A stretch of 64,000 bases of DNA, from the NCBI GenBank assembly GCA_008330645.1, contig VLTN01000017.1, positions 372,001 to 436,000 on the forward strand, in the 5' to 3' direction. Shown here piece after piece: positions 1-64,000 of the stretch; within the stretch, counting starts at the first letter, position 1, and each line of letters starts with the position of its first letter. The translations under genes were made by a program, and so were the position numbers. Source of the stretch: Cafeteria roenbergensis (lineage: Eukaryota; Sar; Bigyra; Bicosoecida; Cafeteriaceae). The notes beneath the pieces are model-generated. The model was given only the letters and a program-made list of their open reading frames with translations. It did not search any database and was not told the DNA's origin.

Positions 1-149
1 TGCTGGGCGCCTTGCCTCACGGGATCACGCCCACACGGCGCCGCACCCGCCCGCCCTCGAGCCGGCCCGGGCACACAGGTCCCCTCCCCCCACGCCTCCT
101 GCAGGCGCCCTGGCGAGCCTGGGCTGAGCGGGCGAGCCAGCGCCCGGCC

Positions 150-3100
150 TCACTCGGCCGGACAGCCGTCGGGGCCTCCCCCCAGCTCAACCTCGCCGCA
201 CGCCGGCTGGTCGAACCACGCGGAGTAGCCGAAGTCGTCCCCGTAGAACTGGCGCGCCCATGGGGCGGTGTCCATGTGCGACCACGCCCAGCCGTGCACC
301 CTCGCCCAGGAGGCGCGCCCCGGCGGTGCCGAGGCCATGTCCGACTCGAACTCGGGGGGCTCCGGCGGCGGGCCCCCGTCCAGCATGAGAGGGCCGGGAC
401 TGGGGGGCACAGGCGACGGCTCCGCGCCCGAGGGGCTGGCATCCGGCGCGGGCGGGTCAGTGCCGGCGAGTGCCGTGACGCCGCTTGACTTTGCGTCGCT
501 GGGAGCGGCGGTCCCGTTTTTCAGGGCCCCGTCTATCGCCGCGGGCATGCCCGGCTGAGTGGACACGAAGCCAATGTGCTGCGCGAGGTGCGGCACTGCG
601 ATGAGGCGGAGCCCTCCCGGGTGGTGAGCTTCCGCCGCGAACGGCAGGCTGAAATCGGAGAAGTCCGCCTCCGATGCCCAGAACGTGCGGAGTTCGAAGC
701 TCAGCTGACGAGCGGACTGCCGGGGAAAGAGGGTGGCGACGATGCAGCAGCCGCTCGCGATTGGCTGCACGCCAGGCTGCTGCCACGGGTAGCGGGTGAC
801 CGCCGCCCTGCCGGCGCCCATCAGGGCGGCAGTGAGGACTGCGCCGGCCAGGACGCAGGCGGACACTGCGGCGACCGGGCGGTCAGGTTGCCGTGGACAG
901 CGCACCGCGCAGACTTGGCCGGGCGACAGGGGGGGCGGGAGGTCGACGCCCTCGGAGGGCGAGCTGGCCGCGCCCAGCCTTGACAGCGCCCCAGCTGAGG
1001 CCGCCGCCCCTGCTGCTGAACTCGAGTCCGCCCTCGCGACCTGATCCGCTCTGCCGAGGGGCAGCTCTGCCAGCGAGTGAGGCAGAGCCCTTTCTCCGGC
1101 CCTGGTCGCGCGGCGGGTTGGCGAGCTGTGGTCCGACTGGCTGGCCTGCAGCGACGGCAGCGGCGAAACCTCTGGCCCGCTCTGGGGGGGCATTGCCCGG
1201 CGCGTGATGCTGGCGCCTGCAAACGCGGCTTCAGCGTCGGCAGCCTCGCCTTGCGGGGGGGAGCCCTCCGAGCCCACGGAGTCGCTGTCGGCATGCGAGC
1301 CTCGGCGCTGTTTCGTCGCGCAGCAGCCGCAGCTGCAGCGCAGCTCCAGGCAGCCTGCCCGGAGGACGGTGTGGACCTTGGAGAGCTCAACAGTGGCTGC
1401 GCGCCGGCTAGGCGCCCTGCTGCCAGCCCAGCGCTGGGGGGTGGGCTGCCCTGCACAGCGGGCTTCCAGTGTGCAGGCGCTGTTGGGGACTCGTCCCTGG
1501 GTCGACGATGGCGAGCGCAACGCAGGCGCGAGGTCAGAAGCGTCGCTACGGTGGGAAGCCGCTGAGAGGCTGCCCGGCGAGGAGCAGGACGCCCCGCCAC
1601 GCTCTCCCTGCCGCGGGCCGTGCCTTGTGCCGCTGCCGCCGTCGAGGCCCCCGCAACATCCCGCGCAGCAGCAACACCACAGACCGCAGAACCAACAGCG
1701 GCTGTCGACCTCGCTGCAGCCCCCGCGCCCACCCCCGCCTCCGCCCCCGCTCCCGCTGCTCATGCGGGCAGCTCTGCCAGTGGGACAGGGGCCAGCCGGG
1801 CCGCACTCCACCAGCCCGAGCGCCCAGCAGGAGCAGAGCAGCACAGCCACCCCGAACGCTGTCGGCCCTGCCACCATCCCCGGGATGTCACCCTCCCCCC
1901 ACTGCTCCAGGAAGTCTGGATAAAAGAGCTTCACCCACGTCACCCGGCGCTGCAGGGCCGACGACGCGTCGGCTTCGAAGGCGTCTGAGCGACGCGCCGC
2001 CGCCGCCGAAGCAGCAGCGGCAGGGTCCAGCCGCAGCACGTCGTCGTCCTCCGACCCTTCCAGCGGCGTGAAAACCGCGCCCTCGGGCACCCCGGCGGCA
2101 TCCTCCTCGCCGCTCACGGCCGATGCCGATGCCGACGCTGTTCCGGCCGCCACCCGGGCGGCCAGGCTCGGTCGCTCCCGCAGCGGGGCCGCCATCGCCG
2201 GACCCTCGTGAAAGCGGAACTTCCACGGCTCGCTGTCCGCTCCAGGGAGCGAGAGGCGGGCCTCTGCGGGCCCGTTCTCCGTGCCGGGCGGGTGAGCGGC
2301 CTCGTCATCGGCCGCCAGCTCCGCCGCCCGCGGGACCACTGAGAGGAGCAGCTTGTTCAGCCAGCCGCGGGTCATGACCGCGTCGTCCTCCAGGACAACG
2401 GCCAGCTCTGCCCCCACGGCATTGCTGCAGACGTCGAGCGCCAGCGCGTAGTCCAGCGTGGCCTTGGCGTGACGGCTGTGAAGGCGGGGCCACTGGCGCC
2501 ACGGCGAGCGACGCGAGAGCCGGGTGCCGCGTGCGTTGAGGTCTCGCCGGAGGGCGAACGCCGCGAAGGGCGTGCATGCGGCGGGCGGGGAAGGGAGGGG
2601 CCCCAGTGGGGCCCCTGGGCCGAGCGGCGGCAGGGACGTCAGCTGGCCCCATCGCAGCAAGAGCGCGGTGGCGTCGTCCACGGGCCCGTCGCTGCGCGGC
2701 CCTCCCGACCGGAGCCCGCCCCCCGCGGGGCCTGCCCCTGCGGGGATTCCTCTGCCCGTGGGATGGCTCCGCCGTTGCTCCGGCTCCGACGCCCAAAGCG
2801 CTGAACCAGTCCCGCCCCTGGCCGCCGAGGCCGCCAGCTGCGACTCCACCCCGGCCCTGAATGAGGAGTTCCCGGCGATGGCCTCTGCAGCCGCCTGCCA
2901 CTCGGCGAGGGCCGCCGAGCACCGCCAGAACTCGGCCTGTCGGCGGTCGAGCGCGGCGGCGGCGAGAGGGTCGGACAGCGCCCCCCCAGCCTTGACCACC
3001 GTGACGACGTCCGAGAGAGCCGCAGCCTCGGGGTGCGGCCGCGAGTCCACGTCGAGCACGATCCAGTGCGCGAGCGGCGTTGCGGAGGCAGAGGCCGGGG

Positions 3101-3635
3101 CCGCGTCCCAGGCGCGGGACGAGCAAATCTGCGGGGGTGGCGAGGCCGCGCCCTTGGCCCAGTAGCTATCGGGGTCAGAGGGGAGGCGGGAAAAGTGCAT
3201 GCCCGTCCCGACCGACTGAGTAAGGATCATGCTGGGGTCCTTTCGGCCGACAGAGAGCGAAACTACGCACACCTTTGGCGGCTGCCTGGACTTGTAGTAG
3301 GCCCGCAGGTCCGCCACCGTCACCGGCCCGCCATCGCTGCCCACGCTGACGCCAACTGGCTCGGCCGCGCAAGGCACGCCGTCCGGGGCCGACTCCGCGG
3401 TCTCGGCTCGCATCGACGAGAGGAACCAGCCGGCCAGAGCCCGTCTGACGTACCGGGCCCGCCACAGCCGCTCGACTGGCGCGGAGTCGTGGAACACAGA
3501 GAACCGCAACTCGTGCCGGCTTGCCCACAGCCAGGCCGCCACCGCAAGCCCCGCAAGCGCTGCAAGGCCGCACACCGCGGCCGTGCGGGGCATGACGCAA
3601 CGCAGCACTTTGGGGTGGGCCTTTGCCCGGCCCAT
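150..3635 (-). CDS. PGAP4-like GPI-glycan glycosyltransferase with a split transmembrane pair
   Basis: A single long exon of about 1,161 residues; the start chosen is the ATG just before the first hydrophobic segment. In order it shows an N-terminal membrane segment (about residues 18-37), a GT-A-like region with an acidic VLEDDA motif (E416-D418), a WVKLFYP motif near residue 570, a membrane segment at about 590-612, a Ser/Gly/Cys-rich linker of about 300 residues, and a second membrane segment at about 915-940 followed by a GCCIVATLFP stretch. PGAP4/TMEM246, the Golgi GalNAc transferase acting on GPI anchors, has this order: one N-terminal anchor and a tandem membrane pair inserted in the GT-A fold, followed by a similar CC-x-AxLFP motif. 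PGAP4 is only about 400 residues, so the extra length is low-complexity insertion. The assignment rests on architecture and short motifs. Some insert sequence could still be unrecognised intron. Confidence 0.62.
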   Translation of the reverse strand: MGRAKAHPKVLRCVMPRTAAVCGLAALAGLAVAAWLWASRHELRFSVFHDSAPVERLWRARYVRRALAGWFLSSMRAETAESAPDGVPCAAEPVGVSVGSDGGPVTVADLRAYYKSRQPPKVCVVSLSVGRKDPSMILTQSVGTGMHFSRLPSDPDSYWAKGAASPPPQICSSRAWDAAPASASATPLAHWIVLDVDSRPHPEAAALSDVVTVVKAGGALSDPLAAAALDRRQAEFWRCSAALAEWQAAAEAIAGNSSFRAGVESQLAASAARGGTGSALWASEPEQRRSHPTGRGIPAGAGPAGGGLRSGGPRSDGPVDDATALLLRWGQLTSLPPLGPGAPLGPLPSPPAACTPFAAFALRRDLNARGTRLSRRSPWRQWPRLHSRHAKATLDYALALDVCSNAVGAELAVVLEDDAVMTRGWLNKLLLSVVPRAAELAADDEAAHPPGTENGPAEARLSLPGADSEPWKFRFHEGPAMAAPLRERPSLAARVAAGTASASASAVSGEEDAAGVPEGAVFTPLEGSEDDDVLRLDPAAAASAAAARRSDAFEADASSALQRRVTWVKLFYPDFLEQWGEGDIPGMVAGPTAFGVAVLLCSCWALGLVECGPAGPCPTGRAARMSSGSGGGGGGGRGGCSEVDSRCWFCGLWCCCCAGCCGGLDGGSGTRHGPRQGERGGASCSSPGSLSAASHRSDASDLAPALRSPSSTQGRVPNSACTLEARCAGQPTPQRWAGSRAPSRRAATVELSKVHTVLRAGCLELRCSCGCCATKQRRGSHADSDSVGSEGSPPQGEAADAEAAFAGASITRRAMPPQSGPEVSPLPSLQASQSDHSSPTRRATRAGERALPHSLAELPLGRADQVARADSSSAAGAAASAGALSRLGAASSPSEGVDLPPPLSPGQVCAVRCPRQPDRPVAAVSACVLAGAVLTAALMGAGRAAVTRYPWQQPGVQPIASGCCIVATLFPRQSARQLSFELRTFWASEADFSDFSLPFAAEAHHPGGLRLIAVPHLAQHIGFVSTQPGMPAAIDGALKNGTAAPSDAKSSGVTALAGTDPPAPDASPSGAEPSPVPPSPGPLMLDGGPPPEPPEFESDMASAPPGRASWARVHGWAWSHMDTAPWARQFYGDDFGYSAWFDQPACGEVELGGGPDGCPAE

Positions 3636-4436
3636 GGCCCGCAAAGCACTGCCCGCCACGCTGCAGGCAGTCGCTGGCTGCTCAAGGCACACCAATCTTG
3701 GTCCGGACCCCCCTGACTGCGCCGTGCTGCTGCCTCGGCCTGCCTTTCGGCTCCGCGTGGCCCTGCAGAGCCGGGGCGACGGGTCTTGACTGGTCGGCTG
3801 TCGTCTCCAGCCAGTCGCGGCTCTGCGATTGCCCGAGGGCAACCTTTGGGCGGCCTGCGCTCCACCGACTCCGGAGGAGTGTGCTTGCCTCCCTCATCGG
3901 TACGCTCGCAGCGAGGCGCGTTGGCGCGGCAGCTCAGGGCCACGGTGCCCCAAAGCCCTTCCTTGCGCCCGGCCCGCGAAACCTGGCGCCCCAGGCCCAG
4001 AGGGACAGTTTTGGGGAGGCGCAAGCGATATGGCGCAGCCACGCTTCTGCGCTCTGTGTCGGTAGCGCGCCGCGCGCGCGAGTGGACGCAGCCGCAGCCA
4101 CCACGGGCTTGCCGTGCTTGGTTGGACGCTCGAACCCGCTACTTTGAGAGGACTCTCGCGTTGCTGGGTGCGCTTGCTGGCGCTCGCCCACGGTGCATCA
4201 CAAAGGTTCATCCACGAACAAAAGGTTGCTTTGCCGCGCCACACACGGGTAAAGCGCTCATCGGGCAGCCGAAGTGCGGCAGCGGCCAACGTGTGGCCGC
4301 ACCGTTTGGACCTCGTTGCCGTCACACGAGCGCAAGAGGCAGCGACAGGAGTGCGCCAGTCCACGTAGAACGTTTTTTTCGGTTGAACGAGCGACTATGA
4401 CGGTCCTGGTGAGCTCCTTGCAAAGCTGAAGTGTCG
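3636..4436. other. Intergenic: 3' UTR of the SelU-like gene and promoter side of the PGAP4-like gene
   Basis: No convincing coding region on either strand. Because both neighbours are on the minus strand, this stretch must hold the 3' UTR of the selenoprotein gene and the promoter of the PGAP4-like gene. If the upstream TGA codons are selenocysteine, a SECIS hairpin should lie here on the minus strand. I looked for ATGA/GTGA...AA...GA cores and saw several ATGA tetramers but no stem of the expected length. Confidence 0.5.
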
Positions 4437-6250
4437 CTACTCGGCAGAGCGGAATCCGAAAAGCAGGCGACTCGCCGCCAGGGCGAGGAGTGTGCCAGCA
4501 AATGCCCCGGCAGCCGCCCAAGCAGCCAGCGCGGGCCCCATTGCGGCTACGCCTCCCCGCGGCCCGACGGATGGCTCCGCCTCAGCGGTGGCGGCCGGCT
4601 GGCGAGCTGGGTGAGCTGCTTGGCAGGCGCTGCTGGAGCTCGCCTCCCTGGCCGTGTCGACAACCGTCGGCGGCTCCGCGGGGGCGGGCGCCGGGGTGGG
4701 GTGGTCGGCGAGAGCTGCTGGGGCCTCGGGGAGCGACAGCACCCAGTCGGCGACCTCGCCGGCGGGAGCTGCCCCCGCGTCGCCCGGCGGCGTTGCGTCC
4801 TTGGCCACCGCGGCCAGAAGCTCGTCCACGGAGGGCCGGTCTGTGTTGTCCTTGGAGTAGTACGCCAGCAGCATGCGGCCGTCGCTGCCTACCACCATGT
4901 CGCCCGCGAGCTGGTTCACGTCCTGCCCGTGGGAGGACTCCAGCTCCCTCCCCGCGGCCTTCTGCTCCGCGTAGAAGCCGAGGGAGGCGCTCGACCACAC
5001 CCCCGCCACAGACCGACGGAACCTGAAGGACTCTGAGTACACGGTGCCGGCCGCCCCACCGGGGGCTGGGTCTCGCGCGTGAGCGAACCCCGCGCCCACT
5101 TGTCGAGACCACTTCTCCGCGAGCCCCGCCGACTGCATGAACGACACAACCACGACGCGGGCGCGCTTGGCGGCGAACTCGTCTCTCCGCCGCCAAACGT
5201 CCGCGACGTGGTCGCGTCACGGCAGTCAGCCAAAGTGCCGAAGAAACACGAGCACTGCCGGGCCGGCACCGCCCCCCTCCCGCTGCGTGAGGGCTGCGTG
5301 GCCACGGACAACGCCCTCCCTCGGCGGGGTGCGCGGGTCCCCCCCATCGGGCCCGAGCCTGGGTCTCGAGACTCTCAGGGCAAAGTCCGGACACTCGTCG
5401 CCGGCGCGGAGGCGTTTCCGGCGATGGCGCCCCGAGCCAGCTGCCCCCGCTCCGGCGGCGGCCTCGGCGGGGCTTGCCGTGCCGGGGGCCGCTGCGCCGC
5501 TTCCGTCGTCGCCTGCGGTGCAGTCCGGGTTCAGCTCCTGCTCCATCGCGTCGAGCTGGGCCTGCCAGCGACCCTCCGCCGATGCCAGAGCCCGGCCGGC
5601 ATGGCCGGAATCCATGCCAAGAGCCCCCTGGATGCCGGAGGCGCGCTTGAGTGCTGTTTTCATGGCCGCTATTGACGCAAACGCGTGCTGCCGCAGCACC
5701 GCCTCCCCCTGGCCGATTAGCGAGCCCAGGCAGCGGGCGCGCGCTTCAGGGCTTGCACCGCTGCGCCGGGCCTCCTCCGCGCGCGCAAGCGTCGCTGCGA
5801 TGGCCTGCTCGTACTCGGCCGCCGCCGCCAACGCGCGCTCGGCCTCCCCGGTGTCTGGCGCGTCAGCTGACGATCCAGGCCTGCTGGACAGCGCAAGGGC
5901 GACCTCGACGGTCGCGACCTCCCCCCACTCTGCACGAAACAAATGGCCGAAGTGCGTCGGGGAGCGGGCACGGGGTTGAGAGCGGTTGCAAGCTGGGTCC
6001 GTGGCAGCGCGCCCGGGGTGTGCAGCAATTGCTCACCGACTTCTCCCAGCGCGCCACACCCGTGCACCAGCTCGCCAGTCTCCTGGTTGGCGAGCACAAC
6101 CCGTCGCCGATTCCTGTCGGTCAGCCCCAGCCCGCAGAGGGACAGGACCTCGTCCACAAGGTCAGCTCCTGTCGCAGAAACGCACAGCTGAACCGACGCC
6201 TGATCGCCATCCGGCAGCAAGAAGCAAATCTCTCTCTCCCGGTCCGACAT
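4437..6250 (-). CDS. SelU/PRXL2-family thioredoxin-fold selenoprotein with a UxxU centre and C-terminal anchor
   Basis: Two exons: 6250-6037 and 5929-4437. The intron 5930-6036 is GTGAGC...GTGCAG, phase 1. The product is 568 residues if two in-frame TGA codons (residues 306 and 309) are read through. The sequence before them reads VLVFLRHFG, then TGA-Leu-Pro-TGA, then RDHVADVWRRRDEF. In PRXL2/AhpC-TSA-type proteins this place is HFG-C-x-x-C-R. Downstream, VVVVSFMQSAG, an LAGDMVV strand and DRPSVDELL also fit the family. SelU is the selenocysteine form of this family. N-terminal residues 1-90 look like a small ubiquitin-like or RA-like domain; residues 95-220 are helical and Ala-rich; a hydrophobic segment at about 540-561 could anchor the C terminus. 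Other genes here stop at TGA, so codon reassignment is unlikely. Two chance stops exactly on both redox Cys positions, with the frame open on both sides, are hard to explain otherwise. The SECIS was not identified. Confidence 0.82.
5217..5228 (-). other. Tandem UGA (selenocysteine) codons, U-L-P-U redox motif
   Basis: On the minus strand the codons read GGC TGA CTG CCG TGA CGC. The TGAs occupy 5228-5226 and 5219-5217, and the same frame is open for hundreds of codons before and after. They replace both cysteines of the family CxxC motif. Confidence 0.8.
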
Positions 6251-6591
6251 TGGGCACCGGCGAGCGGACGCCAAAGCGCGGGAGCCCTTGCGCGCGCAGC
6301 AGGCCTGTGGGCGGCCGTCCCCGCACAGCAAGCCGCGCGGGGAGGCAGTGCTGGCCTGGCGCCACGGCGCGGCAGCGGATAATATTTTGCGGCGCGCAAG
6401 CACCTCGTCCCCTTGGCTCTGTCGCGTGACCCTGGCCCGGAAAAGCGCGTGGGCGGCGGTGACAGCGCGGGCGGGCGCGAGGTGTGGAAGCAAGCCCCTG
6501 TAAACACATCTTGAAATGTACCCCACTGCCGGCACACGGCATGGCGGGCGCGCACACGAAGGCTACAAACGAAGCGGCCGGTCCGAGGCGT
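6251..6591. other. Intergenic, promoter of the SelU-like gene
   Basis: Lies between the start of the SelU-like gene and the 3' end of the GT2-like gene, both on the minus strand. No recognisable gene, RNA or repeat was seen. Confidence 0.5.
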
Positions 6592-9500
6592 CTAGGCGGC
6601 GTCGCCCATGATGGCGTTGAGCATGCTCTCCGCCTCCTTGAGGTCGGTGTCTGCCTCCTTGTCCCCCCCGGAGGCGTCGGCCTGGGCGTCAGCGGCACCG
6701 TCCGCGCCGGTGTCAGCGGCGCCCGAGCCACTCCCTTCGCCAGCCTCCTCGTCGCCCCCGGACGCAGGTTGCGCCGCCAGAGCGGCCGCGAGCTCTGCGT
6801 CGGCCTGCTTCCCGGCATCGGTCTCGGACGCCTCGTCGCCGGCGGAGGCCTCAGCAGCCGAGATGGCGGCGGTGGCCTGAGCAATGGCGGCGTCGGCGGC
6901 GTCGTCCGCCTTCTTGTCCGCGGCCTCCTGCGCCGTGGCCAAAGCCGCGCTGTCTGCACCCGTAGTGCCGAGCTCGTCCCCGGAGGCCTTCCCCTTGGCA
7001 ACGTCGGGGTCGGGCGCGTCGCTCGTCGACGTCGGGGACATGCCTGCGGCGATGCTTCGCGCCTCGGAGATTTGCCGCGTCAGGTCCGCCGAGGCCGAGT
7101 TCACGGCGTCCGTGTTGCCTCCCGTCATTTCCGCGTGGATCGCCTTGGTCAGCCCCTCCAGCTGCCGCTCCAGCGCCTTTTGCTCCGACGCCGAGGGAGT
7201 GGGGACCTGGGCGTGCGTGGGGGGCTCAGGGGGCGGGGGCGGCGCCCCGGCTGGACGGCCGCTGGCAGCATCCACGTCACTGCTGCCTCCGGTGCCGGAG
7301 CCGGCGTCGGCGTTGGCGTCTGCGTTGGCGTCGGCAGCTGGCACGTCGCCTGCCCCGGCGTCCTGCGAGCCGCCGTCCAGCGCATCCATCACCACGCGGA
7401 TGTCCTCAGAGGCGGCGGATGCGTCGCCACCGACGGCCGAAGAGCGCGCCAGCTTGGCTGCAAGCGCCTGCGCCTCGGAGTCGGCGCCAGTCTCCTCCGC
7501 GCCCGACGAGGGCGTCGACGCCGCCGACCCGCCGGCCGATTGCTCCTCGCCCTCTGCCCCCAGGTCGCGCATGATGTCGGCGAGAGAGGAGGCGCCGTCC
7601 CCAGACGCAGCGGTCTGCGTGGGGTCAGCGGGCTCGGACTCTGCTGCGCTGAGCTGGGCAGCAGCGCCCGCGTCAGCCGCGTCGCTGGCGCCATCGCCGA
7701 GCCCCCCCTCAGCCGCGGCGCCCGCAGCGGCATCGGCGTTGCGCTTGGCCTCCCGGAGGGCCCGCTGGGCGTCCTGCTCGTGCTCCTCGTCCATAACCCG
7801 GAGCCGCGCGTCGTTGAGCTTGGCAGCGTTCTGGGCGCGACGCAGCTCAGTCTCCGCGAGGGCAGCCTTGATGCTCGCCAGCTCCTCCTCGGTGCGGGCG
7901 CGCTCGCGCTCGGCCTCGCCCAGGTTCGCCTCGGAGACGGCCTCCGCGTCGGACGCCTGTTTGATGGCGTCCCGCACACGGACGGTGGCGGCCTCGGCCG
8001 CGGCCTCGGCCTGGTCTGCTTCCGCGTCGAAGCCCGGCTGGTCGCCCAGGCGAGCTGCGAGGCTGGTCTTGGCGTCCGATGCCTGCTTCACCGCATCCGC
8101 CAGGACGTCGTTGGGGCCGCGCTTGGCGGACGCCGCAGCCGCCCGCGCCTCCGCCGCAAGCTGCCTGGCCTCGGCCTGCTCCTGCGGGTCTGTGGACGAG
8201 GCCGCGATGGCGTCGGCGCTGGTGGCCACGTCCTCGGCCTGTGCGGCAGCGTCGTCCAGCCCACCCTGCTGCTGGGAAGGGACAGCCACTGAGCCGCCGG
8301 TGGGGGAGAGAGGCAGCACGGAGGAGACGCCGGCGCCGTCGCTACGGGCCGTTGCGGCGGCCTTGATGAGGTCGAACGGGTCGGGGTTCTGGCCCGCGCC
8401 TGCGCTCCCGGCGAGCGCCCCTGCGCCGGGGGTCGGGATCTGACCGGCCGACTGCGGGGCCGCCCCCGTGCCTGCCTGGGCCTGCTCGCCTCCGGCGCTC
8501 CCTGCTCCTGTCAAGGCAGCAATGAGCGCGTCGGCAGAGCCATCTGAGCCCGACCCTGCCGCGTCGCCCTCCGACGCGGACATGGCGGCTTCGGCGTTGG
8601 CCAAGGCTGCCGCCTCCGCCTCAGCGCGGTCCACGGCATCGGCGGCCTGCTGCCTCGCAGCCGCGTCGGCACCGGCCTCGTCGTCGTCCTCGCTCCCCCT
8701 GGCCTCAGCCCCGGCCGAGCCGCCCCGTGAGGCGGCGCCAGCCCGCTTGCCGCCCGAGAAGGCCACGCCAGCGCCCCCGTGGCCAGGTGCCACGCCGTCT
8801 GCGTGGTTCGTGGCGACGTGCTTCGGGTCGTGGAACCGCGCCACGTCGTCGCGCACGTGGTTCCACCGCTTCCAGTCCTCGCCCGTCTTGAGGTCGCCCG
8901 GGGAGCCCGCCTCCCGCATGGTAGAGCCCTTGTCGTGGTAGACGAAGACGCGGCGGGCGATGGCGGGCTTTGGCCGCGAGCCCCCCGCCCCGGCGCTGCC
9001 GGAGTCGAACCAGTAGTCCTCCTGCCCGAGGTTGAGCAGGGTGGGGGGCAGGATGTGCCCGGGCTGCGACTCGAACTGCACGAAGTCCCGCCGGAAGCCC
9101 ACAAAGTACCCGAGAACGTAGTCGGGGTCGACGTCGTCCACGGAGACGATGCTGTTGTTGATCATCCACTGGTTCGTGTCTCCGAGGGAGCGAGGCAGGG
9201 CGTCGAGCAGCGCGTCCGGGAGCTCGAGTTCCGATGTGCCGTTGGGGCCCTCGAAGTACACCTCCTCCACGTTCTGGTAGGGGCAGCGGGGGTTGTGGCC
9301 GAGGCCGAGGGCGTCTGTCATGGGCGACACGACGCGGGGCTCGACGGTCTGGCGCGCCGCCTGGTCCAGGCGGCTGAACGAGTGGGGGGCAACGAGGACG
9401 TCGTTGTTGATGATCCACAGCGTGGTGTAGCGCTGGTCTGCCTGGAAGAGGCGCCAGGCGACGTTCCACGAGTGGGTGAGGCCAAGGGCGATGGTCTCGG

Positions 9501-10293
9501 GCACGTTCTCCACGACCTCGATGCCGAGGTCGCCGAGGAACTCGGGGGCGCCGTCGATGGAGGCGTCGTCCACCACCACCACGTGGATGGGGTCGGGGAG
9601 GACGGCGAGGTTGCGAAGGAGGCGGGTGGTGAGGTTGAGCGTATCGCAGCAGGACGTCACGGCGACGAGGATGTGGGCCTCTCGCGCGCTCGCGGTGCCC
9701 CCCGCAATGCGCTGGAGGCCCTGCATGCTGAGCGGGGCGAGCGACTCAATGGGGTCGAACCCGGCGCTGGTCAGCTGCTCGGCGGGCGGCGGGCCCAGGC
9801 CCGACGGGAGCTCCGAGCCGCGGACCGAGCCGCTGAGCAGCCGGATGCCGCCGGTCGAGGCGAAGCGCGAGCCGTCCACTGGGCCGACGCGGTGCACGCC
9901 GCCACTGAGAGCCGCGATGACCAGGCTCAGCACCAGAGCGAGCAGGAGCAGGCCGCCGCAGGCCATGAGGCCCTGCACCACGAAGTACCGCCTCTGCTCG
10001 TCCATGTGCCACGTGCGCGTGCGTGGGGCCGTGTCCAAGCCCGTCGTCTGGCCGAGCGGGGCGTCCGCGTCGACGCGGCGGGCCCGCTGCGGCTGCCGAG
10101 CGCCCGCCGCGCCGCGCGGCTCGGCCGGCACTGGAAGCTGCGGGTCTGACGCAGAGTCCGCCTGGCTCTCGGCGCCCTCATCGAAGCGCACGCGTCGGCG
10201 GGCGCCGATGTCAGATCCTTCGCCGCCATGGTCCAGCGAGGCTGTGCCACTCTCAATGTCGTCAAACTCGTCCCAATCCCCAGAGGCTTGCAT
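6592..10293 (-). CDS. Type II membrane GT2-like glycosyltransferase with a long Ala-rich tail
   Basis: One exon of about 1,233 residues; the start is the ATG opening MQASGDWDEFDD. A cytosolic N terminus of about 100 residues precedes a strong membrane anchor (about residues 105-135). The lumenal part (about 200-400) has GT2-type features: HILVAVTSCCD, HVVVVDDASIDG, LWIINNDVLVA (a DxD-like acidic site), GYFVGFRRDFV and QEDYWF. From about residue 530 to the end the protein is almost pure Ala/Glu/Asp/Ser/Lys, with helical stretches rich in A-x-A-x-A and D/E-A-A patterns that probably form long coiled or rod-like helices. Donor and acceptor cannot be told. The promoter side is shared with the divergent VOC-like gene. 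The enzyme assignment is moderate; the tail has no recognised domain. Confidence 0.6.
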   Translation of the reverse strand: MQASGDWDEFDDIESGTASLDHGGEGSDIGARRRVRFDEGAESQADSASDPQLPVPAEPRGAAGARQPQRARRVDADAPLGQTTGLDTAPRTRTWHMDEQRRYFVVQGLMACGGLLLLALVLSLVIAALSGGVHRVGPVDGSRFASTGGIRLLSGSVRGSELPSGLGPPPAEQLTSAGFDPIESLAPLSMQGLQRIAGGTASAREAHILVAVTSCCDTLNLTTRLLRNLAVLPDPIHVVVVDDASIDGAPEFLGDLGIEVVENVPETIALGLTHSWNVAWRLFQADQRYTTLWIINNDVLVAPHSFSRLDQAARQTVEPRVVSPMTDALGLGHNPRCPYQNVEEVYFEGPNGTSELELPDALLDALPRSLGDTNQWMINNSIVSVDDVDPDYVLGYFVGFRRDFVQFESQPGHILPPTLLNLGQEDYWFDSGSAGAGGSRPKPAIARRVFVYHDKGSTMREAGSPGDLKTGEDWKRWNHVRDDVARFHDPKHVATNHADGVAPGHGGAGVAFSGGKRAGAASRGGSAGAEARGSEDDDEAGADAAARQQAADAVDRAEAEAAALANAEAAMSASEGDAAGSGSDGSADALIAALTGAGSAGGEQAQAGTGAAPQSAGQIPTPGAGALAGSAGAGQNPDPFDLIKAAATARSDGAGVSSVLPLSPTGGSVAVPSQQQGGLDDAAAQAEDVATSADAIAASSTDPQEQAEARQLAAEARAAAASAKRGPNDVLADAVKQASDAKTSLAARLGDQPGFDAEADQAEAAAEAATVRVRDAIKQASDAEAVSEANLGEAERERARTEEELASIKAALAETELRRAQNAAKLNDARLRVMDEEHEQDAQRALREAKRNADAAAGAAAEGGLGDGASDAADAGAAAQLSAAESEPADPTQTAASGDGASSLADIMRDLGAEGEEQSAGGSAASTPSSGAEETGADSEAQALAAKLARSSAVGGDASAASEDIRVVMDALDGGSQDAGAGDVPAADANADANADAGSGTGGSSDVDAASGRPAGAPPPPPEPPTHAQVPTPSASEQKALERQLEGLTKAIHAEMTGGNTDAVNSASADLTRQISEARSIAAGMSPTSTSDAPDPDVAKGKASGDELGTTGADSAALATAQEAADKKADDAADAAIAQATAAISAAEASAGDEASETDAGKQADAELAAALAAQPASGGDEEAGEGSGSGAADTGADGAADAQADASGGDKEADTDLKEAESMLNAIMGDAA

Positions 10294-10609
10294 GACGGGC
10301 AAGCCCTGTTCCCGAGCGGGACGGCGCTGCGGGGAAGCCGCGCCTGGACCGGGCCTTGTGGCGGCCCCCGGCTTTCCTCGATGCCCCGTGCGGCCAAATC
10401 GCGGCGGGCAGAGCTGCCAGCAGCTCTGCCCGCCGGAGTCGCAGCAGCAGCGCGCGCCGGCCCGGCAGCGCGCCGCCCGAGCCCACAGCCTCCTCGGGGC
10501 AGGGCAAGCCTCGTACACGCGCCGCGCCGCGCGCGGGCCAGGGCTTCCGCGAGCTGGGAGAGCGCCCCCGCCGCCTCCAGCACTCGCACCAGCCCAAAGG
10601 GCGGCTACG
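10294..10609. promoter_or_regulatory. Divergent intergenic promoter region
   Basis: This 316-bp gap separates the divergent starts of the GT2-like gene (minus) and the VOC-like gene (plus), so it must hold both promoters. It is very GC-rich and no TATA box is obvious. It contains a self-complementary stretch near 10,400-10,435 built on GGCAGAGCTGCC and its mirror. Confidence 0.45.
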
Positions 10610-12424
10610 ATGCTCGCCAGGGCTGCTGCCAATGTCGCTTGCGGCCGCCAGCTGGCTGCGGGCACTCGGAGCATTTGGTTGTGAGTGGGTGTGGTGCAGG
10701 GGGGCTCGGTTGCACGACCCGTTGCCACCATCGGCCGTCGCTTCGGCTGCGAACCGCGGCCGCCAGCACTCTCTCCCGCGCCCGTCGGCCGCAGGGCGCG
10801 GCGCACCCTTGACGAGCTCGTCACCCATTCGTACCTTGCCGGCGCGATACTGGATCACCCAGACCCCGCCCAGCTCCGTGAGGTGCTGGTTGAGGGACTG
10901 GGCTTGAGGGAGCTCGCGGTGCCGCCGCTCCCCCGTGCTGCCGGAGCGACGGTGTGCGTGGGCCACGCAGCGTGGCCGGGCCAGCCACTGTCGGAATGGC
11001 CCAAGGTGCCGCCGTCGGACCGGTTTCGCCTCAGCATCCGCCCGCTTGCCGACGCCGCCGCCAGGCGAGGCCTCTCGCTCCCCAGGCGGGCTCTGACGGC
11101 CAAGGCGGACGATGCAATGGCATTCCTGGACTCGGCTCTGCAGGACGCAGAGCAGTCGCTTCCGCCATCGCCAGCGCAGTCCTCCAGCAACGCCGAGACG
11201 CCCACAGACAGCGCGGGCCACGGAGCGGTTTCAGGCTCTGCCGAGTGGCTGGACGAAGTGGTTCCCGCGCACCCGCTCCTCACCGTCGGCGTTGTGGACG
11301 TCGACGCGGCCTGCGCCAGGCTGGAGTCGCTTGGGTGGGCCACCGTTGCCTCACCCGCCGTGAGCGCCAGGGACCCCCCCGCTGAGATGGGGCTCCGACC
11401 CGACGAGGACTCGGCGCTGACCGCTGCCGTGGTGCAGGACGCCTGCGGCGTGCAGCTGGAACTCATTGGCGGGTTTGAGGCGCCTCGCATTGCCAGCGTG
11501 TGGGCGCAACCGCCCTCCACGGAACGCTGCAAGGGTGAGAAACGACGCGGCGCTGCCCGGGAGGCGCAGGGGAGGAGGGCGTCGGGCGCCTGCCGCGATC
11601 GACGCCGGCACCCGCCTGGTGCCTGCCTGATGCCTCCGCGACCCCTTCCCGATGCCTTCGCGACCCCTGCCTGATGCCCGTCCGCAGTGCGGCTCTGCCG
11701 GGCAGCCTCCATGCACGCCTTGAACCCGCTGTCTGCGCCCGGCCACCCGGCTCCGCTCCACCTCACGTTCACGGCGCACCCTGCGGAGACGTCCATTGCG
11801 TTGCTGGGACGGGACGCGGCTCGTGTCCGGGACCAGGAGAGCGGGGGCCACAGCGGGCAGGGGCGGCCGCGGGACGCCGACGTCGGAGACGACCACGACT
11901 CTGCCGGCGCCACAGCGCGAGCTCACGGCTGGGCCTGGCTGCAAGGGCTGGCTGGCGAGCTGCTCCCGGGGCAGAGCGGTGACAGCGATTCGGGCGTCGC
12001 CTCAGCGGGGAGCCAAGCGGACGGCTCCGCCGCCGATCGGGAGGACGCCGCGGCCGGTCGGCTGGCCAGGGCGGGGGTGGCGATGGTGGAGGTGGGCTTG
12101 CGCTCCGAGGGGCTGCTCGAGGCGTGCGATGCGGCCGAGCGGCTGGCCAGCGAGGGGGCGTTGGCAGGCATCCTGACCGCGTGCGGGCCGGCTGGGGAGG
12201 GGCTGTCGGCCGACGCGCGGGCGGCGCTGGGGCTTGGAGGCGGGGAGGGCGACCCGGCGCTGAGCGAGCTGGGCCAGGGGTCCGAAGGCGAGGGCTTCCC
12301 GGCGTGGGTGGTGGCGGGGGAGGGCGGGGGCGACGTCAGCGTTCTCATGCGCGGCGAGGAGCAGGTGCTCGGACCGTCGGCCCACTCGGAGGACGCCGGG
12401 CGGCCCGCCGTGATGGGCAGGTGA
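10610..12424 (+). CDS. Probable mitochondrial VOC (glyoxalase-like) two-module protein
   Basis: Three exons: 10610-10680, 10795-11534 and 11688-12424, with GTGAGT...CCGCAG and GTGAGA...CCGCAG introns of 114 and 153 bp. The phases agree and the product is 515 residues. The first exon encodes an Ala/Arg-rich, acid-free N terminus (MLARAAANVACGRQLAAGTR), typical of a mitochondrial presequence. Two regions, LDHPDPAQLREVLVEGLGL and VGVVDVDAACARLESLGW followed by VQLELIGG, resemble the beta-alpha-beta units of the vicinal oxygen chelate fold. The C-terminal 200 residues are acidic and partly low-complexity. No metal-ligand set could be assigned, so activity is unknown. The exon structure is better supported than the family. 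Confidence 0.5.
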
Positions 12425-12842
12425 TTGATTGCTTGATGGATGGATTCTGGACTGCTGGCGCGTGTGCGTGGGAGGCTCGGGCGAGCAGGGTTGCCTGAGC
12501 GCGCGCGCGCGCAACTCCAAGCTGATGCACTGTTGATGCGGCCCCGACATAAGAGAGCGAGCGAGAGGGCACGCGGCGCCGAGCGCCCAAACGACCAGCC
12601 GGCCGCCAGCCTGCTGGGATGTGCTGCAACCGGGCACGGCAGCGATGCAGCCGCGCTGTGGTCCGCAGCCCGACCCAGCCCCCGGCTCAATCGAGGGGGC
12701 GCGTGCCTTTGAGAGGGCGGCAGAAGCGCCACCATGAGAAGGCAGCCCGGGGGCTGCGGCGGGTGCGCCGAGCAACCCAGTTGGACGGAGGGACAGCCAG
12801 CCGCTGGGAAGGCGGGGTCGACGAGGGTGCCAGGCCCGCTGC
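12425..12842. other. Intergenic between convergent genes
   Basis: The 3' flanks of the VOC-like gene (plus) and NDUFA5 (minus) meet here. A short (gcgc)n run lies near 12,500. No gene seen. Confidence 0.5.
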
Positions 12843-14055
12843 TCAGGCACGCTCGGCGGCAGCAGCCTTCTCGGCTTCGCGCGCGGTGCGCTCTGCGACG
12901 ATCTTTGCGTCCTCCTTGGCCATGGCGACGGTCTTCTCCTCGCCGAACATGCCGAGGCGGAACACGTGCAGGTAGCGCTCCTGGTGCGCGGTCAGTGCCT
13001 CCTCGGAGGGAACCTCGCCGCGGGCCTCGGCACGAAGGTGGTCGTTGACGTGGTGCAGCTGCGAAGCGGGGGGGGGGAGCACTCATGCAAGGTCGCAGTA
13101 ATTGGACGACGGATGGAACCCTGCGAGCGAGGCGGGCGACGGCGAGCGTCCCCCCGCGAAGGGCGGCACCACGGGGCACACAAGGCCGCTGCACATCGCA
13201 TGGCACTGCGCGCGCGGCTCACGGCGTGGTTGAACGCCTCGGGCTCCATGTCCTTGTCAAACCACTTGACGCTGTCGCCAAAGACCTTCTCCAAGTCGTT
13301 GTCTATCTCAAAGTCATCGAAATCGCTCGTCTCCCACATCCGGTACTTGAAGTACACAGACACGCACTCGATGTCGTTCTTGGCCATCTCGATGAGCTCC
13401 TCCACCTGGAAGCCTTCGTTCAGGTCCTCAATGGCGGCAATCTGCGGCAGCGGAGGGCGGGGCACCGCGCGGGACGGCCGGGCAACCAGGTCGAGGCGAT
13501 GCCACGCATGACTGGGCTTGCCGCACGGGGGGGGGGGGGGGGGGGGGCAAGCGCAGCGCCGCCTGGGGCGGCCGCTTCCGACAGGCGCGTCGCGATTGCG
13601 GGCTCACGTCCTCGTTGTCCTGCACCGTCTTCAGGCGGTACGCGTTGAGGTTGGTCATGATCCGGCGGAACCCAGCCTCCTCCGGGATGATCTGCGGGAG
13701 ACCGGGGGGAGGGGTAGGGGGGCGTTCAGCGGGGCGAGGCGGGCGCACAGGGGGTGGGGCTGGCCGGGCTTTGCGGCGCGCAGCAAGGGCCGGACGACGA
13801 CTGCTCGCGGCCTGGCTTGCGGCACGCCGCCCCTCTGCCGCCGCCGGGAAGCCCCCTCCGGCCCGGCCTCCCCCGCCGCGACCTGCGCGCTGCAGTATTC
13901 CGAGCGCCTGGGGCGGGCCTCACCTTGACCTTCTCCAGGAAGGTGGAGTACAGGTCGATGAGGATCGCCCGGGCGTTCGGCTCAACGGGAAGGCCCACGA
14001 TGCCCGTGGTCTTCTTGGTGTACGCCATCACGGCGCGGGTCGCGCGGAAAGCCAT
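12843..14055 (-). CDS. NDUFA5: NADH dehydrogenase (complex I) subunit NDUFA5/B13
   Basis: Four phase-0 exons: 14055-13924, 13691-13608, 13441-13223 and 13058-12843, giving 216 residues. All introns are GTGAG...CAG. The N terminus carries the family hallmark KKTTGIVGLPVEPNARAIL, followed by LIDLYSTFLEKVK, an RRIMTNLNAYRLK block and a GFQVEELIEMAKNDIE block. This matches the small accessory subunit of the matrix arm of mitochondrial complex I (pfam ETC_C1_NDUA5). The C-terminal extension is longer than in animals (about 115 residues) and ends in a charged Ala/Glu helix. Intron 2 contains a run of about 20 G on the plus strand (13,527-13,547). No separate presequence is obvious, as usual for this subunit. 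Confidence 0.88.
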
Positions 14056-14540
14056 GCCGCCCCTGCTTCTGCTGGCCTCGAGGGTGCGAGGGCGTCCGCC
14101 GGGCGCGGAGCGAGCAGCCGGCCCCGAGCCTCTGGCGTCCGGCGGAGGCAGCAGAGCTCGTCGATCGACCAGCCCCGCTCGCACTTGGCGAGCAGGCCGT
14201 GGCCGCTGGGGCGGGACCTCTTGCATCAGGTTAGGGGGCGCATGTCCGGAGTTCCGTGACGAGCGTGTGCAGGGAGCGGGGGCGGGGCCAGCGAGCTCGC
14301 CCCACCCGCGGGCGGGCTTGGCGGGCGGATGCGTGGGCGGCTGCACCCCGGCCAGAGGGTGGAACGCGTGCGCTCGCGGCGGTGCAAGGTCGCGCACAGT
14401 GCGCGCCGCGAGCGCGTGCCGAGGTGGGGCGCGGCGTGGGTGATGGCGGGGAGCCTGTTTCGACCGCCCGTCGATGGACTCCGAAGCGACTCCGTCCGCA
14501 GTTCCTGCTGTTCCGCCGGCTGGTCTGGCAGCGGCAGGCC
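14056..14540. promoter_or_regulatory. Divergent intergenic region NDUFA5 / SPF45
   Basis: The 485-bp gap between two divergent housekeeping genes must contain both promoters. No TATA box or known element was recognised and no separate gene was seen. Confidence 0.4.
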
Positions 14541-16196
14541 ATGAGCCTCTACGACGACGTTCCTGGCGGGGGCAGCCTGCCCTCGGGCGCGAAGGGCCGA
14601 AGCTGGGCCAAGGGCGCCGCAAGTATGGTGCCGAGTGCGCTGCGAGCCAAGCCCAGGCCACAGCGCCCCTCACCGCGCCAGGGCACCGCCTCCACCAGCT
14701 CGACGGATGCCATGATCCGCGCGGCAGCCAAGGCGACGCACCAGAGCGCCGTGTTTGCCAGCGCCGAGGACGAGGAGGAGACCACTGGCTTGTCAGGCGA
14801 CCCCAAGATTGAACGACTCTGGGGGCCCTTCCCCTCCCTGCCCCAGGGCCCCGCGGCAGGCGACGCTGCCGAGTACAATCCCGCCGCCCCCACTCGCTTC
14901 GACGCCGTTCTCCAGGAGCGGTCCCGGCGGGCAGAGCTCCTGGCCTCGCAGCGGATGGAGCGGATCCGGCGCCGGGCTGCAGAGCTGGTGGATACCCGGG
15001 ATGCAGAGCTGCAAGAGGCAATCGCTCTGCTCTGCCCGACGGCGCAAGGGCCGGGGGCAGCTCCAGCAGGCTCGCAGCTGGCGGGCCGCTCCCAGCACCC
15101 GCAGCAACAGCAACAGCAACAGCAACAAAGCCAGCAGCACCACCTGGCGCCAGCGGCCCGTGCCCCAGCCGCCCCGCCGAGCGCGGGAGCTGGGCGGGGG
15201 CGGGGCCGCGTTCTGCCTGCGTGGGCCACTGCTGCGGCGGCGGCTGGTGCCACGGGCGCTGTTCCCGGTGCGTCGGCTGCAAGCCCGGCGCCCAACCGAT
15301 GGGGAGCGGCGTCGTCGCCGCAGGCGCCGCTGGCTGTCGGCGCTGCAATGGTCCCTGCGCCCATGCCGCCACCGCCCTCAACGTCCTCCTCGTCGTCCTC
15401 CTCGTCCTCCTCGTCCTCCTCGTCCTCCTCGTCCTCCTCGTCCTCCTCGTCCTCCTCGTCCTCCTCGTCCTCCTCGTCCTCCTCGTCCTCGTCCTCCTCG
15501 GCGTCGACTCTGGCGACGACGACCGATTCCCCTGCGTCCCGACCCGGCGCGACCGCCCCCAGCGCCAGCGGCTCCGTTGCAGAGCGCATCATGGCTCGTA
15601 TGGGGTACGTTCCAGGCAGGGGCCTGGGCAAGCTGGAAGACGGCCCGAGGCGGGCCCTGGGGCTACGGGCAGTTGGCAACTCCAGGGGCGTCATCGTCCG
15701 GCTCGGCGATGGAGGCGGCACGGGCACCCACGACGACGGTGGGGGCGGTGCGGCCGGCGGAGGAGGAGGCGGGGCGCGGCGGCCGGGGAAGCGGTCGCGG
15801 GCGGGCGCGGGAGTGAGCTTCGTGGCCGCCGCGGGGGCTGACGGCGCCGGCGCTGAGGCCGGGCGCGTGGACTTGCGACCGGCTGCTGTGGCTGCGGCGT
15901 TCGGCACTGCCAGCCAGGCGTGCCTCGTGTGGTTCCGGAACCTTGGCTCTGCCGAGGAGGCCGACGAGGACTTTGTGGAGGACTTTGTGGAGGGATGTGC
16001 GCAGGAGGTGCCGCCCGTGTCTGCGCGGGTGCGCATCGAGGGGGCGCGCGGCGGCGAGTCGGCAAGGGCGCGCGTTGGCGTCGAGGTGCTGTTTGCGTCG
16101 CCCGAGGACGCTGCAACGGCTGCCAGCAGGCTGCAGGGGAGGGTATTCGATGGGGCGCCGATCATCGCGGAGCTGGTGGGCAGCGCAGCCGTGTGA
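14541..16196 (+). CDS. RBM17: Splicing factor 45 (SPF45/RBM17)
   Basis: Single exon, 551 residues. It begins MSLYDD exactly like animal SPF45. A conserved N-terminal block contains a YNPAAPTRFDAVLQERS motif (counterpart of the EYDPxxPNDYEK region) followed by a charged helix. After Gln-rich and poly-Ser low-complexity comes a G-patch (about residues 345-374: AERIMARMGYVPGRGLGK) and a C-terminal RRM-like UHM (about 460-551) with VWFRNL and an acidic EADEDFVEDF segment. SPF45 acts in 3' splice-site choice and binds other splicing factors through the UHM. The domain order and start are unambiguous. The poly-Ser tract is not found in animal SPF45. Confidence 0.92.
   Translation: MSLYDDVPGGGSLPSGAKGRSWAKGAASMVPSALRAKPRPQRPSPRQGTASTSSTDAMIRAAAKATHQSAVFASAEDEEETTGLSGDPKIERLWGPFPSLPQGPAAGDAAEYNPAAPTRFDAVLQERSRRAELLASQRMERIRRRAAELVDTRDAELQEAIALLCPTAQGPGAAPAGSQLAGRSQHPQQQQQQQQQSQQHHLAPAARAPAAPPSAGAGRGRGRVLPAWATAAAAAGATGAVPGASAASPAPNRWGAASSPQAPLAVGAAMVPAPMPPPPSTSSSSSSSSSSSSSSSSSSSSSSSSSSSSSSSSSSSSSSSASTLATTTDSPASRPGATAPSASGSVAERIMARMGYVPGRGLGKLEDGPRRALGLRAVGNSRGVIVRLGDGGGTGTHDDGGGGAAGGGGGGARRPGKRSRAGAGVSFVAAAGADGAGAEAGRVDLRPAAVAAAFGTASQACLVWFRNLGSAEEADEDFVEDFVEGCAQEVPPVSARVRIEGARGGESARARVGVEVLFASPEDAATAASRLQGRVFDGAPIIAELVGSAAV
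15385..15505 (+). repeat. TCC/TCG (9-bp-like) trinucleotide repeat encoding poly-Ser
   Basis: About 120 bp of cctcctcgt-type units inside the SPF45 coding sequence, giving about 40 consecutive serines. The reverse strand would read Asp/Glu, but only the plus frame is the gene. Confidence 0.9.
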
Positions 16197-16478
16197 AGCT
16201 GGTGAGGCAGCGTGAGTGTTTGTGTGCCTGCTCGGGTGTGCTCTGCCACGGCGCTGGGCCTCCGTTCCGCGAGTCCGCCAGCCACACGTCATTTGCTGCC
16301 CGCTCGCCCGACCCGACAGCGGAGAACACACGGCAACGCCTGGGGAGACCCCCGCTGCAGCCCGGGGCAGCCGGCTCGCTGGGGGTGCCGGCCAAGGCTT
16401 CTGGCAGCGACCAGAGCTGCGCCACTCGGCCAGCGCGGGGCGCCCTGGCCGCTGAGAGCGGCTGCCTGCGGCCGCAGG

Positions 16479-17243
16479 ATGAGCGAGTGCGCCGCGGGCG
16501 GTGGTGCTGGCGACCGCGGCCTGGACTGGACTCGGGGCTTCGTGCGGACGCCGGTTGCGGCAGTTGCGGCTGACGCCGAGCTTGAGGCGCCGCTAGCGGT
16601 GGCGTGCGCGTTGCTCAACTCGCTCGTGCGGGGCGAGCTCGCTGCGCTCCGCCCGCTCCTGCTGGCCGGGCGGGGAGCGTCGCCCCTGGCGGATGCGGCG
16701 GGCGTTTCGGAGGGGGCAATCGTTGTGCGGTTTGCCGCCTCGCAGGCGGAGGCAGGGCTGTGCAGCCGGCTGGAGCGCCGATGCGAGGGACTGACCGTGC
16801 CTGGGGGGCACGGCGTGGCGGAGGTGCGAGGAGCCGCAGTCTCGCTGAGGCCCGGCATGGGCGAGCGGGCCACGCTCTCCTGCCTGCTGCACGAGCTGGG
16901 CCACGCGCTGGGGCTGGCGCACCCCGCCGCGGAGGACGCGTCGACGGCCGGGCGTGGCGACTGCGGCCCGGCGCGGGGGGTGCAGGCGTCTTCGGCGGGC
17001 GCGCAGACGTCGCTTGCCGGGTTCGACATGGTGTCGCCCGGGTCGGGAGGCATGCCCGCTTGCGGCAGCGTTGTGCTCGGAGAGGCCGTGTGGCGCGCGC
17101 TGCGGCACCTGTACGCCCTGCCTGGACAGCGGGTGTTCGGGCCCAGGGAGTCCACCGACGCCCCGGCCGTGAACCGGCGCACTCGGGAGCTGGGCCGCGC
17201 GCTGCGCGACGCGGAGGCAGCCGGCGCGCCCAAGCAGGCGTAG
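16479..17243 (+). CDS. Small metzincin-like zinc protease without signal peptide
   Basis: Single exon, 254 residues. It has a complete HExxHxxGxxH zinc motif, HELGHALGLAH, with ligands H138, H142 and H148 and catalytic E139. A methionine-turn-like FDMVSPGSGGMP follows about 45 residues later, as in metzincins (M10/M12 type). The N-terminal half carries a GAIVVRFA strand compatible with the upper subdomain. There is no signal peptide, propeptide or Cys-switch motif, so the protein would be cytosolic and made active, unusual for this clan. The spacing differs from archaemetzincin, which has a Cys-rich zinc site after the motif. Family assignment beyond metzincin is not possible by eye. Confidence 0.6.
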   Translation: MSECAAGGGAGDRGLDWTRGFVRTPVAAVAADAELEAPLAVACALLNSLVRGELAALRPLLLAGRGASPLADAAGVSEGAIVVRFAASQAEAGLCSRLERRCEGLTVPGGHGVAEVRGAAVSLRPGMGERATLSCLLHELGHALGLAHPAAEDASTAGRGDCGPARGVQASSAGAQTSLAGFDMVSPGSGGMPACGSVVLGEAVWRALRHLYALPGQRVFGPRESTDAPAVNRRTRELGRALRDAEAAGAPKQA

Positions 17244-17494
17244 GGCGCGGAAATCGCCCGCGCGACCGCGCGCACCCGTTGCGGACGCGGCCCGTGTGTG
17301 CACGCCGGGGCACGCAAGTCTGCCGGTGGCGGTCGCGTGAGCGCCCCTCCGCACCGTGGCTGCGGGGCGAGCTGCCTCGGGCCCTGCGACGCGCCGGGCT
17401 GGCAGCGGCGAGCCCGAGCAGAGCCAGCGCCGGCCCCTGCTTTGCCACTCGTTTCCGCGCCTTGTTTCCGGGCACAACACTGCGGAAGCCAGCC

Positions 17495-18891
17495 ATGGCA
17501 GACCCGTTCTCCACGCAGGCCGCTGCAGGGGAGCAGCCCGTGAACCCCTTCATGCCCTCGGCCTCGCCCTCGCCGGCGCCTGCGCCTGTTGTGGCTCGGC
17601 ACGCCAGGCCGCGCACGCGGGCGCCACGTGCATTTCAGCCCTCCGGCCTTGCCGCGTCCCCGCCCGTGCAGCAGGCCCCACCGCAGCAGCAGCCGCAGGC
17701 GCCGGCTGCCCACCAGCCCCACTTTTCGCCAGCCCCGGAGCCACGGGCGGGGCACTTCCCGGCAACGGCGCCGGCGCCTGTTGCCGCGCCTGCCGAACCC
17801 ATGCTCGGCGCGCCCTGGGGCTCGACCCTGGGCGCAGCGTTTGGCAGCGGTGGCAGCAGCGACACGCAGGCGTGAGTTTTGCTGCAAACGGGCCGCGACC
17901 TCGTCGTGGTGGCGAGCTCGGGGCGACGCAAGCCCTGGCGAGTGGCGGCGCGCTCGAGCGGTGTCGCTTCCTTCCAACGCGCTCGCCACGCCCTCCCCGC
18001 AGGTTCCTGGCCCACACTGCGGCGAACCTCGCGAAGGACCAAATGGGCTCCATGATGGTCCGCTGGGTGCCCGGCCTGAAGGCTCTGTGGTCCACAAGCA
18101 AGTTCTATTTCGCCGTGGACTCCAAGTACGTTGCTCGCAAGCTGGCCATTCTCGCGATGCCGTGGACCCGCAAGGACTGGCGCCGCGGGTGGGACACGGT
18201 TCCTGTGGAGGGCCACCCCGGGGCCACTGAGGCCCGGGAGCGGCCCCCCGTGGCCGATGCCAACGCGCCCGACCTGTACATCCCCGCGATGGCATTCGTC
18301 ACCTTCGTTCTCGCCATCGGCCTCGTCAAGGGCGTGGCAATGAAGTGAGGTCGCACGCTTGCCGCCGGGTGCCGGGCCTGCGCCGGCCCTTCCCCCTGCT
18401 CCTGCGGGGCGCTGCCAACGCCTGCCCCACTCCCGCCCGCTCGCCGGCTCTTCCTCGCCGCCCCCCGATGCCCTGAACGCCGCGCCCCACCGCTCGCCCG
18501 CTTTTGCAGGTTCACCCCGGAGGTGTTGTCGTCCGTGGCCACGACGTGCCTGACCGTGTGGATCGCGGAGACTCTGCTCATGTACGGCGCCGTGTACTTC
18601 ACCCTCTCTTCCACAGCCGTGCGGGGCGTGGGCTTTGTGGACCTGCTCGCGCTGGGCGGGTACAAGTTCGTCGGCCTGGTGGTCGCGTTGCTTGCTGGGC
18701 TCGCGGGGGGGAACATCGTATTTTTCGCGGCGCTGGCGTACGTGTCGGCCTCCATCACGTTTGCCAACTGGCGCTGGCTGTCGGCAGCTCTCAGCGAGCT
18801 GCCAATCGCGATGCAGGGCCGGACCAAGGCGGTTGTCCTCGCTGCGGCGGGTGTGCAAGTGTTCGTGATGTTGATCCTGGCTCAGCACTGA
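17495..18891 (+). CDS. YIF1: YIF1 family Golgi/ER transport protein
   Basis: Three exons: 17495-17871, 18003-18344 and 18510-18891, both introns phase 2, 366 residues. The cytosolic N terminus carries NPF and Pro/Gln-rich sequence. Exon 2 contains YFAVDSKYVARKLAILAMPW and ADANAPDLYIPAMAFVTFV, diagnostic of YIF1. Exon 3 holds the rest of the multi-pass domain (LLALGGYKFVGLV) and a hydrophobic C terminus. YIF1 binds YIP1 and Ypt/Rab GTPases and works in ER-to-Golgi vesicle traffic. Motifs and splice phases agree throughout. Confidence 0.93.
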
Positions 18892-18974
18892 ACGTCAAGT
18901 CGCGGCAGAGCGCACGGGAAAATGCTCGCGCGAGTCGGCACACGCGGGAATCGCGAGCCAAACACGACTGCGTC

Positions 18975-19624
18975 ATGGCAAGCGCCGCAGCCCGTGGGGA
19001 GCGCGCGATGTGGGTGACTGTGCAGTTCGCTCTGTGCGCTGTGCGCCACCCTCGCACCGGGCGCTGGCTGTGCGTGGAGGAGAAGAAAAACAGAGGTGCG
19101 CAGACCCTGCAACAGCGCCGCCCTTCCCGCTCACAGGGACTGCAGCAGATGTGCCACTGGTCCACATTGGTGCTGGGCACGTGGGATCGCGCCTCGCAGG
19201 CTGGTGGATCGCGGGAGGCGGGGTCGACTACGGCGAGACCTTTGCTGAAGCCGCTGTGCGGGAGGTCAAGGAGGAGACTAGCATTGACGTCCGGCTCAAG
19301 GGCGTTCTCAAGGTGGAGCACTCTGCGTTCGGCAAGTCCGCGCGGATGCGCGTGATCTTTCTGGGCGAGCCCGCCGATCCCGACCAGGAGCCCAAGAGCG
19401 TCCCAGACGCCGAGTCGCAAGGCGCCGCCTGGCTCAGCGTGGAGGACATGGAGCGGCTTGCAGCGGGTCGCAAGCTCCGCGGGGCCGAGCCGCTGGAGTG
19501 GGCCAAGTTCGTCGAGGCCGGCGGGCTTGCCGCTCCGCTGTCGATTTTGGGCGACGAGGGCTCGGCTGCTCGCGCGGTGGGCGAGCCAGCGGGCGTGACC
19601 GTGGAAGTCCCGGCTGCCTCTTGA
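18975..19624 (+). CDS. Nudix hydrolase
   Basis: Two exons: 18975-19095 and 19200-19624. The intron is GTGCGC...CGCAG, 104 bp, phase 1; the product is 181 residues. Joining the exons restores the continuous domain: VEEKKNR then GWWIAGGGVDYGE. The Nudix box is complete (GGGVDYGETFAEAAVREVKEE), with the REVKEE metal-binding helix. The protein starts MWVTVQFALCAVRHP after about ten residues, a standard first strand. Nudix enzymes cleave nucleoside diphosphates linked to another group; nothing here fixes the substrate. The start lies only 84 bp after the YIF1 stop. Confidence 0.9.
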
Positions 19625-20247
19625 CGTCCGCCGGCCGGGCTGTTGCTTGTTCTGCGTGTGATGCATTCGCAGAAGCCAGCACCATAGGAGCGATGCCGCC
19701 ACGTCAGTGCGAGGGAGCGGGCGTCGGCCAGGAGGCACCCGCCGCTCGCCACGCGGCCGATGCTGCCTGAGCTGCCTCTCTCAAGACACTGCGCAGCACG
19801 GCGTGTAACCTTGTCCCTGAAGGCCGCTTGCTCGCCCCGCTGATGCTCGCGCGCGCTCGCCTCGCACATTCAGTCGCTGCAGTGCGCACGAACGCAATCG
19901 AGACCCACAGGGCCGACACTCGCATCAGACCGGGGGCCCCCCCGTGGGCCCAAAACCAGTCTAAGTCGCGCTTCCGCAAAGAGAGGGAAAGCCACAAAAC
20001 AAACACACGCACGCACGCACACGCGGCGAGGGCCCCACTTGGCTCGCGAGGAGGACATCGCGCCACGGTCCGTCGACCGAGTGCGGGACTCTGCTCGGCC
20101 GCTGGCCAAAGCGCGGCTCCATTCGTCGTCTGTCAGCCGTCTGCCTCATACTGGCACCCAGTGCCTGCATGCAGCCGCCGTAGCTGCACACGCGCCCCCC
20201 CCACCTGCCGCTTTGTCCCGCGCCCCCAGGAGTGACGCGGCTCCTTG
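19625..20247. other. Intergenic between convergent genes, with short (ACGC)n tract
   Basis: No supported gene. An acgcacgcac-type microsatellite lies around 20,002-20,022. The region holds the 3' UTRs of the Nudix gene and of the GT4 gene. Confidence 0.5.
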
Positions 20248-23135
20248 CTACCTGTGAGCGTCCACCGTGCCACCAGCGCCCGGGGCTGCAAAGGGAACTG
20301 CGCCGCCGAGGCCCTGCCCGGCGCTGACAAACGCGCCGCTCGCGGTGCCGAAGAGCGCAGGCTGGACGAAGCCGGGCGCGGCAGAGGCCTGGGGCGGCCA
20401 TGCGCCCGGCATGAGCGGCACTGCCGGCCGGAAGGGCAGGTGTGGCATGTGGTGCTGCTGCTGCATCTGAAGCTGCTGCTGCTGATGCTGATGCTGATGC
20501 TGCTGGAGGAGGAGGAAGGGAGCGGAGCTGGCCACAGCGCCCAGGCCCAGAGCCGCCTGGTGGGCCGGATATGCAGACCCAGATACCGGCGCCGCTGCGC
20601 TGGGGAGCGCGCCCGGGACCGAGTACGCGGGGCCGAGAGAGCCTGGCGAGGCGCTGTGCGCCGCGCCAAAGGCGCTCATAGCGGCAGAGTCAGCGGGCCT
20701 GGGCGCCGACGGGTCGAACAGATGGCTTGGCACGGTGGGTTCTGTCGAGAGGGTCGGCAGTGACGCCACCGAGGCGATCGCGCGCTGGCCCTGCGGCGTC
20801 TGCATGAGGGCCTTGGTACGGGCAAGGACAGCCTCCAGCGTGGGGTCGAGCGGGGCCGCGTGGGCGCCGCCGAGGGCGATGGCGGGGCGCGGGGGGCCAG
20901 CGCCCGACGCGGTGATGAGCGCTGAGGCCGAGTCAGAGGAGGCTGGCAGGGCCGAGGCAGGTCCCTGGTGCGGCTTGCGCGAAGAAAGCACGGGCGCCGG
21001 GCCAAGCCCGGGGGAAGACCCCGCAGCAGACGCTGCGGCGTCGGGGGGCAAGCCTCCCGCCCCCCCGCCGCCGCCGCCGCCGCTCCAGGAGCCGGAGAGA
21101 GCGGGGGGCTGCGCTGCGGCGGCAGAGCCGGCGGCGTCGGAGCCGGCGGCGCGATGCCGAGACGCTGACGACCGGCGCGGTGGCGGCAGCGCCGGAGCGT
21201 CGGATGCCGCCGCTGCGAGCAGCTTGGACGCCGACGACGCGGCCTCCAGCGCCGCCGCGGGGTCGCCGGCTCCTGGGCCGCCCGTGGGGGAGGGCGCCAC
21301 GGGCACGAGCGGCGCGGCCGACGCCGGCGGGGCGGGTCTTCCGGCCCGCGCGACGCCGCTGGCCTCACCCTTGCCGATGCAACGGTCCACGTGGTAGAGT
21401 GCCGCCTCCAGGGAGGACATGGCCGCCGGCCACGTGGTCCGGCGGGCCACCTCCCTGGCGCGGCGTGCGAAAGTCGCCTGCAGAGCCGGCCGCGTCACCA
21501 TGGCGTACACGCACCGGGCCAGGGCGTCGACGTCGAACGGCTCTGCCGAGAGACAGTTGTAGCGGTGGGAGGCGAACATGTCCACGCCGTGGCAGCGCGA
21601 GGTGACCACGGGCACGCCTGACGCCATCGCCTCCAGGACAGGCATGCCCCACGCCTCGTACGCGCTGCAGAAGAGGATGCAGTCGAAACCGCTGCGGTAG
21701 AGCGCCGGAATGTCCTCCTGCGGGGGGTTCACCACCAGCGAGATGGGCAGGCCCGGGGGCACGGCGCCGGGGCGAACCTGGCACATCCACGTCACGTGGA
21801 TGCCCGAGGGAGAGCATACTCGGATATCGGGGTGCTTAGAGGAGGAGGAGGAGGACGTGGAGGCCGGGTTTGGGGCTGCTGTGTCTGCGGCGGCGGCGGA
21901 AGTGGCGGCGGTGCCGGCGCCAGCTGCGGAGCCATGGGTTGGGGTCGATGCTGAGGCCTTGGGGTGAGAGCCAGTGGAGGGGGAGGTCGGGGCGGTGCCG
22001 CCGGACGCTGGCAGAGCCGGCGACTTGGAGGTGCCGGCGCCGCTCTTTGCCGGGGGCAGCAGCGCCGCTGCCTCGGCCGCCGCCGCAGACGCCGCGCTCT
22101 CGGGCGTCGCGTATCCCTTCCGCACCGCCTCGTCGAGGAGCCAGCGGTGCACCCGGGCGAGGACGGCGAGCGCGGTGTCGAAGTTCTTGAGTCTGAGGCC
22201 AGGGTTCCCGACGATGAGGACGCGCCTTGGGCCGGTGGGGTCCACGGGAAAGCGGCCCGCGATGCGCATCGGGTGGTGAGGGGGCTCGGGGCCTGGGTGG
22301 AAGAGGGAGGAGTCGATTGCGTTGGGCACCACCGGCGCAACCCTTGCGAAATGGTGCGCCAGGATGTCGCGGACGATGTTTGACACGGACAGGAGGGAGA
22401 CAGGGAGGTGCATGGACGCGTGGAACACGCGGTCCCAGTCGGCGTGGGAGGTGGGGTCGCCGAACACGTGCTCGTGGCCCTGGTCCCAGTACACGATGGC
22501 GCCCGGGCATGCCGTTGCGTCGCCCAGCTCCACCAGCTGCGTGAAGTAGCCCAGCATGACAACGTCCACGTCGCCCAGCACAGCCGTGATGTTCTCGTGG
22601 GGCAGGATGAGCCGCTCGGCGTCCGGGGTGAGCATCTCGCGGGCCCAGGGGGGCAAAACGGGCGAGCCGATGGGGCCGCGGAACGCAGCCATCACCCAGT
22701 GCCCGCGGCGCTGCAAGTGAACCAGGTGCTTGATCAGCATCTTCATGCCTCCGGTCACGTTGTGGTGAGGGAGGTAGTAGCACACGCGCAGCGGCCGCGC
22801 TCGGACGGCCGCAGGGAGGCCGAGGCTTTGGTCTGACCACATCCAGTCAATCTGTGCAAATGCGGGCGGGCGGCGCGCAGGGCAAGCACGACGGCAATCG
22901 GTCCCGGACAGCGCCAGTGGAACGCCGGCCCGGCCAGCGCTCGGCGGGCGCGGCGCTCGGGGCCCACGGCGCTGCTCGGCCGCGCAAGTCACCGGAAGGC
23001 ACGACGCGACCGTGGCTGCCCAAGTCGCCGCCTCCTTGCGCCGGCACTTACCTGGTTGCCGCACCAAGGCCTGGTGCCGCAGCCGCAGCCGGGGTAGTGG
23101 AAAGTCGACCGCACCTGCGCCGGGATGACAGCCAT
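20248..23135 (-). CDS. GT4-family (GT-B fold) glycosyltransferase with Q/P-rich tail
   Basis: Two exons, 23135-23052 and 22851-20248, separated by a GTAAGT...TTGCACAG intron of 200 bp, phase 0; about 895 residues. Exon 2 begins IDWMWSDQ. The N-terminal Rossmann domain has LRVCYYLPHHNVTGG and the central part has VLIVGNPGLRLKNFD. The C-terminal domain has FCSAYEAWGMPVLEAMASGVPVV (about residues 421-443) with the family EX7E pair, then an NCLSAEPFDVDALA loop. Ala/Ser/Pro insertions split the two lobes. The last 300 residues are low-complexity, including a His/Gln-rich run. No signal peptide or membrane anchor is visible, so a cytosolic enzyme is likely. The sugar donor is unknown. The short Cys-rich first exon is inferred from the consensus donor. 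Confidence 0.72.
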
Positions 23136-23874
23136 GGCTGCAACGGCCGGCCTGGGGGCGGGCCTTCGGCGCGGCGGCCAGGCAGCAGAGCGACTGCCGC
23201 TTGGACGTGGTCGTTCCGACCCTGGATGCCCGGACACCGAGCACGCTGGTGCCGGCGCCGCGGATGGAACCGGAACGGGCTGGGCACGCAGCGGACGCGG
23301 GGGCGCGGCCTGGCTCGCGCTTCCCTCGCGGAGAAGCGCCGAGCGAGTGGCTGCCCGGCGATTGGCCAGGTGGCCTCTGCAGCGGAGCGAGATGTGACGC
23401 TGCTCTGCATCGCGCGCTGCCGAGCCCCTGGCCCGCGGCAAGGCCCCAATCGCGGCACCGGGTTGCCGCTTTTCGAGCCGGTGCGCAGCCGGGCCGTCCG
23501 CCGGCAGGTGGCAGCTGCCAGCCGCTGTGGGCCGGCTGCTTGAGCTCGAGTTTCGGCTTGTGACGACTTGAACACACTCTGGACGCCACGAGCGCGCACG
23601 CGCCCCGCACCCAAACCGGTGGGGTAGTCAGCCCGGCTGGACCTCTTCCATCGCCATTCAAGTTCATGTCGCTGGCTAGGGGGGGGGTGCTGTGTGGCCG
23701 CTGCGCGAGGCCCACGAGCGGGAGGGGGGCGGCGAGCCGTTCGAGACTTGGCCGGCGCACACACAGCCTGCGGCAGCGTGCCGGGCTCACAACGCGCGCG
23801 TCCCCTCGCCTAGTCGGCAGTTGCTGTGGAGGCTGACAGTCGGTAGCGGTGGCAAAGACTCGCACGCGGTGCGC
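23136..23874. other. Intergenic; promoter of GT4 gene and 3' flank of hexosaminidase gene
   Basis: No supported coding region in 739 bp. Both flanking genes are on the minus strand. A further upstream exon of the GT4 gene cannot be excluded. Confidence 0.4.
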
Positions 23875-25738
23875 TCAGGCGAAGGGCACGAACGCTGCCT
23901 CGTCGCACCAGCCGGGGCCGGTGGGCGCGGAGCCGACGCCCATGGCCTGGAGGCGGCACGCGTGCGCGGTCAAGCGGGGCAGCGCCACGTCCGTGTTGTT
24001 GACCGCGGTGGGCACCCAGAGGCGCTCTGCGATTGCTGCTGCGCGCGGCCACAGCTGCGCGTCCACCGCCGGCGCGTTGGCAAACTCGCCAAAGAGGACC
24101 GCCTCGCCGCCCAGCAGCTTGCCCTTGGCGCCGGGCGCCACTGCGGCCTCGATGTTGGTCTGGTACACCTGCTCCCACGAGCTGTACGCGCAACCGGTGT
24201 TGAAGCCGCAGTTGAGGTACCAGCCGGAGTCCTCGGCCGACGCGACCACGTCGAAGCCAGCGGCTGTGATGGGGGCGACGTCGTCGAGCGACCGCCACAC
24301 CTGGTACACCGAGTTGGGTGAGACCTTCACGCCGTTGTCAAACAGATCCTGCCAGTGAACCGGGCGGCGTCTCCCGGCGCCGAGAGCGCGAGCGACGGCA
24401 TCGCGGCCGTCACCGGCGGGCAGAGCCTCCACGATGGCGTCGGCTTGCGTCACAAAGAACTGGAGCACCTGGGTGGTCGACGTCCACCCGTTCTCCTTCA
24501 TGAAGCGTTGCACAGAGGCGTCCTCCGACCAGCACCCGAGCACCACCTCGTCGCCCTGCGGAAGGGTCAGCGGAAGGGTCAGCGGAAGGGTCAGCGGAAG
24601 GGTCAGCGGAAGCGTCAGCGGAAGGGTCAGCGGAAGGGTCAGCGGAAGGGCAGGTGAGAGAAGACGCGCGAAACTCAGGGGGGGGGGGGGAGGGGGCATT
24701 TGCGAGTGCACGTGCGCGCCGCGGGAGGGGGGCGCAGGGCCGTGGCAGGGCGAGTCGCCGCGGCAGGCTCACGCCGATGTGGACGAGCTCGCCGGGGAAG
24801 GCGGCGGCCAGGGCGCCGAGGACGTCCTGGACGAGGTCCGCCGTGAACTGCACGGCAGGGTTGAGGGGGATGTTGTTGATGTTGTGGGCGTAGCCGGGGC
24901 AGTTGGCGGTGGAGTTGGGGTACCCGAGGCCGAAGCTGTAGGCGTGGCCGGGCATGTCAACCTCGGGGATGATTGTGACCCCGAAATCGCCAGCGTACGA
25001 GGTGAGGTCGGCGAGGTCCTTGGGGCTGTAGCGCGCGGAAGCGGCGTACGCGCCCTTTTCGGCAAGCAGGGGCAGCGAGGGCACCTCCAGCGGGAAGCTC
25101 TGGGCGTCGGTGAGGTGCAAGTGCAGCGCGTTCATGCCCGAAGCTGCCGCGGCGCGCACCGTGCGCTGGATGGTGTCCAGGGGCAGGAAGTGGCGGGCAG
25201 TGTCCAGCATGATGCCGCGGTGGCCGTAGAACGGAACGTCCACGACGCGCAGGGGCAGGCCGTCGATGGAGGCGCCCGAGGCGCTCGGCGCAAGGAGCTG
25301 AGACAGGGTGCGCAGCGCGTGCAGGGCTCCCGCGGTGCTGTTTGCCGCCACCTGCGCCTCCGCCTCGCTGACATCCAGCGTGTATGCCTCGATTGTAGAT
25401 CCGGGCCGGCGCGGCGGCCACTCAGACGTGGACGCGACCGAGATGCGCACGGTCGACAGCCCCGCTGCGGCCGATTCGGCTGCCGAGCAAGGCTTGCCGA
25501 AGAGCGCCGTCTGCAGCCGCGCGACGGCCGCATTCACCGTCGCCAGGCCTGGCCCTGCGGGAGCATCCACCTTGAAAGCAAGGTCGCTGCAGCTCGCCGG
25601 CAGGCGCGCGGAGCCCGACCCAAATGTGCAAGTCGCTGGGAGAGGCCAGAGCTGCGCAGTCGGGGGCCAGCAGTTGCCAGCGTAGGCCGCCGAAGCCGCC
25701 CCGGCCATGGCCAGAACAGCGGCGAGTACGAGGCGCAT
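23875..25738 (-). CDS. GH20 beta-N-acetylhexosaminidase, secreted/lysosomal
   Basis: Two exons, 25738-24773 and 24555-23875, phase 0, 548 residues. An N-terminal signal peptide (MRLVLAAVLAMAGAASA) is followed by the GH20 N-domain and the barrel: RGIMLDTARHFLPLD, MNALHLHLTDAQSFPLE, VTIIPEVDMPGHAYSF. The catalytic HIGGDEV is cut by the intron, HIG in exon 1 and GDEV in exon 2, giving the Asp-Glu pair as D324-E325. Later WQDLFDNGV, LNCGF and GGEAVLFGEF complete the active-site wall. The enzyme removes terminal GlcNAc/GalNAc from glycans. The gene is divergent from the carboxypeptidase gene, another lysosomal-type hydrolase. Confidence 0.94.
24559..24654 (-). repeat. 12-bp minisatellite next to a 3' splice site
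   Basis: Eight head-to-tail copies of cggaagggtcag (one with a substitution, the last one degenerate) fill the 3' end of the 217-bp hexosaminidase intron, starting almost at the acceptor. On the coding strand the unit is pyrimidine-rich and may act as the polypyrimidine tract. Confidence 0.9.
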
Positions 25739-26465
25739 GGCTGTGGCAGCGGGGCTGGTCGGGGCGCGTGGAACTCGCGGGCCGAGCGCAACCCGGAGTG
25801 CCAGCGACACCTCGGCAAACGCGCAGCTCGGGCTCTGGTTGAAGTTGGCGCACCGCTCCCTCTGGCCTCCCTCTGCCTGCACGCCTCGGCCCCGCATCGC
25901 TGCGACGCGGCCGGCCCTGTTGCGCCCGCGCAGTTTGCGCGATGTTGCTCCTTGACTGCTTCACTGCGTGCGCTCAGCCAGGGGCCCGTGTCCGCTCCAC
26001 CCCTGCCACGGGCGCGAAACTGCGACTTCACCACTCGACTGCTTGCGCTGCCCCCCTCCACTCCTCCCGAGCGGCACCACTGCGCAGCCTGCATACGCAA
26101 GGGGCGACCCGGGGATCTCTGCGGCTGGTCACGCTCCTTCTGGGGCGACTCCCAGTGTTCTCACTGCAGAGTTCTCGCAATTCCGCCGGTCCCCCCTGGC
26201 GTTTGCGTCGTTGCTTTGGGCAGGGTGACATGCCACGCGCTGCATTGCCAGCCCGTCCTCTCAATGCGGGTTGTGTAGGCTGCAGCGCAAAGCCTTTGAC
26301 TCGCTTCGGTGCGAGCGATCAACCGCAAAGCGAGAGGGCAGTCTGATGGCACCGCACTGCCAGGCGGTCAGCTGCACAACTTGCTTTGGCTCAGCTGAGG
26401 GTCTGCTCTGCGCACGTCGGACATGGGTCACCCTGCACTCTTGCGCCCTCGTTTGGGTGGGATCG
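25739..26465. promoter_or_regulatory. Divergent intergenic region hexosaminidase / carboxypeptidase
   Basis: 727 bp between two divergent lysosomal-type hydrolase genes, so both promoters lie here. It is less GC-rich than the coding flanks. No specific element was recognised. Confidence 0.4.
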
Positions 26466-28369
26466 ATGTTCCGCGTCACCGTCGTCCTCGCTGCGCTTTC
26501 TGCGGCCACCGCACTGCAGGCCACTGTGCGCATGGCGCCGGTTGCCGCCTCGGTTTGCGCTGACAGCGTCAAGCAGTATGCCGTGAGCGGAGCGTCCGCT
26601 TCTTGAACTTGCAGAGCAAGCAACCCAGTGCTTGCAATTGCTGGCTGGACTTGCCCCGAGTGCAGCACCTGCGCGTGCATGGCGGGGAGGCAACGACGCC
26701 CTGGCCCGCGCGCAGCGCCGCAATGGCCGCAGGAGCGCGCTGCCCGAGAGTTCTTGCGTGCGCAAAGTTGAAGTTTCGCGACCCTCATTGGCGTACTCCA
26801 ACCACCGCCTTGAGACCGACCCGTTTTGTTCCGCAATGCAGGGCTACGTTGACGTGAGCGACGAGTGGAATTCGCACTACTTCGCGTGGCTCTCTGAGAG
26901 CCGCTCCAACCCGAGCGCTGACCCTCTCATCGTCTGGCTGACCGGTGGGCCGGGCTGCTCCAGCTCGCTCGCCATGTTTGGCGAGAACGGCCCCTGCACC
27001 TACAAGCCCGATGGGACTGGGACCGTCTACAACCCTTTCGGTTGGAACTCCAAAGCAAACGTCATGTTCATCGGTGAGCCCTCGCGGCAACGGCGTGCTC
27101 GGGCCGGCCATTCCTGAATGCTGCTCGGTGCGGAGGCGGCGCACTCGCAAATGACGGGCAGGAGGCAGCGTGTTTTTTTTTTTTTTTTTTTTTCCTACCA
27201 GAACAAAAGCTCCCCAGCGTCGTGCTCATTGCTCCCGCCCGCTCTGCCAAGCCGCAGACCAGCCCGCCGGCGTGGGCTACTCCTACGCCGACCGTGGCGG
27301 GTACTCGCACAACGAGACACAGGTCGGAGAGTTCATGGTGGCATTCTTTACAGGCTTCTACAAGAAGTACCCTCAGTTTGCCAACAACCCCTTGTACATG
27401 GCTTGCGAGTCATACGGCGGCCACTTCTGTCCCGCCACGACCTACGCTCTGCTCCAGTCGAACAAGCTGGCGGGCACAAACTTCCCAATCAAGGGCATGT
27501 CTATCGGAAGCGGCCTCGTCGATCCCGCGGCGCAATACCCGACCTTCCCCGCCTTTGTCCACGATTGGTGCATCGAGAAGCTGGGCAGGCCCTGCGTGGA
27601 CCAGAGCGGCTACGAGAGCATGGTGGCGGCTTCACCAAAGTGCTCCGAGCTCATCGCCCAGTGTCAAGTAAACACCAGCGCTTGCGAGCCAGCCAAGCAA
27701 TTCTGCAACGCCGCAATGTTCGGTCCGTACGACGCCACCGGGTTCAACCCATACGGTGAGGTTGGCGCACTCGCGGCGCGCCGGTGCACGTCCTTGTTCT
27801 CTGCAAGTGGTTTCCCTCAGGCGCGCTGCTGCTTCGTTGCCACTGCGTTTGACCAATCCTTTGGCCGGCCACGTCTCGCAGATATTCGAAGCAAGTGCGA
27901 GATCCCGCCAATGTGCTACAACTTCACTGGCTTGACCAGCTTCCTGAACCTGGAGTCAACCAAGAAGGCCATCGGTGTCGAGGGCCATGACTGGGCTCCG
28001 TGCAACTCGCAAGTATACACAGACTTTGACAGTGACTGGATGAAGAACATGGCATGGACCATTCCCCCGATCCTGGAGGCAGATATCCGAGTCTGGGTCT
28101 ATGCCGGCGACGTCGACTTCATTGTGCAGTGGATCGGAAACCAGGCTTGGACCGAATCGCTCGAGTGGAGCGGAGCCAAGGGGTACAATGCGACTGTCCT
28201 CAAGCCCTGGACGTGGAATGGCAAGTACGCTGGCAAGCACCGCAGCTTCGGCGGACTGAGCTTCACCACCGTGAGCAACGCCGGCCACCTCGCCGCGCAT
28301 GACCAGCCCGAGTCGACGTTGGGCATGATCAACGCCTTCATCTCTGGTCAGCCCCTTCCTACCGCTTGA
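26466..28369 (+). CDS. CPY-like serine carboxypeptidase (peptidase family S10)
   Basis: Four exons: 26466-26582, 26842-27073, 27258-27755 and 27882-28369; 444 residues with consistent phases. A signal peptide (MFRVTVVLAALSAATA) leads into the mature protein. Motifs: WLTGGPGCSSSLAMFGENGP (oxyanion region), FIDQPAGVGYSY, ACESYGGHF with the nucleophile S168, YAGDVDFIVQWIGNQAW with D359 (very like yeast CPY), and SNAGHLAAHDQP with H418. All triad residues are present, so a secreted or vacuolar exopeptidase releasing C-terminal residues is expected. Intron 2 contains a run of about 21 T (27,173-27,193). An alternative acceptor just after this T-run exists, but only the one at 27,257 restores FIDQPAGVGY. 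Confidence 0.95.
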
Positions 28370-28836
28370 GCCGATGAGCCCCCTCCCCCCTTCCTGGCAG
28401 AGCGCGCCTGTGCGGCCAGATTCGCCGCGCCCTCCGGAAGCACCGATTTCTCGCGTCCAACCGCCACGTGCGACTCGTACCCGGTGCGTTTGTGAGCGCG
28501 CGGTTTGATTTGAACCGAGCACTGTTGTTGCAGCACCTAAGAAGCTGGGGACATCTTGCGCCTCATCGGCTGCCTGCCGCTGACACGCATGCCAAGTGCC
28601 GAGTCGAAATTGACCGGCGTGCGCACTGTCCTCGGCATCACGACTGCAGAAGAGCCAGTCACCCCCGCCCCCCTGGTATGTCCTCCTTGCGTGACCTCAA
28701 ATCCGCGGACGGTGGCCTGGAGCGAAGGCGAGCATGGAGTAGTTTCCATGAGCGGCAGTTGCCGTTCGGCGCTCGCTCGCCTCTGCCGGCGACTCTGCTG
28801 CTGCCGCACTCGTGACCCAGCGGGACCAGGGTCGTC
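28370..28836. other. Intergenic, 467 bp
   Basis: Between two plus-strand genes. No recognised feature. Confidence 0.5.
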
Positions 28837-29610
28837 ATGGCAGCTGTTCGCTTGCTCTGGGCGGCTGCAGTGGTGCTGCTGCTATCTGTCGGGCGTGCCG
28901 CGAGCGAGGAGGACTCGGAGCCCCTGGGAGCCCATGTGTTCAAGTCTCTGCACGCGCGACTTGCCGAGCAGCCGGACGACGGCGAGCCCTGGAGCGCAGC
29001 CCTGCTTCGGGCTGCTGCCAGTGACTTGGACTTGCTGCCCGAGGATGCGTTCGGCGACGAAATGGGGCAGGCCGTGCGCGGGGGGCTGGACACTTGCGGA
29101 AGCGTGACGCTGAGGGAGTTTGCCTCCCTCGCGCGGGCCCACTTGACGTGCGGGAAGGCCAGCTTTTGCACCCCCGAGGGCAAGTTTGCGGAGTGCAAGC
29201 CCGCGCCGTCTGGGGGCGGAACTCTGGCGGAGCTGTCCGCCGCTGGTGTGCTGGACTGCTATGTGCCCGTCCACGTGGTGCCTCCAGATTCGCCGGACGT
29301 GAACAGGGGATGTAACGTGGACATGATCGGCAACATGGCAATGGTCCACGCCGGGTGGGCCCTGGAGCACGTGCGCGGCGCGGATGCGCGGCTTCAGTCG
29401 CACCTGGAGTGGCGGGACGGCGTCCACCCTCAGCAGTTCGCGCGACCGAGGCCCGCCGCGGCTGTGGGCCGTTTCGCTCGCGAGCTTGCAGCGCTGGGCG
29501 GCCCCATGTCGCTGCTCGAGCCCCGTCGCCTGCTCGTGGAGTGCGGTGGCTGCTCGCTGCACCAGGACGCTCACACGCTGCTGCTGGGCGAGGTGCGGGA
29601 CGAGCTGTAA
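28837..29610 (+). CDS. Secreted protein of unknown function
   Basis: Single exon, 257 residues. A clear signal peptide (about residues 1-22) is followed by a mature part with eight or so cysteines, including two in a CGGCS motif near the end and CGKASFCTPEGKFAEC in the middle. This suggests disulfide bonds in the secretory pathway or outside the cell. An acidic stretch (DLDLLPEDAFGDEMG) is not a canonical EF-hand. I do not recognise the family. It is unlikely to be a shadow frame because the ATG, signal peptide and stop fit and no alternative gene covers the region. Confidence 0.6.
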   Translation: MAAVRLLWAAAVVLLLSVGRAASEEDSEPLGAHVFKSLHARLAEQPDDGEPWSAALLRAAASDLDLLPEDAFGDEMGQAVRGGLDTCGSVTLREFASLARAHLTCGKASFCTPEGKFAECKPAPSGGGTLAELSAAGVLDCYVPVHVVPPDSPDVNRGCNVDMIGNMAMVHAGWALEHVRGADARLQSHLEWRDGVHPQQFARPRPAAAVGRFARELAALGGPMSLLEPRRLLVECGGCSLHQDAHTLLLGEVRDEL

Positions 29611-29894
29611 GCGCAGCTGCACGGCAAGACCAGGCCGCGACCGCCGCTGCGAGGTGGGAAGCCGTCACGCATGGGTGGGAGGTGCGCGGGCGTTGCAGAC
29701 TGCCCCGTGGGCCAAGGCCCGGTGCGTGGGGACGCTGCCCCGATTCAACGCAGTGCGGCTGCGATTGGTGCAAGCTTGGCTGGGCGCGCGCTCTGCCCAC
29801 ACCAGCGCCCTCGCAAACACGGGCAACACACGATCGCCGCACATGCTCGCCGGCCTGAGCGGGCGGCGGAGAACGGAAGGCACGCTACCAAGGC

Positions 29895-32800
29895 TCAGTG
29901 CCCGCTCGGGCGGGCAACAACCTCGGCGAAGTCACCCCCCGGAGCGACGACGGCCACCCGGGGGGAGGTCTTCCAAGCACTGCGCAGCTGCTGCGCGAGC
30001 GAAACCGCGGCAGCTGCGGAGGCCCCGTGGAGGCCGAGGGCGCTCGCCACGGCCTCGGCCTGCTTGGCGGAGGCGGTCCGGGTCGTCTCGGGGCCGGCCG
30101 CCGCCGCGGAGGCAGCAGCAATGCCCGCTCTGGCCGCGAGCGCTCCCCCCCCAGGCTGCACCACCACCACGACGTCGACACCTGCATCGGCCAGCTGCGA
30201 CTGCATCCTGCCTGCACCGGGCCCCGCTCGCTGCCCGGGGCACGCGACGGCGCAAGCGGCGGCAAGCGCCGAGTCGACGGTCGGCGAGCCGCCGCCAGCC
30301 GGCGCGGCACCGCTGGTGCTGTCCTGGCCTGTGGTTCCCGCGGCGTGGGCAGCGGTGCTTGTGGCGGCAGCGCCTGCAGGCAACGCCCGGGCCGTGCCAC
30401 CGGCAGCGCCAGCGCCAGCGCCGTGCCCAGACGCGCCGCTCGCTGCGGCATTGGTGCCAAGCCCGCCGCCGACACCGATGATCCGAACACGCGGTATGCG
30501 CGGCGCGGCGGCTGCGGCGGCAGCGCTCAGCGCAGATTCACCGCGGGTCACCGCCTCCGCGGCAGCGCCGGCAGCGGCAGCCGTCGCGACCACCCCGTCC
30601 ATCACCACCGCCGCGTCAGACGCGGGCGCAGCGGGTGGCACGGCTGGAATGGCGCGGCGCGCCGTTGCCAGCGTCGCGGAATCAGCAGCCACGCTGTGGC
30701 TGCGCCGGCGCTGTGCCGCCGCCACGTCAGCCGCGACCCTCGAGAGCGACCGTGCGGCGGCCAGCTGGGCCGCCCAGCCCGGACATACGGCTAGCAGCAG
30801 CCTTGCAGAGCCAGCCGCCTCGATGGCCGCCTGCTGCACGGCAGCCGCCTCGGAGGCCGGACCCGCGCCCGGCAGGACGCAGGCTGCGGCCACCGCCCCA
30901 ACGCCGATTCCCGCCGCCAGCGACAGCGCGACCACGGTGGGCACGTCGCCAACAGAGACCTCCTTCTCCGTGCGCCGCCCCGACCCCAGGGACACCACCT
31001 TGACCCTTCCCTTCTGGGAGAGGGCTCTGTGCTGGGCAACGACCACGACGCGGGCCCCGCGGGCCCGGCCGGCGGCCAGGGCATCCTCGTAGCCGCCCTC
31101 CCAGGGCACGATGGTGCCGTGCGCCGTGCTGATGCCGCAGGCACGAATGGCGGAGGCCAGGCCGAGCACGGCAGAGGCTGTGCTGGCCACAACGCTTGGG
31201 CTGAGAAGGGCGCTGGCGGCGGCTGCCTTGCCCTGCCCGCCCCCTGCTGAGTGCTTGGCGCGAGGCAGCACCCCCACGACTGCCACCTGGACGTCGCCGA
31301 GGGCCGCCCTGAGGCCGGCGTCGCCTGCCAAGTCGCTGCCGCGGCCGGCCGTCCTGTTCCGCCTTGCGTCGGCGCCCGGCCCAGCGTGCGCGGCTGCGGC
31401 AGCGGTCCCCATGGCGTCTAGGAGGCGCAGGCAGCCGGCCCGGCAGAGGCTCTCGAGCCTTGGCTGGATTAGCGCCACGGCCACCACAGCAGGCAGCGAG
31501 CGCGCGCCGCTGCCAGCGAGCCTGAATCGCAGGACCGTGGCGTCCATGCGCCCGCCCACGGCCAGGTCACGCGCCGAGGCGGAGGCTGCGGCGCCTAGCC
31601 CAAGCGCCACGAGGAACGAGCCGGAAGAGCCGGTGGCGGCGGTTTCACCGCCGCGAGAGGCCCGGACGAGCCCGCCGAAGAGACTTGAGTCAGCCTCCGT
31701 CGCCGCTTCGGCCTCCGCATCGGCGGCGTCAACGTCAGCGCTCGAGATGACCTCAACGGCCGCCGCCCCGCCACTGAGACCGGCGGCCACGCAGGCAGCA
31801 GACCGGGCGGCGGCGCCCGTGCCCCCGCCGGCGCCTAGCCCGCCCAGGGCCATCTGCCCGCCAGCGCCGGCGCCTCCCGCGCCCGCCCCAGCGATGCCCC
31901 CGGCGCCATGCCCGACGCCTCCGCCGCCCATGCCGGCGACGCCTCCAGCGCCGCCAGCCCCGCCCGTTGCGCCCGCAGCCGCGGACCCAGCGGCCGTGCC
32001 TGCCCCTGCGGTGCCGGCGGCGTCGCCGCCCTCCACTGCCACCAGCGCCGCTGCGAGCTCCTTCGACGGGGGCACCGCGCGCTCCGCGGCAAGTCTCGCG
32101 GCCGCTTGCTGCTTCCTCCTCCTCCTGCGGCCCGCGGTGGCGTCGGACACTGCGCCGAGCGTCTCCATTCCGACGGCGAACACGAAGCCGGCGTTGAACC
32201 GGCGGTGGCGGTCGCGCCTAGTCCAATCCAGACACAGCATGCGGCAGAGCCACGCGCCCGAGGTCAGGCTTCCGCGGACGGCTCTGCCAGACTGGGCAGG
32301 GTCAAGGCCAGGCGCGGCAGCCAGTCGTGCCGCTGACTCGGCAGCGGCCGCGCCAACGCTCCAGAGGCACGGCAGAGGCGGGAGCCTGAGAGCGCTGGCG
32401 GCCTGGGCACCGGCCGAGGCGGCTGAACCAGCGGAGGCGGCTGAAGCGGCGGCCGAGGATGCACCGCCGGCAGCCGCACAGGCCGCCGCGGCCGCGTTGG
32501 CTGCTGCCGCGACGAGGGCCGTGGCGGCGCCTGGGGCCGCCGCGGCAGCCGCGCGCTCCTGCGCCGAGAGGGACCCAGCGCCGCCGTGGGGGGGCACCTG
32601 GCCGCCGGACGCGGACCGCCCGCCCGAGGCAAGGCCGTCCGGCGCAGCCCAAGCCCCCCGAGAGGCCTGCAGGGCCGGGGACCGAGCGTGGCTCCCATGC
32701 CCCCTGTCGTGCCTGCCGTGCCGACGGCCGCCCCTGCCCTTGTCGTGGCCGCGCCGGCCACCGCCGTCGGCCCCACCGCCGCCACCGCCGCCACCGCCGC

Positions 32801-35800
32801 CGCCGCCAGCTCCGCCTGCACCGCCAGCTCCGCCTGCACCGCCGCTGCCGCCGCCAGCGGCTGACGCCTCAGCGCTGCCTGCGCCAGCCCCGCCTGCGCC
32901 TGGACCGAGCCCGCCGCCGTGGCCGTCAGCGTGGTGCGACGGGCCCAGGGAGAGAGAGGGTGGCCCTCGGCCGCCGTCAGCCCCGTCACCGCCGGAGGCG
33001 CCAGCGCCCAGACCCCCGCCAGACCCACCACCACTCATGCCCGACAGAGCGCGGAGACTCGGCGACGGCTTGGCAAGCGCGGAGGAGCCGCTGGCACCGC
33101 CGCCAGCGGCCGCAGCCGCCGCAGCTGTGGACAGCTCGGCCGCTTCCGTGGGTGGCAGCAGCGCGGCGGCCGCGGCGCTGCTCGCAGTGCCCCAGGCCGA
33201 AAATGCGGTCGCAGCTCCGTGGCCGAGGGCCGCCGCTTGGCTGGCATTTGCCCGAAGGATGAGGCCTGTGTCAGCCGAAACCGCCCGGACAAGCGCCCCG
33301 ATGGTGGCCCGCAGCTCGACCAGCGCCTGGGCTGCGAGGCAGAGGCCGGCGTGGCGCCAGTGGGGAGTGCTGCGAGACGGCAGAGCCTGGGCGGGGGAGG
33401 GCAGAGAGCCGGCGCCCCTGCCCGGTGCTGTTGCCGCTGGCGTTGACGCGGCCGGCGCGCCGGCGCCAGAGCTGGCTGTCTTAGCCTTGCCTGAAGACGG
33501 CTGGCTCTGCTGCTGCTGCTGCTGCTGCTGCTGGGCGGCGAGGAGCGCAGCGATGTGCGCTCCCAGCTTTGTGAGGACTGCCTCTGCAACTGCGAGCGCG
33601 CGGGCGGGCTCCGGCGGCATGCAGAGCAAGGAGTACAGGAGATTGAGCGACTCAGCGTCTCTCAGTTGGCAGCTCGCCTGGATCCAGCGGCGCACGGACT
33701 GCCACGAGGAGAAGGGTGCGGGGAGGCGGCCGGGGGCCAGCCAGTTGTCGGCCAGAATGGCGTCAGCCGTGGCGGGCACAGCGTGCCAGGGCCCGGCGCA
33801 CTCGCGGGCCAGCTCCTCAGCGGCGTCCGCGGGGGACAGGTCCGGCTGGGATCCGATGTGCGGGGCTCTTGCTAGGGCCGCTGCGGCCTTTGCTCTCAGC
33901 GCCATGGCGCAAGCCGACGCCAGCTGCTGGAAGCGGTCCCTGCTAGCGAGGGGGAGGCCGCAGGCCGCCATGAGGCCGTACAGGAGCTTTTCGTGGCCGA
34001 CCACGACGCGGACGGCGGCGGCAGGGGCGCCGTGGCCGGCGGAGGCGGCGTGGTGGTGCACCCCTGCGCCCCCGACCATGGGGCCGACCACTGCGGCTGT
34101 GGCCAGGAGGGCCTCCGCCTCGAGCGCGGCAGCTGACTGCGCCCGGTCGACGTCCCACTGGCGAATGGGAGCGCCGGCAAAGAGAAGCCGGGGCGGCGCC
34201 CCGGGCGCCGGCGGGGCAGTGGGCGGGGTGGCCGCGTCGTCAGGCGACGCAGGGGCAGCCATGGGGTCCACCAGGAAGAGCGCTGTCTCCGGAATGGAGC
34301 GGGGCGGGCCGCCGGCGCGGGCTGGCCTGAACACTGTGGCTGAGGCGAAGCATCGCATGCTGGTGACGCCGCGGCGGCCGATGAGGCGGGCAGCGCCCAC
34401 GGGCAGCGAGGAGGGCAGCTCCAGCACCGAGCCCGCCGCGTCCATGACCGCAGCTGCGGGGCGTGCCGTGGCCTGCCGAGCCGCAGCGTCGAAGGCTGCC
34501 AGGACCGATCGCCCGTCGGCGGACTGGTCGGCCGCCGTGGCTGCAGCCGCCTGCGACGCCGCGTCTGAGGCGAGGCTTCCCGACTGCGTGGCCAGCAGCC
34601 AGCCGAGGGCTGCGTTGCTGGCTGCGTCGGCGGAAGCGGAGGTGGGGGCGGGAGCTGCCGCGGCCTGACGGCTTTGCGCATGGGGGGCGGTTGCGCCGCT
34701 GCAAGCGCCGCTGCCAGCGCCGCTGGCCCCGCGGGGGGCATGCGTTGGCTGGCCCGCGACGGCGGTTGCGGCTGCTGCGGCGTTGCCGTCCTGGGTGAGC
34801 ACGGCGGCCCACAGGGGGAGGTCGAGGTGGGCCGTGGCGAGGCCCCGGCGCCAGCGCAGCTGCAGCTCCGACGTGGGCGGAGCGCGCGGCGTGAGAATGG
34901 GCAGCTCGACGGGCTCTGCCCCCCACGCCGACCACGCGGCCGCCACCCGCTGCTCCAGGGCGCGTCGCAACAGCAGCGCCGCGCCGTCAGAGCGGCCTTC
35001 CGCCGCGCCCCCGGGAATGCCGAGCCCCGATGCCACCTTGGCCGACTGTTCCCTGTGGCCAGCGACCCCTGCAGGTCCCCGCGACAGAGACGGGTGCCGT
35101 GAGCCCTTGGCGCCGCTGCCGCCCTTGACGGGCGCCGGCCTGGCCTCGGGGCCGTCAGCGTCCTCGTCGGCGTCAGGGAGCCCCTCCCACGTGTGATCCA
35201 CCGCCTCCGACGTCGGCTGGGCGAAGAGCGACCCCACGAGGCGGGAGCGCAGCGTGCTCACGGGCCGCGTGAGCGCTCGCGTGGCCTCGACGATGAAGCC
35301 CTCCTCCATTTCCCCGCGCGCTGGCAGGAGCGGCGACGCAAGCAGGTCAGCCGCCGACGGCCTGTCCTCCGCCGCCCGGGCCGTCAGCATGCGAATGACC
35401 GCCTTGGCCTCATCGCTGGCTGCCTGCTCAAAGGCGGGGGGGAACTCCCCGTGCTTGCGGAGGTTCAGCAGGGCCGTTGCTCGCTCCATGCCGGTGCTGA
35501 AAGCGGGGTGGAACAGCTCGAAGAGGATCACGCCCAGGCTGAACAGGTCCACGGCGCTGGAGTACCGGGCGCGGGACTCGGGCGGCCGACCAGCCGCCGC
35601 GTCGTCGTCGCCCGCGACCTCCGGAGCGCGGTAGAAGAACGTGCCCACGCCGCGCGTGAAGCCGCCGTCCATGCCCTCCATTGCGCGTTCGGCAGCAGCG
35701 CTGTCGCCCTCGTCCGCGAGGCGCTGCGCGACCTCCAGGGTAACCGCCACAGCGTCCGCGGCGGAGCCCGATGCCGCGGCGGCAAGAGCCACGTCCGACG

Positions 35801-38555
35801 GCGCTGCCTTGCTCCCCGCCGCCGCTGCTGCCGAGCCGTCTCGCTGTGCCCCGTCCTGTCCCGCACGGGCAGGTCGCTCCAGCGCCTCACTCTTGCCCGT
35901 GGCGAGCCCGAAGTCAGCCAGCTTCACCGTGGCTTCCTCAGTGAGCAGGACGTTGGCCGGCTTGAGGTCCCTGTGGATGACGCCGCGGCTGTGCACGTGG
36001 GCGAGGCCCTCGAGCATCTGGCGCAGGAGGCGCCACCCTTCCGACGTGCGTTCGGCTTGCGTGAGGGGCTGCTTCCCGCCGTTGGGCGCTGGGCCGAAGC
36101 AGCACAGCGACTCGTCGATGATGTCGCGAAGCGTGCGGCCGGGGCAGAACTGCGAGTCGGGACAAGGGGCGGGGCCCAGACGGCCGGCAGCACACGCGAG
36201 GCGAGTGGCAGGGAACTGGGGGGGAGGGGGGGGTGCAGGCTTCGCAGGCGACTCAGCGGCAGCAGCAGTGGTAGGTTGCGCGCTTTGAGGAGCGGCAGGC
36301 GGGTGTCAGCACGCGCCGGCGGTGCCGCAGCGGCCTCTGCGGGTCTCACCTCCATCTGAATGTAGAGGAGGCGGGTGTCAGCTGCGCGCTTGGCGGCCTT
36401 GGCAGCCTTCTTGGCCGTGCGCTTGGCCTCTGACGATGCCCGCTGGGCGCCTCTTCCCGCGTTGGAGGACGCAGTCGGATCCTTGACTGCAAGCCCGAGG
36501 GCGCTGAGCGCGAGCGCATTGCCCGCCCCAACGAGCGTGTCGTCGTGCAGGCCTGCCGAGGAGGGCCCGCCCACCGATGACGTGCCGATGTCGAAGCCCA
36601 CTGAGCGGGAGAGATCCAGCTTCTGGCGCGCAGCCGACGCGGCTTCGGAGCCCGACTCTTGAGACGCCTCTCCCGAAGAACCGGACGAGGAGCCGGACGA
36701 GGAGCCGGACGAGGAGCCAGAAGAGGAGCCGGACGAAGGGCCAGACGAAGAAGCAGCCGAGGAGCCGTCGGATGATTCTGACCCTGTGCTGGAGCTACTG
36801 TCGCTGTCGTCGCTGTCGTCGCTGTCGTCTTCGTCCTCTTCGTCTTCGTCCTCGTCTTCGTCCTCTTCGTCTTCGTCCTCGTCCTCGTCTTCGTCCTCTT
36901 CGTCTTCGTCCTCGTCTTCGTCCTCTTCGTCTTCGTCCTCGTCCTCGTCGTCGCCTGAGGTGGTTTCGTCGCTGTCGCCGAACCCGGTGCTTCCCTCGTC
37001 CTCGTCCCCACCCCCACTTTTCAGCACACCGGCAGGGTCGCCATGCTTGGCCGCCTGCTCGAGCCAGGCCTGGAAGTACCGAACTACATGCGGGTGAACC
37101 AGCCGTGACAGGGTGGTGACCTCCCTGCGCAGCTTTCCGCTGAGCTGGGCTCCGCCCTCCGTCCGACCCCGCTTCCGAGGCAGAGGCACCACCTTGACTG
37201 CGTAGAGCTGGCTGTCCATGTGATTGCGCGCTTTGAGCACCCGACCAAAGGCCCCACGGCCCAGTCGCGCCAGGAGCACAAAGTCTGATGCGAACCGGGA
37301 ACCGTTGGCAGCGGCAGCGACCTGTTCAGGGCTGGCCGTGTCGGCGGGAGGCGCGTGCGGAGACGACTTCCCTCCCCCCCGGGCCCGAAGCAGGCGAGCC
37401 AGCGGCTGCTCCCCCGCCGCGTCACCGAGAGCAAGGTGCCTCGAGAAGGCTACGAGCGCCCCTGCACTAACAGTGGTATCGCCCGCAGTCCGCGCAGCGG
37501 CCGCCGTGCCTGCTCCGCGCACCGCCGGGTCGGGGCCCCCGTCCCCCCACCGCATTCCGCCCCTGCCCCCGCCCCCCGCCCGGCTTCTGGACTTGCTGTC
37601 CTCCAGAGCCTTGCGTGCCGCGCGCAGGGTCTCGTGGTGTTTCCGCCGGCGCCGCGCGGCGTCCTCCTCCTTGCCCGTGCGCTGCGTCTTGCGGATTTCC
37701 TCGAGCTGCCTGACGGCGTCCCTTTCGGCCTGGAGCTGGACGGCCCTGTCCGTAGCTGCCGCTGCCTGCCCCGCCTTGGTCCTAGCCTCGGCCTCGGCGG
37801 CGCGCTGCGCCTCCTCTCGCCGCCTCATTCGCTCCCACTCACTCTTGCCACCGGCCGGGCGCTGGCCCAGCCACTCGATGATCTCCTCGCACACGTTGGA
37901 CACGAGACACTGAAGGTCTGCTTCGCGGTCGGCGCTGCCGTCGGGCTCGTTCAGCGCGTCCTCGAATGTGGCCTTCGCCCGAGCTTGCGCGGCTTGCAGC
38001 AGCTCCTTGTCCGCCCCTTCGCCAAGGTTGGCAGTTGACGCCACAAAACACTCCGGTCTGCGCGGTACGGAGCCGACGAGAACATCACGGTCAGCACGGG
38101 CCTGGCGCGGAACAGCACCGGCAACGCAGTTCTCGCCGGTCAGGCAAGTCGGGTCAGTCTCGGCGCGCCGGGAGCGCACAGCAAGCCCCAGCTCACAAAT
38201 CGGATACAGGGTAACGCTTGGGGAGCGTGAACTCGACGGTGGCGCGAGGAAGCGAGTCCTCGTCGGCCTCTTCGCCTCGCGGGGCGGTCAGCGTGATCTC
38301 GAACTTGTTTAGCCCGAAGGACTGCGGGGCATCGCCACTTGGTCATGTGAGGACAAGACGCGGCACCCCTTGCATCGGTGGGTACTTGGAGCCACTCGGC
38401 CGAGGCGCCCGCGCGCGCCCGACGAGCGCACGGAGCCGCGCGCTGCATGGGGTGGGCCTCACGAACGCCAGACGCTTGAATGCCTCCCCGTACGTTCCCT
38501 CCAGCATCTCAATTTCGTCATTTTGGAACTCCGCTATCTCCCCTGGCGTGGTCAT
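29895..38555 (-). CDS. GCN2-like eIF2alpha kinase (RWD, kinase, HisRS-like region), giant form
   Basis: Four exons: 38555-38463, 38321-38197, 38057-36350 and 36149-29895. Phases agree and give about 2,726 residues. Exons 1-3 make an RWD domain ([29 protein letters not shown] after splicing). A charged coiled region follows, then the kinase N-lobe ([19 protein letters not shown]), interrupted as in eIF2alpha kinases by a long acidic/Ser insert (about 430-560). Splicing exon 3 to 4 restores [18 protein letters not shown], the hallmark that follows the insert. HRDLKPAN (H701-D703), ADFGLA and [11 protein letters not shown] complete the kinase. The C-terminal two thirds has scattered HisRS-like pieces separated by Ala/Gly inserts. 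GCN2 senses uncharged tRNA and phosphorylates eIF2alpha. The kinase type is secure; exact limits of the C-terminal region are not. Confidence 0.88.
36660..36960 (-). repeat. Acidic and Ser/Gly simple-sequence repeats in the GCN2 kinase insert
   Basis: Two coding repeats lie side by side: gacgaggagccg-like 12-bp units (SSGS on the coding strand, about 36,680-36,740) and tcttcgtcc-type units (Glu/Asp run, about 36,820-36,955). They expand the insert between the kinase lobes. Confidence 0.85.
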
Positions 38556-38945
38556 CCGGGGCCTGCGCTGCGGCGCAGCGGCCCGGGGGTGCGATTAGGC
38601 CAACCGCGTGACCCTGGATGACCCGCGCAACGCTGAATGTCAATAACTCTGCACTAACTATGGCGTTGTGTGAACGAATCTGGGCTTCGCCAGGCTGCAC
38701 GGGGTTGCATCACCCGTCGCTGGGCCGCGAGACCCCCCTGCAGTGCGGCAAGCGCCTTGCAACTGTGGCCCTTGCTGCAGCCTTTCGACACGCGGAGCTC
38801 GTGTTCAGAGTGCTGGCGGCAACGTCGTCTGCCCCGCTGAGGCTTTCGCTCCAAGCAGTCGAGCCAGCAGGGGAAGACGCAGCGGCAGTCGCGGAGTAGG
38901 ACGGGCTTGACCGGTCCGACTATGCGGCTGGGCCCCACGGCGGCG
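38556..38945. other. Intergenic upstream of the GCN2-like gene
   Basis: Promoter side of the GCN2-like gene and left flank of the triplicated ankyrin locus. No gene seen. Confidence 0.4.
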
Positions 38946-38949
38946 CACG

Positions 38950-39416
38950 GCCACAGAGCGGTGCTGAGCGGTGGCCGGCGGGACGGTGTGTGGTTTGTTC
39001 ACCCCAGCCGCTCGGCCGCTCCAATGGGTGCAGGGATGCTGCCCGGCTGCTGCGCCCGCGCCCCCACCAGACTGGGCGCCACCGAGCACACTATGGGCAC
39101 GTGCTTGGATGGCGTGGATGACGCTAGGTTGACTGCGGTCGGGGCGAGGCGGGCACAAGCGGCTGCAATCGCGCCGCAAGCAGCACTGCTGCCGGCAGCC
39201 GCGGACGGCTCCCGCCCGCTCGCCCACGAATTCAACTGCAGCATGCGTGTGTGCTGCATGGCCCAGCGGATGTGCCCCGGGTGGGGATACAGGCGTGCTT
39301 CCCGCCAGAGCGGGCATCAGTCAGCGCGGCATTCCGCGGCGGCAGAGCCCAGGGCTTGCTCCGATGCTCGGCGCTCCCGCGGCGGCGCACTCCTGACGAC
39401 CTGGGCAGTCGAGGCC
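38950..39416 (+). promoter_or_regulatory. Conserved leader/promoter of the ankyrin genes
   Basis: About 450 bp before the ankyrin start is nearly identical in units 1, 2 (43,960-44,410) and 3 (47,005-47,456). It is the likely promoter and 5' UTR. A few substitutions and no long open frame common to all copies argue against it being coding. Confidence 0.5.
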
Positions 39417-41798
39417 ATGGCCGCCGCGGCGATGAGCGATGACGCTATGGGGAAGGCGCTGTGGGATGCCGCGGAGGCCGGGAACACGGGCGAGGTGACG
39501 AGGCTGCTGGAGGCGGGCGCCCCGGTTAATTGGTCAAATGTGGTGAGCATGGGCGTTCGCGGGTCTGTAGCTGGGGTCTTAGGGAGTCTTGCAGGGCCAG
39601 CCGAGGAGCTCGTGAACGGTGGATTGCTGTGACTCTCGGCCGCTGCTTGGTATGGCCGCGCAGTCCCGGCAAACACCGCTCATGAGGGCAGCAACTTTCG
39701 GTCACGTTGAGTCAATTCAAGTGCTTCTGGACCGCGGCGCCGACCTGGAGGCCAAGAGCAATGTCAGCCCATTGGCTGCGCCACGGGCATGTCGCCCTGC
39801 CGGCATCGTCCGAGGTCGCAATGTGGCCAGCAACAGTGCCGGGCGTGGTCGGCCTGCTGCTCGGGCGGCTGGGCCGGGAGCGCGCACCGGGAAGCGGCGC
39901 GTCCAGGGGCGAGTGCGGGGCGGGCGAGGGCTTCAGTGGATCGCGAGGCCGCGGCCGACGTTGGGGTGTGTTGTGGTTGCTGGTATGCGTGCTGGGCGCT
40001 GCAGGATGGCCACACAGCCCTCCTCTGGGCTGCCCGGTACGGGAACGTGGAGGCCGCGGCGCTGCTGCTGGACCGCGGCGCCGACCTGGAGGCCAAGAGC
40101 AAAGTCAGCCCATCGGCAGCGCCACCGGCATGTCGCCCCGCCGGCGTCGTCCGAGGTGGCGATGCGGCCAGCTGCAGTGCCGGGCGTGGTCGGCCTGCTG
40201 CTCGGGCGGCGGGTCCGGGAGCGCGCACCGGGAAGCGGCGTGTCCAGGGGCGTGTGCGGGGCGGGCGAGGGCTTCGGCTGATTGTGGGGCCGTGGTCGAT
40301 GATGGGGTGTGTCGGCGTTGCTGGTATGCGTGCTGGGCGCTGCAGGGTGGCTCCACTGCCTTCTTCTGGGCTGCCTACAATGGCAAGGTGGACGTCATGG
40401 CGATGTTGCTCGACCGTGGCGCCGACCTGGAGGCCAAGAGCAAGGTCAGCCCATCGGCTACGCCACCGACATGTCGCCCCGCTGGCGTCGGCTGACGTTG
40501 TGATGCGGCCAGCTGCAGTGCCGGGCGTGGTCGGCCTGCTGCTCGGGCGGCGGGTCCGGGAGCGCGCACCGGGAAGCGGCGCGTCCAGGGGCGTGTGCGG
40601 GGCGGGCGAGGGCTTCGGCTGATTGTGGGGCCGTCGCTGACGTTGGGGTATGTCGTCGTTGCCGGTATGCGTGATGGGCGCTGCAGCTTGGCCACACAGC
40701 CCTCATGATGGCTGCCTGCAACGGCTATGTGGAGGCCGCGGTGATGCTGTTGGACCGCGGCGCCGACCTGGTGGCCAAGAGCAATGTCAGCCCATCGGCT
40801 ACGCCACCGGCATGTCGCCCCGCCGGCGTCGGCTGACGTTGTGATGCGGCCAGCTGCAGTGCCGAGCGTGGCCGGCCTGCTGCTCGGGCGGCGGGGCCGG
40901 GAGCGCGCACCGGGAAGCGGCGCGTCCAGGGGCGTGTGCGGGGCGGCCGAGGGTTTCAGCTGATTGTGGGGCCGTGGTCGACGTTTGGGCGTGCTGGTGC
41001 GGCTGGTATGCGTGCTGGTCGCTGCAGGATGGCTACACAGCCCTCCTCTGGGCTGCCTACAATGGCCATGTCGAGGTCATGGCGCTGCTGCTGGACCGTG
41101 GCGCCGACCTGGAGGCCAAGAGCAAAGTCAGCCCATCGGCAGTGCCACCGGCGTGTCGCCCCGCCGGCGCCGTCCGAGGTTGCGATGCGGCCAGTTGCAG
41201 TGGCGGGCGTGGTCGGCCGGCTGCTCGGGCGGCGGGGCCGGGAGCGCGCACCGGGAAGCGGCGTGTCCAGGGGCGGGTGCGGGGCGGGCGAGGGCTTCGG
41301 CTGATTGTGGGGCCGTGGTCGACGATGGGGTGTGTCGGCGTTGCTGGTATGCGTGCTGGGCGCTGCAGGATGGCTGGACGGCTCTCATGTGGGCTGCCTG
41401 GAACGGCCATGTGGAGGCCGCGGTGATGCTGCTGGACCGCGGCGCCGACCTGGAGGCCAAGAGCAACGTCAGTCACTCGCTACTTGTCTTTGGGCTTGCA
41501 GTTCGCGGCCCAGAGCCGAGCGCTCCTCGCCTACCCACACCCCACTGTCAGTGCCTGTCGGGCCATCTCGCTGGCGATGGCAGTCGTGTTCTCCATGCAT
41601 GCGCTGCCACTGCAGCCGCGACTCCGGCGAGATCGTTTCCCCGTCCCCTCGCTACGCGGTGGCCGCGATGCCGTGCTGCAGGATGGCCAGTCCGTCCTCG
41701 ATCGGTGCAGGTCGGACACTTGCAAGAGTGCGCTTCTTGACGCTGAGCGCCTCCAGCGATGGCATCGCCGCCGTCTGTTTGTGACATGGGTGCATTGA
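39417..41798 (+). CDS. Ankyrin-repeat protein built from one-repeat-per-exon cassettes (copy 1)
   Basis: Eight exons: 39417-39542; six 99-bp exons at 39664-39762, 40005-40103, 40346-40444, 40687-40785, 41028-41126 and 41369-41467; and 41682-41798. All junctions are phase 0; 278 residues. Exon 1 encodes a capping half-repeat (MSDDAMGKALWDAAEAGNTG). Each 99-bp exon encodes exactly one 33-residue ankyrin repeat of the type DGxTALxWAAxNGxVEAAxxLLDRGADLEAKS. The last exon encodes a basic tail (LLDAERLQRWHRRR). Exon 1 uses a GTGAGC donor, but the donors after the repeat exons are all GTCAGC or GTCAGT. Ankyrin repeats bind proteins; the partner is unknown. No signal peptide or membrane segment. Confidence 0.85.
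39664..41467 (+). repeat. 341-bp exon-plus-intron tandem array (six ankyrin cassettes)
   Basis: Six exon starts, 39664, 40005, 40346, 40687, 41028 and 41369, are each exactly 341 bp apart: a 99-bp exon and a 242-bp intron. Adjacent introns differ by about 4-8% in my hand alignments, while adjacent exons differ by 17-22%, concentrated in the first 60 bp, with most of the differences changing an amino acid. Confidence 0.9.
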
Positions 41799-42149
41799 CT
41801 TGATGCGTGTGCGCCCTCTGGCATGGCGGATCGATCTTGGCCAAGCACCATTACGAGGCTTTCTGTGTTCCGCCGCCACCCTTGTCCGACTTTCGGACAG
41901 CGACACTGACCGGAGCACCTGGCCTCGTCGCCTGCAAGTCTTGTTGCCGATCACCCCTGACAAGTGGCCCGCCCTCCCACGGAAGCGGCCTCGGTACCAG
42001 CCCTCGCGGCTTCCTACGCAGCGCGCATCCCTCTCAGCCTGCAAAAGGCCGCCCGTTGCCACGCTCGTGGCCCTGGAGCGGCACGCACCGCGCCACCCAT
42101 ACCAACTGCTGTTGCGCAATGCTCGCCCGGAAGCCGTCTCGCATCGACA
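41799..42149. other. Intergenic between convergent ankyrin genes
   Basis: 351 bp holding the 3' ends of both ankyrin genes. No gene seen. It is conserved in unit 2 (about 45,131-45,520). Confidence 0.5.
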
Positions 42150-42726
42150 TTATCGCACCCACCACACGAGGGTGCGGCGGCGATGCCAGCGCTGCAGACG
42201 CTCGGCATCACACAGCACGTCGATGCAGCTCATGGTGGTGCACATGTCCAACGCGTTCTTGCCCTCCTGCGACGCAGCCACTGGGGGGAATGCGGGGGCG
42301 TGGCAGGGGTGGCCGGGCATGCCTGCTTGAGACCGTTGTCGGGCCTCGCAGCACGGCTTGCGCCGGGAGGAAGCAGCCTGCAACAGCCGTCGGCAGCAGC
42401 AGCCGAGGCGAAAGGTCTGGCGCCTCCCGGAGCCCAGGCCACACGCCGTGGAGTGCTGCGCACTTGGCCGTGGCCACTGCCTGCGGAGCTGCTCAGCTCT
42501 GCCGCCACCGACGCGGTCGCAGGGCAACAGCCGGCACAGCGGCGAGGCCTGTTCGCGGTGCCGACGCGCACCGAGGCCCTTGAGCGACGAATGCGCGGCG
42601 AGTGCCCGGAACGTCGCACGGGACCCCCTGCTCACCCGGGACCGGGCCTCCGTGCTCGCGCCGAGGTCGAGGAGCAGCCGCAGCGCGTCGACGTTCTGCC
42701 AGTGAGCTGCCTGCATCAGCGCCGTC
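42150..42726 (-). CDS. Convergent minus-strand ankyrin gene, 3' two exons supported
   Basis: Two exons can be supported: 42726-42636 (ankyrin repeat RTALMQAAHWQNVDALRLLL, donor GTGAGC) and 42266-42150 (EGKNALDMCTTMSCIDVL followed by DAERLQRWHRRR and stop). The terminal exon has the same length (117 bp) and the same C-terminal motif as the last exon of the plus-strand gene, so the two are inverted paralogues. The 5' part is unclear: an Ala/Ser-rich open frame continues to about 43,300 in another frame and must be joined by a splice I could not place. No ATG could be assigned. Real gene likely, complete structure unknown. Confidence 0.55.
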
Positions 42727-43720
42727 CTGCCAGACGACGGCAGGCACGAGTGACGGGGCGCTGATGAACGCCGTGGAGTCGCTGGCGATGAGCGACGCGC
42801 ACGGGTGCTCCGCCTCCACCGCGGCAGCAGCGGTGGTGCGAATGGCCGACACAGGGGCAGACGCCGCCGCCGCCGCAGCTGCCGCCTCTGCAGCGGTTTC
42901 AGCCGTGGACAGCGACCCCACTGAGCTGGATGCAGGCATGGCAGGCACGAGCGGCGTGCCACTCGATCGACGAGGGCTGCTTCCGCCGGCAGAGCCGGGC
43001 CCGGCGCCGGACTGTGGCGCGCTGTTCACTGGCAGAGCCGCCAGCACAGCCACCCTCGCTGCCTCGGGAGAATGAAGGCCCGTGCGGGTCAGCGACCGCT
43101 CCAGTGACTCCGGGTCAGACTCAGCGATTCCATCGGCTCCGCGCAGCTCGGCAGCATCCGCCGCAGCCGCAGCCGCCGCTGGCGACGTCGATGCGGCCCC
43201 AGCCGCCGGCGTGCTGACGTTGGCTGTGGCGGGCTCCAGCTCCGGGCACGCCTGCGCCGATTGACGTCTGACCGGCTTTGCCGCATCCGCCTGTAGCCAG
43301 GTCAGTCATGGTCTGTCGCGGAGCTGCAACCAGCCCCTCTGCTTGGGGCAGCCACGCCTCGCCGCGCCAGGCCGGACCCAGGTCGAGGTGCGACCGGCAC
43401 AGACACACGGCAGCGGGACAGCTAGCGACGCTTCGGACGGCACGGGTGCGCTCCCTCGAGAGGGCCGCGCTGACCGATCGAGGAGCGGCGGACTGCCGCA
43501 GCCCTGCCGCGAGTGGCAGCGCCGACCGCAGTCGCAGCCGCTGAGACGAGGCGCTGGGGCGCCGGCTGAGGTGACCTGCGGCGGCATCGCATGTCGACCG
43601 CCGCGGTGACGCGGCGCGATCCCGCTCCTGGCCGCGAGCCGCCGGCCGACTCGGACAGGCGCCGACTCGCAATGCCAGCGGACTGACTGTGGCTCCCGCA
43701 GACATGCGCGCCCGAGTACT
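42727..43720. other. Upstream part of the minus-strand ankyrin gene or its promoter
   Basis: An Ala/Ser/Pro-rich open frame on the minus strand (about 42,727-43,300) may be a first exon. The rest to 43,720 has no supported gene. The whole stretch is conserved in unit 2 with scattered substitutions. Confidence 0.3.
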
Positions 43721-43747
43721 GTGTGCGTGTGTGTGTGTGTGTGTGTG
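43721..43747. repeat. (TG)n microsatellite, unit 1
   Basis: Alternating TG run with a homologous, slightly longer run in unit 2 (46,785-46,816). Confidence 0.9.
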
Positions 43748-44410
43748 CTGCTCGTGGTTGGCATCCATGTCCGCCGTGGAGGTTGGCGGTCCGGTGTGGC
43801 AGGCCGTGGTCGAGCTGGGTGGCGTTGGCCAGCCGCGGCTTGGAAGGGAAGCCTCGCCGCGAGGGCGCTGGCCGTGGGCACTTGGAGCGGCCGGGAGGAG
43901 GCACCCCGTGCCCCATCGCGTCCCGTGCTCCTCAGGGTGCGCCTCTCGCACAGTAGCGCTGTGAGTGGGCTGCGGGATGGTGTGTTGTTTGTTCACCTCA
44001 GCCGCTCGGCCGCACGAACGGGTGCAGGGATGCTGCCCGGCTGCTGCGCCCGCGCCCCCACCAGACTGGGCGCCACCGAGCACACTATGGGCCTGTGCTT
44101 GGATGGCGTGGATGACGCTAGGTTGACTGCGGTCGGGGCGAGGCGGGCACAAGCGGCTGCAATCGCGCCGCAAGCAGCACTGCTGCCGGCAGCCGCGGAC
44201 GGCTCCCGCCCGCTCGCCCACGAATTCAACTGCAGCATGCGTCTGTGCTGCATGGCCCAGCGGATGTGCCCCGGGTGGGGATACAGGCGTGCTTCCCTCC
44301 GGTGCGGGCATCAGTGAGCGCGACATTCCGCGGCGGCAGAGCCCAGGGCTTGCTCCGATGCTCGGCGCTCCCGCGGCTGCGCACTCCTGACGACCTGGGC
44401 AGTCGAGGTC

Positions 44411-45130
44411 ATGGCGCTGCTGCTGGACCGTGGCGCCGACCTGGAGGCCAAGAGCAAAGTCAGCCCATCGGCTGCGCCACCGACGTGTCGCCCCGCCGGC
44501 GCCGTCCGAGGTTGCGATGCGGCCAGCTGCAGTGGCGGGCGTGGTCGGCCGGCTGCTCGGGCGGCGGGTCCGGGAGCGCGCACCGGGAAGCGGCACGTCC
44601 AGGGGCGGGTGCGGGGCGGGCGAGGGCTTCGGCTGATTGTGGGGCCGTGGCCGACGTTTGGGCGTGCTGGTGCGGCTGGTATGCGTGCTGAGCGCTGCAG
44701 GATGGCTACACGGCTCTCATGTGGGCTGCCTGCAACGGCCATGTGGAGGCCGCGGTGATGCTGCTGGACCGCGGCGCCGACCTGGAGGCCAAGAGCAACG
44801 TCAGTCACTCGCTACTTGGCTTTGGGCTTGCAGTTCGCGGCCCAGAGCCGAGCGCTCCTCGCCTACCCACACCCCACTGTCAGTGCCTGTCGGGCCATCT
44901 CGCTGGCGATGGCAGTCGTGTTCTCCATGCATGCGCTGCCACTGCAGCCGCGACTCCGGCGAGAGCGTTTCCCCGTCCCCTCGCTGCGCGGTGGCCGCGA
45001 TGCCGTGCTGCAGGATGGCCAGTCCGTCCTCGACCGGTGCAGGTCGGACACTTGCAAGAGTGCGCTTCTTGACGCTGAGCGCCTCCAGCGATGGCATCGC
45101 CGCCGTCTGTTTGTGACATGGGTGCATTGA
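44411..45130 (+). pseudogene. Truncated ankyrin gene, copy 2
   Basis: The deletion joins the leader directly to the middle of the fifth ankyrin-repeat exon (sixth exon of the gene), so exon 1 and four and a half repeats are gone. What remains is 44411-44458 (half a repeat, beginning by chance with an ATG), a full repeat exon 44701-44799 and the terminal exon 45014-45130. The frame is still open and phases agree, which would give 87 residues, but half a cap-less repeat plus one repeat is unlikely to fold. The introns keep the 242-bp and 214-bp lengths of unit 1. Called a pseudogene on structure. Confidence 0.7.
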
Positions 45131-45700
45131 CTTGATGCGTGTGCGCCCTCTGGCATGACCGATCGATCTTTGCCAAGCACCATTAAGGGGCTTTCTGTGT
45201 TCCGCCGCCCCCCTTCTCCGACTTTCGGACAGCGACACTGACCGGAGCACCTGGCCTCGTCGCCTGCAAGTCTTGTTGCCGATCACCCCTGACAAGTGGC
45301 CCGCCCTCCCACGGAAGCGGCCTCGGTACCAGCCCTCGCGGCTTCCTACGCAGCGCGCATCCCTCTCAGCCTGCAAAAGGCCGCCCGTTGCCACGCTCGT
45401 GGCCCTGGAGCGGCACGCACCGCGCCACCCATACCAACCGCTGTTGCGCAATGCTCGCCCGGAAGCCGTCTCGCATCGACATTATCGCACCCACCACACG
45501 AGGGTGCGGCGGCGATGCCACGCAGCCATTGGCCGTGGCCACTGCCTGCGGAGCTGCTCAGCTCTGCCGCCACCGACGCGGTCGCAGGGCAACAGCCGGC
45601 ACAGCGGCGAGGCCTGTTCGCGGTGCCGACGCGCACCGAGGCCCTTGAGCGACGAATGCGCGGCGAGTGCCCGGAACGTCGCACGGGACCCCCTGCTCAC

Positions 45701-45791
45701 CCGGGACCGGGCCTCCGTGCTCGCGCCGAGGTCGAGGAGCAGCCGCAGCGCGTCGACGTTCTGCCAGTGAGCTGCCTGCATCAGCGCCGTC
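45701..45791 (-). pseudogene. Minus-strand ankyrin exon, copy 2, gene lacking its last exon
   Basis: Copy of the ankyrin exon 42726-42636. The terminal exon is removed by the internal deletion, so no proper 3' end is left. The Ala/Ser-rich frame upstream is longer here than in unit 1 (to about 46,650), because unit 1 has a TGA where this copy has TGG. Confidence 0.65.
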
Positions 45792-46784
45792 CTGCCAGAC
45801 GACGGCAGGCACGAGTGACGGGGCGCTGATGAACGCCGCGGAGTCGCTGGCGATGAGCGACGCGCACGGGTGCTCCGCCTCCACCGCGGCAGCAGCGGTG
45901 GTACGAATGGCCGACACAGGGGCAGACGCCGCCGCCGCCGCAGCTGCCGCCTCTGCAGCGGTTTCAGCCGTGGACAGCGACCCCACTGAGCTGGATGCAG
46001 GCATGGCAGGCACGAGCGGCGTGCCACTCGATCGACGAGGGCTGCTTCCGCCGGCAGAGCCGGGCCCGGCGCCGGACTGTGGCGCGCTGTTCACTGGCAG
46101 AGCCGCCAGCACAGCCACCCTCGCTGCCTCGGGAGAATCAAGGCCCGTGCGGGTCAGCGACCGCTCCAGCGACTCCGGGTCAGACTCAGCGATTCCATCG
46201 GCTCCGCGCAGCTCGGCAGCATCCGCCGCAGCCGCAGCCGCCGCTGGCGACGTCGATGCGGCCCCAGCCGCCGGCGTGCTGACGTTGGCTGTGGCGGGCT
46301 CCAGCTCCGGGCACGCCTGCGCCGATTGACGCCTGACCGGCTCTGCCGCACCCGCCTGTAGCCAGGTCAGCCATGGCCTGTCGCGGAGCTGCAACCAGCC
46401 CCTCTGCTTGGGGCAGCCACGCCTCGCCGCGCCAGGCCGGACCCAGGTCGAGGTGCGACCGGCACAGACACACGGCAGCGGGACAGCTAGCGACGCTTCG
46501 GACGGCACGGGTGCGCTCCCTCGAGAGGGCCGCGCTGACCGATCGAGGAGCGGCGGACTGCCGCAGCCCTGCCGCGAGTGGCAGCGCCGAGCGCAGTCGC
46601 AGCCGCTGAGACGAGGCGCTGGGGCGCCGGCTGAGGTGACCTGCGGCGGCATCGCATGTCGACCGCCCCCGTGGAGCGGCGCGATCCCGCTCCTGGCCGC
46701 GAGCCGCCGGCCGACTCGGACAGGCGCCGACTCGCAATGCCAGCGGACTGACTGTGACTCCCGCAGACATGCGCGCCCGAGTAC
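45792..46784. other. Copy-2 upstream sequence of the minus-strand ankyrin gene
   Basis: Duplicate of 42,727-43,720. No independent gene supported. Confidence 0.4.
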
Positions 46785-46816
46785 TGTGTGCGTGTGTGTG
46801 TGTGTGTGTGTGCGTG
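46785..46816. repeat. (TG)n microsatellite, unit 2
   Basis: Homologue of the run at 43,721-43,747. Confidence 0.9.
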
Positions 46817-47004
46817 CTGCTCGTGGTTGGCATCCATGTCCGCCGTGGAGGTTGGCGGTCCGGCGTGGCAGGCCGTGGTCGAGCTGGGTGGCTTACGCCT
46901 CGCCGCGAGGGCGCTGGCCGTGGGCACTTGGAGCGGCCGGGAGGAGGCACCCCGTGCCCCATCGCGTCCCCTGCTCATCAGGGTGCGCCTCTCGCACAGT
47001 AGCG

Positions 47005-48980
47005 CTGTGAGTGGGCTGCGGGATGGTGTGTTGTTTGTTCACCTCAGCCGCTCGGCCGCTCCAATGGGTGCAGGGATGCTGCCCGGCTGCTGCGCCCGCG
47101 CCCCCACCAGACTGGGCGCCACCGAGCACACTATGGGCACGTGCTTGGATGGCGTGGATGACGCTAGGTTGACTGCGGTCGGGGCGAGGCGGGCACAAGC
47201 GGCTGCAATCGCGCCGCAAGCAGCACTGCTGCCGGCAGCCGCGGACGGCTCCCGCCCGCTCGCCCACGAATTCAACTGCAGCATGCGTGTGTGCTGCATG
47301 GCCCAGCGGATGTGCCCCAGTGGGGGATACAGGCGTGCTTCCCTCCAGAGCGGGCATCAGTCAGCGCGGCATTCCGCGGCGGCAGAGCCCAGGGCTTGCT
47401 CCGATGCTCGGCGCTCCCGCGGCGGCGCACTCCTGACGACCTGGGCAGTCGAGGCCATGGCCGCCGCGGCGATGAGCGATGACGCTATGGGGAAGGCGCT
47501 GTGGGATGCCGCGGAGGCCGGGAACACGGGCGAGGTGACGAGGCTGCTGAAGGCGGGCGCCCCGGTTAATTGGTCAAATGTGGTGAGCATGGGCGTTCGC
47601 GGGTCTGGAGCTGGGGTCTTAGGGAGTCTTGCAGGGCCAGCCGAGGAGCTCGTGAACGGTAGATTGCTGTGACGCTCGGCCGCTGCTTGGTACGGCCGCG
47701 CAGTATCGGCAAACACCGCTCATGAGGGCAGCAACTTTCGGTCACGTCGAGTCAATTCAAGTGCTGCTGGACCGCGGCGCCGACCTGGAGGCCAAGGACA
47801 AAGTCAGCCCATCGGCAGTGTAGCTGGTATGTCGCTGCGTCGGCGTCGTGCGAGGTCTCGATGCGGCCAGCACCAGTGCCGGGGATGGTCAGCCTGCTGC
47901 TCGGGCGGCTGGGCGGTGAGCGCGCACCGGAGAGCAGCGTGTCGGCGTGTGTGGGGCGGGTGGGGTCATGACTGACTGTGTGGCCATGGTCAACGTTGGG
48001 GCGTATTTGCGTTGCTGGTTTGCATGTTGCGCTCTGCAGCGTTGCCAGACATCTCTCGGCGTGGCTGCCTATAACGGCCGTGCGGAGGCCGTGGCGGTGC
48101 TGCTCGACCGTGGCGCCGACCTGGAGACCAAGGACAAGGTTCGCCCATTGGCTGTGCGACGGGCATGTCGCCCCGCCGGCGCCGTCCGAGGTGGCGATGC
48201 GGCCAGCTGCAGTGCCGGGCGTGGTCGGCCTGCTGCTCGGGCGGCGGAGCCGGGAGTGCGCACCGGGGAGCGGCGTGTGCGTGGGGGGGAGTGCGCGTGG
48301 CGGGCTGGTGTGTGTGCGCCGGTGTGGTCGTGGTTGACATTGGGGTGGGTGGCTGCGGCTGGCATGCATGTTGAGCTGTGCAGGGTGGCCGGACAGCCTT
48401 CCTGCTGGCAGCTGTGGACGGCAGCGTTGAGGCCGTGACGATGCTGCTGGACCACGGCGCCGACCTGGAGGCCAAGGATAACGTATGGCAGAGTTCTCTG
48501 GCTACCGAGCAATGGCGCTTGCGCTCATTGTCAGGCATTCTTTTTTGCCACAGACCCGCGATTGCGCACTTGGCCACTGCTTTTCGCAGGCGGGCAAATC
48601 GGCAATCGATTTGTCAAAGGCTGAGCACTTCAAGGCGCTTGTGCCGCAGATCCTTGGGACCATGCGTCGTGATCGTGAGCGAGAACGGACGCGATTTGCA
48701 GAGGCGCTGGCCGCCAAGCAAACTGAGATTGAGGAGGCCCAGGCGAGCTGTGCCAAGGCGCTAGCCGCCAAGCAGGCTGAGTTGGAGGAATTGCGGGCCG
48801 CCAAGCAGGCTGAGGTGGACGCTCAAGCTGTCGCCGCGGAAGCATACCGCTCTGCCACCGTGGCCGCCATGGCAGCGCTTGGCCAACGCGTGAAGCAGCT
48901 CGAGGGCCTGGTCCAGCTGCTCTGGCGGTCCCACAGCACGGCCACCACGTGTCCTCCCGGCCAGGTACCTTCGTGATGAG
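47005..48980. repeat. Ankyrin locus duplication, unit 3 (5' part, different 3' end)
   Basis: Third copy. Close identity to unit 1 (fixed offset of 8,040 bp over the leader, exon 1 and exon 2), then more diverged ankyrin cassettes and an unrelated terminal exon. No minus-strand partner. Confidence 0.8.
47457..48976 (+). CDS. Ankyrin-repeat/coiled-coil protein (copy 3)
   Basis: Five phase-0 exons: 47457-47582, 47704-47802, 48040-48138, 48384-48482 and 48590-48976; 269 residues. Exon 1 is almost identical to copy 1. Three 99-bp exons each encode one 33-residue ankyrin repeat, again ending GADLE(A/T)KD. The last exon encodes a helical tail (ILGTMRRDRERERTRFAEAL) with near-repeats of ALAAKQxE, a likely coiled coil, then LGQRVKQLEGLVQLLW. 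Donors after the repeat exons are GTCAGC, GTTCGC and GTATGG. Cassette spacing is 336 and 344 bp, so the array is older or less homogenised than in copy 1. The different tail implies a different partner or oligomeric state. Confidence 0.82.
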
Positions 48981-49962
48981 CGCATGGCTGATTGAGTACC
49001 CGCTGCGCTACGTCAAGCTCGCCCGGACTCCGGCGTTCGCTGTTGAGGCTGGGCAGCACAGCCTCGCGCCGCGAGTCGCCTTGTGTTCGCAGCCCCGTGC
49101 TACCCCGCGCTGGCATGCAAGCTCCTCACAGCGAACCCCACCCTTCAGAGGGCTCTGTCTGCCTGCCCAGGCGGGAGGTGACAACGATCGGTGCCTCGGC
49201 CACTTCGCACGCGCCTGCGGCAGCCAGGGTCGGATATCCAACTCACGCATTGCTTCCGCTCGTGGGCATGAGCGCAGCAAGTGCCCGAACACGCGGCTCT
49301 CTGCTCCAGGCTCGCAACGCCCGACGCGCGCATCACTGTCGCGCAAAAAAGACTCTGCCAGGGATGGAGCGGGCTGCGCACGACCATGAACACAAGCACA
49401 CGCACACGCCATGTGAACTGGCGCCGAAGATCATCACTCCAGCCGGGGCGGCCAAAGCTGGCATCCCAGCGCCTTGAGCTACGCAACCGAGGGCCAGCGC
49501 CTCCGCCGAAGCAGCACACGTGCGCGACACCGCCAGGAGTCTCTCCAGTGCCCCATCCAGCAACGAACCAAAGCGTGCGTTCCAAGCACCTGTCCTAGCC
49601 ATCAAATGCGTCAGCCTGGCCACCCGAGTTGGCGCTCGCTTTGGGGCTTTCCTGCATGGAAGCCACACACTGCTTCCTGATCCAGTCTGTAACAGCATCG
49701 GCAGGTTTGCGAGCCCCGGGGATTGAGGTTGTGACCGCTCGCTGCTGTGTCCCGGGCGGAGCCACCCATCAATGCATGGGCACGGCTCCCTGGGAAGCGC
49801 TCGGCTTTGGCAGCAGCTGGCAGCGCTGCGAACTCGGTCACGCGGGACGAAACACACAGTGGCAACGCGCGCCCCCGGTGTGCCCGGCAGGCGCCAAAAC
49901 TTTCACCAACGCCCAGCGTCATTGAGGCGAGGCCGGAAAGCAGCCTGCGCCCACTTCGGGGC
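48977..49962. other. Intergenic, about 990 bp
   Basis: Between convergent genes. No supported gene, RNA or repeat on either strand. Confidence 0.5.
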
Positions 49963-51761
49963 TCAGCCGCTTGCTTCGACCATGGCGATCAAGCAGCCCT
50001 TGACGCCCATGTCGATAACCTGCACGAAGGAGTAGACCAGGAGTGCCCGGGTCAGGCTGACGAGCTTCTTCTCGTCGGCAGAGCTTGACTCGCTCGATGT
50101 CAGTCCAATGCCTTGCCACCCACACCAGCAGGTGGTGATGCGAGAGCTGCAGCACCTGCAGCAGAGCAGCTTGCCAATGGGCAGGTCCGTCCCAATTCCG
50201 ATGGCAACGAACCCGAGGGAGAAGGCAAACTTGCTCCATGTCCCCAGCGATGCATGGAGAGTTGACGCCACGTCGGGGGCGTGAATGTGCAACACCGTGA
50301 GGACGATCACGATCACGACGTATCCCGAGACGAAGGGTGGGAGGGCGAATCCTGCTGCCTTCCAGACCGCTCGGGTCAGAGACGTTGCCCGCTCTCCGAA
50401 GCTGGACGCTGCGCTCCGAGCGTGGGCGTTGCCCTGCATCGCTGAAGTGGCCGATCCAGCACCGCACGATGGCGTCCAGTGGCGCCTGCAAAGGAATCTA
50501 AACCGTGGCACTGCCGCCAGCATGGCAAACGCCACGATGAGAGTGTTCTGGATCACTTTGGCGTTGATGCCGATGGCGCGGGCGCTGGGGTCGAGGCCGC
50601 TGACCGATGCGGCTACGAAGCCAGTCGAGTCGATCGTGGTGCCTGCGAACGCCGCAACGGCGTCTTGAGGCAGGCCCGTGAGCTGACAAAACCGCAGCGC
50701 GAAGAGTTGGAATGCAACAGCCGAAACCAGTGCCGACAGGTTCACAATCAGGATCACGGGGACGGAAATGCTCGATAGGTCACGCGAGATCTTGCGCGCC
50801 GGAGCGCCAGACGTCAACCTAGCATCACTAGCTCCGTCCTCGACTGGCTTCGGGATTATGGCGGCATCTTCCAGGGTATCGGCTGCGCTCAGCATCGCTT
50901 GCTCCGACGGCTGCTGGCTGAGAACACTCTCGATGGCCGTGGCCGCGCTTGAACCGCAGATAGTCGCTGCTGCAGTGGAGATGTAGACCTCGTCCGCGTC
51001 CGACCGGACGCAGCACCTGTTCAGCATGGCCAGCGAGACTGTCATGACAACCATGCAGCCGATGAAGGTCGGCACGATCCCGAGCCAGCCAATGCTCACG
51101 ATCGCCTCGGCAGGAAGGGCAAGGCACACGAGGGCGACCTCGACAAGAAGCGAGCCGAGGCTCTTTGCAATGTACCGGACTGTCCGAGCAATTTTGTATG
51201 GATCGGTGCGAAACACTGCGGACATTGCCAGGCTGATGGTAATTCCGAAGCCAATTGCAAACGCTTCGTAGGACAGCCCGATGGCCCGAAGTGCCGCTGC
51301 TGCGCCAACGAGCATGGCCAGAGCCCCGACAGTGGCGGTCGCTGCCAGCACCCCCACTCGGACGAGAACCTTGGTCAGTGCCGTCAACTCGGAGCTCTCC
51401 TTTTTTGGGTCGGTCGGGACGCACAAGAAGGCGGAGGCACCCGCAGCGACAAGGCAGGCGAGGGCAAGGATAGAGTCGCGCTGCTGAATGGGTGACATCG
51501 TCGTCACAAGCGCTCCAAAGTCCGTGGGGGTCCACGTTCCAAGCGCAGTGGGGGTTGCGTCCGGGGAAGGGTCAATGCTGGCGCAGGCGACTTCGATCAA
51601 GACTGCGACGAGGGCGGTGGCAACGCCGAACCACCCGAATTTGCAGAATGCGGCATATGCTGAGCGACGGGTGTAGCACGTCAAGGGCGCTTCCGCCACG
51701 CTTGGCACATCGCCGGCCTCCGCGCAGAGTGGCTTTTTGTCGATCAGCGCCTCATCAGATC
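49963..51761 (-). CDS. UPF0324/YeiH-like multi-pass membrane protein, 5' exon not found
   Basis: A continuous frame of about 600 residues with ten or so hydrophobic segments. It has YISTAAATICGSSAATAI, resembling the ICG-x-SA motif of the bacterial YeiH/UPF0324 family (putative sulfate exporters), and a second half with AGTTIDSTGFVAASVSGLDP and INAKVIQNTLIVAFA, the family's typical half-repeat. The only in-frame start codon near the beginning is GTG. A good acceptor (GCGCAG at 51,762-51,764 on the minus strand, after a long pyrimidine tract) suggests an upstream coding exon I could not place. Transport substrate unknown. The family is mostly bacterial and archaeal, so lateral transfer is possible. 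The 3' end is secure. Confidence 0.65.
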
Positions 51762-52946
51762 CTGCGCATCAACGTTATCGTGCGCGTGGTGCGGGGATGG
51801 GTGAGAGAGGGGAGGAGTGAGGTGGGAAGGGGGAAGGGGTGCGCTTGAGACGCGCCATCTGGCTCGGCGGTGGCGCAGCGCGGCTCGTGTGGCCGAGATT
51901 CGGCAACGCCAACCAGCCTTTGTCCGAAGAGGGCCGACGGCTCGAAGCGGACCACAGCGCCAACGCGTGCGCTTCCTTGGAGGTGTGCGGAGGGCACGAG
52001 CTGCGGCAGGTGTTAGCCCTCTGCCGGGTTCCTGGACCGCGGGGCGCATTGGCCCGCCCGCGGCGCGGGTCAGGAGCGCTAAAGGCCCAACGATGCAGCG
52101 TGAGCAGCGAACCCAATCTTTGTGGTCCAGGCCGAGACGTCGGGCGTTCCGAAGCCTGCTTCACGCCGCCGCGGGGCGACTGCTCGGTTGCTCCAAGCCA
52201 AGCGAGCTCACCAAGGGGCTGCTTTCGGGCGAATACGGCCATGACCCTGCCGCGCTTGAAGAGGAGTGGCTCGCGATGTGCGCAACCTTTTCCGCCCGGG
52301 ACAGTGCAGAGCACAGTTTGCCATCCGCACGCGGCCTCGTGTGGGAGGCGGTCCGAGTGGTCGGCCTTCTGTTCGCCAGAGCAGACACACCCGTGGGCGC
52401 GGGCTTGCCGCCAAGGAGGTGGCGACGATCTGGCCCGAGGGACCTCGAGAGTCACTTGACTCAGCATGGAGAAGTCAGAACCGCGAGGCCTCAATCGTCT
52501 CGCACGCAATACCAGCGCCTCGGCAAAAGCTCAGGCGTGAGCTAGTCGGAAAGCATGGTGCAAGCTGGGCAGTCGGTCTGCCAGAGTGCGGCTGCCACGT
52601 CGCATGCCAGCCAGAGTGGCGCAGCAAGCCAGCCTGACAGAAAATGCTGGTCGTGCTGCGGGCCTTGCCATGACTACAGGGGACTCTTGCGAGAACGAGC
52701 CGCGGCTGGCGGGGCGGAAGGCAGCTGACCTGCCTCGAGAACGTGCGGCCGTGGGCATAGGGCGCTGCCTCACGCCAGCGCCGTCGGCGCTCTTGGGGCT
52801 TCTACCCACGCTATTGGCCAATCGTTGGCGCTTTGGCAAAGCGCTGCGCAGCGCCACCCAGCGCAGTCCAGCGCCGCACGAGGCTGCGTCACACCAATAC
52901 CGCAGCAGCCCGGTTGCAACGCAAGCACACGCTCATCTGCGCCACG
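51762..52946. other. Intergenic, about 1.2 kb
   Basis: Contains the pyrimidine-rich (minus strand) tract before the YeiH-like acceptor and should contain its first exon and promoter. No further gene could be supported. Confidence 0.4.
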
Positions 52947-54652
52947 TCATCCGAGCAGCTCGCGGACCACGGCCAGGACCCGCACACGCAGCGAGGGCCA
53001 GCGTTTCGCAACCCAGGCCGCCGCCATGAGCAGCACAAACGCCGTGGCGGGCACGCCCAGCGCCACTCGCCGAGCCATCTTTGCAACGTCCCGCCGAGCC
53101 CCGCCCGATGTGGCGAGCACCACCAGTGCAGCTGCCGCGGACGCGACGGCACCAACCGTGAGCGCCGGCTCCACCCTGTCCATCACCTGGTCCGCGTCGC
53201 GCAGCTGCGCGTCCAACCGGGCGCGGCGCAGCGACGCGATGAACCCAGACGCCCACAGCGCCGACTTTGGCGGCAGCAGCTTGGAGGGCAGCGCCACAGT
53301 TTGCGCCGTGATGGGCGTGCCCGTCGCCCAGCTGGCCCCAGCGGCGGCAGCGGCCGCCGTTGCTCCTGCCGCCGCTGCCCCTGCCGCCCGCTGCATGGTG
53401 GGGCTTGCACCAGACTGCGGCTTGCCAGCCGCGGCTTCACCGGCAGAGCTGCGGAGCGATGCCTCGCCTGCGTCGCCGACTTGGTCCGATGCGGGACTGT
53501 CCGCCGGGAGACTCGTGGCCTCAGCGGGCTGGTCGGCGGTTCCTGCTGGCAGGATCAGAGCGGCGGCAGCTTCCGGGAGGGCGTGCACGAGACCGGGGCG
53601 CAGCATGGCCTGCTGGAAGGATCTGGGGGCGGTGCGGAGGAATGCCGCGAGGGCTGCGTCGTCGACGCCGGGCCAGAAGAGCGGCGCGTATTTGGCCAGC
53701 GCGATGGAGAGGGAAGGGGCGCGAAGCCAGTCCAGGAGGCGGCTGCGACGGTCAACGGCGCGGCGGGGGGGGGGCAGGGGGCAGGGGGGGAGAGGGGGGG
53801 GGGCCGTCGGCGGGTTGGCGGTCAGCGAGAATGGCAGGCAGTGGGGAGACTGAGGGGGCGGAGCAGGGGGGGGGGGGGAACATACCGCCGAAGCAGGCGC
53901 GGAGCGGCGCGGGCGCGGGCACGGGGTGGCTTGGCTAGAGCCGCGCGGCGCGTCGACCTTACACGTTGAGCAGCGAGTCGCGCGACTCCGGGCTGAGGAA
54001 GCTGATGAGACCCACCGCGCGGATGCGCGCGGCGTGCATCGCGGTCCAGGCCACGAGGCAGCCGACGAAGGCGGCGGACATGGCAGCGATGTGCGGCGGC
54101 ACGAGCATGGCCGCGAGGCCGCACCCGGTCCCTGCAAGCAGCGCCTCGGCGACGACCATGGCGCGGGTGGGCGCCGCCTTGTTCCAGCGGCCCGCCTCTG
54201 GCGCGTGCACGCCCGGCGCGGGGGCGGCTCGCGGGCAGCACAGCGAGGGGCGGCGCAGCCACATGCAGGCCAAGATGTGCAGGACAGCCACGCCAAGCTG
54301 CGGGATCGCGCAGCGGGGCAGGGGGCACGCCCGTTGGCACACGCATGCACGCACACCAGAATAGACACGTCTTGGCCCGGGGAAGGGGGCGGCGGCCAGG
54401 CTTGTGGCGCGCGAGCGGGAGGCGGCAGCGGCGGCCAGAACTGGCGGCAACACGCGCCTTTGCCGGCTGGCGCGGGGCGCCCGGACGCGTGGGTCCCACA
54501 ACGTGTCAGTAACACGCGCTCACCGCCACGCTGCAGCCCCACGCGGCGTTGAGGGCCGCTGCCTTGGTCAGGCCCAGGACCACGACGTCTCCCCACAAGT
54601 GTCCCGGCCCGTCGCAACCTGCAGGCTGCGGCGCTGCGGCGCTGGCAGCCAT
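52947..54652 (-). CDS. Multi-pass membrane protein of unknown family
   Basis: Three exons: 54652-54524, 54297-53963 and 53742-52947. Introns are GTGAGC...CGCAG (phase 0) and GTAAGG...CGCAG (phase 2); 419 residues. Splicing gives VVLGLTKAAALNAAW, LGVAVLHILACMWL, then two more hydrophobic segments around GTGCGLAAMLVPPHIAAM and AFVGCLVAWTAMHAARI, a soluble part (LLDWLRAPSLSIALAKYAP), Ala-rich linkers and a final pair of hydrophobic segments before a basic C terminus. Not recognised. Its start is only 205 bp from the divergent kinase-like gene. Confidence 0.6.
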
Positions 54653-54857
54653 GGCAAAGAGCCCCGGCCGCAAGGACGAGGGCCGGCGAGTGCCGACTGC
54701 GACGGGGAAGTCCGCGCAGCCCTCTGGCGGGGCGCAAGTGGGCTAGCCAGCCGGGGCTGCAGCTGCGCGCAGAGCCGTCGCCGCGCAGCGATCCGCAGTG
54801 GCAACCGCCGGTCGCACCCTGGGGGCCCCGCGGCGCGCCGGCATCCCCGAGGTCGCC
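54653..54857. promoter_or_regulatory. Compact divergent promoter
   Basis: 205 bp between two divergent starts, so both promoters overlap here or lie in 5' UTRs. No TATA box seen. Confidence 0.4.
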
Positions 54858-55688
54858 ATGCTCCCCTCTGCGGTGGAGGCGTTCTCGCCCGCTTTGCTCG
54901 TCCCCACGGCCAAGGCGACGGGCATCGCGCTCTCGGTGCTCGGGCTCGTGAGAGTGGCACGCTGGGCGGGCGCCGTCTCCACGCCCACGGCCCGCAAAAT
55001 GCTGCACTGCCTGATCGGGCCCGTCTTCATGGCGTGCTGGAACATGTGGCCAGCCGACGCCCTGGCGGGTCCGTGGGCTGCGGTGGTGCCGGGCGGCATC
55101 GTCGCGTTTTTCGCGCTCGTGGGCCAGGGCGTGATCAGCGACCCCGGCACCGTCAGCATCATGGCGCGCACGGGCCGCGCCGCCGAGCTCATGGTCGGCC
55201 CCCTGGAGTACGGCATCGTGTGCGTGGCGCTAACCGCGGGGGCATTCCGCTCCCTGCTGGCGCTGTCCGCGCTCATGGCGCTGTTCTTCGGCGATGCAGC
55301 CGCAGAGCTCGCGGGCCGTGCGGTGCAGGCGGCAGCGCTCAAACGCCGCGGCGGCGCCCTCGTTGCCTGGCTCGCCAGGCCCGCGCTGCCAGTGCTCCCT
55401 GCTCGCAAGAGCCTCGCTGGGACCTGCGCCTATTTCTCTGCCGCGCTGCTGGGGGCGGCGGCAATGACGGCGTTTGGGCTCAGCTGCGGGTGGACGGAGC
55501 TCCTGCGCGCTGTGCCGGCGTCTGCGTCGCCCCTGGCGTCGATGGCTGCTGTGCTCGTGGCCGGGGCCGCAGGCGGCGCGCTTGCAGAGGCCGCCACCGA
55601 CAGCGACCACGATAACCTGACCGGCCCAGCTGGGGCTGCCGCGGCCGCCTTGGCCTCTGGCTGGGCCCTTGGGGTCGCTGTCCTTTGA
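54858..55688 (+). CDS. Phytol/dolichol kinase-family (CTP-dependent polyprenol kinase-like) membrane protein
   Basis: Single exon, 276 residues, start at the first ATG (MLPSAVEAF). Hydrophobic throughout, seven or so segments. Family features: TARKMLHCLIGPVFM near residue 45 (compare RKxxHxxxG), FFGDAAAELAGR (compare GDxxAxxxGR), ARKSLAGTCAYF (compare KSxxGxxA) and SDHDNLTGPAGAAAAAL near the end (compare DNLxxP). These are the conserved positions of VTE5/VTE6 and dolichol kinases, which phosphorylate isoprenoid alcohols in membranes. Which alcohol is used cannot be told. Confidence 0.75.
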   Translation: MLPSAVEAFSPALLVPTAKATGIALSVLGLVRVARWAGAVSTPTARKMLHCLIGPVFMACWNMWPADALAGPWAAVVPGGIVAFFALVGQGVISDPGTVSIMARTGRAAELMVGPLEYGIVCVALTAGAFRSLLALSALMALFFGDAAAELAGRAVQAAALKRRGGALVAWLARPALPVLPARKSLAGTCAYFSAALLGAAAMTAFGLSCGWTELLRAVPASASPLASMAAVLVAGAAGGALAEAATDSDHDNLTGPAGAAAAALASGWALGVAVL

Positions 55689-56198
55689 ATGCCTGGTTGT
55701 GTGGGCTGAGCCGGGCGCAGTGGTTCTGTGCTCCGGATGCAACGTTCAGGTTGCAGTGGCACCAACAGCAGCGCACTCACGCGCGCGCGTGCTCTCACCT
55801 CCCACCATGTCCGGCCCCTCCTCCGCCCTTCCGCGTACACGCGATGGCGACTGAGCCAGGCCGCGGGAGCCCAGCCCCGCAGCCTCCTTTGGCGGCGCGC
55901 GCTTCCTGCGTGTCAAGGGCGGGCCGGGCCCCTAGCCCGGGCGCCGCAAGATAGAACCTAACGAGGTTGCATGTGCGCGCGCGGCTCGCAGCCGGCACAC
56001 TGGCCAACGGGTCCCTGTACCAGCCCCGCCCGCCCGGGTGGAGCAGGGCTTGCCGTTGGGCAGCACGAGGCCCCGAGCAGCGCGTCGTGGTTGCGGTTTG
56101 CCGGCTCTGCCGAGCTCGTGCAACGACGACGACATGAGCGGGCGATGGAAGGCCGAAAGCTGCACTCCGTTGCGCTGCTTACAGCGCCGGAAACGACC
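55689..56198. other. Intergenic, 510 bp
   Basis: Between two plus-strand genes. No supported feature. Confidence 0.5.
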
Positions 56199-57893
56199 AT
56201 GCTTCGCATCGCGGCAGCACTCGCGATCTGCGCGGCCCTCGCCAGCTCGGCGGGAGCCGCCTATTGCCACGGCAAGGTGAGCCGGCGGTCGCAAGCTGGC
56301 GCTCGATCCCAGATCGAACTGCCTGCGCGAGCCTCACCCACGGATGCTCCGCCCGCTTGGCCTTGTTGCTCCGAGCGCTCCGCAGCCCAACCCCAACGCC
56401 CAGCCCAACCTGTACGACATCAACGAGGACGCCCCCGTGCCGGTGAGTGGCGTCGGCTGCCGCCGCCAGCAAGGTTGAATCAGACGATGGCACGCTCGCG
56501 CCACGTCTCGCCCGTTGCCAGCCTTCGCTGCCGCTGCTCGGCCCGAGCTCGCCGCCCCCGGCGCCAGTTTGACCACCAGCGCGGTGGAAGTACCCGGCCT
56601 GGGGCGAGCGCTGGGCGGCGTGCGTCCGCCTCTGCGCCGCGCGCGACGTATCGAGTGGTTGCACGACGCGCGCTGTGACGCTCTCTGCTCGCCGCGCAGG
56701 TTCGCACCCACGCCAACGGCAAGGCCTTCCGCGCCGGGAAGCCGGGCTTCGACTTTTGGGTCATCCACGTGTGGGGCACCCCGTACGAGCGCGGCCTCGC
56801 CCAGGGCCAGATGATGAAGGAGGAGGCATCCGCGATGGTGAACGGCGTGTGGAAGTTCATGCAGGAGCAGGTCGAGGACGCCATCAGCGGCCTCCCCACC
56901 TGGTTCCGTGAGTGGATCGCCCAAGTCGGCCTGGAGGTCGCCCTTGACCTCACTCGCGACCTGACCGAGGACTTCACGCCGCAGCGCTACTACGACGAGA
57001 TGCGCGGCCTTGCGGACGGCGCCGGCGTCGACTACGAGACGGTGGTGCGCATCCACCTCATCGGCGAGCTCACCAAGGGCGACTGCTCCCTCTTCGGCGC
57101 CTGGGGCCAGGCCACGCCGGACGGGAACATGCTTCAGCTGCGTGCGCTGGACTGGAACACCGACGACGTGTTCCGCAACCAATCCGCCGTGCTGGTGGAG
57201 CACCCCACCGGGGACGAGTCCGATGGCTCCCACCCCTTCGCTTCCGTGGGCTTCGTCGGCTGGCTCGGCGTCCTCTCTGGATACAGCTCGCAGAAGCTCG
57301 CCGTGAGCGAGATCGGCATCGCCTTCCCCGACGCCTCCTTCGGCGAGGAGAGTCGCGAGGGTGTCCCCTTCACCTTCCTCCTCCGCTCCATCCTGGAGAG
57401 CGACGACTCGCTCACCGCTGCCACGCACCGCATCAAGACGGCAAACCGCACATGCGACCTCGTGCTCGCTGTGGGCGACGGCAAGCAGCCCGGGCCCGAG
57501 TCGTTCCGCGCCTTCGAGTACAGCGCGAGCGTGGCCATCAACATGACCGACTACAACATGGCCCCGAACAACGACACCTGGCACCCCAAGATGAAGGACG
57601 TTGCCTACCTCGGCATGGACTGGGACTGCCCGGGATACAACGCGGTCCTGCACCGCCAGCTCGCGACCAGCTACAGGAACATCACCGCAGCCACCACCAT
57701 CCGTGACATCGTGCCCATCGTGCAGACCGGCGACACCCACGTGGCCGTGTACGACTTTGCCCGCGAGCACATGTACGTCTCATTCATGCGCCACGCCAAC
57801 AGCACGGTCGGTCCCGACAGCGCCTACGACAGGCAGTTTACGCGCCTCGACATGCCCTCGCTCTTCAACGAGCCGCGCCCCACCAGCGCCTGA
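56199..57893 (+). CDS. Secreted C45-type Ntn-hydrolase, dcd1/acid-ceramidase-like
   Basis: Three phase-0 exons: 56199-56276, 56386-56442 and 56700-57893; 442 residues. Exon 1 is a signal peptide (MLRIAAALAICAALASS). The body has WGTPYERGLAQGQMMKEE, IHLIGELTKGDCSLFGAWG with probable catalytic C174, LQLRALDWN, VGFVGWLGVLSGYSSQKL and CDLVLAVGDG. This arrangement resembles Dictyostelium dcd1A/B acid-ceramidase-like proteins and the C45 acyltransferase/peptidase family, in which an N-terminal cysteine exposed by self-cleavage is the nucleophile. Acid pH hydrolysis of an amide-linked lipid is likely but the substrate is inferred. Exon 2 is only 57 bp. Confidence 0.75.
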
Positions 57894-58307
57894 GCGCTGC
57901 CCAACCTGTCTTGCGTGAGCGTGTGAACGCGCGTGACGGCTGTCACCGCCCCCAACGCGCACCCACCCAGCAAGCAGCGGGCACCGGAGGGGGCGATGCC
58001 GCCCTCTCCTCAACGCGCCAAACGGACGGTGGCTCGCGACACCTCGACTGGGCGCATGGGTCGCTCGGAGGCCCACCCGCACCGTATCGACCGACGAACG
58101 GAAGTGCTGCAGTTTTTGTGTGTGTGTGTGTGTGGGGGGGGGGGGGGGAGGCCGCAGCGGCGTGCGCTCTGAAATGGTGCGTGCGGCGTGGCAGCGCTTG
58201 CAGTCGCTGTGAGGGCATGGTTGCACTGGCGAATTCCGCGGCTGCAACGGCAGCGCTGTTGAACAAAGCACACGCATTGGACCGGCCTCGTTGGCCCGCT
58301 GGCTCGC
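57894..58307. other. Intergenic between convergent genes with (TG)n-(G)n tract
   Basis: A run of TG dinucleotides followed by about 17 G lies at 58,117-58,149. No gene seen. Confidence 0.6.
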
Positions 58308-59324
58308 TCACTCCGAGCCGACGCGCAGCAGGTTCTTGCCGATCGACTTGCCGCTGTCCTGCTTCGCAAACATGGCGCGCACGCCCTCGAGCGTGAAGTC
58401 GAACACCTCGTCCACCGCGAGCTTCACGGAGCCGGCGGCCAAGAGAGCGGCCACCTCGTCTTGCACCGCCTTGTCGTTGCTGAGGGCCATGAAGGCCGCG
58501 TAGCGCAGCGGGGCGTGGGCCGACGGGTCGAAACCGGCGTCGTGGGAGGAGATGCTGAGGAACCCGCCGTCGGCCTTGAGGACCTTCTTGGCGCGGGCGA
58601 AGCCGTCGCGCTCGCCAATTGCGTCGAAGACGGCGTCCACGCCGCGCAGGGCCTCGTCCTCGCTCCAGTCAGCGGCGGTGTAGTCCACAATGGCGTCAGG
58701 GCCGAGCGCTGCGACGGCAGCGGAGGTGCGGGGGCTGGCGGTGGTGGTGACCTTGATGCCGCGGAGCTTGGCCAGCTGGATGGCGACGGTGCCCACGGCG
58801 CCGGCACCGCCCAGAATGAGGACGTGGTCTCCGGCGGAGAGCTTCAGCTCGCGGAAGAGCGCCTGGTGAGCCGTGGTGGCGACGAGGGGAAAGGCCGCGG
58901 CGGTCTTGAGGTCAAGGCCGGCGGGCACCTTGGACACTTTGCGCGCCGGGAGGGTGATGCGGTCCGCAAAGGCGGACCCGACGGTCTTGGCGTCGTCATC
59001 GTGCTTGCGGTCGCCCCAGTTGACGGCGCAGACCTTGTCGCCGACCGCCAGGTCGGAAACACCCTCGCCGACCTGCTCGACAGTGCCGGCAAAGTCATAG
59101 CCGGAGTGGAACGGGAGGTCCATGGCCCAGCCAGCGGCCTTGAGGTAGCCCTTGGCGACCATGCTGTCCACGGGGTTGATTGCCGCATACGTGATGGCCA
59201 CGACGACCTCGCCGGCCTCGGGCGCGCGGACCGGCACGGATTCGATGCTCAGGTTCGCGGTCGTGTCAGCGAACTCGCTGAACTGCACCACGCGGGTGCT
59301 CGCGGGGGAGGATGCGGCTGCCAT
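58308..59324 (-). CDS. Zinc-independent MDR quinone oxidoreductase-like enzyme
   Basis: Single exon, 338 residues. GroES-like half: VVAITYAAINPVDSMVAKG and FHSGYDFAGTVEQVGEGV. Rossmann half: VLILGGAGAVGTVAIQLAK, the NADPH-binding AxxGxxG turn typical of quinone reductases. The zinc-binding Cys/His set of alcohol dehydrogenases is missing, as expected for this subfamily. The start is the ATG opening MAAASSPAS; the open frame goes on upstream without another ATG, so a longer targeted form from an upstream exon is possible. Probable NADPH-dependent reduction of quinones or enones. Confidence 0.85.
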   Translation of the reverse strand: MAAASSPASTRVVQFSEFADTTANLSIESVPVRAPEAGEVVVAITYAAINPVDSMVAKGYLKAAGWAMDLPFHSGYDFAGTVEQVGEGVSDLAVGDKVCAVNWGDRKHDDDAKTVGSAFADRITLPARKVSKVPAGLDLKTAAAFPLVATTAHQALFRELKLSAGDHVLILGGAGAVGTVAIQLAKLRGIKVTTTASPRTSAAVAALGPDAIVDYTAADWSEDEALRGVDAVFDAIGERDGFARAKKVLKADGGFLSISSHDAGFDPSAHAPLRYAAFMALSNDKAVQDEVAALLAAGSVKLAVDEVFDFTLEGVRAMFAKQDSGKSIGKNLLRVGSE

Positions 59325-60000
59325 GGCAGTGGTTCTCGCTGGGGATGCAAGAGTGCCACGGCCGAGGGCGGAAACGTGGCGAGCGGCGCCGCCTCTGCCG
59401 AGCGGGATGACGTGGTGCTGCCGGCGCCCTGGCCATTCGGACGCGAGGAAGCGCTTCCGGACGCGCCCAGCGAACCAAACCCGCCCCGTCCCAAGGAACA
59501 AAGCCCGCGGCGGGGTCTTCCGCGAGTGCGGGGCCGCGGGATGGGACTCTTCGGCAGCGGGGCCGGGACGCAAGGGAGCCGGTGCCACGTCCCACGTCCG
59601 AAGCCGCAATCCGCAGCATCAGGAGGGTTAGGACCCGCGGACCGCAGCCAGTGACGGCCCAGCCTCAGTTTTGCTTTCGCCACGGGCCCACACGATTCTC
59701 GGAAGCGAGGGTTCGGGGAGCAGGGACATCGGCACGGCGCAGCGCTGGAGCGCTGGCGGCTGTCGATTCGCCAGCCCCGTTTTGATCGCTTGCGCCGAGC
59801 TCGGCCCATCGCTGCGCCCGGCACTTGCGCACGTGCATTCAAGCGCCACTATTGCATTCCGGCGGCCCAGCGTGGGCCGCCGGTCGCGCACGGTCACACA
59901 CGCACGCAACGCAACGAAAGAGAGAGAGAGAGCGAGAAAACGGGTGTGACCCAGCAGCCTCGCCACCGCGGCGCGCGAGCGCTAGCAATGATCAGGCCTA
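59325..60000. other. Intergenic, 676 bp, with short (AG)n tract
   Basis: A gagagagaga run lies near 59,919-59,932. No supported gene. Confidence 0.5.
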
Positions 60001-63000
60001 CTATGCCTGGCCGCGGAAGAGATGCTCGGTCTCGACCTCGCGGCGCAGGCGGCCAAGCGCCACGCGCAGCGCGGGGTCCGCGGCGGTGGCGGCAGCGGCG
60101 TGGAGCATCACCTGCTTGTCGACGGACGCCAGGGCCGCGAGCACGCCCGGGATGGCCGCCGCGCGCACGGCAGGCGCGAGGGAGCGCGCGGCATCGAGGC
60201 CTGCAAAGGCCACGACGGCGCCGAAGCACGCCTCCTGGAGGGCGCCCCGGGCCGCGCCCGGGCACGCCGCCGCTGCCTCGAGGCAGCGCGAGAATGCAGA
60301 GCCGGCCGCCACAGCGGCTCCGGGCTTGGAGGCAGCCCCAGCCGCCGCCTCGGGCAACGCAAGCGCCAGCGAGACGAGGGCCCGGGCCACGGGGGCGGTC
60401 AGGGCGGCGGCCATGGCGCCGCGGTGCTTGCACAGCGCGCCCACCGCGCGGCACGCAGCCAGGTAGAGGGTGGCTGGCAGAGCCGTGTGCGGCGCCGCGG
60501 CAGACGCAGCTCCGGCCGCCGCTGCTGCGCCGCGCGCGGCGGCCGCGCCTGCCCGGTGCACGGGCGCGATGAGGCCGAGCCAGGCTGTGGCGTCGCGCGC
60601 CGCCGCAGTGAACAGCAGCGGCTGGGCCAGCACCCCCGTCAGCGCCCGGAGGAGGGCAGCGCGGGCACCGAAGAGCTCTGCATCGGCAGAGCCGACGCCC
60701 TCATCGTCCATCGCGGAAGAGGCGCGCACGATGAGGTCCGTGAGGCCAGCGGCGAGACGACGCTTCGCGCTGCCGCGCTGGCAGTCCCGGACGCCAGCAG
60801 TGGCCGCCGCCTCGGCGACAGCCGCCGCGACGCGCACCGTGCTCACAGCAGGCGACGTCGACAGCGCAGCCGCGGCAGCGGCGAGCAGCGCATCTGCCGC
60901 CCCCCAGCTGGCCATGGCACCGGCCAGAGCGCTGAGCGCCGTCCTGGACGGGAGAGCCGACGCTGCCAGCCGCACGGCCACGGTGGCCAAGCGCCGCCCG
61001 GTGGAGGCCGCTGTCTCGTCGAGCGCCTCCTCGTCCGACTCGGTGTCCGATTCGGAGTCAGAGTCAGAGCCAGAGTCCTTGCGAGCCGGCTTGCCGGCAG
61101 CCTTCTGGGCCGGCGAGCTGGCGGTGGCAGACTGCGCGAGACCGGACGCCACCGACACCAGCGCGGCAAACACCGCGTCGGCGTCGGCCGGGGTCGCGGA
61201 GGCTGCCGCCGCCGCCTCGAGCGCCAGCACCGCCGCCTCGCGCTGGCTGGGGGGGCCGCTCGGAAGGCCAGCGGATCCGACCACGATGGCGTGGGCCTGC
61301 TGCTGCGCGGTGCCCGCCGGTGCCTTGCCCTTCTTGGACGGCGAGCCGGCGGCGGCAGCGGCAGCGGCGGCTGCGGGGCCGGCCACTGCGGCTGCCAGCG
61401 CGGGGCGCGTGGGGACCGCCGCTGCTGCCGCCGCTGCAAGCATGCCGGCGCGCTGGCGGTCGGCCGGCGTCTTGGCGGCGCTCACAGCGTCAGCGAGGGC
61501 CTTGCCCACAGCTGCTGCCGTGCTGGCGGCGGCCTCCGCAGAGCCAGCCTCGTCGGCCAAGGCTGCCGCCGCGCGCACGAGGGCGCCAAGAGAGGCGGCG
61601 GCGAGGAGGACGCCGGAGGGACCGGCAGAGCCAGACAGAGCGGTGGCGACGGCGGCCCGAGTCGCGACGTCAGCGGCGGAGGGGGAGTCCGTGAGAGCGC
61701 TCAGGGCGCCGGAGCGGAGGCCGGCGACGGCGGCGGCGGCAGAGGCGGCGGCCCAGGATGACGATGAGGATGAGGATGACGATGAGGATGAGGATGAGGA
61801 TGAGGCGGCGGTGGTGGGGGCGGGGCCTGCGCTCCTGGCAGCAACGAGGGCGGCGGAGCAGACGAACAGAGAGGCAGCCGAGGATGCGCTCAGGTCAGCG
61901 GGCGCGGCGGAGGCGGCGGCGGCGGCGGTTGCGGTGGCGGCCGCCACCACGGTGGCGGCGTGGGCTGCCGAGGCGTCGCGGGTGGGGGCCTCCTCCAGCA
62001 CCGGCAGGATTGCGGCGAAGCATTTGGCTGCTGCCTTGGCCGTCTTGGCGTCGTCAGCGCGGGCGTCGAGCCGGACGCGGAGCTTCTCGATGGCGGCGGC
62101 GGCCTTGGCCGCTGCCTTGGACGAGGTCGCCTCCATGGCCGCCTGGGTGGCGGCAAGCGCAGCCGCAACGTTTGCAGCGGCCGCGGCCGCGGCGGCCTCA
62201 GCCTCGGCCGCAGTCACCGGGGGCGTGGTCGCGGCGCTGGGGGCGGCCGCCGCCGACGCGGCAGCCACGGCGGGAGAGGCCAGGGAAGCCATGCCAGCAG
62301 CCGCCGCGACCGCCTGCGTCCTGGATGGGGCAGTGGAGGGAGCGGGCACTGCGAGGGCTGACGCGACGGCGGTGGCCGCACGGAGGGCGGCGGCGTCGCC
62401 GCTGGCGGATGCTAGGGCGAGAAGGGAGGCGACGTCGGCGGCGTCGACGCCCTGCGGGGTGGTGGAGGCGGCGGCGGAGCCAGACACACGGGCCGCGAGG
62501 AGGCGGGTGCGGGAGGCGGCGGCAGTGGCGGCCGCGATGGAGCCGGTTGCCGCAACCTTGCAGAGCGACGCCAGCGACGTGGCAGCGGCCCCCGGCCCAG
62601 CCCCGGCTTGGGAGGAAGCCGAGGTGTCGAGGGGGATCCACGCAGCCGCGAGCATGTCCTGAATGGGCCACCGGGCGGACGCCGCCGCGGCAGGGTCGGA
62701 CACGGAGAGGGCGGCTGTGTGGGAGAGGCAGCCGGCGGCGGCGTCGGTGGCTGCGGCGATGAGGCGGAGAGCGGCCCCGGCTAGGAGGGGGCAGCAGCCC
62801 GACACTGCTGCCGCGGCCAGGGGCGCGACGACGTCGGTGGCGAGGGAGGCGAGCGTTGCGGCGAGGGTTGCCGAGGTGGTGGAGTCGGCGGGGCACTGGT
62901 GCAGCGACGCCGTGGCCACGAGAGCGAGAGTGTCCGCGGCGTTGCGGGCAGCGTCGGTGGCGGCGGAGGACGCCTCCTGGGAGCGGGAGCGCTTGCGCCG

Positions 63001-64000
63001 GGAGCGCTTGGAGGGAGAGGCGTCGTCCGCCTCGGGGGCTTCGCCGAGCAGCGCGTTGGGGGGCAGGGCGTTGCCCAGCCATGCAAGGGCGCGGGCCTCC
63101 GCCTCCGCGATGGGGCCTGCGGCCTGCACATCGGAATGTGCCGCGGCTGCCTCGGCCGAGGCGGCGTGAGCGGCAGAGGGCGAGGTCATGCCCACCACTG
63201 CGCGCAGCGCCGCTGCGGCCACGTCGACGGTGGCGAGGATCTGGCGAGCGGGAGAGCGGCGCAGGGCCGTCGCGAGGGCAGCCACCGACGAGGGGGCGGC
63301 CACGGCGGCGGACAGGGCGAGGACGGCGGCGGCGGCGGCGTCGGGGTCGACAGTCGTCGCCGCCAGGCCGGCGGCGCCACAGGAGGGGGCCCTGTCCACG
63401 CTGCCCGCCGCTGCGTGGGCGAGAAGGAGGCTTGCATCCGTCAGGATGACCAGAGCCAGCGACGTGGCCCGCAGCCGGGCCAGCCGCGCCAGGCAGCTCT
63501 GCCAGACCAGCGCCAGCAGGGGCGTCTTTGCCCGCGGCGAAACCGCGCTGACGGCAATGCAGGCGAGGGTGCGGGCGACGAGGCCGTCCTGGGCAACGGC
63601 GGGCGCGTCCACGGCAAGGCAGGCGGCGGTGGCTGCGGCGAGGGCGGAGGCAGCGCGGGCGGCGTGGCGGCTCCTTGCGCCGGCGACACTTGCCGCAGCC
63701 TCGTCGGCGTCGCTGCCAGCTGCTTGCACGAGGTCCATGCAAGCAGCGACGGTCGACCGCACCACGGCCCTGCAAGGCCTGACAGCGGCATCGTCCTCCT
63801 CCGGCACCCACACGCCGGCGGTGCCGAGGATGCGCAGCACGGAGCAGGCGGCGACGCACCGGTCCGCGGCCTCCGCCCCAGTCGCGGCGGCGGCTCTGCC
63901 GAGGCCGCCGGCAGAGGATGCGGCGGCGGCGGCGGCGCCACCGCCGAGGGCGTTGGCAATCAGCTCCCACGCCGCCTCCACGAGGGGGGACGCAGTCCAC
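60001..64000 (-). CDS. Large Ala-rich, possibly HEAT-type, protein; 5' end outside window
   Basis: One open frame of more than 1,330 residues, continuing past the right edge of the window. Nearly the whole protein is Ala-rich helix, consistent with HEAT/ARM-like solenoid repeats. Interruptions include an acidic Ser/Asp/Glu stretch (DSDSESDTESDEE, about 61,020-61,080), a run of Ser (about 61,755-61,805) and a basic KRSRRKRSRSQ motif (about 62,980-63,020) that could be a nuclear localisation signal. It ends EVETEHLFRGQA. I do not recognise the family. Ala richness blurs similarity, so the solenoid idea is inference. Confidence 0.55.
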   Translation of the reverse strand, partial: WTASPLVEAAWELIANALGGGAAAAAASSAGGLGRAAAATGAEAADRCVAACSVLRILGTAGVWVPEEDDAAVRPCRAVVRSTVAACMDLVQAAGSDADEAAASVAGARSRHAARAASALAAATAACLAVDAPAVAQDGLVARTLACIAVSAVSPRAKTPLLALVWQSCLARLARLRATSLALVILTDASLLLAHAAAGSVDRAPSCGAAGLAATTVDPDAAAAAVLALSAAVAAPSSVAALATALRRSPARQILATVDVAAAALRAVVGMTSPSAAHAASAEAAAAHSDVQAAGPIAEAEARALAWLGNALPPNALLGEAPEADDASPSKRSRRKRSRSQEASSAATDAARNAADTLALVATASLHQCPADSTTSATLAATLASLATDVVAPLAAAAVSGCCPLLAGAALRLIAAATDAAAGCLSHTAALSVSDPAAAASARWPIQDMLAAAWIPLDTSASSQAGAGPGAAATSLASLCKVAATGSIAAATAAASRTRLLAARVSGSAAASTTPQGVDAADVASLLALASASGDAAALRAATAVASALAVPAPSTAPSRTQAVAAAAGMASLASPAVAAASAAAAPSAATTPPVTAAEAEAAAAAAAANVAAALAATQAAMEATSSKAAAKAAAAIEKLRVRLDARADDAKTAKAAAKCFAAILPVLEEAPTRDASAAHAATVVAAATATAAAAASAAPADLSASSAASLFVCSAALVAARSAGPAPTTAASSSSSSSSSSSSSSSSWAAASAAAAVAGLRSGALSALTDSPSAADVATRAAVATALSGSAGPSGVLLAAASLGALVRAAAALADEAGSAEAAASTAAAVGKALADAVSAAKTPADRQRAGMLAAAAAAAVPTRPALAAAVAGPAAAAAAAAAGSPSKKGKAPAGTAQQQAHAIVVGSAGLPSGPPSQREAAVLALEAAAAASATPADADAVFAALVSVASGLAQSATASSPAQKAAGKPARKDSGSDSDSESDTESDEEALDETAASTGRRLATVAVRLAASALPSRTALSALAGAMASWGAADALLAAAAAALSTSPAVSTVRVAAAVAEAAATAGVRDCQRGSAKRRLAAGLTDLIVRASSAMDDEGVGSADAELFGARAALLRALTGVLAQPLLFTAAARDATAWLGLIAPVHRAGAAAARGAAAAAGAASAAAPHTALPATLYLAACRAVGALCKHRGAMAAALTAPVARALVSLALALPEAAAGAASKPGAAVAAGSAFSRCLEAAAACPGAARGALQEACFGAVVAFAGLDAARSLAPAVRAAAIPGVLAALASVDKQVMLHAAAATAADPALRVALGRLRREVETEHLFRGQA

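Follow-up and report, generated by a model that had tools for sequence, protein, structure and literature searches.

A putative SelL-type selenoprotein gene with two in-frame TGA codons at its redox motif in Cafeteria roenbergensis

Analysis of a 64,000-nucleotide stretch of Cafeteria roenbergensis DNA (assembly GCA_008330645.1, contig VLTN01000017.1, positions 372,001 to 436,000; here, the window) pointed to a eukaryotic SelL-type selenoprotein gene on the minus strand, in which both of two in-frame TGA codons would be read as selenocysteine (Sec) with one SECIS element in the 3′ untranslated region (probability of approximately 0.88). The TGA codons (positions 5228 to 5226 and 5219 to 5217; TGACTGCCGTGA) occurred in the predicted context ...AVLVFLRHFG-U-L-P-U-RDHVADVWRRRDEF.... 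Judged by its sequence, the gene is of the SelL type and is a fresh example of a known UxxU family, not a new kind of protein, because a UxxU motif served by one SECIS element is the published form of SelL. Coordinates of the gene and its predicted features are given in Table 1.

The frame containing the UxxU pair was open, from stop to stop, for 268 codons 5′ and 259 codons 3′ of the pair and closed at a TAG codon (4439 to 4437). The GC content of the window was 71%, at which stops are rare and long frames cheap, and 18 TGA-x-x-TGA pairs were found in it, one of which (16194, plus strand) was inside a longer open frame than that of the UxxU pair. The open frame is therefore weak evidence by itself, and the strength of the observation, as far as sequence can tell, is the position of the TGA codons on the catalytic Cys columns of the domain. 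TGA was also the apparent stop of two large minus-strand open reading frames (ORFs) in the window (150 to 3842 and 29895 to 36017), so reassignment of this codon is unlikely. The preliminary description had placed both TGAs exactly on the cysteines of a CxxC motif, in a long open frame with unshifted family sequence beyond them and with TGA kept as an ordinary stop, and was borne out on each of these points. Its proposal of a double-Sec protein is supported by the exact TGA positions, by a SECIS candidate, and by bacterial relatives with a TGA at the first position.

Table 1. Features of the putative SelL-type gene (positions in the window)
Feature	Position	Strand	Basis
Putative exon 1, 71 codons plus one base, from the first in-frame ATG (6250) after an upstream stop	6037..6250	-	By eye
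Putative intron, 107 nt, phase 1, GTGAGC...TTTCGTGCAG (ends TGCAG)	5930..6036	-	By eye
Putative exon 2, TAG end	4437..5929	-	Open frame; acceptor by eye, phase fits exon 1
Predicted N-terminal helical region	5532..5849	-	Helices in model mdfe29ef75de2, block pLDDT 49-86
Putative UxxU redox motif, TGA-CTG-CCG-TGA (Sec-Leu-Pro-Sec), residues 306 and 309 of the predicted spliced protein	5217..5228	-	Sequence and aligned relatives
SelL-type thioredoxin-fold domain	4797..5282	-	NF040769, 106.7 bits; predicted model; Foldseek
C-terminal hydrophobic helix, putative tail anchor	4461..4538	-	Hydrophobicity; helix 469-494 in model
Candidate eukaryotic SECIS element, form II: helix I GCGCUC/GAGCGC, core UGAC facing CGAU, apical AAA, long mini-stem	4254..4334	-	Fold and consensus scan

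Elsewhere in the window, minus-strand ORFs at 24410 to 25897, 20248 to 23865, 29895 to 36017, and 49963 to 51708 matched the Pfam families GH20 hexosaminidase, group 1 glycosyltransferase, protein kinase, and Cons_hypoth698, respectively. The best stretch of the protein kinase match began at profile position 107, so part of that domain lies elsewhere. A further ORF had a weak match, under the cut-off, to the complex I subunit NDUFA5. The GH20, kinase, glycosyltransferase, and weak NDUFA5 matches fit a nuclear eukaryotic contig. The TGA-x-x-TGA pair at 16194, with 653 codons before it and 345 after, overlapped minus-strand ORFs, including the one with the weak NDUFA5 match.

Relatives were aligned over the redox site. 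In a 24-row alignment of 22 of the best 80 loci, a plasmid protein, and the window sequence (TGAs read as Cys), both catalytic Cys were among six invariant columns. Cys was present at both columns in all 81 loci compared (the best 80 of 355 relatives, from bacterial genomes, and the plasmid locus); of the 82 loci aligned there, the remaining one (L082) was the plasmid locus (L001) read on the other strand. Because one search pattern (VFLRHFGC) includes the first Cys, this survey favored relatives with Cys at that position. Searches of plasmids produced that one CxxC relative, and none were found in the viral contigs and phages searched.

Two bacterial phyla contained relatives with a TGA codon at the first position. 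In the phylum of a Bdellovibrionales bacterium (genome G001, locus L046), matches were found in 100 of 191 genomes and exceeded the cut-off in 11 of 191; five of these 11 over-cut-off matches had one internal TGA, and all five were UxxC (one match, G093:C75, was left out of the inspection, and the TGA of G127 [L106] was located away from the site). In the phylum of a Thermoleophilaceae bacterium (genome G004, locus L008), 38 of 296 genomes had a match, and the 44 matches listed included 30 with one TGA, 1 with two, 1 with a TAA, and 12 with none. All 17 of the listed matches that were inspected were UxxC. One of them, L110 (from the same genome as L118), had two more in-frame TGAs near or inside the match and may be a decaying copy. 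The SelL-related UxxC genes of the two phyla were L083, L085, L103, L104, L105, and L107 to L123. Comparison of 26 loci with the window domain gave 25 matches (22 UxxC and 3 CxxC), proportions that are not a frequency because the loci were chosen largely for a reported TGA. L102, a CxxC locus with its TGA away from the catalytic site, as in L106, had no row in this comparison. The homologue alignment proposed in the preliminary description thus returned Cys at both columns in 81 relatives and, for 22 of the 25 loci chosen partly for a TGA, a TGA at the first; no UxxU relative was found among those 25 loci from the two-phylum searches or the 81 loci aligned over the site. The first-position TGA in two phyla supports Sec in this lineage and counts against a random defect.

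The SECIS candidate was found approximately 110 nt 3′ of the TAG stop and had a GUGA...AAA pattern. The predicted fold (−42.6 kcal/mol) resembled a form II eukaryotic SECIS element, with helix I, an internal loop (UGAC/CGAU), another helix, unpaired bases that include AAA, and a mini-stem. Fold z-scores were −1.9 and −2.1, and an equally good fold was obtained in 6 and 7 of 200 shuffles. A consensus scan of both window strands, which was written after the candidate had been seen and run without a positive control, returned four hits, two of them scoring at least 13.6 (candidate, 13.6). When the 500 nt past the stop were shuffled 5,000 times, 25 shuffles contained a hit, all below 13.6; shuffling one whole strand 150 times yielded 87 hits, of which 4 scored 13.6 or higher. 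Rfam identified no SECIS family at the candidate, even at E values of up to 10 on 116 bases. Nothing was matched in tRNA and PHROG searches or with Rfam at gathering scores; with relaxed Rfam thresholds, the matches were weak and all to unrelated families. The preliminary description had proposed a SECIS search on the minus strand between 3,640 and 4,436; the consensus scan placed the candidate inside that stretch, and the Rfam search did not identify one. SECIS cores of the GUGA..AA type are described from several green algae and sponges (PMC3473315).

A SECIS-like hit of equal strength was present at 38618 on the plus strand (13.8 versus 13.6 for the candidate). Inspection by eye of the three plus frames of 36,200 to 39,000 revealed no plausible coding frame, and the kinase gene is antiparallel to the hit. 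A second selenoprotein gene at this position was therefore rejected, and the hit is probably due to chance.

The window domain scored 106.7 bits (E = 1e-30) over nearly the full NCBIfam profile NF040769 (SelL_rel_redox), below the curated cut-off of 120; matches from the bacterial genomes G001 and G002 were likewise under it (104.8 and 109.9 bits). The exon 2 protein, with TGAs read as Cys, matched the same profile at 103.2 bits (E = 1.2e-29; residues 224 to 378, profile positions 22 to 172 of 173); in Pfam, at E values of up to 1, its sole match was AhpC-TSA, under the cut-off of that family. In a tree of 50 rows that included one PRXL2 row and left out L102, the window sequence paired with the UxxC locus L107 (97/86) within a 15-row clade (100/98) whose 14 other rows were 12 UxxC and 2 CxxC sequences. 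L107 (ULPC) was also the nearest sequence to the window domain (37% identity over 152 columns). For additional PRXL2 outgroups, 96 genomes were searched with PF13911; the matches, most of them short or weak, were left out of the tree. The SelL-type domain was modeled with block pLDDT values of 44 to 97, most above 64, and Foldseek placed the human prostamide/PGF synthase structure 9usa first, followed by peroxiredoxins and a ResA-type oxidoreductase.

The preliminary description had assigned the gene to SelU/PRXL2, and a UxxU form of that family is the least improbable of the alternatives, at a low probability. Pfam PF13911 (AhpC-TSA_2) was taken as the model for SelU/PRXL2 and PRXL2B as a member of the SelU family. 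The solved structure most similar by both sequence and fold was that of PRXL2B, the human prostamide/PGF synthase, which itself scored 47 bits on NF040769, and PF13911 was matched by 23 of the 24 alignment rows at E values of up to 0.1. However, the sole row without a match was the window, which scored 13.3 bits (E = 0.11) against a cut-off of 27, versus 99.1 bits for the human PRXL2B segment. On NF040769, which all 24 rows matched, the order was reversed, with 92.9 bits for the window sequence when cut back to begin where the PRXL2B segment begins. In the tree, PRXL2B was outside the window clade, grouped with two Verrucomicrobiota CxxC proteins (99/83); the placement of both the window and PRXL2B is unsure because their branches, with those of two other rows, were flagged as long. 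These scores and the separation from the one PRXL2 row led to rejection of SelU/PRXL2 membership.

Two other readings of the TGA codons were considered. A pseudogene or assembly error, with TGAs that arose as inactivating mutations or as sequencing errors, is very improbable. The gene is known here from genomic sequence, and the 18 TGA-x-x-TGA pairs in the window indicate that such pairs arise by chance; nevertheless, this reading needs two separate hits on just the two catalytic codons and none elsewhere in about 500 codons, a SECIS candidate is present downstream, and the first-site TGA recurs in bacterial kin. Hardly credible is a gene in which Sec is inserted at a single TGA and translation ends at the other, yielding mainly a truncated protein. 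UGA readthrough is generally inefficient, and the second position was Cys in the 22 bacterial UxxC loci examined, but downstream of the two TGAs the domain stayed in register as far as profile position 172 of 173. The preferred reading is a SelL-type gene with Sec at both positions, a reading in which the TGA positions, domain homology, and kinship to one-TGA bacterial relatives are evident at the sequence level and Sec insertion, splicing, SECIS function, membrane anchoring, diselenide chemistry, and substrate are predictions.

The less usual part of this SelL-type gene would be its architecture, which we infer to comprise an extra exon, N-terminal helices, the SelL domain, and a C-terminal hydrophobic helix in a spliced protein of 568 residues; it is not claimed as unpublished. 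Exon 1 was predicted to adopt a beta-beta-alpha-beta-beta order in a single-sequence model of low confidence (pLDDT 55), and this modeled fold is perhaps ubiquitin-like. Neither exon 1 nor the N-terminal helical region matched a Pfam family at E values of up to 10. The mean pLDDT of the exon 2 model was 60.8, and the C-terminal helix was the most hydrophobic stretch of the protein (mean of 1.77 over 19 residues). A membrane-tethered, multidomain SelL, in which the UxxU domain is combined with an N-terminal adaptor (possibly ubiquitin-like plus helical) and a tail anchor for diselenide chemistry at an organelle surface, is a tentative and rather doubtful extension of these predictions.

One SECIS element in the 3′ untranslated region would aid the decoding of both TGAs as Sec, and the product would be an oxidoreductase of the thioredoxin fold, with Sec-Leu-Pro-Sec as its active site. 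On the model of SelL, its Sec pair may alternate between the selenol and diselenide states as a peroxide or disulfide substrate is reduced. The C-terminal helix would probably hold the protein at a membrane, with the redox domain and the helical N-terminal region in the cytosol.

SelL was reportedly defined in a 2007 paper. The preliminary description had regarded UxxU as unusual, a view that does not hold for SelL, which is described as having two Sec two residues apart with a single SECIS element (PMC3316567) and a diselenide bond and as occurring in fish, invertebrates, and marine bacteria (PMC2397514; PMC12822975); SELENOL is also among the thioredoxin-like families listed for algae (PMC7539508). 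Compared by description, SelL and the window gene share a peroxiredoxin (Prx)-like domain and two Sec (predicted in the window gene) two residues apart, and the SECIS candidate may correspond to the single SECIS element of SelL; the window domain differs in being set in the predicted 568-residue protein with N-terminal helices and a C-terminal hydrophobic helix. The bacterial NF040769 proteins (UxxC and CxxC forms) have the domain in common with the window, but the loci examined had Sec at the first position only or not at all, in contrast to UxxU in the window. A 2026 review (PMC13188914) includes, among prokaryotic proteins, a Prx-like thiol:disulfide oxidoreductase whose motif is UxxC or UxxU and which resembles these proteins by description only. 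SelU/PRXL2 (prostamide/PGF synthase) is akin in its Prx-like fold, and the human structure has a CxxC site, but the window sequence was below the PF13911 cut-off and apart in the tree. UxxU is further described for SELENOW of Ostreococcus lucimarinus (PMC7539508) and for Prx-like 2 sequences of a distant Prx-like family in Global Ocean Sampling data (PMC2398784), which, compared by description, have this motif in common with the window. AhpC_b of Thalassiosira oceanica, described as an algal selenoprotein with an AhpC_TSA domain, a UxxC motif, and prokaryotic Cys homologues (PMC7539508), has one Sec, versus two predicted in the window gene.

SelL-type TGAs can be taken for SelU, and caution is warranted in annotating them. 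On the cellular reduction of the family, it has only been suggested that diselenide-reducing systems may exist in aquatic organisms (PMC2397514); the gene reported here adds to this family a putative eukaryotic UxxU protein, together with its genomic surroundings and a SECIS candidate. Since the bacterial kin examined were UxxC, the second Sec lends itself to study as one step in the evolution of the family.
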